A stretch of DNA of 64,000 nt from Paracoccaceae bacterium. Lineage in GTDB: Bacteria > Pseudomonadota > Alphaproteobacteria > Rhodobacterales > Rhodobacteraceae. The notes under the pieces were generated by a model, which did no database searches, had not been told where the DNA came from, and saw only the letters and a list, made by a program, of their open reading frames with translations. Shown piece after piece: positions 1 through 64,000 of the stretch. The DNA is taken from NCBI GenBank assembly GCA_029246285.1, contig JAQWNW010000047.1, positions 1 through 64,000 on the forward strand, written 5' to 3'. Position numbers and translations under genes: made by a program. Numbering within the stretch: position 1 is the stretch's first letter; each line of letters begins with the position of its first letter.

Positions 1-1
1 T

Positions 2-544
2 GCATTAGACCCCAATACGATGAAACAAACCAAAGCGCCAGATCCAACTGCTTGGGGTCTTCATGGTGCAATACACCGCCACTGCTCCCACGCTAGATGT
101 GCTATGCATGTTCACTCTACACATGCAACTGTACTGGCAGCACTAGAAGACTCAACGCTACCGCCAATTGATCAAAACTGCGCAACTTTTTTTAACAGAT
201 ATGTTATTGATAATAACTATGGTGGATTAGCATTTGAAGAGGAAGGCGAGCGCTGTGCAACTCTTTTAACTGACCCCAAAAAAAAGGTGCTCATTATGGG
301 TAATCACGGGATAATGGTTTTTGGTGACTCTGTATCTGATACGTTTAACCGGTTATACTATTTTGAAAGGGCGTGTGAAACATACATTCGAGCATTGCAA
401 ACTGGCAAAAAACTAAGTGTTATAACTGATGATATAGCAGAGAAAACTGCTTCCGAATTAGATGGATATTACGATAAAAATTATCGTCATTTGGAAGAGT
501 TAAAATTTATTCTTGATGAAGAAGGATCAAATTATGCAAGTTAA
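2..544 (+). CDS. Class II aldolase/adducin family protein, 5' truncated by window edge
   Basis: The reading frame is open from the first bases of the window, so only the C-terminal part, about 180 residues, is present; family members are usually 210-260 aa. An HVHSTHA stretch looks like the zinc-binding His cluster of class II aldolases and adducin-head proteins. The later MGNHGIMVFG segment matches the third His and the conserved C-terminal core. Such proteins catalyse zinc-dependent retro-aldol or decarboxylation chemistry on phosphorylated or hydroxylated carbonyl compounds in the cytoplasm. The exact substrate cannot be read from this part. The gene ends 36 bases before the downstream methyltransferase on the same strand. 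Confidence 0.8.
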   Translation, partial: ALDPNTMKQTKAPDPTAWGLHGAIHRHCSHARCAMHVHSTHATVLAALEDSTLPPIDQNCATFFNRYVIDNNYGGLAFEEEGERCATLLTDPKKKVLIMGNHGIMVFGDSVSDTFNRLYYFERACETYIRALQTGKKLSVITDDIAEKTASELDGYYDKNYRHLEELKFILDEEGSNYAS

Positions 545-580
545 CCACTAATAACGATTAAGTTAGATTAAGGTTTTGTT

Positions 581-1201
581 ATGAATAAAAGTGATTTTTG
601 GAACAATGTTTACAAATCAAAGGATATTGATGCTGTAAGCTGGTATGCCGACCGACTAGATACATCGCTTGAACTAATAGAAAAAAATTGTGTGCAAAAA
701 GAAAACACCATAATTGATATTGGATCTGGAAGATCCTCATTGGCGTATGATCTCTACAATTTAGGATACAACAATTTAACTTTACTGGATATTTCTGAGG
801 AGGCAATTAGTCAAACCTTAAACAGACTGGGCAAGCTGCCAGTTTCGATAAAAACAATAATTGGCAATATTTCAAAAATTACTACTCAAGAAAATTTATA
901 CGGCTTATGGCATGATCGAGCAGTTTTTCACTTCTTAACTGAAGAATCTCAACGCAATAAATATGTTCAAAATTTAAAACGAAGTCTGAAAAAAAATGGT
1001 ATCGCGATAATAGCTACTTTTGGCCCAGATGGTCCTGATAAGTGTAGTGGCCTAAATACAATGAAATATGACAAAACTACGTTACATGCTGAATTAGGTG
1101 ATGATTTTCAAATACTAGGAAGTAAAATTGACTATCATCAAACACCGTTTAATACATCACAGCAATTTATATACTGCTGGTTTAAATTTAAAATTAAGTG
1201 A
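581..1201 (+). CDS. Class I SAM-dependent methyltransferase
   Basis: This 206-residue protein has the class I methyltransferase fold signature. Motif I is DIGSGRSSL at about residues 46-54, followed by an acidic strand end, TLLDIS, at 67-72 that would bind the SAM ribose. A WHDRAVFHFL segment near 112-121 corresponds to motif IV. No substrate domain is attached. It is a compact small-molecule-type methyltransferase, similar in layout to the thiopurine/tellurite-resistance class. The methyl acceptor is unknown. It follows the aldolase on the same strand and converges on the flavoprotein gene with a gap of only 5 bases. Confidence 0.8.
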   Translation: MNKSDFWNNVYKSKDIDAVSWYADRLDTSLELIEKNCVQKENTIIDIGSGRSSLAYDLYNLGYNNLTLLDISEEAISQTLNRLGKLPVSIKTIIGNISKITTQENLYGLWHDRAVFHFLTEESQRNKYVQNLKRSLKKNGIAIIATFGPDGPDKCSGLNTMKYDKTTLHAELGDDFQILGSKIDYHQTPFNTSQQFIYCWFKFKIK

Positions 1202-1206
1202 TTAAA

Positions 1207-3276
1207 TCAATCACGCGGATAGTTTTGATCCTCCCGCTTAAATAAATCTTCTTGCTGCTCTTCAACAGTTCTCACAAATTTATGACCCGACTGAACGGCC
1301 ATAGCAATCAATCCAGGCTGTAAACAATCTCCAATGCGCGTTACAGTTTCTATGCCCATATCTTTCCAAGTGTCTTTCTTTGTAGAAAGCTCGCGCCATA
1401 GTATATCATTTGGGATCCGTGAAGTTACTAATATAAGAGTTTCACACTCTATCTGCAAAATTTTCTCCGTAAATAAACACGAAATAGACAACTGTTTTTC
1501 TTGGTGATTACAAAGCTTATGCGAAGTAATTATCTCAATGTTTAAATTCATCAATTTACTCTGAATGCGACTTTGTTCTAGAGTATTTTCAGACCATGCT
1601 GACACAGTCGGAGTCGAAGAAATAAAAACAACTTTCCTACCTGTTTTTACCGCCACTTCAGCTAAAACACTTCCCATATAAAATCTATCATCATCAAAAA
1701 TAACGATTGGACCTTTTGACATATCATCTAAAAGCTTACCAGCCATAACATCATCAGGAGTAAGAATTCTGTTAGAATTTAAATATTTTAAAGGAGCCCG
1801 ATGTATCCGGCCAACACCATCTGCACGCCATGATGCACCTGTGGCTAAAACAATATTTTCGACTCCATAACTTAATAAGTCTTCTGAAGTTAATTTACTT
1901 TTTAGATATAACTCTGCATTTGGGACTTGCTGAAGTTGCCAGATTCTCCAATCTCGCACACGGGACCATTCAGCCAATCCAGGCAGCTTACTTTCAAGAG
2001 TTACTCTCCCGCCCCAATAATCAGCAGCATCAGCCAAAATAACATCATTTCCACTTTTTATTAAGGAAGAAGCAGCCTCAAGACCTGATGGACCTCCACC
2101 GACAATCAAATATTTTTTTGGAATACGTACTTTTTGAATTCTTTCAGGATGCCAATTGCGTCTCCACTCCTCTCCAACCGTAGGATTTTGAGTACAGCGC
2201 ATAGGACTATTGGTGTTATCGCCTGAGACGCAGATATTACAACCAATGCATTCTCTAATATCTTCTAAACGACCTTCGCTAATTTTTAGTGGTAAGAACG
2301 GATCAGCAATTGATGGCCTTGCCGCGCCAATTAAATCCAAATGATTTTTATTAATCAATTCCACCATCTTGTCTGGAGATGTGTAGCGTCCCACACCAAC
2401 TACTGGTTTAGTAGTTATTGATTTTACAAAGGCTGTATACGGTTCTTGATAACCTTCCTTGGCAAATCGTGATGTTTGACTGTCATTAGACCAATCTGAG
2501 ATGTTCACATCCCATAAATCAGGTTCTTCAGCAAGCGCCTCGATAATGTCCTTACCCTCCACTTCACTGCGAAAGCCTTCAGGACCCATTAATTCATCCA
2601 CAGCTAAACGAACGGCTATTGCACAACTATCTCCTACCGCTTCTTTAGTATCCTCAATAACCTCTCTAAATAGTCTCAGCCGGTTTTCAAACGATCCGCC
2701 ATATTCATCAGATCGATGATTATGGCGAGCCAATAAAAAATGCTGTAATAGAGTCATATCATGGCCAGCATAAACATAAATTATATCAAAACCTGCTTTT
2801 TTTGCTCGTTTTGCTGCTTCTACGTGCCAACGTCTGAAAGTTGAGATATCAGTCTTGTCCATTTCTCTAGCCTGATATGGATCATCATTTGAGACGACAC
2901 CATTGGAAGGTGACATCGGTGATAGGCGAGAATAACGATTAGGTGCATTAATTCCACCATGAACCAATTGGATTGCTGCTAAGCTATCATGAGCGTGAAC
3001 AGCGTCCGACATCAGTTTTAAATTGGGAATATCAGAATCGTCCCAAAGACGTCCTTCATTTGCTGCTGAAAGGTCAGAAGATGGATGAATTTCTGTCTCT
3101 TGGGTTGAAACAACTCCCCAACCTCCTTCAGCTTTAATTCCCCGCATGCGCGCTTCAGCATTTGGATAACGATATCCCATACCACTGCAATGCGGAACCT
3201 GGTAAAACCTGTTTCGGGTCTGAACTGGTCCTATCCTAACCGGCTCAAAGAGAATATTATACTTTGGATCACGCAC
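1207..3276 (-). CDS. TMADH/DMADH-family iron-sulfur flavoprotein dehydrogenase
   Basis: About 689 aa. The N-terminal TIM barrel contains NRFYQVPHCSGMG, where the Cys matches the cysteine that carries 6-S-cysteinyl FMN in trimethylamine dehydrogenase. It is followed by a CIGCNIC...C cluster site (C-x2-C-x2-C-x11-C) for 4Fe-4S and a C-terminal ADP-binding region starting at LIVGGGPSG. Length and domain order match trimethylamine, dimethylamine and histamine dehydrogenases, which oxidise amines and pass electrons to ETF. The residue that aligns with the substrate-bowl Tyr60 of TMADH is Glu here (STQETEIHP), so the substrate need not be trimethylamine. An in-frame ATG exists at 3327, but the GTG at 3276 has GGAG 8 bases upstream and starts VRDPKYNILFEP, as family members do. 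Confidence 0.85.
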   Translation of the reverse strand: MRDPKYNILFEPVRIGPVQTRNRFYQVPHCSGMGYRYPNAEARMRGIKAEGGWGVVSTQETEIHPSSDLSAANEGRLWDDSDIPNLKLMSDAVHAHDSLAAIQLVHGGINAPNRYSRLSPMSPSNGVVSNDDPYQAREMDKTDISTFRRWHVEAAKRAKKAGFDIIYVYAGHDMTLLQHFLLARHNHRSDEYGGSFENRLRLFREVIEDTKEAVGDSCAIAVRLAVDELMGPEGFRSEVEGKDIIEALAEEPDLWDVNISDWSNDSQTSRFAKEGYQEPYTAFVKSITTKPVVGVGRYTSPDKMVELINKNHLDLIGAARPSIADPFLPLKISEGRLEDIRECIGCNICVSGDNTNSPMRCTQNPTVGEEWRRNWHPERIQKVRIPKKYLIVGGGPSGLEAASSLIKSGNDVILADAADYWGGRVTLESKLPGLAEWSRVRDWRIWQLQQVPNAELYLKSKLTSEDLLSYGVENIVLATGASWRADGVGRIHRAPLKYLNSNRILTPDDVMAGKLLDDMSKGPIVIFDDDRFYMGSVLAEVAVKTGRKVVFISSTPTVSAWSENTLEQSRIQSKLMNLNIEIITSHKLCNHQEKQLSISCLFTEKILQIECETLILVTSRIPNDILWRELSTKKDTWKDMGIETVTRIGDCLQPGLIAMAVQSGHKFVRTVEEQQEDLFKREDQNYPRD

Positions 3277-3398
3277 TAATAATCTCCATTTCGTATACTC
3301 ATATTGTAATATTCTAATAACTAACATTCAATAAATTACAATGATAGCAAGCTTTACAATTTTTTTCATGAAACATTTGGAAAATATTACTAGATGAG

Positions 3399-3417
3399 AA
3401 TGAATTGCATTTTCATT
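3399..3417 (+). promoter_or_regulatory. Fur/Mur-like operator upstream of sitA
   Basis: Arms AATGAA and TTCATT form an inverted repeat around a short TGCA-containing centre, 57 bases before the sitA ATG. Alphaproteobacterial Fur/Mur proteins bind A+T-rich dyads of this kind and repress Mn/Fe importers in response to metal. The call rests on position and symmetry only. It could also be an Irr-type or a chance dyad. Confidence 0.4.
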
Positions 3418-3473
3418 GACAGTATTCTCAGGGTGCTTTACGTTGTAAAAATTAAATACATTCGAGAATATAT

Positions 3474-4379
3474 ATGATTAAATCTTTCATAAGAATACTT
3501 AACTATTCTGGGTTCTTTTTACTCGTATGCTTACTAATATTCGCACCAAAAGTTGACGCAAAAAAATTTAAAGCGGTCACCACTTTCACTGTGATTGCAG
3601 ATATGGCCAGAAATGTTGCAGGAGATGCAGCTCTAGTTGAATCAATCACAAAAATCGGCGCTGAAATACACGGTTATCAGCCTACACCAAGAGATATAAT
3701 AAAAGCGCAAAATGCAGATTTGATCCTTTGGAATGGTTTGAATTTAGAGCTCTGGTTTGAGCAATTCTTTGCTAATCTATCAGATGTGCCCAGTGCTACA
3801 ATAAGCGATGGAATAATACCTATGAGCATTGAGGAAGGTGATTACACTGGAAAACCTAATCCTCACGCTTGGATGAGTTTACAAAGTGCACATATATACG
3901 TTGACAATATTAAAGAAGCTTTTATTAGGCACGACCCCAAAAACACAGAAACTTATCAAAAAAATGCAAAAATTTATAAAAAGAAAATCTCAGACACCAT
4001 TTTACCACTGAAAAATAAAATTCTAAAAATACCTCTGAAAAAACGCTGGCTTGTCACTTGCGAAGGGGCTTTCAGTTACCTTATCAGAGATTTTCAAATG
4101 AAAGAACTTTATCTTTGGCCAATAAATGCAGATGCGCAAGGCACACCAAAACAGGTAAAAAAAGTTATCGATAGTGTTCGGCAAAATAATATTTCGACTG
4201 TTTTCTGCGAAAGCACAGTATCCCAAGCACCGGCAAAACAAGTTGCCCGTGAAACCGGTTCTTCTTATGGGGGTGTCTTATATGTTGATAGCTTGACGAA
4301 TAAGAATGGTTTAGCACCTACCTATTTAGAGCTTTTAAGAATAACAAGCCAAACAATTGCTGACGCTTTAGTAAAATAA
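3474..4379 (+). CDS. sitA: Mn/Fe ABC transporter substrate-binding protein SitA
   Basis: Periplasmic cluster A-I metal-binding protein, 301 aa. It starts with a signal peptide (hydrophobic stretch about residues 11-25, cleavage near VDA-KKF). The four metal ligands of the SitA/PsaA family are in place: His66 (AEIHGYQ), His131 (NPHAWM), Glu197 (CEGAF) and Asp272 (YVDSL). The segments LYLWPINADAQGTPKQV and YGGVLYVDSL are near identical to enterobacterial SitA as I recall it. It lacks the His-rich loop of ZnuA, so manganese/iron is the better prediction than zinc. First gene of sitABCD. Confidence 0.95.
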   Translation: MIKSFIRILNYSGFFLLVCLLIFAPKVDAKKFKAVTTFTVIADMARNVAGDAALVESITKIGAEIHGYQPTPRDIIKAQNADLILWNGLNLELWFEQFFANLSDVPSATISDGIIPMSIEEGDYTGKPNPHAWMSLQSAHIYVDNIKEAFIRHDPKNTETYQKNAKIYKKKISDTILPLKNKILKIPLKKRWLVTCEGAFSYLIRDFQMKELYLWPINADAQGTPKQVKKVIDSVRQNNISTVFCESTVSQAPAKQVARETGSSYGGVLYVDSLTNKNGLAPTYLELLRITSQTIADALVK

Positions 4380-4418
4380 CACTGAAACCTTTAACCAAAA
4401 AATATGTGAGTTTCAAAT

Positions 4419-5279
4419 GTGACCGATAAATTTAATCTAGGCATAACTGTCAAAAACCTCACCGTAAAGTATCGTAACGGCCATATAGGTTTAAAAAATG
4501 CAAGTTTCCAAATACCCACTGGAACTATAACCGCATTGGTCGGAATAAATGGCGCTGGAAAATCAACGTTATTTAAATCAATAATGGGGTTTTTACCAGT
4601 TAGTTCGGGTGAAATTAGTGTTCTAGGATTATCAATAAAATCTGCATTAAAACAGAATATCATAGCGTACGTTCCTCAGGCTGAAGAAGTTGATTGGAGT
4701 TTTCCTGTTTTAGTTAAAGATGTAGTGATGATGGGGCGCTATGGGCACATGGGTTTTTTCCGCAACCCAAAAACAGCAGATCACAATGCTGTAAAAACCG
4801 CTTTAGCAAGAGTAAACATGAGTAAATTTTGTGATCGTCAAATTGGTGAATTATCTGGCGGTCAGCGAAAACGGGTGTTTTTAGCTCGCGCCCTAGCACA
4901 AAATAGTAAAATTATCTTATTAGATGAGCCATTTACTGGGGTAGATGTTCAAACCGAAGATGCAATTATCAATTTACTAGGTGAATTGAAAAATGAAGGT
5001 AGAATAATGTTGGTTTCCACTCACAATTTAGGATCAGTTCCTGAGTTTTGTGATAGGGCAATCTTAATTAATCAAACTGTTCTAGCACATGGGCCCACAC
5101 GGACTACGTTTACGAAAGAGAATTTGGAGCTCGCATTTGGGGGGGTGCTTCGTCACTTTGTACTTGGTGGCTCAGATTTACATGAAGACGACGATCAACG
5201 CAAAGTTACAGTGATAACGGATGACGAGAGACCATTCGTACTATATGATAATGAAAAACAGACAAAAAAAGATGATTGA
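4419..5279 (+). CDS. sitB: Mn/Fe ABC transporter ATPase SitB
   Basis: ABC ATPase of 286 aa that powers SitCD. Walker [10 protein letters not shown] lies at 42-50, the signature LSGGQR at 145-150 and Walker B IILLDEP at 165-171. The start is a GTG at 4419; the overlapping ATG at 4417 is out of frame and stops at once. The acidic C-terminal tail (about residues 255-286) is a usual SitB feature. It follows sitA by 39 bases and its 3' end overlaps sitC, so the four genes are one transcription unit. Confidence 0.93.
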
Positions 5280-6132
5280 GATAATCTTACAACCATTTGC
5301 TTACAATTATATGTTTAATGCCATGTGGGTAAGCTCACTAGTTGGGGGGTTATGCGCTTTTTTGTCTGCTTATTTAATGCTGAAGGGGTGGTCACTGATA
5401 GGTGATGCTTTGAGCCACTCAATTGTACCTGGGGTCGCAGGCGCTTACATGCTTGGTTTACCTTTTGCTTTTGGAGCATTTGCTGCAGGAGGGCTTGCCG
5501 CTGGCACAATGTTATTTCTTAACCAACGCACTGGTTTAAAAGAAGATGCCATTATTGGATTAATCTTCACGTCATTTTTTGGATTAGGACTTTTTATGGT
5601 TTCACTATATCCGATGTCAGTAAGTGTTCAAACAATAATTATGGGCAACATCTTAGCGATTACTCCTTATGATACAGTTCAATTAGCCATCATTGGAATC
5701 GTATCCCTGGCTATCTTGACGGCTAAATGGAAAGATTTAATGGTAACTTTTTTTGATGAAAATCATGCACGCTCAATCGGTTTAGACCCAAACAAATTAA
5801 AATTAATCTTTTTTACATTATTGTCCGCATCATGCGTAGCAGCTCTTCAAACAGTCGGGGCTTTTCTAGTTATAGCAATGGTTGTAACTCCAGGAGCAAC
5901 TGCCTACTTACTTACAGATAAATTTCCCCGGTTAATTATAATTAGCGTTTTGATCGGCTCGGTCACTAGCTTTACTGGAGCATATTTTAGTTTTTTTATC
6001 GACGGAGCAACTGGAGGTTTAATTGTATTATTACAAACATTTACCTTCTTGTTAGTTTTTTTCTTTGCACCCAAACACGGATACTTCAAAACTCATAACA
6101 AGACCAAATTATCCCTAAACAGAAAATCATGA
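5272..6132 (+). CDS. sitC: Mn/Fe ABC transporter permease SitC
   Basis: Integral membrane permease of about 286 aa with roughly eight hydrophobic helices. The ABC-3 family motif [17 protein letters not shown] is present near residue 40, as in SitC and ZnuB. The frame opens at 5221, but the ATG at 5272 gives [14 protein letters not shown], matching the short N-terminus of the family, and it overlaps the sitB stop by 8 bases, consistent with translational coupling. It pairs with SitD to form the heterodimeric channel. Confidence 0.92.
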
Positions 6133-6959
6133 TAGATACAATTCTAACACCTTTTGAATTTGGGTTCATGAACAAAGCATTTTTTATCATGTTCATCATA
6201 TCTATCCCAACCGCCATTTTATCATGTTATTTAGTGCTTAAAGGATGGTCGCTAATGGGAGATGCTATTAGCCATTCGGTACTCCCTGGAATAGTTATCG
6301 CTTACTTGATTAACATACCATTGATTATTGGTGCGTTTTGCGCGGGAATGATATGTGCGCTCACCGCCGGATTCATAAGCGAAAATAGCCGGATTAAACG
6401 TGACACTGTGATGGGCATTGTCTTCTCAGGTATGTTTGGTCTTGGTATCGTCCTATATACAAAGGTAACGACTGACGTGCATTTAGATCATATATTATTT
6501 GGCAACATGTTAGGGATAGATATTAACGACCTGTTAACCGCTGGTCTCATCTCACTTAGTGTTTCATTATTACTTTTAATCAAAAGAAAAGATTATTTAT
6601 TGACCACTTTTGATCCAATTCAAGCCCAGGCCTCGGGTCTATCCGTAAGTTTATTAAATTATAGTTTACTTGCTATGATTTCATTAACAATTGTTGCGAC
6701 TTTATCTGCAGTAGGGATAATCTTATCAATCGGTCTTCTTATTGCTCCCGGATCGATTGCATTTTTACTAACAAAAAGATTTGAAAGTATGATAGTTATC
6801 TCTATTTCAGTAACAATTGCCTCAGGTTTTCTTGGAATTTACCTTAGTTTCTTTATTGATAGTGCACCTGCACCAACTATCATATTAGTATTAACGGGAT
6901 TATTTATAATCGCTTTTTTAAGAACATTGTTACAACAGGATAAAACAGTAGAAAAATAA
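6129..6959 (+). CDS. sitD: Mn/Fe ABC transporter permease SitD
   Basis: Second ABC-3 family permease, 276 aa, paralogous to SitC. It carries LKGWSLMGDAISHSVLPG near residue 38 and about eight transmembrane segments. The ATG overlaps the sitC stop as ATGA. Having two different permeases is typical of sitABCD and unlike znuABC, which has one. The gene ends the operon; a 126-base A+T-rich gap with no clear hairpin follows. Confidence 0.92.
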   Translation: MIDTILTPFEFGFMNKAFFIMFIISIPTAILSCYLVLKGWSLMGDAISHSVLPGIVIAYLINIPLIIGAFCAGMICALTAGFISENSRIKRDTVMGIVFSGMFGLGIVLYTKVTTDVHLDHILFGNMLGIDINDLLTAGLISLSVSLLLLIKRKDYLLTTFDPIQAQASGLSVSLLNYSLLAMISLTIVATLSAVGIILSIGLLIAPGSIAFLLTKRFESMIVISISVTIASGFLGIYLSFFIDSAPAPTIILVLTGLFIIAFLRTLLQQDKTVEK

Positions 6960-7085
6960 GATTTTGAAACCAATCAACAAATTTACAATTAATCAGCTTT
7001 TATTGAACTTTTCACTAAATTGTATTTATCAAGAACATAATTTATTTGAACCTCACAACTTATTTTCTTGCAAGGCAACAAACAT

Positions 7086-8426
7086 ATGATTGAAAAAATG
7101 ATAATTCGACAAGCAGACTTCATCTTGACCATGGATGATAAGCGAAATGAATTTCACAACCAAGACATTAGGATTGCAAATGGTGAGATAATTGAAATTG
7201 GAAAGAATCTTTTATTAGCAGACGAAACACGTGAAATAAATGCCCGTGGCTGTGTCGTCACCCCAGGACTTGTGAATACACATCATCATTTATTTCAAAC
7301 ATTAACTAAAGCAGTACCGGAAGGCCAAGACGCACTATTATTTGGCTGGTTAAAAACTCTTTATCCTATCTGGAGTAAGTTCGGTCCAGACGAAATTAGG
7401 GTTTCAGCGATGACGGGACTTGCGGAATTAGCACTTTCTGGCTGCTCCTTGACGTCTGACCATTTATATTTATACCCAAATGGTTCTCGTCTTGATGATA
7501 CAATCGATGCTGCAAAAGAAATAGGAATACGCTTTTCTCCCACTCGAGGCTCGATGAGCATAGGAGAAAGCGATGGAGGCCTACCACCAGACGGTTTAGT
7601 CGAAAAAGAAAATCTTATTCTGGAGGATTGTATTCGGATAATTGATAAATATCATGATCCTAACCCTGCATCATTTATACAAATCGGGATTGCCCCATGT
7701 TCTCCCTTTTCTGTTTCACAGGATTTAATGAGAGATTCTGCTCTGCTTGCACGAGACAAAAATGTATACTTGCATACCCATTTAGCGGAAAATGACGAAG
7801 ATGTAGCTTATTCAATTGAGAAATTTGGTTGTCGCCCTGGACAATATGCAGAAGACTTAGGCTGGGTAGGAAATGATGTTTGGCATGCACATTGTGTTAA
7901 ACTAGATACTAAAGAGCAAAAACTATTTGCGAAAACTCAAACAGGTATCTCACATTGTCCGTGTTCTAATTGTAGACTTGGCTCGGGTATTGCGCCGATA
8001 AAAGAAATGAGAAGCATGGGTATTCCAATTGGTTTAGGCGTTGATGGATCTGCTAGCAACGACTCTGGAAATCTCATAACCGAAGCGCGTCAAGCAATGC
8101 TACTGCAACGTGTTTCCTTGGGAGCAGATGCGATGAGCTCTAGAGAAGCCCTTGAATTAGCGACTCGCGGCGGCGCAGATATTCTAGGCAGGCCAGAATG
8201 TGGTAGAATAGCTATAGGTAAACGGGCTGATATCGCAATTTGGGATGTATCAGGTTTAGAAAGTGCGGGGAGCTGGGATCCAGCAGCCATACTATTAACT
8301 GGTCCTAACCAAGTGAAGCATCTCATCGTAGACGGAAAATTTATCGTTGAAGATAGTCAGTTACTGACTTCAGATCTTGCGAAGCTTATAAATCTTCAAA
8401 ATAAACTGGCAAAAGCATTATTCTGA
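7086..8426 (+). CDS. 8-oxoguanine deaminase (amidohydrolase superfamily)
   Basis: Cytoplasmic zinc amidohydrolase of about 446 aa that by family converts 8-oxoguanine to urate and ammonia. Metal-site motifs are NTHHHL (His66, His68), HTHLAEN (His232, Glu235), HAHC (His269) and GVDGSASND (Asp320). The block SPTRGSMSIGESDGG (151-165) with LPPD after it, and FGCRPGQYAEDLGWVG later, are hallmarks that separate 8-oxoguanine deaminases from atrazine-type chlorohydrolases. The start is taken at ATG 7086, with an AAGG about 10 bases upstream; a TTG at 7068 is the alternative. It stands alone, but the purine/pyrimidine block near 48-56 kb may serve the same catabolism. Confidence 0.88.
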   Translation: MIEKMIIRQADFILTMDDKRNEFHNQDIRIANGEIIEIGKNLLLADETREINARGCVVTPGLVNTHHHLFQTLTKAVPEGQDALLFGWLKTLYPIWSKFGPDEIRVSAMTGLAELALSGCSLTSDHLYLYPNGSRLDDTIDAAKEIGIRFSPTRGSMSIGESDGGLPPDGLVEKENLILEDCIRIIDKYHDPNPASFIQIGIAPCSPFSVSQDLMRDSALLARDKNVYLHTHLAENDEDVAYSIEKFGCRPGQYAEDLGWVGNDVWHAHCVKLDTKEQKLFAKTQTGISHCPCSNCRLGSGIAPIKEMRSMGIPIGLGVDGSASNDSGNLITEARQAMLLQRVSLGADAMSSREALELATRGGADILGRPECGRIAIGKRADIAIWDVSGLESAGSWDPAAILLTGPNQVKHLIVDGKFIVEDSQLLTSDLAKLINLQNKLAKALF

Positions 8427-8436
8427 TAAGTAGAAA

Positions 8437-9735
8437 TTATAATTTCAACCTATCTTGGATTGCTTTAAATTGAGTGACTAGTGAAACACCAATTCCACGA
8501 AAACTATGGAAAGGAATAGGGTTTATTTCAGTAAATGGCAGAGCTTCATTTGGCAGTGATCTTGTAGCGGCCATCGCTAACCATTTACCAAGTAACGTAC
8601 TCATAGCTACACCTCTACCATTGAAGCCTAAGCCAGCGTAAATTCCTTTGATGGGATTATGAAGATGAGGAATAGCATCAGTTGTTATGGCAACTTTTCC
8701 ACCCCAGCAAAACTCGATTTCATGTTTTTTTAAGGCAGGGAATAACTCTCCTACTTTATGAACTAAGTGTTTATACTTCCTGAAATCTGCCCTATCTTGA
8801 CCGCTTCCGCGACCCCCTAAAACAAATCTACCTTTTTCATCAAACCGGTAATAAAGCATAAGGCGCCGTGTATTCGAGACGGTATGTCCACCCGGTAAAA
8901 TTACTTTTCTAAGATTGTCACCTAGAGGCTTTGTAGCAACTTGGAAACTGTATAATGGAATAATTGATCGTGCTAAATTTGGCCAAAGAGAATTTCCACT
9001 CACAAGATTTGTATAAGCATTAGTACATAAAATAACTTTATCAGCAATGATGGTTCCTTCTTTTGTTGCGATCTTCCAACTATCTCCAGTTTTTTTTAAC
9101 GATAAAGCAGCACTGTTCGAATAGATTTTAACACCTTTAGTCAAAGCAGCTGAAGCCAGTTCCCGAACATAAGATAAAGGATTTAATGCACCACCACGAG
9201 GATCATAAATACTGCCAGAATAAATCTGGTGTCCAATGCGTTTTGCTGTCTCATTCGAATCTAACAGTTCAGCTTTAACCCCAATTTTCTTTAACCATTC
9301 AACCCTTAATCGTGATTTATTTAGCATATTCTTATTTTCCGATGCGTAAATAAATCCGGTCCGTTTAAGCTCACAATTCAAGTTATATCTTTTTACTAAG
9401 TCGAAAACAAAATCAGCGCTACTTTCTGTAGCCGAAAAAATGTGTGATGCTTTTTTAACTCCAAATCTATTCAAAAGGATATCAGGATCAATCTTTAAAC
9501 CTGGATTAACTTGCCCACCATTACGCCCAGATGCACCAAAACCAATTTCCTCAGCCTCCAAAACAGTAACTTTGCACCCCATTTCACTCAAATGCAAAGC
9601 AGCTGACAGGCCAGTAAAGCCGGCCCCAACAATAACGACCTCAGTGGAACAATTAATATTTAATTTTTTTGTATCAGGTGCTTGTACCGCAGTATGCATC
9701 CATAATGAAGTTTTAAATGTATCCTGTATCGTCAT
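8437..9735 (-). CDS. DAO-family FAD oxidoreductase, PuuB-like (gamma-glutamylputrescine oxidase type)
   Basis: 432-aa flavoprotein with an N-terminal FAD fingerprint, VVIVGAGFTGLSAALHLS (33-50), then GFGASGRNGGQVNPGL, the pattern of the PuuB/OrdL class of D-amino-acid-oxidase-fold enzymes. The C-terminal GIYAGLGFNGRGVAMSTLLG is the second FAD contact. Family members oxidise secondary or primary amines, often gamma-glutamylated, to aldehydes with H2O2 formation. No PuuA, PuuC or PuuD partner is adjacent. The upstream genes are a sulfotransferase and a PHP hydrolase, so the substrate is open. Last gene of a three-gene minus-strand set. Confidence 0.82.
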   Translation of the reverse strand: MTIQDTFKTSLWMHTAVQAPDTKKLNINCSTEVVIVGAGFTGLSAALHLSEMGCKVTVLEAEEIGFGASGRNGGQVNPGLKIDPDILLNRFGVKKASHIFSATESSADFVFDLVKRYNLNCELKRTGFIYASENKNMLNKSRLRVEWLKKIGVKAELLDSNETAKRIGHQIYSGSIYDPRGGALNPLSYVRELASAALTKGVKIYSNSAALSLKKTGDSWKIATKEGTIIADKVILCTNAYTNLVSGNSLWPNLARSIIPLYSFQVATKPLGDNLRKVILPGGHTVSNTRRLMLYYRFDEKGRFVLGGRGSGQDRADFRKYKHLVHKVGELFPALKKHEIEFCWGGKVAITTDAIPHLHNPIKGIYAGLGFNGRGVAMSTLLGKWLAMAATRSLPNEALPFTEINPIPFHSFRGIGVSLVTQFKAIQDRLKL

Positions 9736-9745
9736 AGAAGCTCAA

Positions 9746-10645
9746 TTAAATCATACTTTTCTTAAACTCAGAATAAGACCTTATTCCTAACTTCTTACTT
9801 ATTTCCACGTCCCAGTACGCAGTTAACTGCTCTTTAAGCTTATTCGTTAACTTTAAGGGAGAAAAGTTATCCGGTCTTGATCTAACTTTAGATCCATGCC
9901 CCCCTTCGGGCAAGCCACATTTCTTATTTAAAGCTTGTTGTGTCCTGTGCTCGTCAAATTGATGTTCGTGCCTCTTCATAAATGAATGCGATGAATACTC
10001 TTTTGTAATATCAAAAAGAGCTTGAGAGAGATCAATATCCAAAAATCTAGCGACTTTTCTAATTACATCATCGACATCTAATTTCATATTCTCATAACAA
10101 AAACTCAAGACATCTGGATCATCCTTTCGATGCCACCACGTTCGAAAATGGTGCCAGTAGTTTTCAAAACCTTCTGTTTCAAAAAAGGCAGCATTAGCAA
10201 AATCTTCTAAAGAAATACTGCCACTTTCAAAGAACCAATCTTCCATGAAATTGTAATAAGAAAGTAAAACGTCACCAGGGTCTCTAAAAATCACAATATA
10301 TTTTGCGCCCAGTGGAACTTCCTCAGCGGTTAAATGGCTCTTAAATAATCTAGGTGAAAAATAATGTTCATCCTCTAGATCAAGCCCCATATCAAATGCT
10401 ACTTCCAGCCATGGAACGGCAATAGATATTTCATCGAAGGTCATATCGCCATAACTTCTTAAGCAGTGCGCAATTTGTTGCATCCACGTGGTGCCACTTT
10501 TTGGGAATGTAGTGATAATCACATCAGTTGAGGACGGCTTAAAAGAATAACAGTTTTCCATAGATTCTTTACTTAAAAATCTTTCCATTATTTGTAGAAA
10601 TTCGTTCATGGAATGTGCGCGCCTTAAGTTACTCGAACTACCCAT
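9746..10645 (-). CDS. PAPS-dependent sulfotransferase
   Basis: About 299 aa, cytosolic-type Sulfotransfer_1 domain. The 5'-phosphosulfate loop TFPKSGTTW lies at 46-54, a likely catalytic His104 in FKSHL, and the 3'-phosphate motif FRDPGDVLLSYYNF at about 120-133; the C-terminal GHGSKVRSR matches the conserved PAP-contacting end. It would transfer sulfate from PAPS to a hydroxyl or amine of an unknown acceptor. The start is placed at ATG 10645 because GGAGATGAC directly precedes it; the longer frame from 10684 would overlap the upstream gene. No signal peptide. Confidence 0.85.
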   Translation of the reverse strand: MGSSSNLRRAHSMNEFLQIMERFLSKESMENCYSFKPSSTDVIITTFPKSGTTWMQQIAHCLRSYGDMTFDEISIAVPWLEVAFDMGLDLEDEHYFSPRLFKSHLTAEEVPLGAKYIVIFRDPGDVLLSYYNFMEDWFFESGSISLEDFANAAFFETEGFENYWHHFRTWWHRKDDPDVLSFCYENMKLDVDDVIRKVARFLDIDLSQALFDITKEYSSHSFMKRHEHQFDEHRTQQALNKKCGLPEGGHGSKVRSRPDNFSPLKLTNKLKEQLTAYWDVEISKKLGIRSYSEFKKSMI

Positions 10646-10665
10646 GTCATCTCCTTTTAAATAAA

Positions 10666-11601
10666 TTAAGTTCTTAGTCTCCAAATGGGATTAGACCAAG
10701 CTTTTTTACCATTCTCATCAATTATAGTAATCCTTAGCCATTTTGCATCGTCTGGCCAGCGAAATGGCATAGTAACGTCAGTCAAACCCTTACCTAACTC
10801 ACTTAAAGTACGACACCCTGATCCTTGCACTATCATCGCGGAAACAGGACTTGATTTAATTTTGATCTGATGATCTTCAACTGTTAGATCGTAAAAATCT
10901 GGCCCTGTTGATGAATAGTTTGCTCCATTTTTCAAGGCCGCTATTATTGCCTCAGGAGTATTTTCCTTAGATTTGACCATAACCCAACCACCAAATGCAT
11001 CTAAATTACCAGTTCTAAAATGTGCATCATCCGTTGCAATAAAACTGACGCGATGCCCCTTGCTTAATAAGATGTCAGCTGTATGAAGGCCACGACCCCT
11101 ATCGCATTCTACTTCACTACCATGATTATACACCTCAACAGCATGAGCAGTTTTTATGGAAGCGGCATCTGCTTCACTCATCATCGACCATTCCGGGTGA
11201 GCGATTGAAACAAATGCGCCCGCCTCTACCGCTCGTTGCGCTATTTCGGGGCCAGTTTCTTGATTAGCAATTGGCTCAAATCCTGGCGAATTAGAAGGTT
11301 CAAAATCACTTGGCAATCCAACTGCTAATATGTGCCAAAGTTCCCCGTTTTCCATAGCTCCTGAATGCAACTCGGCACCCAAAATGGTCATAAATTTGGA
11401 GTTGCGATAAGGAACTGTATCAGCAATAGGATAATTATATTGGCCTAAAAAATGCTCCGTTAATGACAAGAAATCATAACCCTTTTCATGGTATCTTCTG
11501 CAGACTTCTCCCACGTCTAAATCTCCATCAGATAGATTGGAGTGTGTATGAATATTACCTTTAAAAAACTTACCTGGATTAGAAAATGCGTTAGGGCGCA
11601 T
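10666..11601 (-). CDS. PHP-domain metal-dependent phosphoesterase
   Basis: 311 aa with the PHP fold. NIHTHSNLSDG (16-26) gives the first HxH metal ligands, LTEHF the second site, then SIAHPEW and ATDDAHF for the remaining His/Asp ligands. Stand-alone PHP proteins of this size hydrolyse phosphate esters such as nucleotide 3',5'-bisphosphates. A C-terminal beta-type extension of about 90 residues follows the PHP core. Because a PAPS-using sulfotransferase is the next gene, recycling of the by-product PAP is an attractive but unproven role. AAAGGA precedes the ATG. Confidence 0.8.
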   Translation of the reverse strand: MRPNAFSNPGKFFKGNIHTHSNLSDGDLDVGEVCRRYHEKGYDFLSLTEHFLGQYNYPIADTVPYRNSKFMTILGAELHSGAMENGELWHILAVGLPSDFEPSNSPGFEPIANQETGPEIAQRAVEAGAFVSIAHPEWSMMSEADAASIKTAHAVEVYNHGSEVECDRGRGLHTADILLSKGHRVSFIATDDAHFRTGNLDAFGGWVMVKSKENTPEAIIAALKNGANYSSTGPDFYDLTVEDHQIKIKSSPVSAMIVQGSGCRTLSELGKGLTDVTMPFRWPDDAKWLRITIIDENGKKAWSNPIWRLRT

Positions 11602-11692
11602 AAATTGTTCCTTTAAAAAATTAGAAATTCTATTAATAAGTGTGATATTGTATTTAACTTTAAGATTTTTTCTTAATAAATAAAGGTTAAAA

Positions 11693-12736
11693 ATGGAAAA
11701 TTTAGTTCGATTATTTAATAATGAATTAAAACCTATATTTGGAATATTAATAATACTAAATATTTTGGATCAAATTTTGCTTTCAGGGCATTATTTTTCC
11801 AACAATATCTTCTTGGATATATTTTTTGGCACTTCTATGATCCTATTTTTGGTCGAGCTAGTTTGGAGATCTTATTCTGAAAGAAAATTAACATTCTTAA
11901 CTGCAATAGATATAATCGTACTAGCTAATTATTATTTAATTGGAATATTGGATTTGAGAGTTTTACGCATCTTTCGAGCCTATTCGACATTCAATCAACA
12001 TAATGTTTTATTACCAGCAAATACGTTACTCAGAACTGTTTATCATCAAAGATTTGCACTCTTAGGTTCACAAATTATGGTCTTTTCTGTTTTATTGATA
12101 TTTTCAACCTTAATACATTTTATCGAAAGAGATGTTTATCCAGAAGCATTTGGCAGTATCATATCTTCGATGTGGTTTGGCATCACAACACTTACAACAG
12201 TAGGCTATGGTGATATTACGCCACTAACAGGACCTGGAAAGGTTCTAGCCGCTTTTACAATGTTTCTTGGCATAGGAATGTTTGCCTTACCCGCTGCAAT
12301 CTTGGCCTCTGCCTATTATGAGGAAATTCAAAAACGCAATTTTCTTATTTCACTTGAGACCATTTCTAGCATTCCATTATTTGAAAAACTACCTGTTGGT
12401 GCCATCGGAAAGATCAATTCAAAATTAAATGCGCTATTAGTTCCCCCACACAAAACAATTATTGCAAAAGGGGAAGATTCTGATGCGATGTACATCGTCG
12501 AATTTGGAGCTGTTGAAGTGCAACTTGATCAACCAGTGACATTAAGTGCTGGCGATTATTTTGGCGAGCGTGGATTATTATTAAATGAGAAAAGGAATGC
12601 CACGATAATTTCAAAAACAGAGGTCAAATTATTAAAGCTAAAGAAAATGGACCTTTTAGAACTTATGGCTGAACATGAAACTCTATTCCAAGAATTAGCA
12701 CATAGTAGCGCTGAGAGATCGGGGAATACAAAATAA
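11693..12736 (+). CDS. Potassium channel with C-terminal cyclic-nucleotide-binding domain
   Basis: 347 aa. There are six predicted hydrophobic segments before residue 210. The pore carries TTVGYGD (168-174), the K+ selectivity filter, followed by a pore-lining helix. The S4-like stretch LRVLRIFRAYSTF (about 88-100) has only three arginines. A CNBD fold occupies about 225-340, with a phosphate-binding cassette around GDYFGERGLLLNEKRNA. Architecture and size match MloK1-type channels of rhizobia, which open on cAMP binding. Inner-membrane location. It converges with the SRAP gene with one base between stops. Confidence 0.9.
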   Translation: MENLVRLFNNELKPIFGILIILNILDQILLSGHYFSNNIFLDIFFGTSMILFLVELVWRSYSERKLTFLTAIDIIVLANYYLIGILDLRVLRIFRAYSTFNQHNVLLPANTLLRTVYHQRFALLGSQIMVFSVLLIFSTLIHFIERDVYPEAFGSIISSMWFGITTLTTVGYGDITPLTGPGKVLAAFTMFLGIGMFALPAAILASAYYEEIQKRNFLISLETISSIPLFEKLPVGAIGKINSKLNALLVPPHKTIIAKGEDSDAMYIVEFGAVEVQLDQPVTLSAGDYFGERGLLLNEKRNATIISKTEVKLLKLKKMDLLELMAEHETLFQELAHSSAERSGNTK

Positions 12737-12737
12737 C

Positions 12738-13385
12738 TTAATCATCTGCATTTGACCCAATTTTTGATATTTTCATTGAGGTGCTAGGAAATTCTTTAAT
12801 CAATTTAAAAGCTGTTGTTACATCTTCTCCAAGCCACAAATCATAATCATCAGGCTCTAAAATGACTGGCATGCGAGATGCGTGAATAGGCTTTACTATT
12901 GAATTAGCAGTCGTTGTAACAATCGAATAAGTATTGAACTCTAAATACTGTCCTTTCAATTTACCTTCAAACTTCCGCCAAATCCCTGCAAAAGAAAATA
13001 GTTCCTGTTCTTTCAACTCAAACCACACACTGGCTTTATGGCCCTTTTCATTTTTAACATGAGGGTGATATTCAGAAAATTTACTCGCTGGCACTAAGCA
13101 TCTTCGCTCTTTAAATGAAGGCTTCCAAAAAACTGACTCATTAACTTTATCCCCACGACAATTATTAATATACTTTGGAGCTCTTTCATTTTTTATTAAA
13201 ACAAAACCCCATTTCATCATTCCCAAAATCCTTTCACTTTCTTTTCTGTAAATGACTGGTGCATCGTATCCAGGAAAAATCGAATTGAGTGGAGGCAAAT
13301 TACCAGCAGATGAATCAACAGCATCAACATGGAACCAATCTCTAACTTCTTGAAGGGAGTTTTTTTGACTATATAAATTGCACAT
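12738..13385 (-). CDS. SRAP domain protein (YedK/HMCES family)
   Basis: 215 aa. It starts MCNLYSQ, so Cys2 becomes the N-terminal residue after Met removal; this is the nucleophile that forms a thiazolidine crosslink with abasic sites in single-stranded DNA. Other family blocks are visible: YINNCRGDKVN, RRCLVPASKFSEYHP (active-site Glu in SEY) and IHASRMPVIL with the catalytic His. The usual Asn-Ala-Arg segment is changed to NNCRG. The role is protection of abasic sites during replication. It lies 56 bases downstream of the GMC gene on the same strand. Confidence 0.9.
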   Translation of the reverse strand: MCNLYSQKNSLQEVRDWFHVDAVDSSAGNLPPLNSIFPGYDAPVIYRKESERILGMMKWGFVLIKNERAPKYINNCRGDKVNESVFWKPSFKERRCLVPASKFSEYHPHVKNEKGHKASVWFELKEQELFSFAGIWRKFEGKLKGQYLEFNTYSIVTTTANSIVKPIHASRMPVILEPDDYDLWLGEDVTTAFKLIKEFPSTSMKISKIGSNADD

Positions 13386-13441
13386 TCATTTTAACTCATT
13401 TGTCATTTCAAGTATCGACAACCAAACCCGTGAATCTACTC

Positions 13442-15040
13442 TCAGCGCGATAACTTTATCATATCGGCTAGTTTCTCTGCAATCATAAGAACTGGAGCAT
13501 TCAAATTTGCTGTCACATTGTTTGGCATAATTGATGCATCAACTATTCTTAAAGCTTCTACCTCATGAACCAACCCATAATTATTGGTGACAGAATTATC
13601 ATCGATTCCCATTTTACATGTTGAGCAGGGATGGTATTCAGTCGATGCGTTGGCCCTTAACCAAGAGCCAATTTCATCATCAGATTGCACCGAGGGCCCT
13701 GGAGAAGTTTCTTCTGTTCTTAAATTATCAAATGCTTTTTGTGCAGCAATTACTCGAGTCTTACGTAAGCCGTTAATCATTACCAATTCATCAACTTTTT
13801 CTTTTAGGAAATTATACCTAAGCTCTGGTGATGCTTTGGGATCAGATGACTTTAACTTGACTGAACCTCTACTCTCCGGGCGCATCAAACCCATGGAAAA
13901 CATAAAACCACCTCCAAAGTTCGATTTATTTCCACTTATTAAAGAAGTTAAAGGATAAAATTCATGTTGGAGATCAGCATATTTTACATCATCTGAGCTC
14001 TTAAAAAACGAACCAGTTTCGCACATAGTTGAGGCACCAATACCATTCTTAAAAAATAACCACTGAAGTCCGACGCTGTATTTTCTCCAACCATTTAATT
14101 TGTCTGCTAAAGATACTCCGGGGGGTGAACCATACATTACAGCTGCAATCACATGGTTTTCTAAATTTTTCCCAACCGCTGGCACTTCAGCCACGCAAGA
14201 TATGTCTTTTTCTTTAAGATGAGAAGGACAACCGATGCCTGACAACATAAGAAGTTGGGGAGTGTTAATCGCCCCAGCGGAGACGATAACCTCTCGTTCA
14301 GCCTCAAAGGTTTTAACCTCACCTCCTAATTCAATTTCAACTCCAACTGCTCGACGACCATCAAAATTGATCTTCGTTACCAAGCATTTAGTGAGAACCT
14401 TTAAATTTCCTCTGCTGATAACAGGATGCAAATATGCATTTGCAGCGCTACACCTTCTACCATTTTTAGTGAAGCTTTGGGCTATATGAAATCCTTCATG
14501 CGTTTCACCATTTTGATCGTTCGTATAACTATAACCTGCTTGCTCGCCCGCTAACAAATAAGCCTGATTTAATTTGTGATCAGCTTTAGCAGTTTCTATC
14601 TTTTGTGGCCCGCAGCCTCCACGCCAATCATTTGGACCTTTATCAAATGTTTCCATTTTCTTAAAATAAGGAAGACAATCTTGGTATGCCCAATCACTTA
14701 ATCCATTTCGTGACCAATCGTCATAATCAATAGGGTTGCCTCTATTTGCCACCATACCATTTATGGAAGAGGACCCACCCAATACCCGGCCACGGTGTTC
14801 CAGAATTTGCCGCTGATTACAGTAAATTTCAGGCTCACCAAGATACCCCCAATCAAAATCTTTATGCCTTGCAGCCATTGAAAAGGCCGCCGGCATATTT
14901 ATTAATAATCGTTTGTCAGATCCACCTGCCTCAATCAATAAAACATTAATTGAAGAATTTTCACTTAATCTATTTGCTAAAACACATCCTGCTGAACCTG
15001 CTCCGATAATAATATAGTCATAGCTATTTGATGCTGCCAT
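13442..15040 (-). CDS. GMC-family FAD oxidoreductase (choline dehydrogenase-like)
   Basis: 532 aa. The FAD fingerprint IIGAGSAGCVLANRLSE begins near residue 11, and LGGSSSINGMVANRGNP is the GMC signature 1. The C-terminal catalytic pair is His470 in STEYHPCSTCKMG and Asn514 in NLNAP, as in choline oxidase/dehydrogenase. These flavoenzymes oxidise primary alcohols, including choline, glycol ethers and polyethylene glycol. It is not next to betB or betI, so choline is not assured. The ATG directly abuts the stop of the small upstream gene and the group continues up to the molybdoenzyme, suggesting one transcript. Confidence 0.88.
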   Translation of the reverse strand: MAASNSYDYIIIGAGSAGCVLANRLSENSSINVLLIEAGGSDKRLLINMPAAFSMAARHKDFDWGYLGEPEIYCNQRQILEHRGRVLGGSSSINGMVANRGNPIDYDDWSRNGLSDWAYQDCLPYFKKMETFDKGPNDWRGGCGPQKIETAKADHKLNQAYLLAGEQAGYSYTNDQNGETHEGFHIAQSFTKNGRRCSAANAYLHPVISRGNLKVLTKCLVTKINFDGRRAVGVEIELGGEVKTFEAEREVIVSAGAINTPQLLMLSGIGCPSHLKEKDISCVAEVPAVGKNLENHVIAAVMYGSPPGVSLADKLNGWRKYSVGLQWLFFKNGIGASTMCETGSFFKSSDDVKYADLQHEFYPLTSLISGNKSNFGGGFMFSMGLMRPESRGSVKLKSSDPKASPELRYNFLKEKVDELVMINGLRKTRVIAAQKAFDNLRTEETSPGPSVQSDDEIGSWLRANASTEYHPCSTCKMGIDDNSVTNNYGLVHEVEALRIVDASIMPNNVTANLNAPVLMIAEKLADMIKLSR

Positions 15041-15502
15041 CTAATTTTCCATATACTGCACAAGAGGATCTATACTATTTGTATTTCCTTCTCTTTCCAA
15101 CTTGGCAAATTCTATAGCAGCGACTTCATGATCAGTTAAAATCTTAAGCATCTCAATATCACTTTCTGGGGCCATTCTCTCTAACTCCGCAAATTCAACT
15201 AAATATTTTGGAAAATTAATATATATATCGTTTATAAACTCGTCCCAGGAGAAATGACCCACTTTAGTCAATCCTTTTTTACCAATCTCCTTCAATAACC
15301 GACTATCTCTAGGAACCAATTCATATTTACTCAATAAAGGTAGAATAGCTTCAGCCGCAAATTTCTCAACTTTTGCCAACAAAAGCATTTTTTCTTTTTG
15401 ATGGGGTTTTGCAAAATGTTCTGACAATGCAATGAAATACCCTTCTCCCATAATCTCCTCTTCATAATAGAGAAGAAGAGTTTCTAGATATTTATTTTTC
15501 AA
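15041..15502 (-). CDS. Small all-helical protein, possible ferritin-like fold
   Basis: 153 aa, not confidently recognised. The sequence is predicted almost wholly helical, and acidic clusters YYEEEIMGEGYF near the start and LTDHEVAAIEFAKLE near residue 125 resemble the Glu/His pattern of ferritin-like or rubrerythrin-like carboxylate-bridged proteins. The start is TTG at 15502, overlapping the molybdoenzyme stop; no ATG lies before residue 18. Placed between a molybdopterin reductase and a GMC flavoenzyme it could be an accessory or maturation factor. A TorD-like chaperone is an alternative, though the length and motifs do not fit it well. Confidence 0.55.
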   Translation of the reverse strand: MKNKYLETLLLYYEEEIMGEGYFIALSEHFAKPHQKEKMLLLAKVEKFAAEAILPLLSKYELVPRDSRLLKEIGKKGLTKVGHFSWDEFINDIYINFPKYLVEFAELERMAPESDIEMLKILTDHEVAAIEFAKLEREGNTNSIDPLVQYMEN

Positions 15503-17745
15503 ATTGCTTTTACCTCAACTAAACAAGTATGAGCAATCGGTCCTTGCGCCAAATTTGATGTTCCCTTATCGGGTGTAAGCATATTTGGGTTACCATTTAC
15601 ACAAATGCCATCCATCAACTTCATCCAAGCACCCGTACTTATTTGGATAACTTGTTCCATAACGTCTTCGTCTATTTTTACCGCTGCCAAACATGCCCCT
15701 CGTGCGTTGAAAATTTGAACAATCTGTCGATCTTTTAATCCTCGGAGCTTAGCATCTGAAGGATTCATTAGTAACTGCTCATGTCCATTAATTTTTGCTG
15801 ACTGACTAACAGCTCCATGATCTAATTGAGAGTGCAGCTTATCTTTAGGTTGATTTGAAATCATATGTAACGGCGCATTTACCGTCGCATTACCTAGCCA
15901 TTCTAAGGGCTCCATCCAATAGGGATGACCAGGACAATCATTATAATCAAAATTAGCTATTGTATTTGAAAAAATTTCTATTTTGCCACTTGGAGTCGAT
16001 AGTGGAAACTTAATAGGATCATTAACAAATTTTTCCATCATCACACCTTGCTTTTCGGCATCTGGAACTTTGAACCATCCAGCTTTCTTAAAGTCTTCCC
16101 AACTAGGCAGTTCAACATTCTCTTTTGCTGCTGATTGCCTTGCACGGTTGTACATCCAATTCTGCCACTCTTCAGATGATTTATTGTCAGTAAACTTACT
16201 TTCCACTCCTAGTTTTTCCGCCAATAGTTTGAAAATTTCGTGATCATCTTTTGCTTCTCCTACTGGCTCTAATGCTTTGTCCATAACTACCAAATAGGGA
16301 TCTTTTGGAGTTAAAGATAAATCAGATCGCTCTAAAGAGGTAGTACAAGGCAAAACAATATCTGAATATTGAGCAAGAGCATTCCAGCACCATTCATTTG
16401 AAATTATTGTGTCTGGCTTGGACCAAGCCTTGATAAGTCGATTTAAGTCTTGATGATGATGGAATGGGTTACCGCCTGCCCACCAAACAATTTTTGTATC
16501 TGGAAAGATATGCTCCTTACCATTATAGTTAAAACTTCCTCCTGGATTTTCCAGTAACTCTGATATCCGTGCGACAGGAATAAAAGACTTAACTTTATTA
16601 ACACCTTGAGGAAATGCAGGATAGCGCATCTCTCGCCGGTTTAATCCAATATGATTCATAGCCGAATAACCAAAACCTAAACCAGTACCCGGTTTGCCAA
16701 TTTGACCCAGCATTGAAGCCAACGCTATTGCAGCCCAAAAAGGCTGTTCGCCATGATCTTGGCGGGTTAATGACCAACTCACTGAGATCATTGTTTTTTT
16801 TCGAGCCATAGCACTTGCTAAATCAATAATTTTTTTCTCAGGAATATTACATATATCAGCCCCCCATTCTGCTGACTTAGGAATACCGTCCTGCTTTCCA
16901 AGCAAATATTCAGAAAACTGCTCAAACCCAACAGTGTATTTATTTATAAAATCAATATCCACAAGATTTTTAACAATCAAAGTATGCGCTAGTGAGAGTA
17001 AAAAAGCTGTATCAGTTGAGGGACGTATTGCGATCCAATCAGCTTGAATTTTATGTTCAATATCAGACTTTAGTGGCGAAACATTAACAAACTCAATTCC
17101 TGCTTCGTAAGCACTAAAAAGACCATTTCGCTGAATATGCTTACCAGTGCCTCCTGCGGATATTTGTCCATTCTTTAAAGGTATACCACCTAGTGCAACA
17201 AATAATTCACAATTTTCGATAATTGAGTTCCAACTTGTTGAGTTGTCTAAATGCTCTCGAAAACTACCCAAAATGTGTGGCACAACCACTTCTGCAGCTG
17301 CAAAACTATAAGTATTAACCGATCCGGTATAACCACCAATACAATTTAAGAATCTCTTCAACTGACTTTGAGCATGATGAAATCTACCCGCACTTGCCCA
17401 ACCATAAGATCCAGCAAAAATTGTTTGGTTTCCAAAATTACTTCTAACTCGACTTAGTTCATCAGCTACGAGCTGAATAGCCTTGTTCCAAGACACCTCC
17501 ACAAACTCTTCCAAACCACGTTTATTAGTATTGGAACCGGGACCATTATCTAACCAACTCTTTCTCACCATAGGGGTGGTTATTCGAGAGGGTCCATCCA
17601 TTACATCAATTATACCAGGCCCAATTGGCGACGGGTCATCGTCTTCACTAAATGGATCTAAAGCAACCACTTTACCCTTCGAAACTTTAACCTCATAAGT
17701 GCCCCAATGGGTACTGGTAAGATATTCTCTGCTTCTTTCCGCCAT
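15499..17745 (-). CDS. Molybdopterin oxidoreductase, DMSO/TMAO/biotin-sulfoxide reductase family
   Basis: 748 aa. The block GSYGWASAGRFHHAQSQ (112-128) and Ser147 in NTYSFAAAEVV match the molybdenum-serine-ligand class (DMSO reductase DorA/TorA/BisC). It has no N-terminal 4Fe-4S cysteine motif and no twin-arginine signal; it starts MAERSREYLTSTHWGTYEV. A cytoplasmic BisC-like sulfoxide or N-oxide reductase is therefore more likely than a periplasmic respiratory enzyme. The C-terminal cofactor-binding domain ends with MLTPDKGTSNLAQGP. Head of an operon with the 153-aa protein (overlap) and the GMC oxidoreductase. Confidence 0.88.
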   Translation of the reverse strand: MAERSREYLTSTHWGTYEVKVSKGKVVALDPFSEDDDPSPIGPGIIDVMDGPSRITTPMVRKSWLDNGPGSNTNKRGLEEFVEVSWNKAIQLVADELSRVRSNFGNQTIFAGSYGWASAGRFHHAQSQLKRFLNCIGGYTGSVNTYSFAAAEVVVPHILGSFREHLDNSTSWNSIIENCELFVALGGIPLKNGQISAGGTGKHIQRNGLFSAYEAGIEFVNVSPLKSDIEHKIQADWIAIRPSTDTAFLLSLAHTLIVKNLVDIDFINKYTVGFEQFSEYLLGKQDGIPKSAEWGADICNIPEKKIIDLASAMARKKTMISVSWSLTRQDHGEQPFWAAIALASMLGQIGKPGTGLGFGYSAMNHIGLNRREMRYPAFPQGVNKVKSFIPVARISELLENPGGSFNYNGKEHIFPDTKIVWWAGGNPFHHHQDLNRLIKAWSKPDTIISNEWCWNALAQYSDIVLPCTTSLERSDLSLTPKDPYLVVMDKALEPVGEAKDDHEIFKLLAEKLGVESKFTDNKSSEEWQNWMYNRARQSAAKENVELPSWEDFKKAGWFKVPDAEKQGVMMEKFVNDPIKFPLSTPSGKIEIFSNTIANFDYNDCPGHPYWMEPLEWLGNATVNAPLHMISNQPKDKLHSQLDHGAVSQSAKINGHEQLLMNPSDAKLRGLKDRQIVQIFNARGACLAAVKIDEDVMEQVIQISTGAWMKLMDGICVNGNPNMLTPDKGTSNLAQGPIAHTCLVEVKAI

Positions 17746-17761
17746 TTCTTACTTTTCCAAT

Positions 17762-18919
17762 CTACACAGATGCTCTGTTCTCAATAATTTTAGCGTAAAT
17801 TGATGCGCCAATTGGCAGGATATTCTCATCCAAAATGAATCCCTCATTGTGCAAAGGAACCGTGCCGCCATGCCCCACATTACAATATGCACCAGGCACA
17901 ACTTTCAGCATATCTGCAAAATCCTCGGAACCTGCAATCACATTTGGTCTCAACGCAACATTTTCTGATCCAACAACTTCTGAAGCTATATCAAGCATTT
18001 TATGGCTTAGATCTTCATTATTGACCAAAACGTCAAAAACTTCTTGATTCTCAATATCTATTTCAACTCCGTAAGACTTTGCCATACCGTCCGCTAAATC
18101 TTTCATTCTATTTCTTACCATATTTGCCATCTCTAAATCAAAGTAACGCATTGTTCCTGAAATCACACATTCACTTGGAATAACATTGTAGGCGGCCCCT
18201 GCATGAATTTTTGTAACCGAAAGCACCAATGGTTCGGTAGGAGGCACATTTCTACTCACAATCGTTTGCAATTGAGCGACCAAAGACGAAGCAATTACAA
18301 TTGGATCTTTTGAGATTTGCGGCATAGCTGCATGAGAACCAAACCCTCGTATGTAGATATCAAAAAAATCTGCACCAGCCATTGCAGTACCTGGTTTAAT
18401 GGAAACCTTACCAAGTTCACCTGTTGGCCAATTATGCATTCCATATACTTCGTCACAAGGGAACCGTTCAAATAAGTTATCGGCCAGCATAGCCCGTGCT
18501 CCACCTAAACCTTCTTCAGCAGGTTGGAAAATAAATATTGCAGTACCCGAAAAATCTCTTTTTTCAGACAGGTATCTCGCTGCACCCAATAACATTGTGG
18601 TGTGAGAGTCATGACCGCAAGCATGCATGACCCCCGGATTTTTTGACGAAAATGATAAGTTTGTTTTTTCTTCTATCGGCAATGCGTCCATGTCGGCTCT
18701 TAATCCGATTCTCCTACCTGGACCTTTACCGTTTAAGACGCCAACAACCCCAGTTTTACCAATTCCTGTATGAGTTTCTATTCCCCATTCATTTAACAGA
18801 GCTGCTACTATTCCAGAAGTTCTAATCTCTTCCATTCCTAATTCTGGATGCTCGTGAAGATCCCGTCTAATATTTATTAAATCATCAGCGAATTCTTCAA
18901 TTCTGGGAATGATAGCCAT
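17762..18919 (-). CDS. M20 family metallo-amidohydrolase (hippurate hydrolase-like)
   Basis: 385-aa cytoplasmic di-metal amidohydrolase. Diagnostic blocks are IRRDLHEHPELG at 17-28, MHACGHDSHTTMLLGAA for the metal ligands, PAEEGLGGA with the general-base Glu, and the C-terminal GSEDFADML and LHNEGF. The family cleaves N-acyl or N-carbamoyl amino acids (HipO, amhX, N-acetyl-L,L-DAP type). It starts only 16 bases upstream of the molybdoenzyme start on the same strand and may share its transcript. A paralogue of almost the same length lies at 60182-61345. Confidence 0.88.
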   Translation of the reverse strand: MAIIPRIEEFADDLINIRRDLHEHPELGMEEIRTSGIVAALLNEWGIETHTGIGKTGVVGVLNGKGPGRRIGLRADMDALPIEEKTNLSFSSKNPGVMHACGHDSHTTMLLGAARYLSEKRDFSGTAIFIFQPAEEGLGGARAMLADNLFERFPCDEVYGMHNWPTGELGKVSIKPGTAMAGADFFDIYIRGFGSHAAMPQISKDPIVIASSLVAQLQTIVSRNVPPTEPLVLSVTKIHAGAAYNVIPSECVISGTMRYFDLEMANMVRNRMKDLADGMAKSYGVEIDIENQEVFDVLVNNEDLSHKMLDIASEVVGSENVALRPNVIAGSEDFADMLKVVPGAYCNVGHGGTVPLHNEGFILDENILPIGASIYAKIIENRASV

Positions 18920-19107
18920 TATTTACTCCTATCTTTCAAATAATTACAAAGTCTAAATTAATTTAATAATTACTTTACAACATTATTTATTTAAAACCAG
19001 CTTAAAGACCTAATATTAAAGTCAAAATTCATGATGATAATTTTTTGCAACATAAATAAAAAAAGAAATGTTGACCTAAATAAGCGAGGATTTTAATAGA
19101 TAAAATT

Positions 19108-19752
19108 ATGCTAAATCAAAAAATTAAAATAAATCAAAATGATGCTTTAATAATTATTGACGTTCAGAATGACTTTTGTCCCAATGGAGCATTAGCTGTT
19201 CCAAATGGCGACCAAATTATTGACCCGATAAATAAAGCTATTCCTCTTTTTAAACATATCATTTTAAGCCAGGACTGGCACCCCAGAGATCACAAATCAT
19301 TTGCATCAAATCACAAAGACAGAAATCCTTTTCAAACTACAAGTATGCCTTATGGTGAACAAATTTTGTGGCCAGACCATTGTATTATTGGGACCAATGG
19401 AGCCAAATTCCATCATGCCTTAAACGCAAATCTTGCCCAATGTGTTATACGAAAAGGTTATAATAAAGAGATCGACTCATATTCAACGTTTTTTGAAAAT
19501 GATAAAATAAGTCCAACGGGCTTGGCAGGCTATTTAAGAGAAAACAACATTAAAAGAATTTTCTTGGCAGGTCTTGCGTTCGAATATTGTGTAGGTTTTT
19601 CCGCTATAGATGGAGTTAAACTAGGTTTCAAAGTTTACTTATTAATCGATGCAATCGGTTGTTTTAGAAATCATGATTTTAATAATATGAACAATGAACT
19701 CACAAAATTAAATGTTATTACCACAGGTACAGATAAAATATTTAAAACTTAA
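19108..19752 (+). CDS. pncA: Nicotinamidase PncA
   Basis: 214 aa, isochorismatase-like hydrolase. The catalytic triad reads Asp18 (IIIDVQNDF), Lys116 (IRKGYN) and Cys161 (AFEYCVGF). The metal site is Asp56, His58 and His62 in SQDWHPRDH. LWPDHC near 88 is characteristic of nicotinamidase. It deamidates nicotinamide to nicotinate for NAD salvage in the cytoplasm. It is transcribed alone and converges on the ABC importer operon, with 58 bases between the ends. Confidence 0.93.
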   Translation: MLNQKIKINQNDALIIIDVQNDFCPNGALAVPNGDQIIDPINKAIPLFKHIILSQDWHPRDHKSFASNHKDRNPFQTTSMPYGEQILWPDHCIIGTNGAKFHHALNANLAQCVIRKGYNKEIDSYSTFFENDKISPTGLAGYLRENNIKRIFLAGLAFEYCVGFSAIDGVKLGFKVYLLIDAIGCFRNHDFNNMNNELTKLNVITTGTDKIFKT

Positions 19753-19810
19753 CAACAATTTTAAATTCAATTTGGATTTTTTTATTAATCTCTTGATTTA
19801 ACTTTAAAAC

Positions 19811-20518
19811 TCAATGACCAAAATATGCTTCAGTTAGTTGAGGATCATTTTTTAGGTCCTTAGCTAAACCTTCAATCTTTATAGACCCAGATTCCAATAC
19901 ATATAATCTCTCTGCGAGGGTCATCGCAAAATTTGCATTTTGTTCCGTAATAACAATGGTGGTATTAAATTCATCTCTTAATCTTCTCAAAACGACAGCT
20001 ATTTCTAAACAAATTTTGGGAGCAAGACCAATAGTTGGTTCATCTACTAATAGTAATCTGGGACTTGACATTAGAGCACGTCCCAAAGACACCATTTGCC
20101 TTTCACCTCCCGATTGTGTGTGTGTTTCTTGATTGGTCCTTTCTTTAAGACGCGGAAATAATTTTTCAACGATTTCTAGATTTCTTGTTATATCTTCTCG
20201 AGCTGTAAACGCTCCAACCATCAAATTATTATAAACTGACATATAGGGAAATAAATTGAACCTCTCCGGTGCATAACCAACTCCACTTTGTACAATTTCA
20301 GGCGTAGTTTTACCGATTAAGGATTTACCTTCTAAACTTATATCTCCTTCGATCTTAGTTAGGCCCATAATGCTATCTAATAATGTTGACTTACCTGCTC
20401 CATTGGCACCTACGATAGCAATAATTTCTCCTTGTTTTACGCTTAAGCTAATATCATGTAATGCTTTTGCTTTTCCATAAAAAGCTGACAATTGATCTAT
20501 TTTAAGAAAAGTCATCAT
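19811..20518 (-). CDS. livF: Branched-chain-type ABC importer ATPase LivF
   Basis: 235 aa. Walker A GANGAGKST at 37-45, signature QSGGERQMV, Walker B LLLVDEP and the LivF-type ending with TEAYFG. Together with LivG it drives uptake through LivHM. The start overlaps the livG stop as ATGA. The transporter class (HAAT family) handles amino acids, amides, urea and aromatic acids, so the family name does not define the ligand. Operon order is SBP-livH-livM-livG-livF, with a palindromic operator before the SBP shared with the microcompartment operon. Confidence 0.9.
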   Translation of the reverse strand: MMTFLKIDQLSAFYGKAKALHDISLSVKQGEIIAIVGANGAGKSTLLDSIMGLTKIEGDISLEGKSLIGKTTPEIVQSGVGYAPERFNLFPYMSVYNNLMVGAFTAREDITRNLEIVEKLFPRLKERTNQETHTQSGGERQMVSLGRALMSSPRLLLVDEPTIGLAPKICLEIAVVLRRLRDEFNTTIVITEQNANFAMTLAERLYVLESGSIKIEGLAKDLKNDPQLTEAYFGH

Positions 20519-21249
20519 TCCGTACCAAGGTAAGATGTGCGAACCGCAGAATCCGATATGACTTCGGAAAATGCTCCTTGAGCAATTATTTTCCCATAGT
20601 TTATTGCGATAGCATCATCAACTAAGGGTTCTAATGCCTTAAGGTCATGACTAACAATCAAAAAAGTCATATTTTCTTTTCGCATATTTTGTATCAATTT
20701 AGCAATTTGATTTATTTCACCAACTGTCAGCCCAGCAAAAACTTCATCGAGTAACATAATTTTTGGGTTTGTCGCCATTGTTCTTGCCATTTCTAATTTC
20801 CTGAGATCTCCCATCGACAGGGTATCAGGAGTTTGCTGCAAATCATCCTCAGAAAACCCAACACTTAAAGCTAACTCAATTTCACGCTCGCGATTTGGGC
20901 CCTGTGTTATCATTTTCCAAATACTATCTGGCATCAAGCCAACTCTAATATTTTCTAATACGCTGAAGTCAGAAAAGGGTCTTGGGACCTGATAAGTTCT
21001 ACTAATACCGAGTCTAATTCTTGCTGGCGTTGATAATTTTGAAATGTCAGAACCATATAGTTCGATAATACCTGAGGTTTGACGATATTCACCCATAATT
21101 TGAGAAAAGATCGTAGTTTTTCCAGCCCCATTTGGTCCAATGAGCCCAGTAGACTGCCCTTCTTCCAAATCAAAAGAAATATCATCAGTGGCTGTTAATC
21201 CTCCAAAATTCTTTACTAAATTTTTAATTGATAATGGCTTAACCATCAT
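20515..21249 (-). CDS. livG: Branched-chain-type ABC importer ATPase LivG
   Basis: About 244 aa. GPNGAGKTT is Walker A and LLDEVFAGL the Walker B region, typical of LivG. The signature segment TLSMGDLRKLEMARTMA departs from canonical LSGGQ (SMGD), as in other HAAT-family LivG proteins. Three ATGs are clustered at 21255, 21249 and 21246; 21249 has AAGG six bases upstream. The coding sequence overlaps the end of livM. Cytoplasmic partner of LivF. Confidence 0.9.
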   Translation of the reverse strand: MMVKPLSIKNLVKNFGGLTATDDISFDLEEGQSTGLIGPNGAGKTTIFSQIMGEYRQTSGIIELYGSDISKLSTPARIRLGISRTYQVPRPFSDFSVLENIRVGLMPDSIWKMITQGPNREREIELALSVGFSEDDLQQTPDTLSMGDLRKLEMARTMATNPKIMLLDEVFAGLTVGEINQIAKLIQNMRKENMTFLIVSHDLKALEPLVDDAIAINYGKIIAQGAFSEVISDSAVRTSYLGTE

Positions 21250-22195
21250 CCTCATCCTTTTTAAAGCGATTGAATTGATTAATCATTATTTGATACAAAC
21301 CTTTGGGCTGATACATATACAACAGAAGTGCTATTACTCCATAAATCAAATAACGTTCTGCTCCTGGCAAATATGGCCTCAAATATTCCAATAAAAATGT
21401 TAAGAAAAATGCTCCAAACATAGGACCAACGATTGTTGAAGCGCCCCCAATTAATGTCGCTACAATAATTGTAAAAACAAAATTAATGTCAAATAAAGCT
21501 CGAGGCGCGATGGAGCCTAAATAATGAACATAAAACGCGCCACCCAATCCAGCTACAAAAGCACTAGTCATAAATGCAAATAACTTCAATTTTGTTGGAC
21601 TTAACCCACTCCCCTTAACAGACTCCTCGTTTAAAGCGATAGCACTAAGCGCAGTACCTAAACGTGTTCTCATTAGCAACCACATGCTAAGTGCAACAAT
21701 TATCATTATAGTAAATGATAAATAATACCCATTAACTGCTCCACGGGTTAAAGTAACCAATCCAGACATCCCACGCGTACCACCGGTCAAATCCGGTCTA
21801 ATTACTTGAACCAACTGATACATTAATTCCATGAAGGCAAGGGAGACTAAGGCAAAATAACTTCCTTTAATCCTCAGAGCCGGTAAAAACATTATGGTCC
21901 CGCCAATCATTGTCATCGCTATTGCAAGTGGTATTGCATATTCCACCCCAACATCGAACCTTTTGGTTAAAATTGCGGTGGTATAAGCTCCGATACCAAT
22001 TAGAAATGGATGACCAAAACTAATATATCCTGTTCGGCCAGATAAAATATCCCAACTAATGGCGAATATTGCCAAAAAGTTAGCAAAAATAATTGTTCGA
22101 AGAGTTCCCTTGCTCACCATTTCCGGCATTAAGAGCATAAAAATAATAAATCCAATCCAAAGTGCAAAATGGTACCATTTTAAACCAAGACCCAT
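21239..22195 (-). CDS. livM: Branched-chain-type ABC importer permease LivM
   Basis: About 318 aa, strongly hydrophobic with eight to ten predicted transmembrane helices. GRTGYISFGHPFLIGIGAYT and GLGGAFYVHYLG are LivM/LivH family blocks, and SALALNEESVKGSGL-like sequence (IALNEESVKGSGL) forms the cytoplasmic EAA-type coupling loop. The frame opens at a TTG (22216), but ATG 22195 with AGAGG eight bases upstream lies just after the livH stop and is preferred. Confidence 0.9.
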   Translation of the reverse strand: MGLGLKWYHFALWIGFIIFMLLMPEMVSKGTLRTIIFANFLAIFAISWDILSGRTGYISFGHPFLIGIGAYTTAILTKRFDVGVEYAIPLAIAMTMIGGTIMFLPALRIKGSYFALVSLAFMELMYQLVQVIRPDLTGGTRGMSGLVTLTRGAVNGYYLSFTIMIIVALSMWLLMRTRLGTALSAIALNEESVKGSGLSPTKLKLFAFMTSAFVAGLGGAFYVHYLGSIAPRALFDINFVFTIIVATLIGGASTIVGPMFGAFFLTFLLEYLRPYLPGAERYLIYGVIALLLYMYQPKGLYQIMINQFNRFKKDEDDG

Positions 22196-22196
22196 T

Positions 22197-23048
22197 CTAA
22201 AGTTCCTCTCTTCCAAAGAGACCTTTGGGTCGGATAATTAACACAATTATTACAAGTAACATTGTGAAAACACCACGCAACTGTGGTGAAATCAACGCAA
22301 CAGAGATAATCTCCATGAATCCGATAATATGAGCCACAACTAATGTCCCAATTATTGAACCAATTCCTCCAACAATCACGATAGCGATCGCTATGATCAA
22401 TGGGGCAACCCACATGCTCGGAGAAAGTTGCGTGTAACTTGCAAAAAACACTCCAGCTATTGCGCCCAAGAATCCAGAAATACCCCATGTAAACATATTT
22501 ATTTTATTAATATTCACACCGGAGATCGAAGCTCCCTTTGAATCCATAGATACAGCTTGCATGGCTCGTCCTACGTGAGTTTTTCGTATAAACACAAACA
22601 AGACAATCAAGATTAACCAACTGACAAGTGTAGCAGCCAACACATTATATGTTACAGTAGCATTTCCAATATGTATGACACCTTGAAAAATTGGCAGTAG
22701 GATTTTTGCGCTGTTACCAAAGTAAAGTATTATTGCTGATTGTAAAATTACAGCAAGTATTAATGTTGAAATTTCAACTGGTATATGATCACCCTTTAAG
22801 GGCTTTACAATAAGATTATACTTAAGCAACCCCATACAAGACCCAAGGATCCCTGCTAAAAGAAGTCCTACAATTGGAGGGAGTCCTAATAATTGACTAA
22901 AATAAAAGTAAACATACCCTGCAATCATTATATATGAGCCGTAAGCCAGATTTAGAACTCGGCCAACACTAAAGATCAAGGTAAAACCTACAGCTATCAA
23001 CGCATATAGCCCACTAAGCAACAAGCCTTGAATTAAAATTTCTAACAT
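22197..23048 (-). CDS. livH: Branched-chain-type ABC importer permease LivH
   Basis: 283 aa with about eight membrane helices. It begins MLEILIQGLLLSGLYALIAVG, the typical LivH opening that lacks a cleavable signal. GRAMQAVSMDSKGASISGVN is the cytoplasmic coupling loop that contacts the ATPase. It forms the translocation pore with LivM. A strong hairpin separates it from the upstream SBP gene, which would allow lower expression of the membrane genes than of the binding protein. Confidence 0.9.
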   Translation of the reverse strand: MLEILIQGLLLSGLYALIAVGFTLIFSVGRVLNLAYGSYIMIAGYVYFYFSQLLGLPPIVGLLLAGILGSCMGLLKYNLIVKPLKGDHIPVEISTLILAVILQSAIILYFGNSAKILLPIFQGVIHIGNATVTYNVLAATLVSWLILIVLFVFIRKTHVGRAMQAVSMDSKGASISGVNINKINMFTWGISGFLGAIAGVFFASYTQLSPSMWVAPLIIAIAIVIVGGIGSIIGTLVVAHIIGFMEIISVALISPQLRGVFTMLLVIIVLIIRPKGLFGREEL

Positions 23049-23068
23049 ACAGGAAAACCTAATTAAAA

Positions 23069-23100
23069 TACTGGCAATGAAAGATATTTCATTGCCAGTA
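23069..23100 (-). terminator. Intercistronic 14-bp hairpin between SBP gene and livH
   Basis: TACTGGCAATGAAA (23069-23082) and TTTCATTGCCAGTA (23087-23100) are perfect complements around a 4-base loop. On the coding (minus) strand the stem is followed by TTTTAATT, so it resembles a leaky intrinsic terminator or an mRNA 3'-end stabiliser. It lies in the 60-base gap between the SBP and livH. Confidence 0.65.
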
Positions 23101-23108
23101 GTATCGTT

Positions 23109-24392
23109 TTATTTTTTCACCCAACTCGGTAGAGTAAATTCACCATTTGCATATTTTTCAGGATATACAACAGCGTTGGTACCATCTTCATACCATTGAA
23201 TAACGACCATAGAAGGTGCACCATCATCAAAAGGCTCAGTTATATCAAACCTTAAATTATGAGGATATTTTCTGCCAGTTCTTGGTTCAACTTCATCATT
23301 GCCCCAAAATGCGTAACGCAGCCATAACTCGCCATCCAATTCCAGTATCAGATCCTGCTTCTCCATGGCACTCACCCAAGTAGTGTTGTTAAACCCACCT
23401 GCTTCCTCTGCAGCTGCCATCGCCTGTTTAAGACCATGATAAGCATTAAAGCCATTAAAGTGCGGGATAATTGGGCGAGATGAATATTTTGCCTGATACG
23501 TATCAACAAATGCCTGAGACGCTGGATCAAGCTTCATGCCAACAGCTGGAATCGGCGTTAATGTGGACATTCCACCACCCATGCCACCAGTATCTTCCCA
23601 ATAATCTTGCCCCATAGGCGCAACATTAACACCAGTCATTCCCATTGGAACCTGCAGCTTAACATACTGAGAGGAAACTACCTGTGAATTTACCGAGCTA
23701 ATCAAGTAAATAAAATCAGCACCTGAAGCCACAGCTCTACTGTACAAAGGTGCAAAATCAACAGTCGCTACATCATATACAATTGTCTCCACGACGTCGA
23801 TACCAGCTACTGGCGCCATTGCTTGACTAATCAATCCATGAATTGCTCCGCCAAAAGCTGTATCTTCTTGTAGAATTACAGTCGATTTCCAACCCATCTT
23901 GTCAACTAAAACATCTTTACCAAAGTCAATATATAATGTTGCTAAAGCTTCATCTGATGCGATATTCATAAAGTAAGGTTTCATGCTATCGTAATCTTCA
24001 ACCAACATATCAATAATGCCAATATAAGAAGTCCATGTATCCAGCGTCGGAATCTGATATTCTTGCATTCGCGGTAACCAGCCCAAGGACACATCGTCTA
24101 TTGATCCCGAAATTATAAAATCAACCTCTTCAGTTTCCGCCAAGTATTCATAGGCCTTAACGCCTTCTGTAACATCCTGACGCGTATCTGCAGTCACCAA
24201 TTTAATTTGCTGGCCGAGTACACCACCCTTTGCATTCAACTCATCAATAGCAATTTCGGCACCTCTTAAAGTACTTAATCCCGTATCACTTGATAAAGAA
24301 CCAATAAAACCAACTTTTATTTCAGCGATTGCTGTGGTTGCAAAAAGCATTGACATGCTGATGGCAACGACTCTTAAAAGCTTCACTTTCAT
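23109..24392 (-). CDS. ABC importer periplasmic substrate-binding protein (HAAT / Peripla_BP_6 family)
   Basis: 427 aa with an N-terminal signal peptide (MKVKLLRVVAISMSMLFATT, cleavage after AIA near residue 23). The mature part starts EIKVGFIGSLSSDTGLSTLRG, the family opening, followed by AIDELNAKGGVLGQQIKLV. It is longer than LivJ/LivK (about 345-370 aa) and resembles binding proteins for amides, urea or other small polar solutes. A Gly/Met-rich DTGGMGGGMSTL loop is unusual. The operator at 24431-24445 sits 39 bases before the ATG, the same spacing as at the BMC operon head, implying that the ligand feeds the microcompartment pathway. Confidence 0.88.
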   Translation of the reverse strand: MKVKLLRVVAISMSMLFATTAIAEIKVGFIGSLSSDTGLSTLRGAEIAIDELNAKGGVLGQQIKLVTADTRQDVTEGVKAYEYLAETEEVDFIISGSIDDVSLGWLPRMQEYQIPTLDTWTSYIGIIDMLVEDYDSMKPYFMNIASDEALATLYIDFGKDVLVDKMGWKSTVILQEDTAFGGAIHGLISQAMAPVAGIDVVETIVYDVATVDFAPLYSRAVASGADFIYLISSVNSQVVSSQYVKLQVPMGMTGVNVAPMGQDYWEDTGGMGGGMSTLTPIPAVGMKLDPASQAFVDTYQAKYSSRPIIPHFNGFNAYHGLKQAMAAAEEAGGFNNTTWVSAMEKQDLILELDGELWLRYAFWGNDEVEPRTGRKYPHNLRFDITEPFDDGAPSMVVIQWYEDGTNAVVYPEKYANGEFTLPSWVKK

Positions 24393-24430
24393 TCTATTCC
24401 CCTATTATTATTGTTACATTAAATAGTCTT

Positions 24431-24445
24431 TGTATACTGTATACA
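24431..24445. promoter_or_regulatory. Palindromic operator copy 1 (ABC importer promoter)
   Basis: TGTATACTGTATACA, a perfect 7-bp inverted repeat around one base. It lies in the 174-base gap between the end of the BMC operon and the SBP gene. The size and symmetry fit a FadR-class GntR dimer site. The same sequence is at 38010-38024 beside the gntR gene. Confidence 0.75.
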
Positions 24446-24566
24446 GATCATAGGAATTACGTTAAGTCAACTTAATTGAGCCATATTTAGATTTGGCCAT
24501 TATTTTATATTAAGAAGAAGACTTATAAAAAAAGTTTGAATAAATATTTATTGATAATTAAAAAAT

Positions 24567-25352
24567 TTACTCATTTCTTAAAAATGAATCAGGGTCTTCT
24601 GGAAGTATTTGACCACCATCTACCACTATAGATTGACCAGTGATAAACTTTGCCTGATCTGATCCAAGAAATACCATTGCATAGCCAATATCTTCAGTAT
24701 CACCTAAATTCCCTGTTGGTACTACTTTGGCAATTTCTTTTGCGCCGTCTTCACCGTATAAAGACATCAAACTATCAGTGACAATATTACCCGGACTAAC
24801 GGCATTCACAGTTATTCCGTCTTTAGCTAGCTCTAAAGACGCAGCTTTTATAAAAGCATTTATTCCACCTTTACTGGCTGAGTAAGCTGCTAAACGTGCT
24901 TGAGCAACATTCGGACCAGTTATTGAAGACGTAAATAGTATACGACCAGATTTTTGGGCTCGCATAACCGAAATACAAGGTTTGGTTAATAAGAAGCATG
25001 ATCTTAAATTAGTATTTATAGTATCATCCCAGATTTCAACAGACATCTCTTCCATTAATTCATCGGGATAGATGCCAGCGTTATGACACATAATATCCAA
25101 CCTACCATATTTTTTGATAACACGGTTTACTAATTCACTACATTCGTTTTCTTCACGAATATCAGCTTTGATAAACTCTGCTTTCCCACCAGAATTATTT
25201 ATAGAATTTACCACTTTGATACCATCATCTTTTGATCGAGCAACACAAATTACGCTTGCACCTTCATTGGCAAAAACTCTTGCTATGCCTTCACCTATTC
25301 CTCGGCTAGCACCTGTAACTATTGCTACTTTATTTTTGATAGTTATTGTCAT
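24567..25352 (-). CDS. Short-chain dehydrogenase/reductase at the end of the BMC operon
   Basis: About 261 aa classical SDR. Cofactor motif TGASRGIGEG near residue 12, NAG at about 89, a catalytic Ser in FTSSITG and the YSASK pair (Tyr-x3-Lys), then PGNIVTD. It oxidises or reduces an alcohol/carbonyl pair with NAD(P). The usual BMC iron alcohol dehydrogenase is absent, so this SDR is a candidate for alcohol/aldehyde interconversion or cofactor recycling. ATG 25352 has GAAGGA upstream and is preferred to the long frame from 25409, which would overlap ridA-like coding sequence. Last gene of the operon. Confidence 0.88.
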   Translation of the reverse strand: MTITIKNKVAIVTGASRGIGEGIARVFANEGASVICVARSKDDGIKVVNSINNSGGKAEFIKADIREENECSELVNRVIKKYGRLDIMCHNAGIYPDELMEEMSVEIWDDTINTNLRSCFLLTKPCISVMRAQKSGRILFTSSITGPNVAQARLAAYSASKGGINAFIKAASLELAKDGITVNAVSPGNIVTDSLMSLYGEDGAKEIAKVVPTGNLGDTEDIGYAMVFLGSDQAKFITGQSIVVDGGQILPEDPDSFLRNE

Positions 25353-25374
25353 AATCAGTCCTTCACCAGTAGAG

Positions 25375-25791
25375 TTACCTATTGAAATCCAGTTTACCTT
25401 GATCATCAAATATCACGGCGTCTACAGAAACTTCCACCATCATACCTGGAGTTGTTAATCCAGCTTCAACACCTGCAGTAACCGGATCTATATCTTTAAA
25501 AATCTCACCATGTGCTTTTACAAACTCACCTCCGCCAGAACTCATATCAGTCATATAGGCGGTTGTTCGAACTACATGTCTCATTTCCGCACCAACAGAC
25601 CGAAGAGCTTCTTCAATTCTTTTAAAAATATAAATTGTCTGAGCATAAGTATCATTAGGTGCGTGCAGTTTGCCGCTTGGTTCTATAGCAGTTGTTCCAG
25701 CTACATAAACAAAAGGACCAACTCTTTTTGCGCGTGAATAACTACCTATATTTTCCAATCTGCCACCAGATTTAAATATTTCTATACTCAC
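25375..25791 (-). CDS. RidA/YjgF family imine deaminase
   Basis: 138 aa. The family core VYVAGTTAIEP near 28-38, the conserved Arg of VVRTTAYMTDM near 94-104 and the C-terminal VEVSVDAVIF define the RidA/YjgF fold. Members hydrolyse reactive imine/enamine intermediates to ketones or aldehydes plus ammonia and are trimers with the active site between subunits. The GTG start overlaps the malate-type dehydrogenase stop by four bases (GTGA), so the two are coupled. Its place in the operon suggests that an imine is formed in the pathway, as expected from oxidation of an amine or N-substituted amino acid. Confidence 0.9.
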   Translation of the reverse strand: MSIEIFKSGGRLENIGSYSRAKRVGPFVYVAGTTAIEPSGKLHAPNDTYAQTIYIFKRIEEALRSVGAEMRHVVRTTAYMTDMSSGGGEFVKAHGEIFKDIDPVTAGVEAGLTTPGMMVEVSVDAVIFDDQGKLDFNR

Positions 25792-26978
25792 GTTAATCCC
25801 AATCTCTTTCGAATTGCATCGGCTGCTGCGCTTAACGCAATCTTTTCAATATCTGACAAAGCTATCTCTTCAACTGAAATCATGCCTTTTAACCCAAGAT
25901 GCACGGGGACGCCCAACACCACATTTGTTAACCCAAATTCACCATCTAACATTACAGAAACAGGTACTGCGCCACTTTTAGCGCCTCGAATATGGTCTAA
26001 TATTTCTATAGTTGCGTGCGCAGGAGCAATTGTTGCAGATCCTAATTTCTTAAGCGCAACCACTTGGCCACCGCCAGTTATAGCATCATTTGAGCTATTA
26101 TTAATCTCATCGTCAGACAAATATCTATTTAAAGATCTTCCCTTTATCTTCGCGTGGGAAACAATTGGAGCCATTTCATCACCATGGCTTCCAAGGGTTA
26201 TAGCTTCTACATCAGAAACTTGCACACCAGCCGCTTTCGCAAGAGATAACCGAAACCTACTACTATCCAGTGTTCCCGCCATACCTAATACCCGGCTTCT
26301 AGGAAACTCAGTCGAAGTCAACATTTCCATGGTCATCTCATCCAAAGGATTCGTAACGACTATAACTATTGCTTTGGGTGATTGAGTTTTAATTACCTCT
26401 GCAGTCGCTTGAATAACTCGCTTATTTGTCTGAATTAGATCATTTCTCGACATTCCAGGAGTTCGCGCTCGCCCAGCCGTAACAATTACCACATCAGAGT
26501 CATTAATAATTTCTAAATTTTCGGCCCCATAAGCTTGACTATGCGATCGAGTTATTCCACTTGCATGATTTAGATCTAGCGCCGTTGCAGCCGCTAATCC
26601 AGGCACAATATCAGCAATCGCGATCTCATCTGATAAATCAAGATTTGCAGCTAAATGCGCAATGTTAGAGCCAACCCCTCCAGCCCCAACAATTGCAATT
26701 TTCGAAAATCTTTTTGCCTTTTGAGTTATACTTTTATCAGGTGCAATCCATTTTGGTGATCGACGATAGAGATTACGTCGCATCGAAGTTTTGCCATCGG
26801 TCTTAACAACAGCTTCTTTTTCAATGGGACCATAAACTAATTCTAAACCTAACCGACTTGCTGTTTCCTCAGCTAGACTTGTTACAATATCTCCTGGCAA
26901 AATTTCAAAAACCTTACGCCCTCGCCGACGTGCATCCTCAATATGCTCAACTCCAATCACGCGAGCGTCTGACATCAT
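25788..26978 (-). CDS. Malate/lactate-type dehydrogenase with EutQ-like N-terminal extension
   Basis: 396 aa, about 85 longer than usual malate dehydrogenase. Residues 5-50 (pattern HIEDARRRGRKVFEI ... PGDIVTSLAEETASRLG) resemble the N-terminal segment of EutQ, where ITPEAREVAELLG is the matching part; a linker of about 40 residues follows. The dehydrogenase begins KIAIVGAGGVGSN (about 93-105). The acid at the end of the second strand (IADI) indicates NAD. Substrate residues are malate-like: Arg172 and Arg178 in GRARTPGMSR, Asp238, Arg241 and His265 (GSHGDEM). It probably reduces or oxidises a 2-oxo/2-hydroxy acid and could recycle NADH inside the shell. ATGA overlap with the BMC-T stop. Confidence 0.88.
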   Translation of the reverse strand: MMSDARVIGVEHIEDARRRGRKVFEILPGDIVTSLAEETASRLGLELVYGPIEKEAVVKTDGKTSMRRNLYRRSPKWIAPDKSITQKAKRFSKIAIVGAGGVGSNIAHLAANLDLSDEIAIADIVPGLAAATALDLNHASGITRSHSQAYGAENLEIINDSDVVIVTAGRARTPGMSRNDLIQTNKRVIQATAEVIKTQSPKAIVIVVTNPLDEMTMEMLTSTEFPRSRVLGMAGTLDSSRFRLSLAKAAGVQVSDVEAITLGSHGDEMAPIVSHAKIKGRSLNRYLSDDEINNSSNDAITGGGQVVALKKLGSATIAPAHATIEILDHIRGAKSGAVPVSVMLDGEFGLTNVVLGVPVHLGLKGMISVEEIALSDIEKIALSAAADAIRKRLGLT

Positions 26979-27598
26979 TCAACCTTACCATCAACTGCTT
27001 CAATTGCTGCAGTTGCAGCTTCCATTCCGGTTTGAACAGAATTTTCCGAGCCCGAAATAAATAATCTTCCAAAACGACCAACGGCTCTTACTTCCACAAT
27101 ATCGATATCCGCCGCTTTTTCTGCTTCATTTGCTGCTATGGAAATATACGCTGCTGGAGCGCACTCAATAATACCTAAAGTTTGACCAGGTACTAATAAT
27201 GCTCCTTTTCTCCACTTGTTCAAAAGTTGAGCTTGATATGGTTCCACTGATGTTATGATCTGAGTTGTTGCAACTTTTGGTTTAACTCGATCCTCCATCG
27301 AGGCGCCAAGTTCTGACAATATTGAGTCCCTGGCCGCACTAACCTCAGCATTTGATGGTGATCGCAAGATGAAAAAACCAAACTCCCTTTCAACCAACTG
27401 ACTGGTTGCTTCAACCGAACTTGCCTTTAAGGCGCGATCAATTAATGTAAATACTCCATTACCGGGGGCAAACTCACCGATTAAAACTGTATCACCAGAC
27501 AAAGGTACAGATCCTTGAACTGTCGCTCCGTTATAGGCCGCAAATTTGGGTTGTAAGTTATCGATCTGGATTAAAGCTCGTATTGTTATATCACTCAT
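26975..27598 (-). CDS. Tandem-domain microcompartment shell protein BMC-T
   Basis: 207 aa with two fused BMC domains. The second is clear: LGIIECAPAAYISIAANEAE followed by VEVRAVGRFGRLFISG and an alpha-helical end (about 138-203). The first (about 10-95) is more diverged, with VLIGEFAPG and FGFFILRSP. Tandem proteins assemble as pseudohexameric trimers in the shell facets, often with a gated central pore for larger metabolites or cofactors. The divergence of domain 1 makes assignment to the single-layer or stacked subclass uncertain. It lies between the aldehyde dehydrogenase and the malate-type dehydrogenase. Confidence 0.92.
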   Translation of the reverse strand: MSDITIRALIQIDNLQPKFAAYNGATVQGSVPLSGDTVLIGEFAPGNGVFTLIDRALKASSVEATSQLVEREFGFFILRSPSNAEVSAARDSILSELGASMEDRVKPKVATTQIITSVEPYQAQLLNKWRKGALLVPGQTLGIIECAPAAYISIAANEAEKAADIDIVEVRAVGRFGRLFISGSENSVQTGMEAATAAIEAVDGKVE

Positions 27599-27600
27599 TC

Positions 27601-28980
27601 TTATTCTCCATACTCATCATAAATATCGCGCCACGGTCGACTTTCGTAAGCTACCCGCTTTATATTTATTAAATGAAGTGCGGTAACATTATCTGACGTG
27701 ATTGAACCAGACCAAGTACCAGTCCCTAACATAAAGCTAGGCTCTAAATCAGTCGAATAACCCATACCACCCAGAATGGCTGGTGTATTAACCAGCACTC
27801 TTCCGGTCGGAATACGTGAAAACTTAGCAATCACTTCTGGATCATTTGAATGAACAACTGACGAATGCCCCCATCCCTCAAATCTGGCTATTTGATTTGA
27901 TAATTCAATTCCATGCTCTTCATCATTAGCAACATAAAACGCTAAGACTGGATTCAATTTTTCAGCAGACAATGGTCGATGCCAACCAATTTCCTCTTCT
28001 TCCGAAACTAATATTCGTGTTTTTGGTGGTATAGAAAACTCAGCTAACTCAGCTAATACATTTGGAGATTGACCTACTCGATTTGGGTTCATCCGTTGTT
28101 TTCCAAGAAAAATGACTTTTGCTAATCTATCAGATTCTGCCGGCGTACAAAAATATGCACCTCGGAGCTTCAATTCATTTCGTAATTCTCTTGCAAGCTC
28201 CTTATCAACAATCAAAGATTGTTCAGAAACACATGCAGTTCCATAATCAAAACTCTTTGATACAATAATTTGCTCAGCTACTTCTGTTAAATCATTAGCT
28301 TTTGACTTATTGACATAACAAGGAACATTTCCCGCTCCTACCGCCAATGTAGGCTTTCCAGAAGAATAAGCGGCTTTTACCATAGCAGGACCGCCAGTCG
28401 CCATTACAACTGAAGTTCTTCGATGCCTCATAAGTTCATCAGTTCCTTGGATAGTCACGTGCTCTAAGCACTGGATAAGTCCCTTTGGTGCACCCATCTG
28501 CTCCGCCACTCCAGCCAAGAGCCTAGTTACCTCTAATCCGCAGCGCAATGCTCTTGGATGAGGAGCACAAACAATTGCGTTTCCAGCTTTCACAGCAGAT
28601 AAAACCTTGTAAATGATTGTTGATGTTGGATTAGTTACAGGAATCAAGGCAGCTACTAACCCCATGGGCTCTCCAAATGCGGCTACTTTTGTTGCATCAT
28701 CTTTCCACAACATTCCAAGCGTAGTTACATCCCGTAAATAATCAGCTACCGAAACCGCATTGAACATGTCTTTTATTCTTTTATCTTTTGCGTTTCCATA
28801 TCCTGTTTCAGCGACTGCTAGCTCAACAATTCTATTGACCTCAGGCTCAATTGCATTTGCCATAGCATCGACGATTGCATCAATTTTACTCGGATCAGTG
28901 CCTAAGAATTGTCTATAGGCTTCAAATGCTGTTTCAGCACAACGCCTTGCAGCCGCGATTGATTTCAAATCAGCGTCCAT
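27601..28980 (-). CDS. CoA-acylating aldehyde dehydrogenase of the microcompartment
   Basis: About 459 aa, of the PduP/EutE/SauS and AdhE N-terminal class. Cys250 in KSFDYGTACVSEQS is the catalytic nucleophile, with the acylating-class GNVPCYV and HPRA blocks and PVTNPTSTIIYKV near 114-126. It converts an aldehyde to acyl-CoA with NAD. It has no long N-terminal targeting helix; the core starts at once, SIAAARRCAETAFEAYRQ. ATG 28980 with GGGGGA five bases upstream is preferred over in-frame ATGs at 29004 and 29040, and overlaps the upstream gene by 11 bases. The aldehyde is not defined; acetaldehyde, glycolaldehyde or sulfoacetaldehyde are candidates. Confidence 0.9.
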   Translation of the reverse strand: MDADLKSIAAARRCAETAFEAYRQFLGTDPSKIDAIVDAMANAIEPEVNRIVELAVAETGYGNAKDKRIKDMFNAVSVADYLRDVTTLGMLWKDDATKVAAFGEPMGLVAALIPVTNPTSTIIYKVLSAVKAGNAIVCAPHPRALRCGLEVTRLLAGVAEQMGAPKGLIQCLEHVTIQGTDELMRHRRTSVVMATGGPAMVKAAYSSGKPTLAVGAGNVPCYVNKSKANDLTEVAEQIIVSKSFDYGTACVSEQSLIVDKELARELRNELKLRGAYFCTPAESDRLAKVIFLGKQRMNPNRVGQSPNVLAELAEFSIPPKTRILVSEEEEIGWHRPLSAEKLNPVLAFYVANDEEHGIELSNQIARFEGWGHSSVVHSNDPEVIAKFSRIPTGRVLVNTPAILGGMGYSTDLEPSFMLGTGTWSGSITSDNVTALHLINIKRVAYESRPWRDIYDEYGE

Positions 28981-30169
28981 TTCGTCCCCCAGTCGCGATT
29001 TCATCCATTGCACGACGAGCCGTGTCAATATTGTCTGCATTTATCCCTATTGCTTCTAATCGCCTTCCAGCTGCAGAAATATCCGCTCCTAAAATATTAG
29101 AAGCTAAATTGATTAAGGATGTTGTCATTGGCACCTCTAGTTTTGCTATTTTAGCTGCAGAAGTAAGAGGAACTAAAGATCCAATTATTCCACACCGCAA
29201 TAAGGATTTAGCCTGTTTTTGCAACGGGATTGTTCTACTATAATCTCCACGCAAGCTACCGCCAAAGATATCTATCATTTCATCATCAGAGGGTAAATCG
29301 CGAACCCCATAAGCTTTTGCCACCATTTTTCTCTCAGAGTTCAATGCAGAGATGATATTTTTTTGAGCAGGCCCAATTATTGAAGCAAAAGTTCTATTCT
29401 CTTCTAGCGGCTTACCTCCCATAGGTATCGATACAGCGGTACTTCCAAATGCTGGGCCACCCATTATCAAAGTTGGAATTTCAATCATGGCAGAACCATC
29501 TAAAAATCCAGATGTCAGTACGCTGTCATAGCCATCTAAGTTATGGAAATATACTTTTAAGGCATTCAAAACGTCAGATCGATTGCTAGGCAAGGTCGCA
29601 GCAGGCATTGGAGCAGCGTTGGATAAGGTTAATATTGAACCCGCTTCACTGTACCAATATGGAAGCCCTTGCACTTCGACTATAGTAATATCTGCAGCGC
29701 ATCCCCCAATTCTGAGCAACCATGCTGTTTCTATAGCACCTAATGATCTTCCAGGAGCGACCACCAATACTTGCCCATCTTTTAAATGATCCGCAAGCAC
29801 CATTGCATAAGTTCGTTGCTTATGTACTGGGCCAGTCAGAAATATAACCTCAGCATCCTTTACCACATTGTCAAGTTCAGCTGAGGTTTTTATTGACGGA
29901 CCCTCGTCTCGGTCCACGTGATAGGTCCCAATGGGACCAAGGCCTCTCAACGTTACTCCACTCGACGACCTAAGTGCCGATAATTCATCTCCATAAGCAG
30001 AGAAAAGCTTTACTTCAGCGCCCTTTGAAAGAGATAAAGCAGCAATCAATTTACCGTCTGCACCTCCACCCAAAACAGCCACCTTAGAAAAAGACTTTTT
30101 ATCATTTACCGGTTTCTTAGTGGTAGTTTTGGATATAGCTTGAGTAAATTCTTCGAATCCAGAACTCAT
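28970..30169 (-). CDS. Opine (octopine/nopaline) dehydrogenase-like protein with targeting-peptide-like N-terminus
   Basis: 399 aa. The Rossmann domain begins KVAVLGGGADGKLIAA (29-44); the C-terminal half is the helical opine dehydrogenase domain seen in octopine/nopaline dehydrogenases (GFLDGSAMIEIPTLIMG, then a long helical region ending near AAGRRLEAIG). Opine dehydrogenases reversibly join an amino acid and a 2-oxo acid by NAD(P)H-linked imine reduction. Residues 2-14 (SSGFEEFTQAISK) form a possible amphipathic helix followed by a polar linker to about residue 28, the layout of a BMC encapsulation peptide. It may cleave an N-substituted amino acid, or serve as an NADH sink. Exact substrate unknown. 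Confidence 0.75.
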   Translation of the reverse strand: MSSGFEEFTQAISKTTTKKPVNDKKSFSKVAVLGGGADGKLIAALSLSKGAEVKLFSAYGDELSALRSSSGVTLRGLGPIGTYHVDRDEGPSIKTSAELDNVVKDAEVIFLTGPVHKQRTYAMVLADHLKDGQVLVVAPGRSLGAIETAWLLRIGGCAADITIVEVQGLPYWYSEAGSILTLSNAAPMPAATLPSNRSDVLNALKVYFHNLDGYDSVLTSGFLDGSAMIEIPTLIMGGPAFGSTAVSIPMGGKPLEENRTFASIIGPAQKNIISALNSERKMVAKAYGVRDLPSDDEMIDIFGGSLRGDYSRTIPLQKQAKSLLRCGIIGSLVPLTSAAKIAKLEVPMTTSLINLASNILGADISAAGRRLEAIGINADNIDTARRAMDEIATGGRNGR

Positions 30170-30213
30170 GTCGTAAACCTTTCCAGCTTAAAACGATTGA
30201 ACAGTACAGAGTT

Positions 30214-30522
30214 TTAGTCTGCACCACCATTACCGAGCGCACCGATTAAAGCCTCTAACTCATCGTGAGGTCTTGCGATCACGTGAACGGAAACAACTTC
30301 ACCCACTTTGTTTGCTGATGTGGCTCCCGCATCTGTAGCAGCTTTAACAGCGCCCACTTCACCCCTCACAAGGGTTGAAATCAAACCACCACCATTCTTC
30401 GTTTGACCGACAATAGTAACACTCGCCGCTTTAACCATAGCATCGGCTGCTTCTATTGAAGCGACCAATCCTCTGGTTTCAATCATACCAAGTGCCATTT
30501 GACTCTGAATTGACTTAGCCAT
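30214..30522 (-). CDS. Hexameric microcompartment shell protein BMC-H
   Basis: 102 aa single BMC domain. [24 protein letters not shown] is the first strand-helix unit (about 9-32), [20 protein letters not shown] the second, and [11 protein letters not shown] the last strand. The central-pore region is NGGG (about 46-49). The start is ATG 30522, preceded by GAAGGAAAA; the frame extends 11 residues further without support. It overlaps the 3' end of the BMC-P gene by eight bases. It is the only BMC-H in the window and would form the bulk facet tile. Confidence 0.95.
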
Positions 30523-30820
30523 TTTGTTTTTCCTTCTCTTTGTTATCTTTTTCATTAAAATTGTAAATTTTCTCTACTATCGCTACAATTGAAGCATCAA
30601 CAGGCGCTCCAGTCACTGAGATAGGTATTCTTGCCGCAGACCCTGTCGCAATTAACACAGTGTCTCCAACTCCAGCGCCACAAGTGTCAACGACTACAGT
30701 AGCGTTAGATAAAATGTTGCCATCACCATCTAAAATGTCAGCAATCAATGTTTTAAATCCTACTAACTTTGGATCTTTTGTAGTGGCATTAACATGCCCT
30801 GTAATTTTACCAATTTTCAT
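30515..30820 (-). CDS. Pentameric microcompartment vertex protein BMC-P (EutN/CcmL family)
   Basis: 101 aa. [23 protein letters not shown] is replaced in function by its opening KIGKITGHV and [11 protein letters not shown], both typical of EutN/CcmL, followed by [22 protein letters not shown], the conserved pentamer core (about 47-63). It caps the icosahedral vertices. A highly charged C-terminal tail of about 12 residues ([14 protein letters not shown]) extends beyond the core. Its ATG shares one base with the stop of the glutamine-synthetase-like gene (TAATG), so the shell genes are translationally coupled to it. Confidence 0.94.
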
Positions 30821-32115
30821 TAAAACACATCCCTGTAACGCTCTAACTCAAATGGTGTAACTTGCTGATTGAAAAAATCTAATTCTCGTTCACTTTGTTG
30901 TAATGCTATCTCATATAAATCAGTTCCAATAACATTCTTGAGCCAATCTGAATTCCTAGCTAAATCAATTGCATCACGTAAATCAGTGGGGATTGGAGAA
31001 GCTACTTCAGACTCATAAGCATTGCCTGTGGTCATTTCATCAGGTTCAATTTTACCCTCTAGTCCGTCCAAACCAGCTGCGATATCTGTCGCCATTATTA
31101 AATATGGATTACAATCAGCCCCAGCGTCGCGTTTCTCGACTCTTGTCGCGCTATCAGAACCCTGGATTATCCTAATTCCTACAGTCCTATTATCAATACC
31201 CCATGCAGTATTTATAGGACAAAAAGTATAAGGTTGACGACGCCTAAAGCCATTTACAGTGGCACTACCACAAACAGCTGCTTCAGCCATTCTTTTTTGC
31301 ACACCGCCAACAAAGTACTTACCGTCCTTACTTAAGGCACCATTATCAGCGAATATATTTTTTCCATTTTTCCACAAAGAATAATGACAATGAAATCCAC
31401 TGCCCGATTGTTCAAAAAATGGTTTTGCCATAAAAGTGGCCTTATAACCGTGCTTAAAAGCTAATTGCTTTACAACATTTCTAAAAGTAACAACTCGATC
31501 TGCCGCGAGTAAAGCCTCATCATAACGAATATTAACTTCTACTTGGCCCTCAGCATATTCTGGGTTGGACTGTTCTACAGGTATGCCAATTTCATTAATG
31601 TTATTTCTAATTGGTCCAAGAACATGCTCTAACTCTGCAGCACGCTCTAAACTATAAACACCATTTCCTTTGTCTTTTGGCATGCCAGTTTCTGGATCGA
31701 GTAGGTAAAATTCTAATTCAGCGCCAACTTTAATCTCAACGCCCAATTTTTCCGCTCTATCTAATTGTCTAATTAAAACTTGCCTTGGATCGATGGGCAC
31801 AGGCTTATGATCCATCCCCTCTGCTCGAGCAAATGCAAGAGCAACTCCTGGCTCCCACGGTAGACTTACTGGTTTAGTGATAGGAAAAAGATGCATATCT
31901 GGGTAACCGTTATCCATATTTACATAAGGGGTATCCCAAACGTCACAAGTCATATCGATAGCAAATAAAGCAGCCGATAAGGCATTTCCATTTTTGCATA
32001 TATTGTCCCAATTACTCGCTGGGATTCGCTTTCCACGCATAATTCCATTTAAATCACCTAATCCCAAAGCAACGGTATGCGTGCCTTCGGGTAAAGTAAA
32101 ATCTTCTGCGGCCAT
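30820..32115 (-). CDS. Glutamine-synthetase-like gamma-glutamyl amine ligase, head of the BMC operon
   Basis: 431 aa, GS catalytic fold without the adenylylation-site Tyr region. Visible active-site blocks: VGAELEFYLL (metal Glu), GQVEVNIRY, SGSGFHCHYSLW (metal His, ATP), FRRRQPYTFCPINTAWG, and RVEKRDAGADCNPYL. The N-terminal domain lacks a FDGSSI-type ammonium loop, as in PuuA, IpuC and GmaS, which ligate glutamate to amines. Known relatives make gamma-glutamyl-putrescine, -isopropylamide or -methylamide. With mgsABC in the same regulon a GmaS-like role on an amine is likely. GAGGAGG precedes the ATG, and the operator lies 39 bases upstream. Confidence 0.88.
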   Translation of the reverse strand: MAAEDFTLPEGTHTVALGLGDLNGIMRGKRIPASNWDNICKNGNALSAALFAIDMTCDVWDTPYVNMDNGYPDMHLFPITKPVSLPWEPGVALAFARAEGMDHKPVPIDPRQVLIRQLDRAEKLGVEIKVGAELEFYLLDPETGMPKDKGNGVYSLERAAELEHVLGPIRNNINEIGIPVEQSNPEYAEGQVEVNIRYDEALLAADRVVTFRNVVKQLAFKHGYKATFMAKPFFEQSGSGFHCHYSLWKNGKNIFADNGALSKDGKYFVGGVQKRMAEAAVCGSATVNGFRRRQPYTFCPINTAWGIDNRTVGIRIIQGSDSATRVEKRDAGADCNPYLIMATDIAAGLDGLEGKIEPDEMTTGNAYESEVASPIPTDLRDAIDLARNSDWLKNVIGTDLYEIALQQSERELDFFNQQVTPFELERYRDVF

Positions 32116-32207
32116 CCAATTATCCTCCTCACAAATTACTGTTGCTAGTTCTCTGTATTCTGTATACAGTATTCAAAAGTACAGGGAATGGCAAGGGTTA
32201 ATTTAAT
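32116..32207. promoter_or_regulatory. Divergent control region between BMC operon and flavoprotein gene, with operator copy 2
   Basis: This 92-base gap carries both promoters. TGTATTCTGTATACA at 32154-32168 differs from the other two operator copies by one base, and it is embedded in a wider dyad centred on GTATAC. The site is 39 bases from the ATG of the glutamine-synthetase-like gene and 40 bases from the ATG of the flavoprotein, so one dimer could control both directions. Confidence 0.72.
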
Positions 32208-33347
32208 ATGAAAAAAAGTAACATTATTGTGGTAGGCGGCGGAATCGCCGGAACTATGACAGCTCTAAGCTTACAAAGAAGTGGCAACCAAGTCACTTTA
32301 ATAGATAGATGGGAGCCAGGCCATGCCCGAGCAGCTTCCTCAGACTATAATCGAGTGATTAGAGCCATTTCAGGGCATGATGAATTTTATACAAGGTGGG
32401 CCAGAGAAAGCCGTCAGCGTTGGCTGGAATTACAAGCTGAAACAGGTCAAAAATTAATGTATGAATGTGGTGCACTTATACTGGCCACAGAAGGTCATTC
32501 AGATTGGGAAGACGCATCATCAGCAACGTTTGATAAAGTTGGCGTGCCCTATTATAAATTTAATCAAGATGAAATTAGCAAAAGATTTCCTCAATTCAAG
32601 GTTCCCGATATTTCTTATGCCCTCTTTGAGCCTGAAGCTGGTATGTTAATGGCTCACAGATGCGTAATTACTGGCATTGAATTATTTAAAAAAGCAGGTG
32701 GTATAGTAAAACGTGGCCATGTAACAACGGACCCCACAGAAAAACCCCTGTTAGACAACAAACCTTTGGAGGCTGACGTAATAATCATCGCGACAGGGGC
32801 CTGGATGTCCGAAATGTTTCCCCGTACCATTAAGCCAATTTCTGCTATAATCGGGTTGCCGGTTTTTTACACCTCTACTCCTAACGGCAGCGACCTATTT
32901 GATAAAGACAAGATGCCTTGCTGGATCGATCACGGCCAAAATTCATTTGGAATTCCCTCCAGTGAGGGATCAGGAATTAAAGCAATGATCGCAATTCCAG
33001 AAAAAATTGACCTGGATAATGACGAAAGACTTATAAAACGAGAAGCTCTTGCCCGCACACAAAGCTACGTAAAACATCGCTTTCCATTATTAGAAAATGA
33101 AAAAGTTGTAGACTCGAAATTTAACCAAATAATCTTAACACCTGATACTCATTTCGTGGTGGATTGGCACCCCGAACACACTAATGTATTGTTTGCAGGA
33201 GGTTGTTCTGGGCACTTATTTAAACATGGACCTGTTTTTGGAGAGTTTGTTAGTGGAGTCGCCATGCATGACTATGGGACAGCTGACAGATTCAAGATTA
33301 CAGGAAGAAAGAAACTAAGCCCTAAGGAAAGCCCATCAGGGAGATAA
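32208..33347 (+). CDS. MSOX-like DAO-family FAD oxidoreductase
   Basis: 379 aa, length of monomeric sarcosine oxidase. The FAD fingerprint IIVVGGGIAGTMTALSLQRSG (5-25) is followed by ASSDYNRVIRAISGHDEFY, the MSOX-like substrate/FAD loop. Near the C-terminus TPDTHFVVDWHPEHTNVLF and GHLFKHGPVFGE match the family. The covalent-FAD Cys that precedes TPDxHF in MSOX is Asn here (KFNQIILTPD), so FAD is probably not covalently held. MSOX relatives oxidise N-methyl or N-alkyl amino acids to imines. It is divergent from the BMC operon, sharing its operator; an N-substituted glutamate is the suggested substrate. No signal peptide. Confidence 0.85.
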   Translation: MKKSNIIVVGGGIAGTMTALSLQRSGNQVTLIDRWEPGHARAASSDYNRVIRAISGHDEFYTRWARESRQRWLELQAETGQKLMYECGALILATEGHSDWEDASSATFDKVGVPYYKFNQDEISKRFPQFKVPDISYALFEPEAGMLMAHRCVITGIELFKKAGGIVKRGHVTTDPTEKPLLDNKPLEADVIIIATGAWMSEMFPRTIKPISAIIGLPVFYTSTPNGSDLFDKDKMPCWIDHGQNSFGIPSSEGSGIKAMIAIPEKIDLDNDERLIKREALARTQSYVKHRFPLLENEKVVDSKFNQIILTPDTHFVVDWHPEHTNVLFAGGCSGHLFKHGPVFGEFVSGVAMHDYGTADRFKITGRKKLSPKESPSGR

Positions 33348-33392
33348 ACTAACAGAGAGCAATTTTGACTTCGATTAGAGAGGGGGACCACA

Positions 33393-34229
33393 TTGAGTAA
33401 TCACCTTGAGAAGAAAGTGATAATTATTACTGGGGCAGCCAGTGGGTTTGGCCATCTTGTGGCTTTGAAAAGCTTAAAACTGGGCGCAAGGGTAGTTCGC
33501 TGTGACATTAACAAAAATAATCTAGAATCCTCACAATCTGATTTTACTAAATATAAGAATGATGTATTAGATTATACAGCAGATGTCGCCAACCTGAAAC
33601 AAATGCAATCATTGGTAAGCCGTGCAATCAAAAAATTTGGCTCCGTCGATATTCTGATAAACAACGCGGGTATAATGCCTCTTGCTTTCTATAAAGACCA
33701 CAATGAAGCTTATAAAGATTGGGAGAGGTGCATTGAAATAAATATCAAAGGTGTATTGAATGGTATTATTTCAACTTATGATACCATGATATCTCAAGGA
33801 AATGGTCACATTGTAAATATCTCTTCCATCTATGGAAATTATCCAGTCGCAGGAGCTGGAGTCTATGGAGCATCCAAAGCAGCAGTAAACTTTTTATCTG
33901 AATCGCTTCGGGTAGAAACTCAAGGAAAAATAAAGGTTACGACTATCAAGCCCACGGGCGTCCGTGGAACTAATCTTGGAAAAGGCATTATTAATGAAGA
34001 TGCAATAGTTGGTATTTTGGGTCAAAATGCATCAAGTTACATCAAAAAAATGGATGATTTTGACCACGGCAAATTGCCGGATCATTATAGTGACCACAAT
34101 AACATCGAATATTACGCATTAAGTCCAGAGCATTTAGCAGAACAAATAATATATGCTATAAATCAGCCATTAGGAGTGACAATTGCAGATTTAACAATCC
34201 GTGCTTCAGGAGATGAATACATTCTATAA
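33393..34229 (+). CDS. Short-chain dehydrogenase/reductase
   Basis: 278 aa. Cofactor loop ITGAASGFGH (13-22), NAG near 92, Ser in ISSIYGNYP and catalytic YGASK (Tyr-x3-Lys), then IKPTGVRGTN. It starts with TTG at 33393, supported by GAGAGGGGG upstream. About 20 residues longer at the C-terminus than the SDR at 24567, and not a close copy of it. It follows the MSOX-like gene by 45 bases on the same strand, so it is probably part of the same induced unit. The alcohol or ketone substrate is unknown. Confidence 0.88.
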   Translation: MSNHLEKKVIIITGAASGFGHLVALKSLKLGARVVRCDINKNNLESSQSDFTKYKNDVLDYTADVANLKQMQSLVSRAIKKFGSVDILINNAGIMPLAFYKDHNEAYKDWERCIEINIKGVLNGIISTYDTMISQGNGHIVNISSIYGNYPVAGAGVYGASKAAVNFLSESLRVETQGKIKVTTIKPTGVRGTNLGKGIINEDAIVGILGQNASSYIKKMDDFDHGKLPDHYSDHNNIEYYALSPEHLAEQIIYAINQPLGVTIADLTIRASGDEYIL

Positions 34230-34252
34230 AATTCAACGTTATTAGACAACAT

Positions 34253-34948
34253 TTAATAACCAAAAGCTGTTTTGAAAAAGTTAGCGGCTTGCTGTGCAAA
34301 AAGATGATCTTGAACTTTAAGTTCTTTTAAAGATTTAGACGCTCTGGTAACTTCATCTACACTTAAGATTTCTTGCTCTAGCTCTGCTACAATCCGACTT
34401 ACAAAATCATGATTATATTCTGGATGAAACTGGCATGAAAAAGCTGGAAAGTTATACTCAATTATTGCGTTTTTACAGTAATCTGCACTGCCAACCACAC
34501 TCGCTTCTTTTGGCACTTTTAACACTTGATCCTGGTGAGCAATATAGGCGTTAAAATCATTATTTTTCATTGAAAACCTTGAAACCCCCACCTTATAACC
34601 CACGTCAGATTTTCCAGAAATACCACCAAAGGTGTCAGCCATTAACTGGTGACCAAAACAAATTCCAAATAAAGGTTTTTTACTTTTCTTTATAGCTTTT
34701 AGAAAAGAACGTAACTCAATGATCCATGATAAACTATCATAAATGCTTTTTTCAGACCCAGGTACTATAAACCCATCAAAATCCTCAACCTTAGGAAATT
34801 CGCAATTTTTTGCTATTGGTATCGTAAAAAAAGATACATTGGGCAAGAATGGCTGAAGCCATTTTGTAACTACTGACCCCACACTACCATATCCACTTAA
34901 CTTCGAGCCCTCTAAAATTGCACAATCCAATATTGCAATTTTCTTCAT
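34253..34948 (-). CDS. Class I glutamine amidotransferase-like protein
   Basis: About 231 aa. The catalytic triad is visible: Cys in LFGICFGHQLMADTFGG and the His-Glu pair in SCQFHPEYN. The fold is a stand-alone GATase1, as in GuaA-like proteins and gamma-glutamyl hydrolases. In this setting it may hydrolyse a gamma-glutamyl amide, in the manner of PuuD, or supply ammonia. A VPGSEKSIYD segment replaces the usual GGP oxyanion region, so it is a diverged member. The start is placed at ATG 34948 just after the mgsC stop. Last gene of the mgs operon. Confidence 0.8.
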   Translation of the reverse strand: MKKIAILDCAILEGSKLSGYGSVGSVVTKWLQPFLPNVSFFTIPIAKNCEFPKVEDFDGFIVPGSEKSIYDSLSWIIELRSFLKAIKKSKKPLFGICFGHQLMADTFGGISGKSDVGYKVGVSRFSMKNNDFNAYIAHQDQVLKVPKEASVVGSADYCKNAIIEYNFPAFSCQFHPEYNHDFVSRIVAELEQEILSVDEVTRASKSLKELKVQDHLFAQQAANFFKTAFGY

Positions 34949-34953
34949 CACAC

Positions 34954-36375
34954 TTACCAATCAAACGCCCGATCAATTCCAGCCATTTTCACACCCGTAA
35001 ATGCAGACGCCTGAAAAGACAGAGCTCGCAAATCCTCAGTTTCTAAATTATGAACGGAAGATTTCCCACATGCTTTGGCTAATGCGGTGATCTCCATCGT
35101 CATCGCGGTTAAATATCGAGCTACTCTTTCCGCTCCAGCTCGCGGATCCATTCTCTTTTCTAGCTCTTTATCTTGTGTCGCAATACCGACTGGGCATAAA
35201 CCGGTATGACAATGGTGACATGCTCCCGGTGAAGTTCCTAGAGCTCTATAATCCTCTTCATAACGAGGTGAGTTGCAGCCCATCGCTATCATAGATCCGT
35301 TGCCAATCATCACTGCGTCGGCACCTAATGCTAGGCATTTTGCAGCATCTACACCTGTACGAATGCCACCCGCTGCTACCAAATCAACTTTACCGGTCAT
35401 TCCACATTCGTCCAATGCCTCACGCGCAGCTCTAATCGCACTCATTGTGGGAATTCCCGTGTGGTTTAAGAGCATTTCAGGCGAAGCACCAGTCCCTCCT
35501 TCTGCCCCGTCTACCACTACGACATCTGCCCCCGCTTTTGCAGCGACAGCAACGTCAAATCGAGGTCTAGTAGCACCCATTTTTATAAAAATTGGAACTT
35601 GGTAATTTGTTGCAATTCTGAGCTCTTCAATTTTGACTGAAAGATCATCAGCACCCATAAAATCAGGGTGCCTAATCGTCGATCTTTGATCCACCCCCTC
35701 TGGTAAAGTACGCATTTTGCTCACCCGAGGGCTTACTTTCATACCCAAAAGCAATCCACCAGTTCCAGGTTTTGCGCCTTGCCCAACCACAATTTCTAGA
35801 GCATTTGCTCTCCTTAAATGGTCCAAATCAACTCCATATCTAGCGGGAGACATCTGATATAAAAGTCTTTGAGATGCTGATCGCTCTTCTTCGAGCATTC
35901 CACCTTCCCCAGTACAGGTCATTGTCCCAACTTTAGATGCACCATAACCAAGTGAAGCTTTTGCACTTGCAGATAATGCTCCAAAAGACATTGATGCTAT
36001 GTAAATTGGTATTTTTAATTCCAAGGGCTTTTCAACAATTCCTCGCCCCGCACCTAAGATAGTAGTAGAGTCACAACTTTCTCTGTAGCCCTCTAATGGC
36101 AATCGAGTCATTGTTGCTGGTACAAATGTTAAATCGTCAAAAGTTGGCAGTTGCTTATTGAATGTATTGTAACCTCTTACCTGATATCGGCCAAGTTGAG
36201 CTAATGCATGCACCTCAGCAATAGCATCAGGTGTCCACCTTGTTGATCCACCTTCATCATATGAAGAAGGCACCCCAGCGGGTCTACCCTTTATTGCTCC
36301 ACTTGAAAACTTAATTTCTTCTTCACTAGCAACCTCAAAAGGATACTCATACGGTTTTTCTATATCATTAGCCAT
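34954..36375 (-). CDS. mgsC: N-methylglutamate synthase subunit C-like (GltB FMN domain)
   Basis: 473 aa, equivalent to the central plus FMN-binding domains of glutamate synthase large subunit as a separate protein. Blocks: MSFGALSASAKASLGYGA, GTMTCTGEGGM, GQGAKPGTGGLL, VVVDGAEGGTGASP and a Cys cluster, ACHHCHTGLCPVGIATQ, for the 3Fe-4S-type centre. In methylotrophic bacteria MgsABC transfers methylamine from gamma-glutamylmethylamide or directly to form N-methylglutamate. The overlap of 16 bases with mgsB supports a coupled complex. A true ammonia-assimilating GOGAT is unlikely because the subunits are split and gltD is absent. Confidence 0.88.
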   Translation of the reverse strand: MANDIEKPYEYPFEVASEEEIKFSSGAIKGRPAGVPSSYDEGGSTRWTPDAIAEVHALAQLGRYQVRGYNTFNKQLPTFDDLTFVPATMTRLPLEGYRESCDSTTILGAGRGIVEKPLELKIPIYIASMSFGALSASAKASLGYGASKVGTMTCTGEGGMLEEERSASQRLLYQMSPARYGVDLDHLRRANALEIVVGQGAKPGTGGLLLGMKVSPRVSKMRTLPEGVDQRSTIRHPDFMGADDLSVKIEELRIATNYQVPIFIKMGATRPRFDVAVAAKAGADVVVVDGAEGGTGASPEMLLNHTGIPTMSAIRAAREALDECGMTGKVDLVAAGGIRTGVDAAKCLALGADAVMIGNGSMIAMGCNSPRYEEDYRALGTSPGACHHCHTGLCPVGIATQDKELEKRMDPRAGAERVARYLTAMTMEITALAKACGKSSVHNLETEDLRALSFQASAFTGVKMAGIDRAFDW

Positions 36376-37052
36376 GCGCTTGCATCCCTACTTTCAAAAT
36401 ACCACAAACGTTGTCCTGAAATCATTTTGCGCCATTCTCTTGACTTATCGACTAAACCTAAGGGTTCTAGTATTTCATCTACCTCATCGACATCTTCTTG
36501 AGTTGGCTCAATCACATTCACATCAACACCTAAACTTTTTACTGGCCCAGCGACCCAGACCTCACCAGCCCAGAGGGCATCTGCACAACTCTCACCTGCG
36601 CCACCTAAAGCTATAATTTTTCCTGAGTGAGCCATAAATCCTGACTGGTAACCAATGGTTCCTTCCACTACTATATTCCCACCCTTCATCGCAACTCCGC
36701 ATCTGGGGCCAGAATTACCTTTTATATGAATAGTCCCACCGATCATGGCTGCACCAGCGGACATCCCAGCGTATCCACCTACAGTAATATGCCCCTCTGA
36801 CATTCCCTCACCTAAAGCCCAACCAGCATTTCGCTCAATATTTAATTTAGCGCCAGTGTTTAATCCTCCGCAGAAATAGCCAACACTTCCTTCAAATTCT
36901 ATCTCCGCGCCCGGTGGCAGACCTATCCCTAAATTATGTCTAGAGAGCGTGTTTACTATTCTTATTTTCTTTCCAAGCGAACAACATTCCTGAATATCTT
37001 CATTTATTTCTCGTATATGACGATCTCCAACCTCAATCTCCACCTCACTCAT
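36360..37052 (-). CDS. mgsB: N-methylglutamate synthase subunit B-like (GltB GXGXG domain)
   Basis: 230 aa, right-handed beta-helix of the GltB C-terminal domain. It shows repeated Gly-rich turns: GYFCGGLNTGAKL, GGYAGMSAGAAMIGG, GNSGPRCGVAMKGG, GTIGYQSGFMAHSG. It is a structural and tunnel-forming subunit rather than a catalytic one. The start ATG overlaps the mgsA stop as ATGA. The gene size and order A-B-C match mgsABC of methylamine-using alphaproteobacteria. Confidence 0.88.
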   Translation of the reverse strand: MSEVEIEVGDRHIREINEDIQECCSLGKKIRIVNTLSRHNLGIGLPPGAEIEFEGSVGYFCGGLNTGAKLNIERNAGWALGEGMSEGHITVGGYAGMSAGAAMIGGTIHIKGNSGPRCGVAMKGGNIVVEGTIGYQSGFMAHSGKIIALGGAGESCADALWAGEVWVAGPVKSLGVDVNVIEPTQEDVDEVDEILEPLGLVDKSREWRKMISGQRLWYFESRDASAWLMI

Positions 37053-37993
37053 GCTGCAAAACTCCTATTTCCAACACCCCATAATCCAGTCAAACTTGGA
37101 CCATCATGATTTATCACGTCACACTCTTCTTTAAAAACTCGCCTAACAGCCTGCTCTTCAGTTGCCGCAGCTAAATCGCCATTATCATCAATTACTACTA
37201 AGGGTTTGAGCGCAAATCGGTCTTTTGCAAAGCCTATGCCAGCTGGCCCAGCAATCATATATGTGAAAATTCCATCAATTGAATTTATTGATTTTTTCAA
37301 TGCTTGCTCCATTGTCATACCAGCTTTCATTTGATCAGAAACCCATATCGCAATTAACTCACTGTCATTTTCAGTTAAGAATCGATATCCTTTTCTTTGG
37401 AGCTTGTCCCGCCAGGTATAGTAATCCGTAATCTGTCCATTGTGAACGATCGCCATATCTGAGAATGGCCTAGCCCAAAAAGGATGGCTGGCGTTTGGCA
37501 ATACAGAACTTTCTGTAGCAAGACGAGCATGTCCCAGTCCATGAGTTCCAACCATTTCTCGTACGTTGTGCTTTTCTGCCACTTCCGCCGCGCTTCCCGT
37601 ATCCTTTATAATCTCTAAAGATCTACCACAGGATTGTATTTCCATTCGTTGGGCTAAACTATCTGCTTCTACCACCCAAGTTCTCAGGTCTTTGGGCTCA
37701 GTTATCTCCATCTTAAAACAATAATGCTTATTATGGTCCATCACTATTGACGGCTCAGATTTTAAACTCGCGCTGTGATCAGTAAGTAAATTTTTAAAAT
37801 CATCGAGATCTGTATCGATTTTTTCCTTGTCAAACCCCATACCTCGCAGAACATATCCCTCGTCTCTGGGTATCGTGTAGATTGCAAAGCCTGTACTATC
37901 TGCTCCTCTATGAGATTGGGCATCCATTAAATCTACCAAATCCCGCCCAACATTACCGGGCGCACTTAATATTCTACCAGCTATTCCACACAT
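37049..37993 (-). CDS. mgsA: N-methylglutamate synthase subunit A-like (class II glutamine amidotransferase)
   Basis: About 314 aa. The start is set at MCGIAGRIL (ATG 37993, with AAGGAG upstream), giving Cys2 as the N-terminal nucleophile of Ntn amidotransferases; the frame reaches 38032 but would bury that Cys. SHRGADSTGF, GLGHARLATES, HNGQITDYYTWRD and TENDSELIAIWVSD are conserved glutaminase-domain blocks. It would hydrolyse the gamma-amide of a glutamyl donor and channel the released amine to MgsC. First gene of mgsABC; the operator lies 17 bases upstream of the ATG. Confidence 0.88.
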   Translation of the reverse strand: MCGIAGRILSAPGNVGRDLVDLMDAQSHRGADSTGFAIYTIPRDEGYVLRGMGFDKEKIDTDLDDFKNLLTDHSASLKSEPSIVMDHNKHYCFKMEITEPKDLRTWVVEADSLAQRMEIQSCGRSLEIIKDTGSAAEVAEKHNVREMVGTHGLGHARLATESSVLPNASHPFWARPFSDMAIVHNGQITDYYTWRDKLQRKGYRFLTENDSELIAIWVSDQMKAGMTMEQALKKSINSIDGIFTYMIAGPAGIGFAKDRFALKPLVVIDDNGDLAAATEEQAVRRVFKEECDVINHDGPSLTGLWGVGNRSFAA

Positions 37994-38009
37994 TAAGACG
38001 ACTCCTTTA

Positions 38010-38024
38010 TGTATACTGTATACA
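38010..38024. promoter_or_regulatory. Palindromic operator copy 3 (mgs operon / gntR intergenic)
   Basis: TGTATACTGTATACA, identical to copy 1, within a longer dyad ATGTATAC...GTATGCAT (38009-38032). It is between divergent mgsA and the GntR regulator gene, 17 bases from the mgsA ATG. Such placement close to the start fits repression that is relieved by a pathway metabolite. Confidence 0.75.
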
Positions 38025-38133
38025 GTATGCATTGCATTATCACAAGAAACAATGTAAAGATTATCTTGTCTATTCTGCTCTTGATACTAATTCATTAAGG
38101 AAAAGCATATAGCTAAAAACTAAGAGGTAACAT

Positions 38134-38805
38134 TTGGCACTTAAAAGTATTCAACCAACTCGTCGTCGACTGGCCGACCAAGTCTATGATCAAATTATTG
38201 ATGCAATAATTCAGCAAGATATTGGTCCCGATGATAGGTTGATTCAAGAAAAATTAGCAATGGAACTTCAGATTAGTCGTACCCCAGTAAGAGAAGCCTT
38301 AATGCGATTGGAACAAGAGGGGGTTTTAGAGGTTTCCAATAGGGGAAGCTTTAAACTTTATCAAATGAGCGACGCTGAAGTTAGAGAACTATATCAGTCT
38401 CGGGCTGCAATAGAGGGACAATCTGCTAGAATTTTAGCAAGTAAAAATGACCCTCATCATTTAGAAATATTGAAAGAAACAATCAAATTTGAAGAAAATA
38501 TTGAAACTGATTCTGCAACAGCTCGAACATATTTTGAAGCCAATCGAAATATTCATAGGAAATTTGTTGAATTAGCAGAAAACAGATACTTATTGGAGAT
38601 GTTCGATATGATTTGGGGAAAAGCAAATTCATTTTCGATCTTTGCAACAATAGAAAATGTTGACCTAAGGAAGTCTCTTGGCGATCATATGGCATTAGTG
38701 GATGTGATTTCGACAGGAGATAAAACAGAAACTTTAGAAGTTTTTACTCAACATATTCAAGAGGGTTTTGACTTACAGTTAGAAGGCTTACATCAAAGCC
38801 AATAA
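38134..38805 (+). CDS. GntR-family transcriptional regulator (FadR/FCD subclass)
   Basis: 223 aa. The N-terminal winged helix-turn-helix covers about 12-75 (LADQVYDQIIDAI, then LQISRTPVREALMRLEQEG, the recognition helix region). The C-terminal all-helical FCD domain (about 85-215) provides Asp/His residues for a metal-bound effector. It starts with TTG at 38134, preceded by AGAGGTAA. It is divergent from mgsABC, with operator copy 3 in between, so it is the best candidate for the factor that binds all three palindromes. The effector is unknown and likely a pathway acid or amine derivative. Confidence 0.9.
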   Translation: MALKSIQPTRRRLADQVYDQIIDAIIQQDIGPDDRLIQEKLAMELQISRTPVREALMRLEQEGVLEVSNRGSFKLYQMSDAEVRELYQSRAAIEGQSARILASKNDPHHLEILKETIKFEENIETDSATARTYFEANRNIHRKFVELAENRYLLEMFDMIWGKANSFSIFATIENVDLRKSLGDHMALVDVISTGDKTETLEVFTQHIQEGFDLQLEGLHQSQ

Positions 38806-38858
38806 GATAATTTAACTGGTTGTTATAATTCGCAAGACACTATCTAAAAAAATCCAAA

Positions 38859-39887
38859 CTAAACTTTTGTTGATACTGAAGCTTCCTCGAAACTAGCCAT
38901 TCCACTGTGGCATGCTAATGCTGATTTCATTATGTTTATCGCCAAAGCGCCACCCGATGCCTCCCCCAATCTTAAATTTAAATCAATTAATGGGTTTTTA
39001 TTTAAGAGTTTAAGAATACGTACATGCGCACTCTCTGATGATAAATGTCCAGCAACACAATGATCTAACAATCCATTTGTAGTTTTTTCTAAGACAGCTG
39101 CTGACGCACAGCAAATAAAACCGTCCAGGATAACTGGAATTTTTAAAGCCCGAGCTCTAGCGATAGCCCCAACCATCGCCACCATCTCCCTTCCCCCTAA
39201 TTGCCTAAAAAGCTCAAGTGGACCTAACGACTCTCCCTTAATTCTTTCCAAGCCCTGCTCAACTACTTTTATTTTTAAAGCCAAACCTTCGTCAGTCACA
39301 CCAGTCCCTCTACCTACCCACTCTCTCGCAGTTCCACCAAACAAAGCACAAGCCAATACTGCAGCAGAAGTTGTATTACCAATACCCATCTCACCCACAA
39401 CCAAAAGATCAGATTCTTGTTTAACTGCATTCCATCCTACCGTTAGAGATTCCTCGAACTCTTCTGGTGACAATGCTGGCTCCTTTGTAAAATCTTTGGT
39501 TGGTTTTTCTAAATCTAAAGAATGCACATCTAGTGTTGCTCCAGCCACTTGACATAATTGATTAATCGCCGCTCCCTTATGTTCAAAATTCAATACCATC
39601 TGCGCCGTTACTTCTTGAGGGAATGCAGAAACCCCAAGCGAAGCTACTCCATGATTTCCAGCAAAAACAATAACTTGGGGGTTTAAAATATTAGCGTTTG
39701 GGTTCTGTCGCCATGCGCAATACCAAATTGCTAATTCTTCCAACCTACCTAGCGCTCCAGGGGGCTTAGTGAGAGATGCATTCCTTTCCGCAGCTAATTT
39801 CGATGTACTTTCATCTTTATTTGGTGGAGAATTAATTAGCACCCAAAAGTCTTTTAGCCCATTAGAGCTCTTTATTTCACGAGTCAT
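38859..39887 (-). CDS. cobT: Nicotinate-nucleotide--dimethylbenzimidazole phosphoribosyltransferase CobT
   Basis: 342 aa, usual CobT length. It makes alpha-ribazole phosphate for the lower loop of cobalamin. Recognisable blocks are LTKPPGALGRLEELA near the start, VFAGNHGVASLGVSAFP, GEMGIGNTTSAAVLA and the C-terminal RLGEASGGALA with the catalytic Glu. Divergent from cobS, with only 86 bases between. No cobalamin riboswitch is visible in that gap. These are salvage/late-assembly genes and do not indicate full B12 synthesis here. Confidence 0.95.
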   Translation of the reverse strand: MTREIKSSNGLKDFWVLINSPPNKDESTSKLAAERNASLTKPPGALGRLEELAIWYCAWRQNPNANILNPQVIVFAGNHGVASLGVSAFPQEVTAQMVLNFEHKGAAINQLCQVAGATLDVHSLDLEKPTKDFTKEPALSPEEFEESLTVGWNAVKQESDLLVVGEMGIGNTTSAAVLACALFGGTAREWVGRGTGVTDEGLALKIKVVEQGLERIKGESLGPLELFRQLGGREMVAMVGAIARARALKIPVILDGFICCASAAVLEKTTNGLLDHCVAGHLSSESAHVRILKLLNKNPLIDLNLRLGEASGGALAINIMKSALACHSGMASFEEASVSTKV

Positions 39888-39973
39888 GTATTATATCCAG
39901 ATTACTTGATTATTAAATTCAATACGTATTACATATAAGTGACGAAATAATAAACTACGTTTTGGGCATTTGA

Positions 39974-40756
39974 ATGAATAAATTCGAAAATAATATTTTT
40001 GATCTCAGATTGGGTGATTTCTTGATAGCACTCAGTTTACTCACCCGAATCCCCGTAAACATCGACCATAATAATGTAGGCGAAAGATCCCGAAAGGCTT
40101 CTTGGGCTTACCCCTTGGTTGGGGCATTGGTAGGGGCGATCGCTGCTCTGACAGCAAATATATTAAACTTCTTTGGCCTTCCAGTAACAATCTGCACAAT
40201 AATGGCTCTTTTAACGATGGTAGCCTTAACCGGAGGCATCCATGAAGATGGCTTAAGTGACAGCGCAGATGGACTCGGGGGAGGAACGGATAAAGACAGC
40301 ATACTCAAGATCATGAGAGATAGCAGGATTGGCAGCTTTGGAACGATTGCGTTGGTTTTAATTATTTTAGGCCGGTACGGCTCCATGAATGAACTGATGA
40401 AATTAGATCAACTATTTTGGCCATTAGTAGCAGCAGGCGCAGTAAGTCGCGTGCCAATGGTAGGCGCAATGGTTTATCTCAAGCCCGCTAGAAATGATGG
40501 TCTTTCTGTCTCAGTTGGAGCCCCACCTAAATTTTCATTTATAATCGCCCTGATTATTGGCATTTTAAGCTGCGTATTAGTTGTTGGTATACTAAGTATT
40601 TTAGTTTTGCTTGGCGTTGGTATCATAACAATAATAATCTTTTACATTGCTAATGAAAAAATCAGTGGCCAAACTGGAGATGTATTAGGAGCTTCTCAGC
40701 AATTCGCAGAGTTGATTGCACTGTCCATAATTAGTGGGATTTTAATAATAAACTAA
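39974..40756 (+). CDS. cobS: Adenosylcobinamide-GDP ribazoletransferase CobS
   Basis: 260-aa inner-membrane enzyme with about six hydrophobic helices. LSLLTRIPV near residue 20 is the conserved opening; GGIHEDGLSDSADGLGGG (about 90-107) is the Asp-rich catalytic motif, and DSRIGSFGTIALV the next block. It joins alpha-ribazole (phosphate) to adenosylcobinamide-GDP. It ends 12 bases from the stop of the convergent carD gene. Confidence 0.94.
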   Translation: MNKFENNIFDLRLGDFLIALSLLTRIPVNIDHNNVGERSRKASWAYPLVGALVGAIAALTANILNFFGLPVTICTIMALLTMVALTGGIHEDGLSDSADGLGGGTDKDSILKIMRDSRIGSFGTIALVLIILGRYGSMNELMKLDQLFWPLVAAGAVSRVPMVGAMVYLKPARNDGLSVSVGAPPKFSFIIALIIGILSCVLVVGILSILVLLGVGIITIIIFYIANEKISGQTGDVLGASQQFAELIALSIISGILIIN

Positions 40757-40768
40757 TAACTTAAAGTG

Positions 40769-41269
40769 CTAGGCAGCTCGGGATGTTAAAACTTCCTCTA
40801 TTTTAGTTTGAGCAGCATCTTCTTCCGCTCTATCCACAGCGGCAATCTCTCGCGTTAATCTTTCTAAAGCAGCCTCATATAACTGCCTTTCAGAATAGGA
40901 TTGTTCGCGCTGGTCATCTTTTCTATGCAAATCCCTTACAACTTCTGCAATAGCAATTAAATCTCCAGAATTAATTTTTTGCTCATATTCCTGTGCTCGT
41001 CTTGACCACATCGCCCGCTTTACTCTTGCCCGACCTCTCAACGTTGACATTGCTTTAGAAACCAAATCAGGGCTTGCTAGACTCCGCATCCCAACCGAGG
41101 CAGCTTTAGCTGTAGGAACTCTCAATGTCATTTTATCTTTTGCGAAATCAATCACAAATAATTCCATTGAAATACCAGCAATTTCTTGCTCTTCAATTGC
41201 GGTAATTTTACCCACACCGTGAGATGGATAAACCACAAATTGATCTACAACAAAATCATTATCACTCAT
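40769..41269 (-). CDS. CarD/CdnL family RNA polymerase-binding regulator
   Basis: 166 aa. The N-terminal RNAP-interacting Tudor-like domain carries FVVYPSHGVGKITAIEEQ and VPTAKAASVGMR; the C-terminal helical domain has the DNA-contacting RARVKRAMWSRRAQEYEQKI segment. It stabilises open promoter complexes, notably at rRNA promoters, in alphaproteobacteria. It is monocistronic. The 233-base gap downstream of its start (41270-41502) is A+T rich with no gene or clear structure. Confidence 0.93.
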   Translation of the reverse strand: MSDNDFVVDQFVVYPSHGVGKITAIEEQEIAGISMELFVIDFAKDKMTLRVPTAKAASVGMRSLASPDLVSKAMSTLRGRARVKRAMWSRRAQEYEQKINSGDLIAIAEVVRDLHRKDDQREQSYSERQLYEAALERLTREIAAVDRAEEDAAQTKIEEVLTSRAA

Positions 41270-41502
41270 AGAAAGAAACTCCTCAGTAAAACCGTATAAA
41301 TTGCAAAAAGTATCTCATTGGCATTATCCAAACTGAATACTTTTTTGCTAAAAAACATCAATTAAAGAATTTATATGGCTGTTAAAACTATCATATTTAT
41401 TATTTATATTCTCACTTTAGATTACCATAAAAATTACCCTCTTAAAACCCCAGTTTTTGGGCCGCTTTTAAACCAATCTATTATATTTTTTTTAAGTGGT
41501 AA

Positions 41503-43404
41503 TTACCGTGACCATTCCCAAGGTCTTGTAAAGTCTCCCAAAGCTTTTTTAACAACTTCGTCACTAATCTCAGAATTTGTTTTATTTAGATAGGCAACCA
41601 GTCCACGTTTTTTATCTTCAACAACCTCGTTAACTGTTAAGTTTAAACCTTCCCGAGCAAGCTTTTCATCATAGACCCGTTTGATAGCCATTTTTCTCAA
41701 ATCAGGTTTAAAAATTTTACCTACGGCTGTTTTTGGTAACTCATCAATGATCTCAATATATTTTGGGCGTGCCGCTCGTTCAGGAACATGACTGTTGGCA
41801 AATTCAATTAGCTCTTCAATTGAAACTGAAGCATCAGCATTAAGCTCCACATAAGCGCATGGTATTTCGCCAGCTTTTTCATCTGGCTGGCCAATAGCTC
41901 CTACCATTGCTACGGAAGGGTGCCCAGCAAGTGCTTCCTCAATCAAAGCTGGGTCAATATTATGCCCACCCCTAATTATTAAATCCTTTGCCCTACCCGT
42001 TATCCACAAATAACCATCCGGATCTATACGTCCTAAGTCCCCTGTTCTAAAAAATGCATTATCCGCGTATAGTCCATTATTTTTAGCTTTTTCTGTATAA
42101 GTCTCACCAACATTAATTCCAGCATTAGAGATGCATATTTCACCCACTTCGTCGCTTTTCATCTCCCTAATGATCTCTCCATTCTCCTTGCATTCAAGAA
42201 TTCGAACTTTGGTGTATGGTAATGGTATTCCGATTGATCCTATTTTACGAACACCGTCTTTAGGATTACAACTAACCAAGCATGTAGCTTCTGTAAGACC
42301 ATAACCTTCAATAATTTCCACACCGGTCACTTCTTGAAAGCGTTTGAACAATTCAACAGGCATAGGAGCAGAACCACAAAATGCCGCATTTAATGTTGAA
42401 ATATCCGCATTTACAGGCCTTTGAAGTAACTGAGAAGCCGCGGTCGGAACTGTTACCATAAAAGTTGCCTTCCATCGCTCAATCAATTTCCAAAAGTTGT
42501 CAAAAACACCATCTCCACGATAACCAGCAGGTGTGGGAAGAACCATATGCGCTCCCGAAACCAGGCATCCAGCCCAAATTGGATATGCAGCAAACACATG
42601 AAATAACGGAAGTGGACAAAGCAATACATCTTTTTCAGTGTAAAGTATCGCATCTCCTAGCCATCCATTGTAGAGCACTCCAGAATGTCTATGTTGAGCG
42701 ATTTTTGGCATGCCGGTTGTCCCACCAGTATGGAAATAAGCACAGTAGTGATCGTCCTGCCCCTCATTGAAATCCAATTCATTAGAATTCATGGTCTCCA
42801 AGGCTGAGTTAAATTCAATTATTTTTGCTGAGTGCTCAATGGGGTTTTTTGGCCTAATCAGCGGAACAATCCAAGACAGAGGCGGGCTAAGATGAGGCAA
42901 TAAATCAATCTCAATAATCGTTTTAACATTTGTAGCTTTGCTGACCGCTTGAGCAGCAAGTTGAGCCACATCCGTTTTAGGAAATGCTCGCATTGTCACT
43001 AATACTTTAGCGCCCGTTTCTCTTAAGAGCGCAGAAATTTGTGATGGTTCAAGCGTTGGATTAATTGGCGCAACGATACCAGCCGTCATACCCCCCATTA
43101 GTGTAATTAAAGTTTCATGACTCGTTGGAAGCAAATAAGCGACCACATCATTCTGTCCGACGCCTAATGATCTAAAAAGATTAGCAGCTTGGGTGACTTT
43201 TTTAGTTAACTCACTCCAGCTTAGCGTAGTTGATTTGTCTTTCATACCTGACTTTAATTGAAAACTAACTGCCGGCCGGTCTGGAAATTTTTTTGATGTT
43301 TTGCAAAGTTGTTCATAAACTGTTTTTTCATTCCAGCGCTTTGAAATATCCATTTCATTTTCGATTGTGGCGGTATCTGCCGGTGTTGCAACTGTATAAG
43401 TCAT
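41503..43404 (-). CDS. Acyl-CoA synthetase (AMP-forming)
   Basis: About 633 aa, ANL superfamily. The ATP loop YFHTGGTTGMPK is at about 223-234. EGYGLTEATC and FRTGDLGRIDPDGYLWITGRAKDLI mark the hinge, and the C-terminal PKTAVGKIFKPDLR supplies the catalytic Lys. It activates a carboxylic acid as acyl-AMP and then acyl-CoA. A long insertion around residues 170-200 and the N-terminal extension suggest a fatty-acyl or aromatic substrate class that I cannot define. GGGAGG precedes two adjacent ATGs; 43404 is chosen. Confidence 0.88.
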   Translation of the reverse strand: MTYTVATPADTATIENEMDISKRWNEKTVYEQLCKTSKKFPDRPAVSFQLKSGMKDKSTTLSWSELTKKVTQAANLFRSLGVGQNDVVAYLLPTSHETLITLMGGMTAGIVAPINPTLEPSQISALLRETGAKVLVTMRAFPKTDVAQLAAQAVSKATNVKTIIEIDLLPHLSPPLSWIVPLIRPKNPIEHSAKIIEFNSALETMNSNELDFNEGQDDHYCAYFHTGGTTGMPKIAQHRHSGVLYNGWLGDAILYTEKDVLLCPLPLFHVFAAYPIWAGCLVSGAHMVLPTPAGYRGDGVFDNFWKLIERWKATFMVTVPTAASQLLQRPVNADISTLNAAFCGSAPMPVELFKRFQEVTGVEIIEGYGLTEATCLVSCNPKDGVRKIGSIGIPLPYTKVRILECKENGEIIREMKSDEVGEICISNAGINVGETYTEKAKNNGLYADNAFFRTGDLGRIDPDGYLWITGRAKDLIIRGGHNIDPALIEEALAGHPSVAMVGAIGQPDEKAGEIPCAYVELNADASVSIEELIEFANSHVPERAARPKYIEIIDELPKTAVGKIFKPDLRKMAIKRVYDEKLAREGLNLTVNEVVEDKKRGLVAYLNKTNSEISDEVVKKALGDFTRPWEWSR

Positions 43405-43637
43405 CATTTCCCTCCCAAGAGACAATTCGCTAATTGGCCAACTAAAGACAAAGTTAAAACCAAACTGCCAGAAATTCTTATACCAAAATCAATTAAAAAA
43501 GAAAATAATAGAATCAAACTATTAAGTTAAAAACCGGAATTTTTATAATATACATAATATCTTGAAGAAATTGTTTAGATTTGCACTTGATTGCATAACG
43601 ATTTAAATATTCAAGAAACCAATAAAGGGAGATCAAA

Positions 43638-44414
43638 ATCCATCCTTCTTATATTTCGAAAGGTAAAGGACAGCGAATACTGTGCTTACACGGCTTAGGT
43701 TTGAGCGCGGAAAGCTTCAGACCTCAAATCAATGCTTTATCAAATGAATTCAATGTTACAGCTTGGAATATGCCCGCTCTAGGTCGGGAAGAGCCAGAAA
43801 AAATGAATTTTGAAAATTTGGCTAAATCAGGGTTTGAGCTACTTGACCACCTTGAAGACGAAAAATGCCATCTTGTCGGCCATTCAATGGGTGGAATGAT
43901 AGCAATTGAAATGGCATTACAAAAACCTGCAAGAATCTCTTCCGTAACTTTGCTGGGCGCAACCAGCGCCTTTGGAGGCCGAAACGACGATTTTAAGATA
44001 GCGTTCAAAAAAGAGAGGTTAGAACCACTGGCTAATGGCCTTTCAATGCTTGAGGTAGCGAAGTTAAATGTCCCATTGATGTTCTCAAGAAATGCAAATC
44101 AAAATAGTGTTAAGAATTCAATTTCAGAAATGGCAAAAACTAATATTGAAGACTACAAAAATGCGTTAGAATGTTTAATTTCTTTCAATCGCAGAGAAGC
44201 AATTTCCAAGATTTATCAACCGTGTTGCCTGATAGCGGGTTCACTTGATCAAGCATCCCCATCAAAAACGATTGAAAAAATGTCTAAGCTAATTAGTAAT
44301 AGTGAATATTACCTAATAGAAAACTGTGCTCATATGATTCAATTAGACAAGCCAAAAAAAACCAATTTCCTTCTGAAGAACTTCATTAAAAGAGTTACTA
44401 ACAAAGAGTATTGA
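43638..44414 (+). CDS. Alpha/beta hydrolase with an apparent ATC start
   Basis: About 258 aa counted from 43638. The nucleophile is in VGHSMGGM, the acid in AGSLDQASP and the His in ENCAHMIQLDKP, as in 3-oxoadipate enol-lactonase-like hydrolases. The first ATG/GTG/TTG is the TTG at 43701, but starting there would remove the oxyanion-hole LHGLG and first strand, which are coded in frame upstream (SKGKGQRILCLHGLG). An AAAGGGAG Shine-Dalgarno at 43624-43631 sits 6-7 bases before an ATC at 43638; a TAA closes the frame at 43623. CTG at 43680 is the other option. Either a rare start or a point change in the start codon. Confidence 0.75.
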   Translation: MHPSYISKGKGQRILCLHGLGLSAESFRPQINALSNEFNVTAWNMPALGREEPEKMNFENLAKSGFELLDHLEDEKCHLVGHSMGGMIAIEMALQKPARISSVTLLGATSAFGGRNDDFKIAFKKERLEPLANGLSMLEVAKLNVPLMFSRNANQNSVKNSISEMAKTNIEDYKNALECLISFNRREAISKIYQPCCLIAGSLDQASPSKTIEKMSKLISNSEYYLIENCAHMIQLDKPKKTNFLLKNFIKRVTNKEY

Positions 44415-44431
44415 ATAAATGACATAGAAAC

Positions 44432-44476
44432 AGAGCCTTGACCTTCAATTATTGTTTAAATAATAGGTGAGGCTCT
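44432..44476 (+). terminator. Imperfect hairpin between hydrolase gene and tRNA-Gly
   Basis: AGAGCCT (44432-44438) pairs with AGGCTCT (44470-44476). Inner ACCT/AGGT pairs extend the stem past a one-base bulge. The structure ends two bases before the tRNA. It may terminate hydrolase transcription or aid 5' processing of the tRNA. No U-tract follows. Confidence 0.4.
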
Positions 44477-44478
44477 AC

Positions 44479-44552
44479 GCGGGCGTTGTGTAGTGGTAAG
44501 ACCTTAGCCTTCCAAGCTAAAGACGCGGGTTCGATTCCCGCCGCCCGCTCCA
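44479..44552 (+). tRNA. tRNA-Gly (anticodon TCC)
   Basis: A 74-base cloverleaf. Acceptor GCGGGCG (44479-44485) pairs with CGCCCGC (44542-44548), the anticodon loop reads CTTCCAA, and the T arm has the GGTTCGATTCC core. The discriminator is T and CCA is encoded. The anticodon TCC reads GGA/GGG codons. Confidence 0.95.
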
Positions 44553-44647
44553 AAAAACTTATACTTTTCTCTCTAGTAATATCTGAATGTAAGTGTTTAA
44601 ACTTAGAAAATCTGCTTTTTAAAATTCTATGTTAGGACCATCACCAA

Positions 44648-45013
44648 ATGGGTTTAATCTTGGCCATATACATATTTATATATTTCGCTCCATTGATAAT
44701 TGGCTGGGCAATTATGGGTGTTCAAAAAAAAATCAGATTTGTGCACAGAGAATCTGGCGTAAACAAGAATGGCTTTATAGGGTATAGCTGGACCTACTTT
44801 TTCTTTGGTTTTTTTGTCCCAATTTTTAGAGGTGAAATTGGAATTGGTGTTCTTCACCTAATACTATCACTGGTTACATTCGGCATTTTTCAACTAATAA
44901 TGCCTTTTTTATATAACAAGCAGTACTCAACACGTTTACTTACGGACGGATGGAAATTAAACGATAATGAGATGTTAAATAATCTTGCCAAAACAAAGTT
45001 AAATTTGAATTAA
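44648..45013 (+). CDS. Small inner-membrane protein of unknown function
   Basis: 121 aa, not recognised at function level. Three hydrophobic segments can be seen, about 4-24, 46-60 and 66-88, with an aromatic-rich YSWTYFFFGFFVPIFRG stretch reminiscent of DUF2628-like small membrane proteins. The C-terminal 30 residues are polar and likely cytoplasmic. It lies 14 bases upstream of the agmatinase-family gene on the same strand and may share its transcript. Confidence 0.65.
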   Translation: MGLILAIYIFIYFAPLIIGWAIMGVQKKIRFVHRESGVNKNGFIGYSWTYFFFGFFVPIFRGEIGIGVLHLILSLVTFGIFQLIMPFLYNKQYSTRLLTDGWKLNDNEMLNNLAKTKLNLN

Positions 45014-45027
45014 GTAGAAAGTAAAAG

Positions 45028-46008
45028 ATGGCAAAAGAATCAAAAAAACAGGGTGACGGGGCCTTTCGATTAGAAAATGATCGAGAACTATTACATGAGT
45101 TTACTTACTCAGGAGCACTGAGTTTTTGCCGAAGAAGGTATAGTCGCGATACAAAGGACATTGAAGTTGTGGTTAGTGGAATACCATACGATAATGCCGT
45201 AACGAATAGGCCAGGAACACGCTTTGGCCCAAGGGCTATAAGAGCTGCTTCGTCACAATTAGCAGAACTGCCACACTTTCCATACGGATTTGAGCCTTTT
45301 AAGCATTTATCTGTGATAGATTATGGGGATTGTGAACTTGACATACATCAACCAACAACTATTTTTGACGATATTGAAAGTCATGCTACCAAAATATTAA
45401 AATCAGACGCAAAAATGGTTAGTTTAGGTGGTGATCATTCTATCACCTACCCTCTTCTAAAAGCACATGCAGAAAAATATGGCCCCATAACTTTAATTCA
45501 ATTTGATGCTCATTGTGACACATGGGCTGATGACGGTAAACGGTTTGATCATGGAACCATGTTTGCAAGGGCAGCCAACGAAGGTATCATTGATGTTACT
45601 AAATCAACTCAGATCGGTTTAAGAACTTATAACGACACCGATTATGGCTTTGAAATACTCACAAGTCCCTGGGTACACCGAAATGGCATAAAGGAAGCTA
45701 TTAATATTGCAGTAAATAGAGCCGAGGATACACCAGTTTATCTATCATTTGATATCGATGGTCTTGACCCAGCTTTTGCACCTGGAACCGGGACGCCAGT
45801 GAGTGGTGGGTTGGCAAGTTGGCAAGGTCTAGAATTTGTGAGAGGATTAGAGCCATTAAACTTAATTGGCATGGATGTAGTGGAGGTTTCACCCGCATAT
45901 GATACTGCTGAAATTACGGCACTTGCCGCCGCAAATATTGCTTATGACTGGATAGCTATAATAGCCAAAAAGAATGGCGCACCCTGTAGCTTCGTTGGTA
46001 AAATTTAA
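45028..46008 (+). CDS. speB: Agmatinase/arginase-family ureohydrolase
   Basis: 326 aa binuclear-manganese ureohydrolase. GIPYDNAVTNRPGTRFGPRAIR near 52-73, GGDHS, QFDAHCD and SFDIDGLDPAFAPGTGTPV supply the metal ligands and guanidino-binding loop. Length and motifs are of agmatinase or guanidinobutyrase type, releasing urea from a guanidino compound. Its exact guanidino substrate cannot be told by eye. Its last 13 codons are duplicated in diverged form 1,172 bases downstream, after the AI-2E gene. Confidence 0.88.
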   Translation: MAKESKKQGDGAFRLENDRELLHEFTYSGALSFCRRRYSRDTKDIEVVVSGIPYDNAVTNRPGTRFGPRAIRAASSQLAELPHFPYGFEPFKHLSVIDYGDCELDIHQPTTIFDDIESHATKILKSDAKMVSLGGDHSITYPLLKAHAEKYGPITLIQFDAHCDTWADDGKRFDHGTMFARAANEGIIDVTKSTQIGLRTYNDTDYGFEILTSPWVHRNGIKEAINIAVNRAEDTPVYLSFDIDGLDPAFAPGTGTPVSGGLASWQGLEFVRGLEPLNLIGMDVVEVSPAYDTAEITALAAANIAYDWIAIIAKKNGAPCSFVGKI

Positions 46009-46014
46009 CTAAAA
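45967..46014 (+). repeat. Direct repeat copy 1: speB 3' end
   Basis: 48 bases covering the final speB codons (KKNGAPCSFVGKI and stop) plus 6 bases. Copy 2 is at 47139-47186, offset 1,172 bases. I count 40 of 48 positions identical. The pair brackets the AI-2E gene. Confidence 0.75.
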
Positions 46015-46047
46015 GCTATAAAAAACTAAAAGGAAGAACTTAGATCT

Positions 46048-47130
46048 ATGCAGAACAAAGACCTAATGAGCTCAATCCAGTTTCAAAATTTAGTTTTCGC
46101 GTCTGTCTTTGCAACCTTAATGGGGTTCTTGCTGATTATTGGCAAATCGCTTTTGCTTCCAATTTTTGTAGCAGTGATTTCCGTTTATGTTTTAACTGCG
46201 GCAAGCGATTGGCTTGGCAAACAACCAGTTTTTGGTTTTCTACCGAGCTTGGCGCGCAGATTACTAGTTCTTCTTGCATTCATAGTTGCGATCATCGCGC
46301 TGACAGGTGTGATCATTACAACCGCTGGACAGCTAATTGAGGAAATCCCTAAGTATCAGGAGAACCTAAGACTGCTCGCAACTACCGTTCTTGAAGCTTT
46401 TGGTAGGCAAGCACCGACTGATTGGAGCGTTGTTTGGCAACATACTATTGGAGTGATTGATCTTCAGTCCCTTGCAACCTCCACACTTGGTTCGCTGAGC
46501 GCCCTAAGTGGCGTGATATTTATGGTGGTGATCTATGCGATGTTCCTGATGGGGGAACGTGCTGGCTTTGCACAAAAAATCGCGATCGCTTTACCTGGAA
46601 AGGGTGGCATTCAATTACAAAGTATCATTGCCAGTATCAATACTAGCATCGGTGACTATCTCGCAGTCAAGACACTGATTAATGCAATACTTGCGTCGAT
46701 TTCATATTTGGTGATGTGGTTGTTTGGCGTTGATTTTGCGTTGTTCTGGGCAATATTGATCGGTTTGTTAAATTACATTCCATTCATTGGCTCGCTTATA
46801 GGTGTTATCTTCCCTGTACTATTAACCGTAGCCCAGTTTGGCTCCGTTCAAACCACAATCTTGGTGCTGGGTTTACTCACTGCCGCGCAGCTCTTAGTCG
46901 GTAACGGGCTTGAGCCGCGTATGATAGGTAAAAAGGTGAACATGTCTCCCTTCGTGGTTCTAGTATCACTCAGCCTTTGGACATCGCTTTGGGGAGTTGC
47001 TGGCAGCATACTCGCAATCCCGTTAACCTCAATCCTGGCGATCGTTTTTAGCCATTTTGACGGAACACGGCCTTTCGCCGTGTTTTTGTCAGATGATCCA
47101 GCTCAAACAAAGAATACTGAAAACACGTGA
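46048..47130 (+). CDS. AI-2E family permease, probably acquired
   Basis: 360 aa with about eight membrane helices grouped in the PerM/AI-2E pattern. A first helical bundle covers 15-90, a soluble stretch about 95-150, and GLLNYIPFIGSLIGV then GNGLEPRMIGKKVNMSPFVVL are the conserved C-terminal blocks. Members are transporters of varied or unknown cargo, including Na+/H+ antiport; an AI-2 role is not implied. The codon choice is visibly richer in G+C (gcgcagctc, gagccgcgt) than in flanking genes, and it is bracketed by the 48-base direct repeat, so recent insertion is likely. Confidence 0.85.
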   Translation: MQNKDLMSSIQFQNLVFASVFATLMGFLLIIGKSLLLPIFVAVISVYVLTAASDWLGKQPVFGFLPSLARRLLVLLAFIVAIIALTGVIITTAGQLIEEIPKYQENLRLLATTVLEAFGRQAPTDWSVVWQHTIGVIDLQSLATSTLGSLSALSGVIFMVVIYAMFLMGERAGFAQKIAIALPGKGGIQLQSIIASINTSIGDYLAVKTLINAILASISYLVMWLFGVDFALFWAILIGLLNYIPFIGSLIGVIFPVLLTVAQFGSVQTTILVLGLLTAAQLLVGNGLEPRMIGKKVNMSPFVVLVSLSLWTSLWGVAGSILAIPLTSILAIVFSHFDGTRPFAVFLSDDPAQTKNTENT

Positions 47131-47138
47131 AGTAGTTA

Positions 47139-47186
47139 AAAAAGAATGACACACTGTGTAACTGCGTTGGTAAAATCTTACTAAAA
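47139..47186 (+). repeat. Direct repeat copy 2: diverged remnant of a speB-like 3' end
   Basis: Translated in the matching frame this gives KKNDTLCNCVGKI, against KKNGAPCSFVGKI in speB, but there is no stop at the same place. It is non-coding here, 8 bases after the AI-2E stop. A short second echo, TTTTACTAAAAGCT, follows it. Confidence 0.72.
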
Positions 47187-47234
47187 TTTTACTAAAAGCT
47201 TCAATATTTTAGAAAATTATAATATAGTCTGAAT

Positions 47235-47678
47235 ATGATTGTACGAATAATTATGATGTTTTCTTTTTTATGGTTTTTATCAGGCTGTTTGCCCGCATTA
47301 GCAGCTGAGTGTGGCAAGCTTTGTAATAATACCTGGTGGAAAAACACCACAATAGAAAAACTTAAAGCAGAGTTACAAGTCGTGGAAGATATTAATAGCT
47401 CGAATTCATGGGGGTGGACCCCTTTACATTTTGCATCTCAGAAAGGGAATTCCGAGTATATCTCCTTAATTCTAAATGCAAAAGCAAATATTGATGCGCA
47501 ATGCAAGAATGGCAATACACCTTCACACATAGCTGCAGGCAATGCTAACGGAGGAAATCTAATCACATTGATCGAGGCTGGTTCAAATATCAAAATCAAG
47601 AATGCAGACGGTAATACACCGTATATGATAGCGAAAGAAAATAAAAAGTTTAAAGATTTAAAAATTGTTGAAAAATAA
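47235..47678 (+). CDS. Exported ankyrin-repeat protein
   Basis: 147 aa. An N-terminal signal sequence (hydrophobic about 5-20, cleavage near ALAA-ECG; a lipobox-like SGC at 16-18 is also possible) leads to roughly three ankyrin repeats: WGWTPLHFASQKGN, NGNTPSHIAAGNAN and DGNTPYMIAKENK. Ankyrin repeats mediate protein contacts. In the periplasm of proteobacteria they occur near oxidative-stress proteins, which is not the case here. Role unknown. Confidence 0.8.
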   Translation: MIVRIIMMFSFLWFLSGCLPALAAECGKLCNNTWWKNTTIEKLKAELQVVEDINSSNSWGWTPLHFASQKGNSEYISLILNAKANIDAQCKNGNTPSHIAAGNANGGNLITLIEAGSNIKIKNADGNTPYMIAKENKKFKDLKIVEK

Positions 47679-47721
47679 TTATAATTTAAATCAAATAGTT
47701 ACAAAGAGAACATAATCAATT

Positions 47722-48168
47722 TTATTCAGCAATATCTTCAGCCCAAAGCTCGGGTTTTTCTTCAATAAATTTATCCATTAAATCGATACAATCTTGATCA
47801 TTTGCAATGATTACTTCTACACCACGAGAACGTAATAATTCTTCGTTTCCTCCAAAATTTACGGCCTCTCCGATCACGACTCTTGGGATGCCAAATTGAA
47901 TTATTGTGCCAGAGCACATCATACAAGGACTTAAAGATGTGTACAAAGTCGTGTCACGATATGTTTTCTGACGTCCTGCTTTTCTTAAAGCATCCATTTC
48001 GCCATGGGCAATCGGGTCGCCTTTTTGAACCCGTTGATTTCTACCTTGAGAGACCAACTTACCATCCCTTGCAAGCACTGAACCTATTGGACAACCTCCC
48101 TCATCAAAACCTGCCTTAGCCTCATTATATGCTATTCTAAGCATTTCTTTGTCTGATTTATTAAGCAT
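47722..48168 (-). CDS. Cytosine deaminase, yeast Fcy1 type
   Basis: 148-aa zinc deaminase. HGEMDAL supplies the catalytic Glu and the His ligand, and SLSPCMMCSGTI the PCxxC cysteines. Blocks EAKAGFDEGGCPIGSVL, YRDTTLYTSLSPC, QFGIPRVVIGEAVNF and FIEEKPELWAEDI parallel yeast cytosine deaminase along the full length, unlike TadA (which lacks the acidic C-terminal pattern) or the amidohydrolase CodA. It would convert cytosine to uracil and ammonia. It lies near the nucleoside-type importer and other hydrolases. Confidence 0.85.
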   Translation of the reverse strand: MLNKSDKEMLRIAYNEAKAGFDEGGCPIGSVLARDGKLVSQGRNQRVQKGDPIAHGEMDALRKAGRQKTYRDTTLYTSLSPCMMCSGTIIQFGIPRVVIGEAVNFGGNEELLRSRGVEVIIANDQDCIDLMDKFIEEKPELWAEDIAE

Positions 48169-48238
48169 TTATTAATCCTTTTATTATTTTTAATTTGGTA
48201 AAAGCACGATTTGCAAGTCCATTATATTAAAAAACAGA

Positions 48239-49906
48239 TTAGCGGGAAAATACAACCTCACCATCGCATATAGTAAGCATAACTTGCGTATCTTTTAAAC
48301 AATCCCTGTCAGCATTTTGTAGATTTTCTGATAACAAAACAATGTCTGCAAACATCCCAACCCTTAACATTCCCTTACTACTTTCAGCAAACTCTGCGTA
48401 AGCACCAACTGCTGTATACGAAGAAATAGCCTCTATTAAACCTTGGCTTTGATCTTTCCACCTTTTGTCAGGGATTTTAGGGAATACGGCACCAGCAAGC
48501 GTTTCCATTGGATTTAATCCTACTACAGGCCAATCAGTGCTAAAGGCTAATGGGACGTCTAGATCTCTAAAACTTTGCCAAGGGTAAGCATTTCTTATTT
48601 GCTTTTCACTAAATATAATCCCTTCTTGCATTGCAGGAAACAATCCTCCAATCGGCGAATGAAGCGGCTGCATTGACGCGATCACACCCAATTCCTTAAA
48701 TCTGGGCAAATCCTTATCAGTAATTGTTTCTATATGCTCGATACGATGCCTACTATCTCTACTGCCATTCTTTTTTTGAGCAGCCTCATAACCATCCAAC
48801 GTTCGTCGAACTGCTCCATCGCCACAACAATGAACGCTGATTTGCAATCCCATCTTATCTGCTTCTACGGCCACTTCAGCAAACTTTTCAGCGCTAAAAA
48901 CAGCATCACCATAGGTGTCTGGACGATCCGGATATGGTTCAACCATTAACGCTGTATAACTGTCGATGACACCATCCATGAACATCTTTACCCGTCTAGA
49001 ATACAACTTATCAGAGTTGTATAAATTTTGCATTTCCATAGCTTCATTTAATTTTGATAACGAGTGCGTGTTTCTAAAATGACACGGCACTTGGACTCGA
49101 CACGAAAGGTTATTTTCACGCTCAATCTCATTTAATAGTTCCATTTGGTACAAATTACCGTCCATATTGTGAACGGATGTAATTCCAAATTGAGCACAAT
49201 ATTTTAAACCATCTTTTAAAGCAACTTTATCTAGCTCTTTTTCTTGTAGTGTTGGTTCAGGATTGGGGTTGTCTCCTGTAATATATCCCAAGAAATCTCG
49301 CCCACCATGCTTTGTATGCTGGACAACATATTGAAAAGCACTGGTTTCTAATAAGACACCATTAGCAAAACCATCATCACCCATCACGATCTCGGCACCT
49401 GGATCGGTTTTCCCACCATTAACAATGCCGCCCAACTCCAAAGCTTTGGTATTTGCCCACACGGTATGATGATCTGCAGCCATCATAGCAAAAGGAAGAT
49501 CAGGACAAACTATATCTAAGGCATGTCTTGTTATCTCAATATCATGACCTAATATGTGATAGCTTGCACAAACTGCATAAATTAAGCTTTCATTAGGTTT
49601 TTTTATTATTTCTTTTTGAACAGCTTTTTTTAAACTCTCAAGGCCGTAAATTTCGGATACATTTAGGCAAGATAATTCAGCAGAACCCCCAAATAAATGA
49701 ACATGACTATCGATGAAACCAGGCACAACCGTATTTCCATTTGCATTAATAATATCGGTATTGCCATCTGAGTATTCACTACTATCAAAATCACCAACAG
49801 CAATAATTTTATTAGCCCGAATTGCGATAGAGGTTGCATAAGGATTTTGTGGATCCATGGTTAATATTTTTGCATTTATTATTATGATATTTGCTTTTTC
49901 TGACAT
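48239..49906 (-). CDS. Amidohydrolase family 3 protein (YtcJ-like)
   Basis: About 555 aa. The N-terminal metal motif is DSHVHLFGG and the middle region has SVHCCGDGA and HRIEHIE, the metal His sites of the YtcJ/D-aminoacylase branch. The C-terminal FSTDWPV contains the catalytic Asp. Function is usually only predicted for this family; N-substituted formamide deformylase NfdA is one studied member. The start at ATG 49906 follows GGAA by 6 bases. No signal peptide. Divergent from the BMP importer operon. Confidence 0.82.
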   Translation of the reverse strand: MSEKANIIIINAKILTMDPQNPYATSIAIRANKIIAVGDFDSSEYSDGNTDIINANGNTVVPGFIDSHVHLFGGSAELSCLNVSEIYGLESLKKAVQKEIIKKPNESLIYAVCASYHILGHDIEITRHALDIVCPDLPFAMMAADHHTVWANTKALELGGIVNGGKTDPGAEIVMGDDGFANGVLLETSAFQYVVQHTKHGGRDFLGYITGDNPNPEPTLQEKELDKVALKDGLKYCAQFGITSVHNMDGNLYQMELLNEIERENNLSCRVQVPCHFRNTHSLSKLNEAMEMQNLYNSDKLYSRRVKMFMDGVIDSYTALMVEPYPDRPDTYGDAVFSAEKFAEVAVEADKMGLQISVHCCGDGAVRRTLDGYEAAQKKNGSRDSRHRIEHIETITDKDLPRFKELGVIASMQPLHSPIGGLFPAMQEGIIFSEKQIRNAYPWQSFRDLDVPLAFSTDWPVVGLNPMETLAGAVFPKIPDKRWKDQSQGLIEAISSYTAVGAYAEFAESSKGMLRVGMFADIVLLSENLQNADRDCLKDTQVMLTICDGEVVFSR

Positions 49907-50189
49907 GTACATTTCCAAAATTATAAAACCGTTAAAATTTTTTTTAAATCTTATCGCGTGTTTTCACTTAAACAATATAGAACTTGATTAAAGTTTATAG
50001 CAACGTATAAAAAGTGAATGAGAACTTATCAAAATTTAATTTTATCAAAAGTGCATGTTATAAGCAGAAGTGCTGGTAACTATAAAATTAACAAGACTCG
50101 TTATCATAAATGTTTTTTTTCAAATGATAAAAAGTTAATTACTATTACTAAAGCTGTCATCTAACACTAATTTTATGAAAGGAATAAAT

Positions 50190-51173
50190 ATGAAACTTTT
50201 AACATCACGTCGCCAGGTGCTGCTCGGAGCCTCAGCCATGGTAGCTTTACCGGCCTATATGAGAACAGCAACAGCTGGATCAGTTGTGAAAGTTGCTGGT
50301 GTACATATGTCACCGGTTGAAAATGCTTGGAATTCAAGAATACATTTAGCATTTCAACAAGCAGCCCAGGCTGGGCTGATTGAATATGAATTTTCAGAAG
50401 GGGTTTCTCCAACTGATTATCCAAGAGCCATGAGAGAATATGCAGAAAATGGATCACAGCTAATTTGGGGGGAAAGTTATGCTGTCGAAAACCAAGCGCG
50501 CGACGTTGCAGCAGACTATCCAAAAACTGCATTTTTAATGGGTTCATCTGGTGGACCAGAAGGTAATAATTTTGGTGTGTTTGGTACACGAAATCATGAA
50601 GCTGCCTACCTAGCCGGTATGCTTGCTGGTAAAATGTCAAAAACTAATATTTTTGGATCTGTCGGTGGTTATCCAATCCCTGAAGTTAATCTACTTATTA
50701 ATGCTTTCCGGATTGGTGTTAGTGAAGTGAACTCTGATGCTAAGTTCTTAAATGGCTTCATTGGAGCATGGTTTGATCCGGCAAAAGCCAAAGAAGCTGC
50801 AATAGCTCAAATCGATGCAGGTGCTGATATTTTATTTGGTGAGAGAATTGGCACTGCTGACGCCGCTAAAGAACGGGGAATAAAAGCAATTGGTTCGTTA
50901 ATTGATTATACCCCAAGGTATCCTGGAACGGTGTTTGCTAATGCAATCTGGAATTATGGACCAACAATTGAAGCTATAGTTGCTGATGTTAATGCAGGAA
51001 ATGCGGTTGGCCGTGATTATACTGAATATTCATTTATGAAATATGGTGGCAATGAATTAATTTATGTTCAAGATGAAGTTCCTGCTGATGCAATTCCAGC
51101 AATGGAAAAACGTCAGGCAGCTATCGCCGCAGGTACATATGACGTGCCAATTGATAATAACGAACCTGCTTAA
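50190..51173 (+). CDS. BMP-family substrate-binding protein of a nucleoside-type ABC importer
   Basis: About 327 aa. The N-terminus MKLLTSRRQVLLGASAMVAL has a twin-arginine-like SRR-x-VLLG signal, cleaved near TATA-GSV. The mature fold is BMP/PnrA-like: SEGVSPTDYPRAMREYAENG, NHEAAYLAGMLAGKMSKT, and GADILFGE. BMP proteins bind purine nucleosides, nucleobases or other small ligands. No lipobox Cys is seen, unlike Gram-positive BmpA. ATG 50190 follows AAAGGA. First gene of a five-gene importer/amidase operon. Confidence 0.88.
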   Translation: MKLLTSRRQVLLGASAMVALPAYMRTATAGSVVKVAGVHMSPVENAWNSRIHLAFQQAAQAGLIEYEFSEGVSPTDYPRAMREYAENGSQLIWGESYAVENQARDVAADYPKTAFLMGSSGGPEGNNFGVFGTRNHEAAYLAGMLAGKMSKTNIFGSVGGYPIPEVNLLINAFRIGVSEVNSDAKFLNGFIGAWFDPAKAKEAAIAQIDAGADILFGERIGTADAAKERGIKAIGSLIDYTPRYPGTVFANAIWNYGPTIEAIVADVNAGNAVGRDYTEYSFMKYGGNELIYVQDEVPADAIPAMEKRQAAIAAGTYDVPIDNNEPA

Positions 51174-51184
51174 AGATCTATAAA

Positions 51185-52549
51185 TTGGATGCAACTCAAG
51201 TCGCCAGCGATATCGCTGGCGGCAAAATTACGGCATTCAAGACAATGCAAAATGCTCTTTCAAAGGCCAAAGAGCTTCACAATTTAGGCGCGATTGTAAA
51301 AATAGACGCTGACATTGCCCTAAGTCGAGCTCAAAAAGCGGATAAAGTTTCAAAAAAATACAGAGGGTGTTTTCATGGGGTGCCTTTCTTGGGAAAAGAT
51401 TTGGGCTCTTCCTCTTTTAACTTAACAACATCAGGCGGGGTTTTAGCCTTAAGAAAAAAATTAGAGGCAAATAGCTCTGAGAGTGATTTATTTTCAAAAT
51501 TCCATGAGTCTGGGCTTATAACTTTTGGACTTACTGCAGTACCTGAGCTCGGATTAGCGTTAACATCAGAGCCTCCAAATGAACTTCCAGCACTAAATCC
51601 ATGGAATACTGAATACTCTCCAGGGGGCTCTTCAGGAGGTGCAGCAGCTGCAGTGGCTGCGGGAATAGTACCAATTGCGCATGCTACTGATGCCGCTGGT
51701 TCAATTAGGATTCCCGCTGCCTGTTGCGGCATTATGGGATTAAAACCATCTCGAGGCACTAGTCTTGGTGGACCAAATTTTAATAATTACCTTGCAGGAA
51801 TTGCTGAAGAGTTTGTAGTCACGCGTTCAATACGGGATTTAAAAAATACTCTACAAATTTTAAAAAAAAATAACCCTTATCAACGCAACTCTCACTCCAT
51901 TAAAAACCTTTCCAAAATCGGCGTTTACTTTCCAGAAAACTGCAGCGAAATTCAACACAAATTATTTTTTAATACAGTAAAGAAAATGAAAAAAAGAGGT
52001 TTTGAGACTGTTGAAATACCATCACTGGATGAATTTGGCAGAGACTCACATGAAATCGCTCGAATTATATTAACGGCGGGTCTTACAGAATGCATAGATA
52101 GCTTTGAAATCAATGATAACGAAATACGTCCATTAACTAGCGCTATTGCGAATGAAGGCCGTGATATGAAAAGTTCCACATTATTTTCAGCAATCCGAGG
52201 TGTAGCAAAAGTTTCAGATAGTTTGGATAAAATTTTTGACACTGTAGACGTAATTTTTTCTCCAATATTAGCAAACTTACCACCAAAATTAGGACACTTT
52301 GATTTTAATTCAAAAAACCCATCAAAACATTTTGCAAGTATGGAAAGTCTCGCACCAAATGCATCTATTGCAAATATAGCTGGCCTTCCAGCTCTCGCTA
52401 TGCCTTTTGGATTCGAAAATGGCTTTCCAGTTAGTTTTCAACTAATGAGTCGTATTGGTAGTGATCTTCCTCTCCTTGAACTTGGAGAAAAACTAGAGCA
52501 AATAAACGGTAGAAAAGTTTTTCCTTTTGAAAGGCCGCAACTCAAATGA
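51185..52549 (+). CDS. Amidase-signature hydrolase embedded in the importer operon
   Basis: 454 aa with the Ser-cisSer-Lys triad. The Lys is in PFLGKDLG, the cis-Ser in SPGGSSGGAAAAVAAG and the nucleophile Ser in DAAGSIRIPAACCGIMGLKPSRG. The family hydrolyses amides, including allophanate, ureido and nitrile-derived amides. It starts at TTG 51185, 11 bases after the SBP stop, and its end overlaps the ATPase start (ATGA). This tight nesting inside the transporter operon implies that the imported solute, or a product of it, is an amide. Confidence 0.88.
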   Translation: MDATQVASDIAGGKITAFKTMQNALSKAKELHNLGAIVKIDADIALSRAQKADKVSKKYRGCFHGVPFLGKDLGSSSFNLTTSGGVLALRKKLEANSSESDLFSKFHESGLITFGLTAVPELGLALTSEPPNELPALNPWNTEYSPGGSSGGAAAAVAAGIVPIAHATDAAGSIRIPAACCGIMGLKPSRGTSLGGPNFNNYLAGIAEEFVVTRSIRDLKNTLQILKKNNPYQRNSHSIKNLSKIGVYFPENCSEIQHKLFFNTVKKMKKRGFETVEIPSLDEFGRDSHEIARIILTAGLTECIDSFEINDNEIRPLTSAIANEGRDMKSSTLFSAIRGVAKVSDSLDKIFDTVDVIFSPILANLPPKLGHFDFNSKNPSKHFASMESLAPNASIANIAGLPALAMPFGFENGFPVSFQLMSRIGSDLPLLELGEKLEQINGRKVFPFERPQLK

Positions 52550-54063
52550 GTATTGTTCTTAAAATCCATAAAATTTCAAAAAAATTTGGATCATTAATTG
52601 CTAATGATGCTGTTAGTTTGAAATTGGAAAAAGGAGAAATATTAGCTTTATTGGGCGAAAATGGTGCTGGGAAAACGACACTCATGAACATCATTTATGG
52701 CCATTATACATCAGATTCTGGAAACATTGAAGTGCTTGGCAAACGCTTATCAGGTGGAAGGCCACGCGAAGCAATTGAAGCTGGTATAGGTATGGTTCAC
52801 CAGCATTTTTCATTAGCAGGGAATTTAACGGTATTAGAAAATGTGATGATTGGCTCAGAACCATTATTTAAGAGAAAAACAAACAGACAATTTGCGAGGA
52901 AAAAACTATTACAAATTTCAAAAAAATTCGGCCTTCCAGTCTCACCTGATGCGCAAATTTCTTCACTATCTGTCGGAGAGAGACAACGAGTAGAGATTTT
53001 AAAAGCGTTATATAGAAATGCTCAAATTCTCATATTGGATGAACCGACAGCCGTACTGGCAAGGCCTGAGGCAGAAAAACTATTTAAAACACTTAGGGAA
53101 ATGACAAAAGAAGGCCTTTCATTAATTTTTATAAGCCACAAGCTTCATGAAGTGATGTCAGCGGCAGATCGCGTAACGGTATTAAGGTCAGGTCGAGTAG
53201 TAGCAGAAAGGGATGCGAGCAAAACTTCTAAAGAAGAATTAGCGGAATTAATGGTTGGGCACCAAGTATCAAGACCAGTACGACAAGCTCAAAGGATTGG
53301 TAAAAAAGTTATAAAAGCTTCAAATATTACTGTAAAATATAAAAAACAAATTGAGCTTGATCGAATATCGTTTTCAATAAGTGAAGGTGAAATATTGGGT
53401 ATCGTTGGCGTTTCAGGAAATGGTCAAGCTGCTCTTGGTCGCCTTTTGTCCGGAATTGGGGAGCCAACGGCAGGAACTTTATCGTTTTATGAAAATCATA
53501 TGAATAATTACTCTCCACGCGACTGTATAAATTCAGGAATTGGTCGCATTCCAGAGGATAGAAATTCCGAGGGAATTATAGGTGAACTAAAAATCTGGGA
53601 AAATGCAATTATTGAACGACTTCATGAGTCTAAATTTGCTAAAGCTGGCTTTATTAGAAAAAAATCGGCACAGATTTTTACAGAAAAACTGATAGAAAAA
53701 TTTGACGTGAGAGGTGCCACTCCAGAAACCCAGGCAAGATTGCTATCAGGTGGCAATATGCAAAAACTTGTCTTAGGGAGAGCGCTTTCTGTTTCACCTA
53801 AACTAATTATAGCAAATCAACCCACTAGGGGTTTAGACGAAGGTGCGATAGCGGCTGTCCATAAAGAATTGCTAAAAGCGAGAGGCCAAGGGGTTGCAAT
53901 TCTTCTAATATCTGAAGAATTGGATGAAGCTGTGGGCTTATCTGATAGATTGCAAGCGATAGTGAAAGGTAAGCTATCCAAACCAATTAAAGCCGAAGAT
54001 GCAGATGCAAAGCGGCTGGGATTAATGATGTCTGGTGTTTGGGGTGAAGAAAATGAGACTTGA
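52546..54063 (+). CDS. Double-domain ABC ATPase of the BMP-type importer
   Basis: 505 aa with two ABC modules. The first has Walker A GENGAGKTT near 36-44, SLSVGERQRVEI as signature and LILDEPTAV. The second has the degenerate VSGNGQAALG, LSGGNMQKLVLGRAL and ANQPTRGLD. This is the YufO/NupO-type ATPase that pairs with two permeases and a BMP binding protein. The second Walker A lacks the GK[ST], as is usual for the family, so hydrolysis is asymmetric. Confidence 0.9.
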   Translation: MSIVLKIHKISKKFGSLIANDAVSLKLEKGEILALLGENGAGKTTLMNIIYGHYTSDSGNIEVLGKRLSGGRPREAIEAGIGMVHQHFSLAGNLTVLENVMIGSEPLFKRKTNRQFARKKLLQISKKFGLPVSPDAQISSLSVGERQRVEILKALYRNAQILILDEPTAVLARPEAEKLFKTLREMTKEGLSLIFISHKLHEVMSAADRVTVLRSGRVVAERDASKTSKEELAELMVGHQVSRPVRQAQRIGKKVIKASNITVKYKKQIELDRISFSISEGEILGIVGVSGNGQAALGRLLSGIGEPTAGTLSFYENHMNNYSPRDCINSGIGRIPEDRNSEGIIGELKIWENAIIERLHESKFAKAGFIRKKSAQIFTEKLIEKFDVRGATPETQARLLSGGNMQKLVLGRALSVSPKLIIANQPTRGLDEGAIAAVHKELLKARGQGVAILLISEELDEAVGLSDRLQAIVKGKLSKPIKAEDADAKRLGLMMSGVWGEENET

Positions 54064-55102
54064 AAGACGACCATCTGTATCAAAAAAATTAGCTATAATT
54101 GCCCCGATTCTAGCCATCATGGCTTCTTTATGTATTTCCGGCATTCTAATAATTTTAGCCGGTGTAAATCCATTTGTGGCTTACTTTGAGATATTAAAGG
54201 GCGCGTTTGGTTCAAAACTTGCATTAACTGAAACATTAACTAGAGCTTGTCCTCTTATTTTAACAGGACTAGCAGCAGCAGTAGCTTTCAGAGCACGCCT
54301 TTGGAATATCGGAGGCGAAGGTCAGTTTTATATCGGAGCGCTAGTAGCTGCGGCTGTTGGAAATAGCCTCCTAACTGGATTTCCAATAATTATGGCTATG
54401 ACGCTTGTTATGATGTGTTCAATGATCTCTGGTGCTATATTATTAGCCGGTCCAGCACTACTTAGACTGAGATTTGGAATTGATGAAGTTGTAACGACTC
54501 TACTTCTAAATTTTATAATAATTCTTTTTGTTGGCCTTATGATTGAAGGCCCGCTTAAAGATCCATTTGCCTTTGGTTGGCCTCAATCTGTACCAGTAGA
54601 TCGATCATTAAGGTTTGCAGATCTCATCCCGAGCTCCAGGTTGCATAATGGTTTTTTGATAGCAATCATCGCAGCTATTACTGTCTGGATCATAGTAACT
54701 AGAACAATATTTGGCCTAAAAGCGCGCGCAACTGGCTTTACTCCACAAGCTGCTGCATTTTCAGGTATTTCACTACCAAAAACAATAATGGGAGTAGCAT
54801 TAATTTCTGGAGCATTAGCCGGTTTAGCAGGTGCGATCGAAGTAATGGGAGTAACGGGCTACGTTACCACTACTTTATCTCCAGGCTTTGGTTATGCAGG
54901 CATAGTAGTAGCCATGCTCGCAGCACTTCACCCAGGAGGCGTAATCATCAGTGCTATCTTTATTGCCTCTATTTTTATAGGCGCTGATGCTATGAGTAGA
55001 GCCACAGGCGTGCCCAGTTTTATCGCAGATGTTATAATGTCATTATCTTTGCTTACGATGCTAGTTGCCATCTTCTTCACAAATTACAGGATAAGAAAAT
55101 GA
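54053..55102 (+). CDS. ABC importer permease (YufP/NupP-like)
   Basis: About 349 aa with eight to ten hydrophobic helices. NIGGEGQFYIGALVAA and GIDEVVTTLLLNFI are blocks of the nucleoside (BMP-type) permease family, and GFTPQAAAFSGIS is the cytoplasmic coupling segment. The frame opens at GTG 54035, but ATG 54053 with GGGGTGAAG upstream fits; it overlaps the ATPase end by 11 bases. Confidence 0.9.
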   Translation: MRLERRPSVSKKLAIIAPILAIMASLCISGILIILAGVNPFVAYFEILKGAFGSKLALTETLTRACPLILTGLAAAVAFRARLWNIGGEGQFYIGALVAAAVGNSLLTGFPIIMAMTLVMMCSMISGAILLAGPALLRLRFGIDEVVTTLLLNFIIILFVGLMIEGPLKDPFAFGWPQSVPVDRSLRFADLIPSSRLHNGFLIAIIAAITVWIIVTRTIFGLKARATGFTPQAAAFSGISLPKTIMGVALISGALAGLAGAIEVMGVTGYVTTTLSPGFGYAGIVVAMLAALHPGGVIISAIFIASIFIGADAMSRATGVPSFIADVIMSLSLLTMLVAIFFTNYRIRK

Positions 55103-56040
55103 TAGAAGCACTCGAAATCCTCACAAATGCTAGTCTTTGGTCAGCAGTCCTAAGAATAGCTACCCCATTAATTTTTGGAGTCCTTGGCGCATTATTGTGT
55201 GAGCGTGTCGGCGTTCTAAATCTTGCTATTGAGGGTATTATGACAATGGGTGCTATGATTGGATGGCTATCTGTTTACTTAGGTGCCGATTTATGGACCG
55301 GGCTTGCAATTGCGGCAGTCTCTGGGGCAATAATTGGACTGTTGCATGCTTTTCTCACCGTTTCTTTAAGCCTGTCGCAACATGTTTCTGGCCTTGGAAT
55401 AACTTTATTTGCTTCTTCTTTGGCATATTTTATTTATAGGCTTGTTGTTAATGTAGGTTCGTTACCTCCCACGATCGAGCCATTTCAACCTCTGGAACTT
55501 CCATTCCTATCTGATCTCCCATTTATTGGGGAAATATTTTTTAGCCAGATGGGCCCAACATACCTTGCAATATTTGCTGTTTTTCTTCTGGCTTACATAC
55601 TTAGACAAACTCCTCTTGGACTCGCAATTCGGATGACTGGTGAAAATCCACACGCTGTAGAAGCACAAGGATTAAATCCAATAATGATCAGAATTCTTGC
55701 AATCGTTGTTGGATCCGCTCTGATGGCATTGGGAGGGTCTTTCTTAACCACCGCAGCTTTTAACAGCTTTTTTCCAGAAATGGTTCAAGGGCGAGGTTGG
55801 ATTTGTATCGCTTTGGTAATCTTTGCCTCCTGGCAACCAGGAAAAGCACTTTTTGGTGCAATACTTTTTTCATTTTTTGATGCATATCAATTACGTTTAC
55901 AACATGTGGTGGAAGATGTTCCCTACCAATTATTTTTAATGGCTCCGTATATTCTATCAATTTTAGCACTAATTCTCGTTTCTCGGCGCGCTAAAGTACC
56001 AGAAGCTCTAATGGCACCCTATCGCCGTGGTGAGAGATAG
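55099..56040 (+). CDS. ABC importer permease (YufQ/NupQ-like)
   Basis: 313 aa, second permease of the importer with about eight helices. FGVLGALLCERVGVLNLAIEG near 25-45 is the hallmark opening, TGENPHAVEAQGLNP the coupling loop and GRGWICIALVIFASWQPG the conserved late block. The ATG overlaps the upstream stop (ATGA). It ends 66 bases before tRNA-Tyr. Confidence 0.9.
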   Translation: MIEALEILTNASLWSAVLRIATPLIFGVLGALLCERVGVLNLAIEGIMTMGAMIGWLSVYLGADLWTGLAIAAVSGAIIGLLHAFLTVSLSLSQHVSGLGITLFASSLAYFIYRLVVNVGSLPPTIEPFQPLELPFLSDLPFIGEIFFSQMGPTYLAIFAVFLLAYILRQTPLGLAIRMTGENPHAVEAQGLNPIMIRILAIVVGSALMALGGSFLTTAAFNSFFPEMVQGRGWICIALVIFASWQPGKALFGAILFSFFDAYQLRLQHVVEDVPYQLFLMAPYILSILALILVSRRAKVPEALMAPYRRGER

Positions 56041-56106
56041 AAATTAGGTTATTCGCATTTAGATGTTGACGGGATGAAAAGCTACCATTATCCACATCCT
56101 CGGTTT

Positions 56107-56190
56107 GGGCGACGCGCTGCAAGGTGCGGCAGGGGACTGTAACTCCCCCGAGGCGACTCATGCCTGGTTCGATTCCAGGGTCGCCCACCA
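56107..56190 (+). tRNA. tRNA-Tyr (anticodon GTA)
   Basis: An 84-base class II tRNA with a long variable arm. Acceptor GGGCGAC (56107-56113) pairs with GTCGCCC (56180-56186), the anticodon stem GGGGA/TCCCC holds loop CTGTAAC, and the T arm is CCTGGTTCGATTCCAGG. Discriminator A and CCA are encoded. Confidence 0.95.
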
Positions 56191-56245
56191 CAAAATTTTA
56201 TTTTTTCAGTGTTCAATGTAAATTAATGTTTATAACGTTATTCTT

Positions 56246-57508
56246 ATGAACAAAGACTTTTACAGATTATCTATCGAGGCATTTAGACACGGCGTAAGAG
56301 CAGCTAACCCTGGAAAGTGTTTAAAAGAAGCAATAAAAGAAAATCCGATACAAACACCAAATGGTGGAAAGTATATTGTAGTATCAATAGGAAAAGCTGC
56401 CTGTTCCTTAATGGAAACAGCAATAGACATTCTACCACCTAAAAGAGAAAAACAGCTTCTAGTAGTTACAAATTACCAAAATTACAAACCAATAATTGGT
56501 TCTGAAATAATAACCGCAGGTCACCCAATCCCAGACAAAAATGGCATAAAAGCCAGCAACCGCGTTATAGAAATACTGAAAAATGCAACCAAAAATGATA
56601 CATTGATTATTTTAATAAGTGGTGGATCGTCAGCATTACTACCTGCACCAGTCAAAGGTTTGAACCTAAATGATAAAATTCAAATAAATCAACTTCTCTT
56701 ATCTTCAGATCTAAACATACGCGAAATAAACTTAATTCGCCAATCTATGTCTACATTGAAAGGCGGTGGATTCACAAAGATCGCAAGCCCTATTCCGATC
56801 AACTCATTTATTCTCTCGGATGTAATTGGCGATGACTTAAGAGTCATCGCCAGTGGTCCAACAGTAAGTCCAATTGGTAATATTGAAGAAGCATATGAAC
56901 TTTTAGTAAAAAATAATCTATATTCAAAACTCTCTTTGAAACTTCAAGATTTTTTCAAGTCAAAAACGAGAAGTATATTTACGGACAATAAACTCAATCA
57001 AAACATCTTAATTGGTAATAATAGAAAAAGTGTTGTGGCTATGGCAAAGTCAGTAAATGCCGAAGTAATACCTTATCCTATCGTTGGAAATGTAAGAACC
57101 GCCACCCAAAAAATATTTGATGAGATCAATATTCGTCGAAAAATGAAGTATGTCGCTCTAGCATTTGGTGGGGAAACTACTGTCAATGTTTCCGGTAATG
57201 GTACTGGGGGCAGAAATCAAGAATTGGCGCTAAGAGTGGCTGAGAAATTATTTAATCAAAAATTAAAAGGAAAATGGTCATTTTTAAGTGGTGGAACCGA
57301 TGGGCAAGATGGTCCAACGGATGCTGCTGGCGGCATTGTTGATCAAGACACAATTAAAAAACTCTATGATAACAATATGTCTGTTGAAAAACTTCTGAAC
57401 AATAACGACAGCAACAGTGCACTTAAATTTACAAATGAATTACTCGTGACCGGAAATACTGGAACAAATGTAGCAGACTTACAGCTATTTTTATGGAAAA
57501 ATACTTAA
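56246..57508 (+). CDS. Glycerate 2-kinase (MOFRL family, GckA/TtuD-like)
   Basis: 420 aa. An N-terminal DUF4147 Rossmann-like domain contains VVSIGKAACSLME, AGHPIPDKNG, LISGGSSALLPAPV and LSDVIGDDLRVIASGPT. The C-terminal MOFRL domain has LAFGGETTVNVSGNGTGGRN and SGGTDGQDGPTDAAGG. The family phosphorylates D-glycerate to 2-phosphoglycerate, linking glyoxylate/serine or tartronate routes to glycolysis. Some members are misnamed hydroxypyruvate reductase. Transcribed alone after tRNA-Tyr. Confidence 0.9.
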   Translation: MNKDFYRLSIEAFRHGVRAANPGKCLKEAIKENPIQTPNGGKYIVVSIGKAACSLMETAIDILPPKREKQLLVVTNYQNYKPIIGSEIITAGHPIPDKNGIKASNRVIEILKNATKNDTLIILISGGSSALLPAPVKGLNLNDKIQINQLLLSSDLNIREINLIRQSMSTLKGGGFTKIASPIPINSFILSDVIGDDLRVIASGPTVSPIGNIEEAYELLVKNNLYSKLSLKLQDFFKSKTRSIFTDNKLNQNILIGNNRKSVVAMAKSVNAEVIPYPIVGNVRTATQKIFDEINIRRKMKYVALAFGGETTVNVSGNGTGGRNQELALRVAEKLFNQKLKGKWSFLSGGTDGQDGPTDAAGGIVDQDTIKKLYDNNMSVEKLLNNNDSNSALKFTNELLVTGNTGTNVADLQLFLWKNT

Positions 57509-57632
57509 CAGCAGATTATTCACTCAACGTAAATATATTAAAAAACTTGAATTGTTTCTAATAATATGTTGACTGTTTTCGCATATCAAAGATCAATTTC
57601 TAATTGTATCCAAATTTAAGGAGAAAGTTCAT

Positions 57633-58043
57633 ATGGTTGAGTCATTTAACGGGTGGTTATTCTTAATTTTATATATCTTGAATTGGGCAGGAGGCGCAAT
57701 GTACGCCTATCAAACGATGTTTAATACTGTTCCTTGGTTAAGCAAATATGGTATACATGAATCTGCAGTTCTACCAACAAGAGTTCTAGGTACTTTCGTT
57801 AGCGCAGGAACTTTACTGGGACTTTATATATTGTTTGTTGGACCAGAAGGTACCTGGCCATTCTTTATCTTTAACTTCTTGCAGGCACTTATTTTTGTAG
57901 TTGTAGGTTATACAACTGTTACAAATTCCAATGCAGCAAAATTAGATGGCGTAAATTATACTGCTGAAGCATATATCGCTCCAGCAATATTTACCGTTTT
58001 AAATGGTGTTTTAATTTATGGTCTTGGGGATAAAATTTGGTAA
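57633..58043 (+). CDS. Small four-helix membrane protein, unknown function
   Basis: 136 aa. Four hydrophobic segments can be drawn at about 7-27, 48-68, 74-93 and 111-130. It has many aromatic residues and few charges. An AAGGAG ribosome site lies 10 bases before the ATG, so it is probably well translated. I do not recognise the family. The nearest gene downstream, on the other strand, is a TfoX-like protein, separated by a probable bidirectional terminator. Confidence 0.7.
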   Translation: MVESFNGWLFLILYILNWAGGAMYAYQTMFNTVPWLSKYGIHESAVLPTRVLGTFVSAGTLLGLYILFVGPEGTWPFFIFNFLQALIFVVVGYTTVTNSNAAKLDGVNYTAEAYIAPAIFTVLNGVLIYGLGDKIW

Positions 58044-58058
58044 TTAGCGTTGAAAATT

Positions 58059-58096
58059 AAACCTCTCAAAAATTAAGATTAATTCTTGGGAGGTTT
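58059..58096. terminator. Probable bidirectional terminator between convergent genes
   Basis: AAACCTCTCAA (58059-58069) pairs with TTGGGAGGTTT (58086-58096), an 11-base stem with one G-U pair and a 16-base loop. It sits across the stop of the TfoX-like gene and just after the small membrane protein gene. Confidence 0.5.
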
Positions 58097-58438
58097 GCTA
58101 CCTCTTTTTTTATCTTGAGCGGCTTGAATAGCCTTTTTTGCCCAAATAACAAAAGTATCGGCGTCTTCGATCACTTCCGCAGGAACTCTCCAATTAGAAA
58201 TATTTATAATCTTACCCTGCTTTGAATAGGAAAATGGTTCGCTGCCAAAGGCCTTATAATCAATTAAGTTACCTTCATTTACTTTCAAATATAATTCATC
58301 ATCAAAAATCAGTCCAAATGGCAAATCGTATTGCCTAATAACAAAACCACCAAACATACTTCCCCATGAAATTCCTTCTATCGATCCTAAAGATTCAAGA
58401 ATAAAATCTAAGAATTCATTTTGAATGATCTTTGTCAA
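58079..58438 (-). CDS. TfoX N-terminal domain family protein
   Basis: 119 aa. The TfoX_N pattern is visible: ESLGSIEGISWGSMFGGFVIR, then FGLIFDDELYLKVNE, SEPFSYSKQGKI and a final WRVPAEVIED segment before a basic helix. Only the N-terminal TfoX domain is present. Stand-alone copies in alphaproteobacteria are of unknown function, and no competence genes are near. Confidence 0.85.
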   Translation of the reverse strand: MTKIIQNEFLDFILESLGSIEGISWGSMFGGFVIRQYDLPFGLIFDDELYLKVNEGNLIDYKAFGSEPFSYSKQGKIINISNWRVPAEVIEDADTFVIWAKKAIQAAQDKKRGSKPPKN

Positions 58439-58537
58439 AATTTACCCCGTGAGTATCTAGACTGAACTCAACTTCTTCGTTAAAACATTTACATAACACA
58501 TCAAGTTTCCGCAATATTATCAGTTAAAGGGTAAATT

Positions 58538-60154
58538 ATGCGCCACGGCGGTCAAATATTAATTGATCAATTAAGAATTCAAGGTGTTAAACAAGTTTTT
58601 TGTATTCCAGGTGAGAGCTATTTACCAGCGCTAGATGGTCTATACAAAAGTAATATTAAAACAATAGTTTGCAGACAAGAGGGTGGCGCCGCTATGATGG
58701 CGGAAGCCATTGGTAAGTTAACTGGAAAACCAGGAATCGCTTTTGTCACCAGAGGGCCTGGCGCTACCAATGCATCAGCAGGTGTTCATATCGCATTTCA
58801 AGACAGCACACCAATGATACTATTTGTTGGTCAAGTAAGTAGTTCTCAGAGAGATCGAGAAGCATTTCAAGAAGTTGATTATAAAAAGATGTTTTCACCA
58901 TTAGCAAAATGGGTTGCCGAAATCGATAAAACTGAAAGAATTCCAGAATATATTTCAAGAGCCTTCAGTATAGCCCAATCTGGACGACCTGGCCCTGTGG
59001 TACTTTCACTTCCAGAAGACGTTCTATTTTCTAAATTGGAAATAAACGATGCTCCAAAAATAGAACCACCTAAACAAATGGTATCGGAAAAAAATGTTAA
59101 AGAAGTGGTAAACAAACTATCCCAATCGTTAAATCCATTTATAATTGTGGGTGGAAGTGGCTGGTCTTCAAGAGCTGCAAATAATCTTGGCGTGTTTGCC
59201 AAGAAATTAGGAATACCAGTTGGAACTTCATTTAGATGCCAAGATTATATAGATAATCGTCACCCAAATTACGTTGGAGATGTCGGGATTGGGATTAATC
59301 CTAAATTGCTTAAAAGGATTAAAGATGCAGATTACTTACTTGTACTAAATGCTAGACTGGGAGAAATGACGACAAGCGGTTATTCAATGTTTGACATCCC
59401 TAAACCTAAGCAATCACTCATCCATATTCATCCAAATCCTGACGAAATTAATCATGTTTATCAAGCTGATATAGGGTTAGTATGTAATGGAGCAGATTTT
59501 ATCGAGAAAGCAATTAGTCTACCTTTAGAAAATGTTCACAGAACAGTTAATAAAGAGCGAAAAGCTTATGAAGCCTGGCAAAATCCTATGACCACGCCAG
59601 GGTCAGTTAAAATGGAAATAGTCATTAAGCACCTATCTGAAGCACTTCCTGATGATGCAATTATCACTAATGGCGCAGGAAACTACAATGGTTGGCTTCA
59701 CCGTTATTTTTCTTATAAAAACTGGAGAACTCAAGTTGGTTCAACTAGTGGATCGATGGGATATGGTTTACCTGCAGCCATAGCAGCAAAAATATCTAAC
59801 CCGGAAAAGGAAGTTATTTGCGTCTCAGGAGACGGTTGCTTTCAAATGACAATGCAAGAATTTGGTACAGCTTGCCAATATGGGTTAAATATCATCGTTA
59901 TTATTTCAAACAATTCAATCTACGGAACAATTAGAATGCATCAAGAGCGTGACTTTCCTGGTCGGCCATCTGGAACATCGATGCTTAATCCAAATTTTGC
60001 TGAGTTAGCCCAGTCTTATGGAGGTTATGGCGAAGTTGTTCGATCATCTAATGAATTTCCACCTGCGCTAGAAAGAGCAAGACGGTCAAATAAAGCTGCC
60101 ATAATTGATTTAAGAACAGACCCGAAAGCGATAAACCCTCTAACACCTGCTTAA
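58538..60154 (+). CDS. Thiamine-diphosphate-dependent enzyme, acetolactate synthase-like
   Basis: 538 aa. The N-terminal PYR domain has FCIPGESYLPALDGL and Glu48 in CRQEGGAAMMAEA, the cofactor-activating Glu. A central Rossmann domain spans about 190-320. The PP domain carries the ThDP motif GDGCFQMTMQEFGTACQYG, followed by NNSIYGTIRMHQ. It is catalytically complete, but there is no ilvH regulatory subunit and no ilvC nearby, so it is probably a catabolic decarboxylase/carboligase rather than biosynthetic AHAS. Ribosome site AAAGGG precedes the ATG. Confidence 0.85.
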   Translation: MRHGGQILIDQLRIQGVKQVFCIPGESYLPALDGLYKSNIKTIVCRQEGGAAMMAEAIGKLTGKPGIAFVTRGPGATNASAGVHIAFQDSTPMILFVGQVSSSQRDREAFQEVDYKKMFSPLAKWVAEIDKTERIPEYISRAFSIAQSGRPGPVVLSLPEDVLFSKLEINDAPKIEPPKQMVSEKNVKEVVNKLSQSLNPFIIVGGSGWSSRAANNLGVFAKKLGIPVGTSFRCQDYIDNRHPNYVGDVGIGINPKLLKRIKDADYLLVLNARLGEMTTSGYSMFDIPKPKQSLIHIHPNPDEINHVYQADIGLVCNGADFIEKAISLPLENVHRTVNKERKAYEAWQNPMTTPGSVKMEIVIKHLSEALPDDAIITNGAGNYNGWLHRYFSYKNWRTQVGSTSGSMGYGLPAAIAAKISNPEKEVICVSGDGCFQMTMQEFGTACQYGLNIIVIISNNSIYGTIRMHQERDFPGRPSGTSMLNPNFAELAQSYGGYGEVVRSSNEFPPALERARRSNKAAIIDLRTDPKAINPLTPA

Positions 60155-60181
60155 AGCATATCTCTAATATAGTTTGACGAT

Positions 60182-61345
60182 TCAATCTAAAGGTTGAGCT
60201 GTTTCAACTAATTTTACAAAAAAGCTTGCGCCAATAGGGGAAAGTTCATCATTAAAATCATATTCTGGATTATGAAGTGCAGCGCCGTCCCCCTGCCCAA
60301 CATTTAAATAAGCTCCAGGACGCTTTTCGAGCATGTAAGCAAAATCCTCAGCAGCCATTATTGGTAAAGCTTCACCATCTACATTATCTTTGCCAGATAT
60401 TTCTGAAGCCACTTGTAGAGCAAAGGATGTCTCATTTGGGTGATTGACTGTTGGAGGATAACCGTACTCATAGTCCAACTTAGCTTTAGCTCCAAAAGCC
60501 TGAGCTGTTCCTTTACAGATTTCTTCTAAACGTTTTACCACAGTACTTTGCGTTTTCTTATTTAGCGTTCGAACGGTACCATTTATAAAAGCTTCTCCAG
60601 GTACAATATTATTTATTGTTCCAGTATGAATTTGTGTGATTGATATAACGACCGACTCCAAAGCAGAAAGATTCCGAGATGAGATTGTTTGAATACTTTG
60701 AGCTATTTGCACCGCAACGATAACTGGATCAATTGTCTCCTCCGGATTAGCGCCATGTCCACCCTCACCAGTTATCCAGATTGAAAAGCTATCCGCCGCA
60801 GCTAGCACTGCATGAGAATTTGTAGAAAACGTTCCGAGTGGTAAATTTGGTGTATTATGTATCCCATAAACTTGCTGAATATTGAAATTCTCCATAATAC
60901 CTTCTTTGCACATTACCTCACCACCACCTCCACCTTCCTCTGCCGGTTGAAAAATCAAAGCGACACGGCCAGAAAAATTCCGTGTCTCGCTCAAATACTT
61001 TGCTGCTCCCAACAACATTGTTGTATGCCCATCATGACCACAAGCATGCATCTTCCCATCAGTTATTGATTTGTACTTATGGTCTTTAATTTCTTGAAGT
61101 GGCAACGCATCCATATCAGCGCGTAATCCTATAGTTGGTCCATCTCCCTTACCATTAATTATTGCTACAACACCACTGATTGCAATTTTTTCATGAATTT
61201 CCTCAACACCAAATTCTTTTAATTTACTCACCACAAACGCAGCTGTGTTGTGACAGTCAAAATCTAACTCTGGATTCGCATGGATATGTTGACGCCAATC
61301 TTTCATGTCTTGATGAAAATCTGCAATTCTATTAATTATTGGCAT
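60182..61345 (-). CDS. M20 family metallo-amidohydrolase, second copy
   Basis: 387 aa. WRQHIHANPELDFDCHNTA at about 17-35, MHACGHDGHTTMLLGAA, PAEEGGGGGEVM and the C-terminal MAAEDFAYMLEKRPGAY carry the di-metal site and general base. It is a paralogue of the gene at 17762, but the two differ throughout and so are not a recent duplication. Likely hydrolyses N-acyl amino acids or similar amides. It is upstream of nothing on its strand; betC lies before it, 29 bases away, so both may be one transcript. Confidence 0.87.
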   Translation of the reverse strand: MPIINRIADFHQDMKDWRQHIHANPELDFDCHNTAAFVVSKLKEFGVEEIHEKIAISGVVAIINGKGDGPTIGLRADMDALPLQEIKDHKYKSITDGKMHACGHDGHTTMLLGAAKYLSETRNFSGRVALIFQPAEEGGGGGEVMCKEGIMENFNIQQVYGIHNTPNLPLGTFSTNSHAVLAAADSFSIWITGEGGHGANPEETIDPVIVAVQIAQSIQTISSRNLSALESVVISITQIHTGTINNIVPGEAFINGTVRTLNKKTQSTVVKRLEEICKGTAQAFGAKAKLDYEYGYPPTVNHPNETSFALQVASEISGKDNVDGEALPIMAAEDFAYMLEKRPGAYLNVGQGDGAALHNPEYDFNDELSPIGASFFVKLVETAQPLD

Positions 61346-61374
61346 ATATTTGATCCTTTATTTGAGATTGAATA

Positions 61375-62883
61375 TTAACTTTTTTGATGCCGTGGGTGTC
61401 TTTTAGTTTCCTGTGCGATAAGCCAATCCATATGGTTTCTTATATATTCATTAGATGCATCTCTCGGCGGATTATAATCCCACGATTGCAATATACCTGC
61501 CTCCATAGCAGCATGAATTCCTCGCCTTTGCTTTTGGGTGGCTATGACATTTTTTCGTATGGCTTCACTGTCCCATCTCGATTGGACTTCTTTTTCAAAG
61601 TTGTCTGCAATACCAAGATATTTTGGATTTCCAATTAAATCTATTAGCTCTTCTGGATCCTCTTTTATGTTAAAAAGCTGTGGTGGATCTACATCGCAGT
61701 GTATATATTTATAGTCTCCACGCCTAATCATGAATATTGGATGAGAAGCGCATTCAGCACAATACTCGACAATAGCTTCTCGATCATCCTCATTTTCTCC
61801 TTTTGCCAACGGCCATAAGGATCTGCCATCAATGGGCATTGCCAACTCAGGTTTTCCTTGACCAGCGATATCTAAAATAGTCGGCAACAAATCAACTAAA
61901 GAACATGGATTATCAGAAGTTCCATTTGCAACACCAGGTCCGGACATTATTAGAGGAACACGTGCAGAGTGCTCAAACATGTTCATCTTATACCATAAGC
62001 CCCGCTCCCCGAGCATATCCCCATGGTCTGAAGTTACAATAACAATGGTATTTTCCAATTGTTTACTTTCTTCCAAAGCCTGTATTACTACACCAACGTT
62101 CTCATCAAAATAAGAGCAATTCGCAAAATATGCATGCCTTGCGTTTCGTACTTCGTCATCAGTGACTTTTACTAAGTCAGCTTGAATACCATGCCTCAAA
62201 CGTTCTGAATGGGGATCTAGCATTGAAGGTATTTTAGGCATTTCAATCTCATCATGATTGTATAAATTCCAGTGCTCCGGTCTCGCCAAATAAGGATCAT
62301 GAGGATGAATTAAACTTACGACCATACAAAAAGGATTTATTTTCTCCATCGCATACTCAAAAATCCTTCTTCGGGCAAAAAATGTTGTTTCTTCGTCATA
62401 CTCATATTGGAAAGTAGTGTTAGTCACTCCTGCTTCCCTAACGCTTTCCATATTATGGTACCATTTATCGATCCGCTCATCAGGGGCTTCCCAATCCGGC
62501 GTCCATGCATGATCTGCAGGATATATATCTGTTGTTAACCTTTCTTCAAAACCGTGCAACTGATCAGGACCCACAAAATGCATTTTACCGGAAAGGCAAG
62601 TTCGGTATCCCATTAATCTCAAATAATGGGCGAATGTAGGAATTGTTGCTGGAAATTCGGAGGCATTATCGTAAGCAGCAATACGTGTTATATGCTGGCC
62701 AGACATAAAACTAAATCTAGATGGCGCACAAAGAGGCGCATTGCAGTACGCTGCATCAAAGCGCACACCCCTGGATACCAACTCGTCCATATTAGGAGTT
62801 TTTACTTTTGAGTTTCCATATGCAGACGTAAATTGTGGCGCAAGCTGATCAGCCATAATAATAACAATATTAGGGGCACTCAT
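61375..62883 (-). CDS. betC: Choline sulfatase BetC
   Basis: 502 aa, type I sulfatase. Cys52 in LCAPSRFSFM is the residue matured to formylglycine, Asp12 in MADQL and TSDHGDMLGE provide calcium ligands. Blocks TCLSGKMHFVGPDQLHGFEERLT and TDIYPADHAWTPDWEAPDERI agree with BetC rather than aryl sulfatases. No signal peptide, so it is cytoplasmic. It releases choline and sulfate from choline-O-sulfate, an osmolyte and sulfur source of marine algae and bacteria. No betI, betA or betB is in the window unless the distant GMC enzyme serves as a choline dehydrogenase. Followed by the M20 gene. Confidence 0.93.
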   Translation of the reverse strand: MSAPNIVIIMADQLAPQFTSAYGNSKVKTPNMDELVSRGVRFDAAYCNAPLCAPSRFSFMSGQHITRIAAYDNASEFPATIPTFAHYLRLMGYRTCLSGKMHFVGPDQLHGFEERLTTDIYPADHAWTPDWEAPDERIDKWYHNMESVREAGVTNTTFQYEYDEETTFFARRRIFEYAMEKINPFCMVVSLIHPHDPYLARPEHWNLYNHDEIEMPKIPSMLDPHSERLRHGIQADLVKVTDDEVRNARHAYFANCSYFDENVGVVIQALEESKQLENTIVIVTSDHGDMLGERGLWYKMNMFEHSARVPLIMSGPGVANGTSDNPCSLVDLLPTILDIAGQGKPELAMPIDGRSLWPLAKGENEDDREAIVEYCAECASHPIFMIRRGDYKYIHCDVDPPQLFNIKEDPEELIDLIGNPKYLGIADNFEKEVQSRWDSEAIRKNVIATQKQRRGIHAAMEAGILQSWDYNPPRDASNEYIRNHMDWLIAQETKRHPRHQKS

Positions 62884-63086
62884 AATTCTAACCCGTCAAA
62901 AATTTCAATTTGTAGTTGAGCTTATTGTGAATAAAAATCAATGTCAGTCAACATGGTAACTATTTTAATTTCTTCAAAATTTTTTCCTCTAAAAAATTTT
63001 ACACTGATAAAAACTATATCTTTAATAATTAGACATTAAATATTAAAGTATTCTTAACTTTTCAGATTTTTTTGAGGATTAGTTTC

Positions 63087-63974
63087 ATGACACCAGATCA
63101 AGTACTCTCTTATACCCCATGTATTTTGACTCAGGAACAAAGAGAATATTACTTTGAAAATGGATTTGTTTCGATAAATAATCTTGTGCCAGAAGAAACA
63201 TTGTCACAATTACAAGAAACAACTTCTGATTTTGTGGATGCGAGTAGAAAAGTAACCCAATCTGATGAAAAATTTGATGTAGGTGATGGTCACTCAGCTA
63301 AGAACCCTATTTTGAGAAGATTAAAAATACCAGATGCTCAAAGCGATATATATTGGAAGTTTTCAAAAGGCCTTATGGCTGATGTTGCCACAGATATACT
63401 AGGACCCAATGTCGTTTTTCACCATTCTAAACTAAACTTTAAATGGGCAGATAAGAGTGACAAAGTGAAATGGCATCAGGACATACAGTTTTTTCCACAT
63501 ACGAATTACAATGTTATTACAATTGGATGTTATTTAGCAGATACCAATATGAACAATGGACCTCTTGCCGCAATCAAGGGTTCTCATAATGGAGATCTTT
63601 ATGATCAATACGATGCCAAAGGAAATTGGTCGGGAATGTTATCCGATAAGGATGCAGAAAGTGTTGATATGAGTAAAGTAGAATACATGATGGGAGCGGC
63701 AGGTTCCATTACAATTCACAATGCAAGAACATTACATTTTTCACCATCATCAAAATCTAGTGAGCCAAGACCTCTACTTTTAAACTGTTATACGTCCGCT
63801 GACGCCAAACCCTATACCGCCCACCCTCAACCAACAAAAAACTCGTATAAGATCGTCAGAGGCAATCGGGTTAAATGGGCAATGCACGATCCACGTCCGT
63901 GTCAATTACCACCAGATTGGAGTGGTGGTTATTCATCTATATATGCGTCTCAATCTGGTGAAGATAAAACCTAA
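63087..63974 (+). CDS. Phytanoyl-CoA dioxygenase (PhyH) family Fe(II)/2-oxoglutarate oxygenase
   Basis: About 295 aa. The facial triad is WHQD (His-x-Asp, about 131-135) with the distal His in TIHNARTLHFSP near 215. QREYYFENGFVSINNLV is the typical N-terminal helix, and the Arg of SSEPRPLLLN binds 2-oxoglutarate. Family members hydroxylate CoA esters, ectoine or small natural products; the substrate here is unknown. The start is ATG 63087, with GAGG nine bases upstream; an in-frame TTG at 63072 is the alternative. It ends 26 bases from the window edge. Confidence 0.87.
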   Translation: MTPDQVLSYTPCILTQEQREYYFENGFVSINNLVPEETLSQLQETTSDFVDASRKVTQSDEKFDVGDGHSAKNPILRRLKIPDAQSDIYWKFSKGLMADVATDILGPNVVFHHSKLNFKWADKSDKVKWHQDIQFFPHTNYNVITIGCYLADTNMNNGPLAAIKGSHNGDLYDQYDAKGNWSGMLSDKDAESVDMSKVEYMMGAAGSITIHNARTLHFSPSSKSSEPRPLLLNCYTSADAKPYTAHPQPTKNSYKIVRGNRVKWAMHDPRPCQLPPDWSGGYSSIYASQSGEDKT

Positions 63975-64000
63975 CGTAGATTAGTTTAAAATCATTCTAA

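Follow-up and report, generated by a model that had tools for sequence, protein, structure and literature searches.

Genes at the Locus

The window, the whole 64,000-nucleotide stretch of Paracoccaceae bacterium contig JAQWNW010000047.1 analysed here, carries a predicted glutamate-amine ligase gene and mgsABC beside genes for a microcompartment shell (Table 1). The ligase and mgsABC ORFs lie in the interval that the original prediction assigned to them (30820-38032), and the acylating aldehyde dehydrogenase, shell proteins and RidA that it had linked to them are all present alongside. The mgsA-like ORF 37049-38032 reaches too far upstream: its conserved start, MCGIAG, lies at residue 14 (position 37993), so that the operator at 38014-38027 falls outside the gene. 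The start of the acylating aldehyde dehydrogenase gene (28977) was placed from relatives. RidA of the window matches RidA of relatives at 64-77%.

Table 1. Genes and operator sites around the ligase and mgsABC genes, in window coordinates.
Feature	Position	Strand	Match or remark
LivF-like ATPase	19811..20518	-	
LivG-like ATPase	20515..21255	-	
LivM-like permease	21239..22216	-	
LivH-like permease	22197..23048	-	
Substrate-binding protein, Liv-type ABC importer	23109..24392	-	
Operator upstream of substrate-binding protein gene	24435..24448	.	2 mismatches
SDR family protein	24567..25409	-	counterpart absent from 12 compared module loci
RidA-family imine/enamine deaminase	25375..25791	-	TIGR00004 47 bits, cut-off 106
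Malate-dehydrogenase-like enzyme	25788..26978	-	short N-terminal region alignable with EutQ
BMC-T shell protein, CcmP-like	26975..27598	-	NCBIfam CcmP 205 bits, cut-off 340; PF00936
Acylating aldehyde dehydrogenase, EutE/ADDH type	27601..28977	-	TIGR02518 492 bits, cut-off 620; PDB 5j78 417 bits
Opine-dehydrogenase-fold protein	28970..30169	-	Octopine_DH 26.9 bits, slightly below cut-off 30
BMC-H shell protein	30214..30555	-	PF00936, E 7e-25
BMC-P vertex protein	30515..30820	-	NCBIfam CcmL 75.7 bits, cut-off 125
Predicted glutamate-amine ligase, GoaS type	30820..32115	-	Gln-synt_C, 314 bits
Operator, divergent ligase/MSOX gap	32158..32171	.	1 mismatch
MSOX-like FAD oxidase, proposed N-alkylglutamate oxidase	32208..33347	+	soxA_mon 166 bits, cut-off 480
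SDR, 3' of MSOX gene	33393..34229	+	counterpart absent from compared module loci
Class I glutamine amidotransferase-like, candidate gamma-glutamylamide hydrolase	34253..34960	-	
mgsC-like, FMN glutamate-synthase subunit, Cys-rich motif conserved	34954..36375	-	Glu_synthase, 330 bits
mgsB-like, GXGXG subunit	36360..37052	-	GXGXG, 60 bits
mgsA-like, class II glutaminase domain, N-terminal Cys	37049..37993	-	GATase_6, 58 bits
Operator TACTGTATACAGTA	38014..38027	.	between mgsA and gntR, 0 mismatches
Candidate regulator, GntR family, PhnR-like	38134..38805	+	NCBIfam phnR_burk 94 bits, cut-off 272

Shell Proteins and Associated Enzymes

BMC-H, BMC-P and BMC-T proteins occur together with an aldehyde dehydrogenase, the gene content of a metabolosome. 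Neither a phosphotransacylase nor an alcohol dehydrogenase is recognised among the locus genes, and no B12-dependent or glycyl-radical signature enzyme is found among them. MIC1 loci, as described in extracts of PMC4207490, hold an MreB-like EutJ and a Zn-dependent dehydrogenase beside an aldehyde dehydrogenase and a lactate/malate dehydrogenase. The aldehyde dehydrogenase and a malate-dehydrogenase-like gene are present here; EutJ and the Zn-dependent dehydrogenase are not seen among the locus genes.

The Ligase and MgsABC

The ligase belongs to the glutamine-synthetase superfamily. It had been called GmaS-like, an identity ruled out by its score of 239 bits against the type III/GmaS model (cut-off 470) and by the tree, in which it is split from four GmaS sequences with support 100/99 (with a long-branch warning among the outgroup rows). 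Its clade sides with IpuC and PuuA-looking ligases. Extracts of PMC7948447 and PMC11335346 give Asp50' and the Glu-flap glutamate as the ammonia residues of glutamine synthetase; the aligned window ligase has neither, as expected of a GoaS-type enzyme.

MgsABC, whose presence had been claimed, is an intact trio by domain matches, with the glutaminase and FMN/Fe-S subunits of the N-methylglutamate pathway. The window MgsC nevertheless falls outside the methylamine MgsC clade (support 100/99). Plasmid records contain no shell-type MgsC: 449 of them have a match, and in each the best identity is below 60%. The class I amidotransferase-like protein is 36-42% identical to counterparts adjoining mgsC in five relatives; its gene is not seen in the remaining module loci compared.

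The ligase alone does not imply an MgsABC step, because in G234 and Mesorhizobium it stands with a P450, a reductase and a GATase-like gene and nearby mgsABC is absent, a setting that resembles the Ipu cluster; in Paenarthrobacter the neighbours of IpuC are an SDR, a GATase and a P450. These neighbourhoods, the position of the ligase clade and the GATase-like gene that adjoins mgsC here and in five relatives would fit an Ipu/Puu-like route. In such a route the alkyl part would be oxidised on an amine that keeps its gamma-glutamyl group, the amide would then be hydrolysed by the class I amidotransferase-like protein, and MgsABC would do no more than salvage the released amine nitrogen. We consider this route unlikely: no P450, ferredoxin or other hydroxylase is recognised among the locus genes, the companion of the shell is MgsABC, the MSOX-like protein resembles oxidases acting on N-methyl amino acids, and the GATase is poorly conserved and patchily distributed.

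The Flavoprotein and the Opine-Dehydrogenase-Like Protein

In the MSOX-like protein, an Arg and two Lys aligned with MSOX residues that we take to bind the substrate carboxylate and to activate O2 are kept in 11 of 11 sequences. The equivalents of His269 and Tyr317, presumably further active-site residues of sarcosine oxidase, are not kept. The position of the Cys for covalent FAD is an Asn in the window and is not a Cys in nine of the 11 sequences; L012 and L014 have the Cys.

The opine-dehydrogenase-like protein matches CENDH (PDB 1bg6) by sequence with an E value of 6e-13, and 1bg6 is also the best PDB match of its AF2 model (mean pLDDT 79, E 4e-19). Plasmid records hold no close relative (five records, 23-27%). 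The protein begins with a short helix followed by a variable linker. The evidence for an encapsulation helix is only suggestive, its hydrophobic moment lying in the top 4% of locus-protein 13-mers in the window and being lower in three relatives. Inspection by eye shows no clear encapsulation tail on the MSOX-like protein; in this genome the aldehyde might therefore arise outside the shell, which weakens the rationale for having one.

His202 and Asp297 are, on our assumption, the catalytic pair of CENDH. Alignment shows both positions replaced in the window protein; both equivalents are present in L064, L164 and L165. None of the 12 MSOX loci compared has the His, and in 11 the Asp is also seen to be missing; the three loci without MSOX keep both residues. 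The flavoprotein and the opine-dehydrogenase-like protein had together been proposed to replace MgdABCD. Both are indeed at the locus, but the latter probably does not stand in for the dehydrogenase, since its His202 and Asp297 equivalents are missing; the flavoprotein is the more likely substitute.

Operator and Regulon

A palindromic operator lies at three sites in the window at two mismatches or fewer, against 0.17 expected, and sites with 0-1 mismatch are confined to this locus genome-wide. The GntR gene adjoins mgsABC in nine relatives, and its product presumably binds the operator and reads out the regulon. Eight of 12 module loci have the operator; it is not found in module loci L009, L010, L012 and L014, nor in L166 and L169. 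It remains with mgsABC in three loci where mgsABC is separate from the shell (L134, L135, L136).

Occurrence in Other Genomes

Of the 12 genomes identified through their shell protein, 11 carry an MgsC of the window type (74-91%) and the twelfth has mgsAB with an mgsC fragment at a contig edge. This MgsC type is otherwise rare: three of 385 genomes in the class of the window's genome (its own included), four of 296 in the class of G012 (G012 included), and only the window's own genome among 398 in the phylum survey. MgsC led to five further genomes, three of which also have the shell module. The two others, G206 and G013, are shell-free (no PF00936) and keep RidA, mgsABC and the ligase beside a flavin oxidase/aldehyde dehydrogenase pair, the latter being an ordinary aldehyde dehydrogenase. 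G206 has operators at RidA/gntR, at mgsA and in the oxidase/aldehyde dehydrogenase gap, whereas G013 has them at mgsA and in that gap; the gap sites are weak in both (13.6 bits; 2 mismatches). In three actinobacteria, mgsABC, the ligase, shell, aldehyde dehydrogenase, malate dehydrogenase and opine dehydrogenase genes form a single same-strand run. The MgsC-shell pairing, the rarity of this MgsC in its class, the actinobacterial gene runs and the common operator rule out a purely chance neighbourhood.

Two unrelated systems could still share one regulator, MgsABC, the ligase and MSOX providing amine nitrogen while the shell burns an aldehyde of other origin. Methylibium and Rhodococcus do have the shell, aldehyde dehydrogenase and malate dehydrogenase core but lack these genes beside it, and mgsABC is located away from the shell in some genomes. 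We find this quite unlikely, given that the same operator marks both parts even when they are apart, that mgsABC, ligase and shell make one gene run in the three actinobacteria, and that MgsC and shell are almost always paired.

Probable Methylamine Genes Elsewhere in the Genome

The statement that mgdABCD is missing holds for the locus, and no MgdA match is found on the window contig, but it does not hold for the genome. At C25 there are MgdB-, MgdD- and MgdA-like genes matching Aminobacter at 70%, 47% and 54%, respectively; C55 and C46 have weaker sets, and C83 has a homologue of MgdA. Each of these may encode either a true N-methylglutamate dehydrogenase or a sarcosine oxidase. The original prediction had called for a search of the rest of the genome for mgdABCD and a second gmaS, and besides the mgd-like operons this yields a separate gmaS-mgsABC set at C44 (GmaS 72%, MgsA 66%, MgsB 67%, MgsC 85%). 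An mgdABCD set under the same operator, named beforehand as contrary evidence, was looked for: the gmaS-mgs and mgd-like stretches at C44, C25, C55 and C46 have no operator site at two mismatches or fewer, and none at C83 figures in the genome-wide site list.

Because the genome has these mgd-like operons and a separate gmaS-mgsABC, methylamine is probably handled there. An N-methylglutamate-type pathway sending formaldehyde from methylamine to the shell would agree with the homology of MgsABC, and the promiscuity of RhGmaS (extracts of PMC7948447) bars reading specificity from homology alone. This option is very improbable with a separate gmaS-mgsABC and mgd-like operons present that lack the operator, a ligase and an MgsC outside the methylamine clades, and an aldehyde dehydrogenase of the acetylating acetaldehyde type.

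Proposed Pathway and Substrate

We favour the view that one regulon, comprising ligase, MgsABC, oxidase and shell, probably degrades a small primary amine via glutamate. The ligase would use ATP to couple this amine with glutamate at the gamma-carboxyl group. GOGAT-like MgsABC would then release the amine from the amide and transfer it onto 2-oxoglutarate, giving an N-alkylglutamate. This secondary amine would be oxidised on its alkyl side through an imine, whose hydrolysis RidA may assist, to yield glutamate and an aldehyde; the candidate enzyme is the MSOX-like flavoprotein here and the opine dehydrogenase with the intact pair in three actinobacterial relatives. The acylating dehydrogenase would turn the aldehyde into acyl-CoA in the shell, the malate-dehydrogenase-like enzyme would recycle NADH, and glutamate would be returned. 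This scheme builds on the observed presence and order of the genes, their co-inheritance, the common operator and the conservation of active sites; its chemical steps, the encapsulation, the regulator and the amine are inferred. The route from ligase through MgsABC and oxidation to the shell had been predicted, and it gains from co-regulation, co-inheritance in two phyla and shell-free versions of the regulon; its GmaS ligase and, for the genome as a whole, the absence of mgd do not survive, and the role given to the opine-dehydrogenase-like protein probably does not hold here.

A broader proposal is a microcompartment class that is fed by N-alkylglutamate-derived aldehyde and has no B12 or glycyl-radical signature enzyme. 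Two enzymes would have been exchanged at its C-N cleaving step: three actinobacteria would use an encapsulated opine dehydrogenase, whereas the proteobacteria and one actinobacterium would use a flavin oxidase, their opine dehydrogenase having lost its pair yet stayed in the operon. We judge the chances of this proposal to be evenly balanced.

Judging by the type of aldehyde dehydrogenase, the aldehyde most likely has two or three carbons and would come from ethylamine, ethanolamine or a similar amine. The transporter was rejected as a guide to the substrate: no solved structure is close to the substrate-binding protein (best E 1e-7), and the binding protein of shell-free G206 matches general amino-acid binders only. 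In G632, mgsABC-RidA and an operon that includes a sulfoacetaldehyde acetyltransferase (793, cut-off 676) lie back to back. This neighbourhood is suggestive of taurine/sulfoacetaldehyde, kept as a lead only because the operator is not found at the G632 locus. Bilophila shells for isethionate and taurine use a different, glycyl-radical chemistry.

Many shell loci have an aldehyde dehydrogenase and no obvious aldehyde-making enzyme, according to extracts of Sutter et al. 2021 (PMC8217296), and the present locus type offers a candidate for such a source, amine glutamylation followed by N-alkylglutamate oxidation. It may be one of the 68 types catalogued there; judged by titles, the literature searched holds no description of a shell fed by a glutamylated amine. 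If the pathway is correct, MgsABC chemistry reaches beyond methylamine, and amines gain entry to a shell whose locus contains neither a B12 nor a glycyl-radical enzyme. Clear predictions that can be tested follow from the operator and from the two oxidising enzymes that alternate with each other.

Comparison with Known Systems

The flavoprotein is of the same fold family as monomeric sarcosine oxidase by sequence and differs at the covalent-FAD Cys, His269 and Tyr317. With CENDH the opine-dehydrogenase-like protein has the fold in common; the three actinobacterial loci share the His/Asp pair, of which neither residue occurs in the window protein. IpuC/GoaS ligases of the isopropylamine, aniline, naphthylamine and putrescine routes are of the same family as the window ligase and have also lost the ammonia-specific residues, whereas the latter is 37% identical to IpuC, forms its own clade and is accompanied by MgsABC and a shell rather than a P450.

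The loci of Methylibium petroleiphilum PM1 and Rhodococcus oxybenzonivorans are MIC1 by our own matching of their genes to the description in extracts of PMC4207490. They have BMC-P, BMC-H, acylating aldehyde dehydrogenase (50%), BMC-T and malate-dehydrogenase-like genes in the same order (Rhodococcus in part); in place of EutJ and the Zn alcohol dehydrogenase the window has RidA, the opine-dehydrogenase-like protein, the ligase, MSOX and MgsABC. With the N-methylglutamate pathway the locus shares a ligase, MgsABC and a GS/GOGAT-like logic and, as proposed, the oxidation of an N-substituted glutamate to glutamate and aldehyde-level carbon. It departs from that pathway by a ligase outside the GmaS clade, an MgsC outside the methylamine clade and, instead of MgdABCD, which is absent at the locus, a one-subunit flavoprotein and an acyl-CoA-forming shell.

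Gene content and layout of the locus

The gene set and coordinates predicted for the locus are real, except for the start of mgsA, which was corrected (see table). The original prediction, in which a GmaS-like ligase and MgsABC feed an aldehyde to the BMC shell by way of an N-alkylglutamate, proved correct in outline, the amine itself being unproven; the clade given to the ligase and the genome-wide absence of mgd-like genes did not hold. We favour a route from an amine through a gamma-glutamylamide and an N-alkylglutamate to an aldehyde, which would be converted to acyl-CoA in the shell. The window's genome (G000) has 2.27 Mb in 87 contigs and is 92% complete. The cobT- and cobS-like genes are probably chance neighbours because no B12 enzyme was recognised within the locus.

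Features of the window and of other loci discussed in the text
Feature	Position	Strand	Content
Minus-strand block	~38.0 to 19.8 kb	-	mgsA (start 37993), mgsB, mgsC homologues, then class I glutamine amidotransferase-like (GATase-like) gene
Minus-strand block, continued	~38.0 to 19.8 kb	-	glutamine-synthetase-family ligase, BMC-P, BMC-H, opine-dehydrogenase-like (ODH) gene
Minus-strand block, end	~38.0 to 19.8 kb	-	acylating aldehyde dehydrogenase (ALDH), BMC-T, malate-dehydrogenase-like (MDH) gene, RidA, SDR, Liv-type importer
Divergent genes		+	monomeric-sarcosine-oxidase-like (MSOX-like) flavoprotein with second SDR; GntR regulator
cobT- and cobS-like genes (by eye)	38859-40756		adjoin the regulon
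BisC/TorA-family S/N-oxide reductase	15499-17745	-	897 bits, cut-off 1018
L-pipecolate-oxidase-like flavoprotein	8437-9735	-	307 bits, cut-off 600
8-oxoguanine deaminase	7068-8426	+	653, above cut-off 532
MgsABC-like set (G000:C10, L096)	8526-13253		with GS-like ligase
Puu-like set (by eye; G000:C3, L098)	7956-12651		two GS-like ligases, GATase, flavin oxidase
Mosaic shell locus, actinobacterium (L165)	4499-14379		BMC-T, MDH, ALDH, ligase, mgsABC

Co-inheritance of the shell and MgsABC

Of 80 loci retrieved with the BMC-H protein, 12 hold the same module (L003-L012, L014, L064), some cut by contig ends; the remaining 68 showed no ligase, MgsABC or MSOX match. The 12 hosts belong to Rhodobacteraceae, Sulfitobacter, Tepidamorphus, Rhizobiaceae, Albidovulum, Granulosicoccaceae, Thioalkalivibrio and Acidimicrobiia. 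MgsC of the window type (74-91%) occurs in 11 of these genomes, the twelfth having mgsA, mgsB and an mgsC fragment at a contig edge. It is present in 3/385 genomes of a spread sample of the class, the window's own included, and in 1/398 of the phylum sample, the window's own. Five further genomes were found through MgsC (G403, G470, G632, G206, G013), and the first three, from the same class as genome G012, also have the shell module. These are given as counts without a probability because related genomes are not independent.

The window, L005, L007-L010, L064, L164 and L165 have mgsABC no more than ~10 kb from the ligase, and the same holds for mgsAB in G002 and mgsBC in G011. The distance is ~15 kb in G010 and ~50 kb in G004 (on a contig of equal length), and mgsABC is on another contig than the ligase in G001, G009 and G632. 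Contig G632:C30 (L166, L167) carries mgsABC of the BMC type together with RidA and an APC permease, arranged back to back with a second group, which comprises a B12 mutase-like pair, a class III aminotransferase and a sulfoacetaldehyde acetyltransferase that scores above its cut-off. The mosaic L165 combines a BMC-T and an MDH that best match Methylibium proteins with an ALDH only 44% identical to that of the window and with ligase and mgsABC of window type.

A predicted operator

Gap comparison revealed one palindrome (core TACTGTATACAGTA) before mgsA, between the ligase and MSOX genes, and before the binding protein. At ≤2 mismatches it matches at exactly three places in the window, against 0.17 expected. 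Genome-wide, sites with 0 or 1 mismatch lie only at mgsA/gntR and ligase/MSOX; the total of matches at ≤2 mismatches is at control level (9 vs 11). The operator was found in 8/12 module loci (the exceptions being L009, L010, L012, L014). Clusters of mgsABC lying away from the shell (L134, L135, L136) also have it, and it was not found in L166 or L169; the actinobacterial sites (L064, L164, L165) have 2 mismatches. Within the window's genome, the mgd-like stretches on contigs C25, C55 and C46 have no site, which speaks against an mgdABCD elsewhere under the same control. None was found either in the stretches with gmaS-mgs (C44), the C10 set or the C3 set, C10 having two 2-mismatch sites elsewhere on the contig, and the genome-wide scan listed none on C83, the contig of an MgdA homologue.

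Probable methylamine genes elsewhere in the genome

Using the gene set of Aminobacter aminovorans pAA01 as reference, mgdABCD is missing from the window locus, as predicted, but mgd-like operons are present on C25, C55 and C46. A separate gmaS-mgsABC was found on C44 (identities: gmaS 72%, mgsA 66%, mgsB 67%, mgsC 85%) and a third MgsABC-like set on C10. In the MgsC tree the C44 copy belongs to one supported group (100/99) and the C10 copy to another (100/100), with the window type outside both; the split of these groups from the window type has only 96/71. The separate gmaS-mgsABC, the mgd-like operons and the tree position suggest that methylamine is probably covered elsewhere and that the window MgsABC is probably a paralogue with a different task. 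According to PMC6237917, MgsABC probably works like GOGAT, with an unknown electron donor. The C10 set, whose MgsC groups with copies from four other genomes, adjoins a trimethylamine-monooxygenase-like flavin monooxygenase and a glycine-betaine-type ABC importer (named by eye).

The ligase

The ligase is not GmaS: against the type III/GmaS model it reaches half the cut-off score. A tree with 27 rows (1 of 28 omitted as empty) places it within a clade of 17 (100/100), which lies on the same side as IpuC and two ligases PuuA-like by eye; this side is split from four GmaS sequences (100/99), with a long-branch warning for the outgroup rows. Among named proteins its closest relative is IpuC of Paenarthrobacter aurescens TC1 (36.8%), and among plasmid proteins a Mesorhizobium ligase (59%). 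It lacks in alignment the Asp50' loop and the Glu-flap glutamate, residues that enable ammonia use by glutamine synthetase according to PMC7948447 and PMC11335346; in the former, RhGmaS takes ethylamine and propylamine. Genome G234 has importer and ligase of window type, but a P450 with reductase and a GATase-like gene, with no PF00936 (BMC shell) match and no MgsC match at E 1e-185. This context resembles the Mesorhizobium plasmid and the Ipu cluster; the ligase can therefore also serve another route.

Candidate enzymes for C-N bond cleavage

The window ODH has an opine dehydrogenase fold (AF2 mean pLDDT 79; best PDB match CENDH, 1bg6) and lacks the residues aligned to CENDH His202 and Asp297, which we take to be catalytic. 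Among the 16 ODH sequences compared, those of L064, L164 and L165 keep both, and no MSOX was found there within the 20 kb examined. In the 12 MSOX-bearing loci (window, L004-L012, L014, L169) His is absent from 12/12 and Asp from 11/11 covered, L004 being cut before that position. The L003 ODH also lacks both, its locus being cut before the expected place of MSOX, and L169, which is actinobacterial, belongs to the MSOX group. The plain reading of these sequences would be a single reaction with two exchangeable enzymes, MSOX or ODH with an intact pair. The MSOX-like protein keeps in 11/11 sequences the aligned Arg and Lys of monomeric sarcosine oxidase, presumably binding the substrate carboxylate and activating O2, which would fit an N-alkyl amino acid substrate, as wanted. 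The equivalents of His269 and Tyr317, presumably active-site residues of that oxidase, are not kept. The N-terminal helix and variable linker of ODH weakly suggest that its pair-less form may enter the shell.

Shell-free versions

Genomes G206 and G013 (each 98% complete) have no PF00936 match. They keep RidA, a different Liv importer, mgsABC and the ligase, after which come a flavin oxidase and an ordinary aldehyde dehydrogenase. G206 has a GntR gene divergent from RidA, with operators at RidA/gntR, ahead of mgsA and, weakly (13.6 bits), in the oxidase/ALDH gap. G013 has one before mgsA (1 mismatch), the only one above the matrix threshold of 13 bits, and others in the oxidase/ALDH and RidA-importer gaps (2 mismatches each). 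The route appears to be unchanged apart from an ordinary aldehyde dehydrogenase, which stands in for shell and acylating enzyme.

The G206 flavin oxidase matches (153 bits) the same L-pipecolate-oxidase model as the flavoprotein at 8437-9735.

Probable shell enzymes and relation to known organelles

The window ALDH belongs to the acetylating acetaldehyde type, scoring 492 bits where the cut-off is 620, and 417 bits against PDB 5j78. MDH keeps the Arg that we assume to distinguish malate from lactate dehydrogenases, so that an oxaloacetate/malate couple could carry off NADH. Its N-terminus can be aligned with EutQ and with a 115-residue protein of L064 that resembles the E. coli EutQ N-terminus (E 2e-6), and gave no BLAST match to EutQ. 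No paper linking a shell with this chemistry turned up among the literature listings searched; the type catalogue in the PMC8217296 supplement lies outside this comparison. Methylibium petroleiphilum has BMC-P, BMC-H, ALDH, BMC-T and MDH in the window's order and Rhodococcus oxybenzonivorans shares this order in part, with 50% ALDH identity between the window and these loci. Both fit the MIC1 description in PMC4207490. The window locus is a variant of a known organelle type whose predicted feeding route is concrete and unusual.
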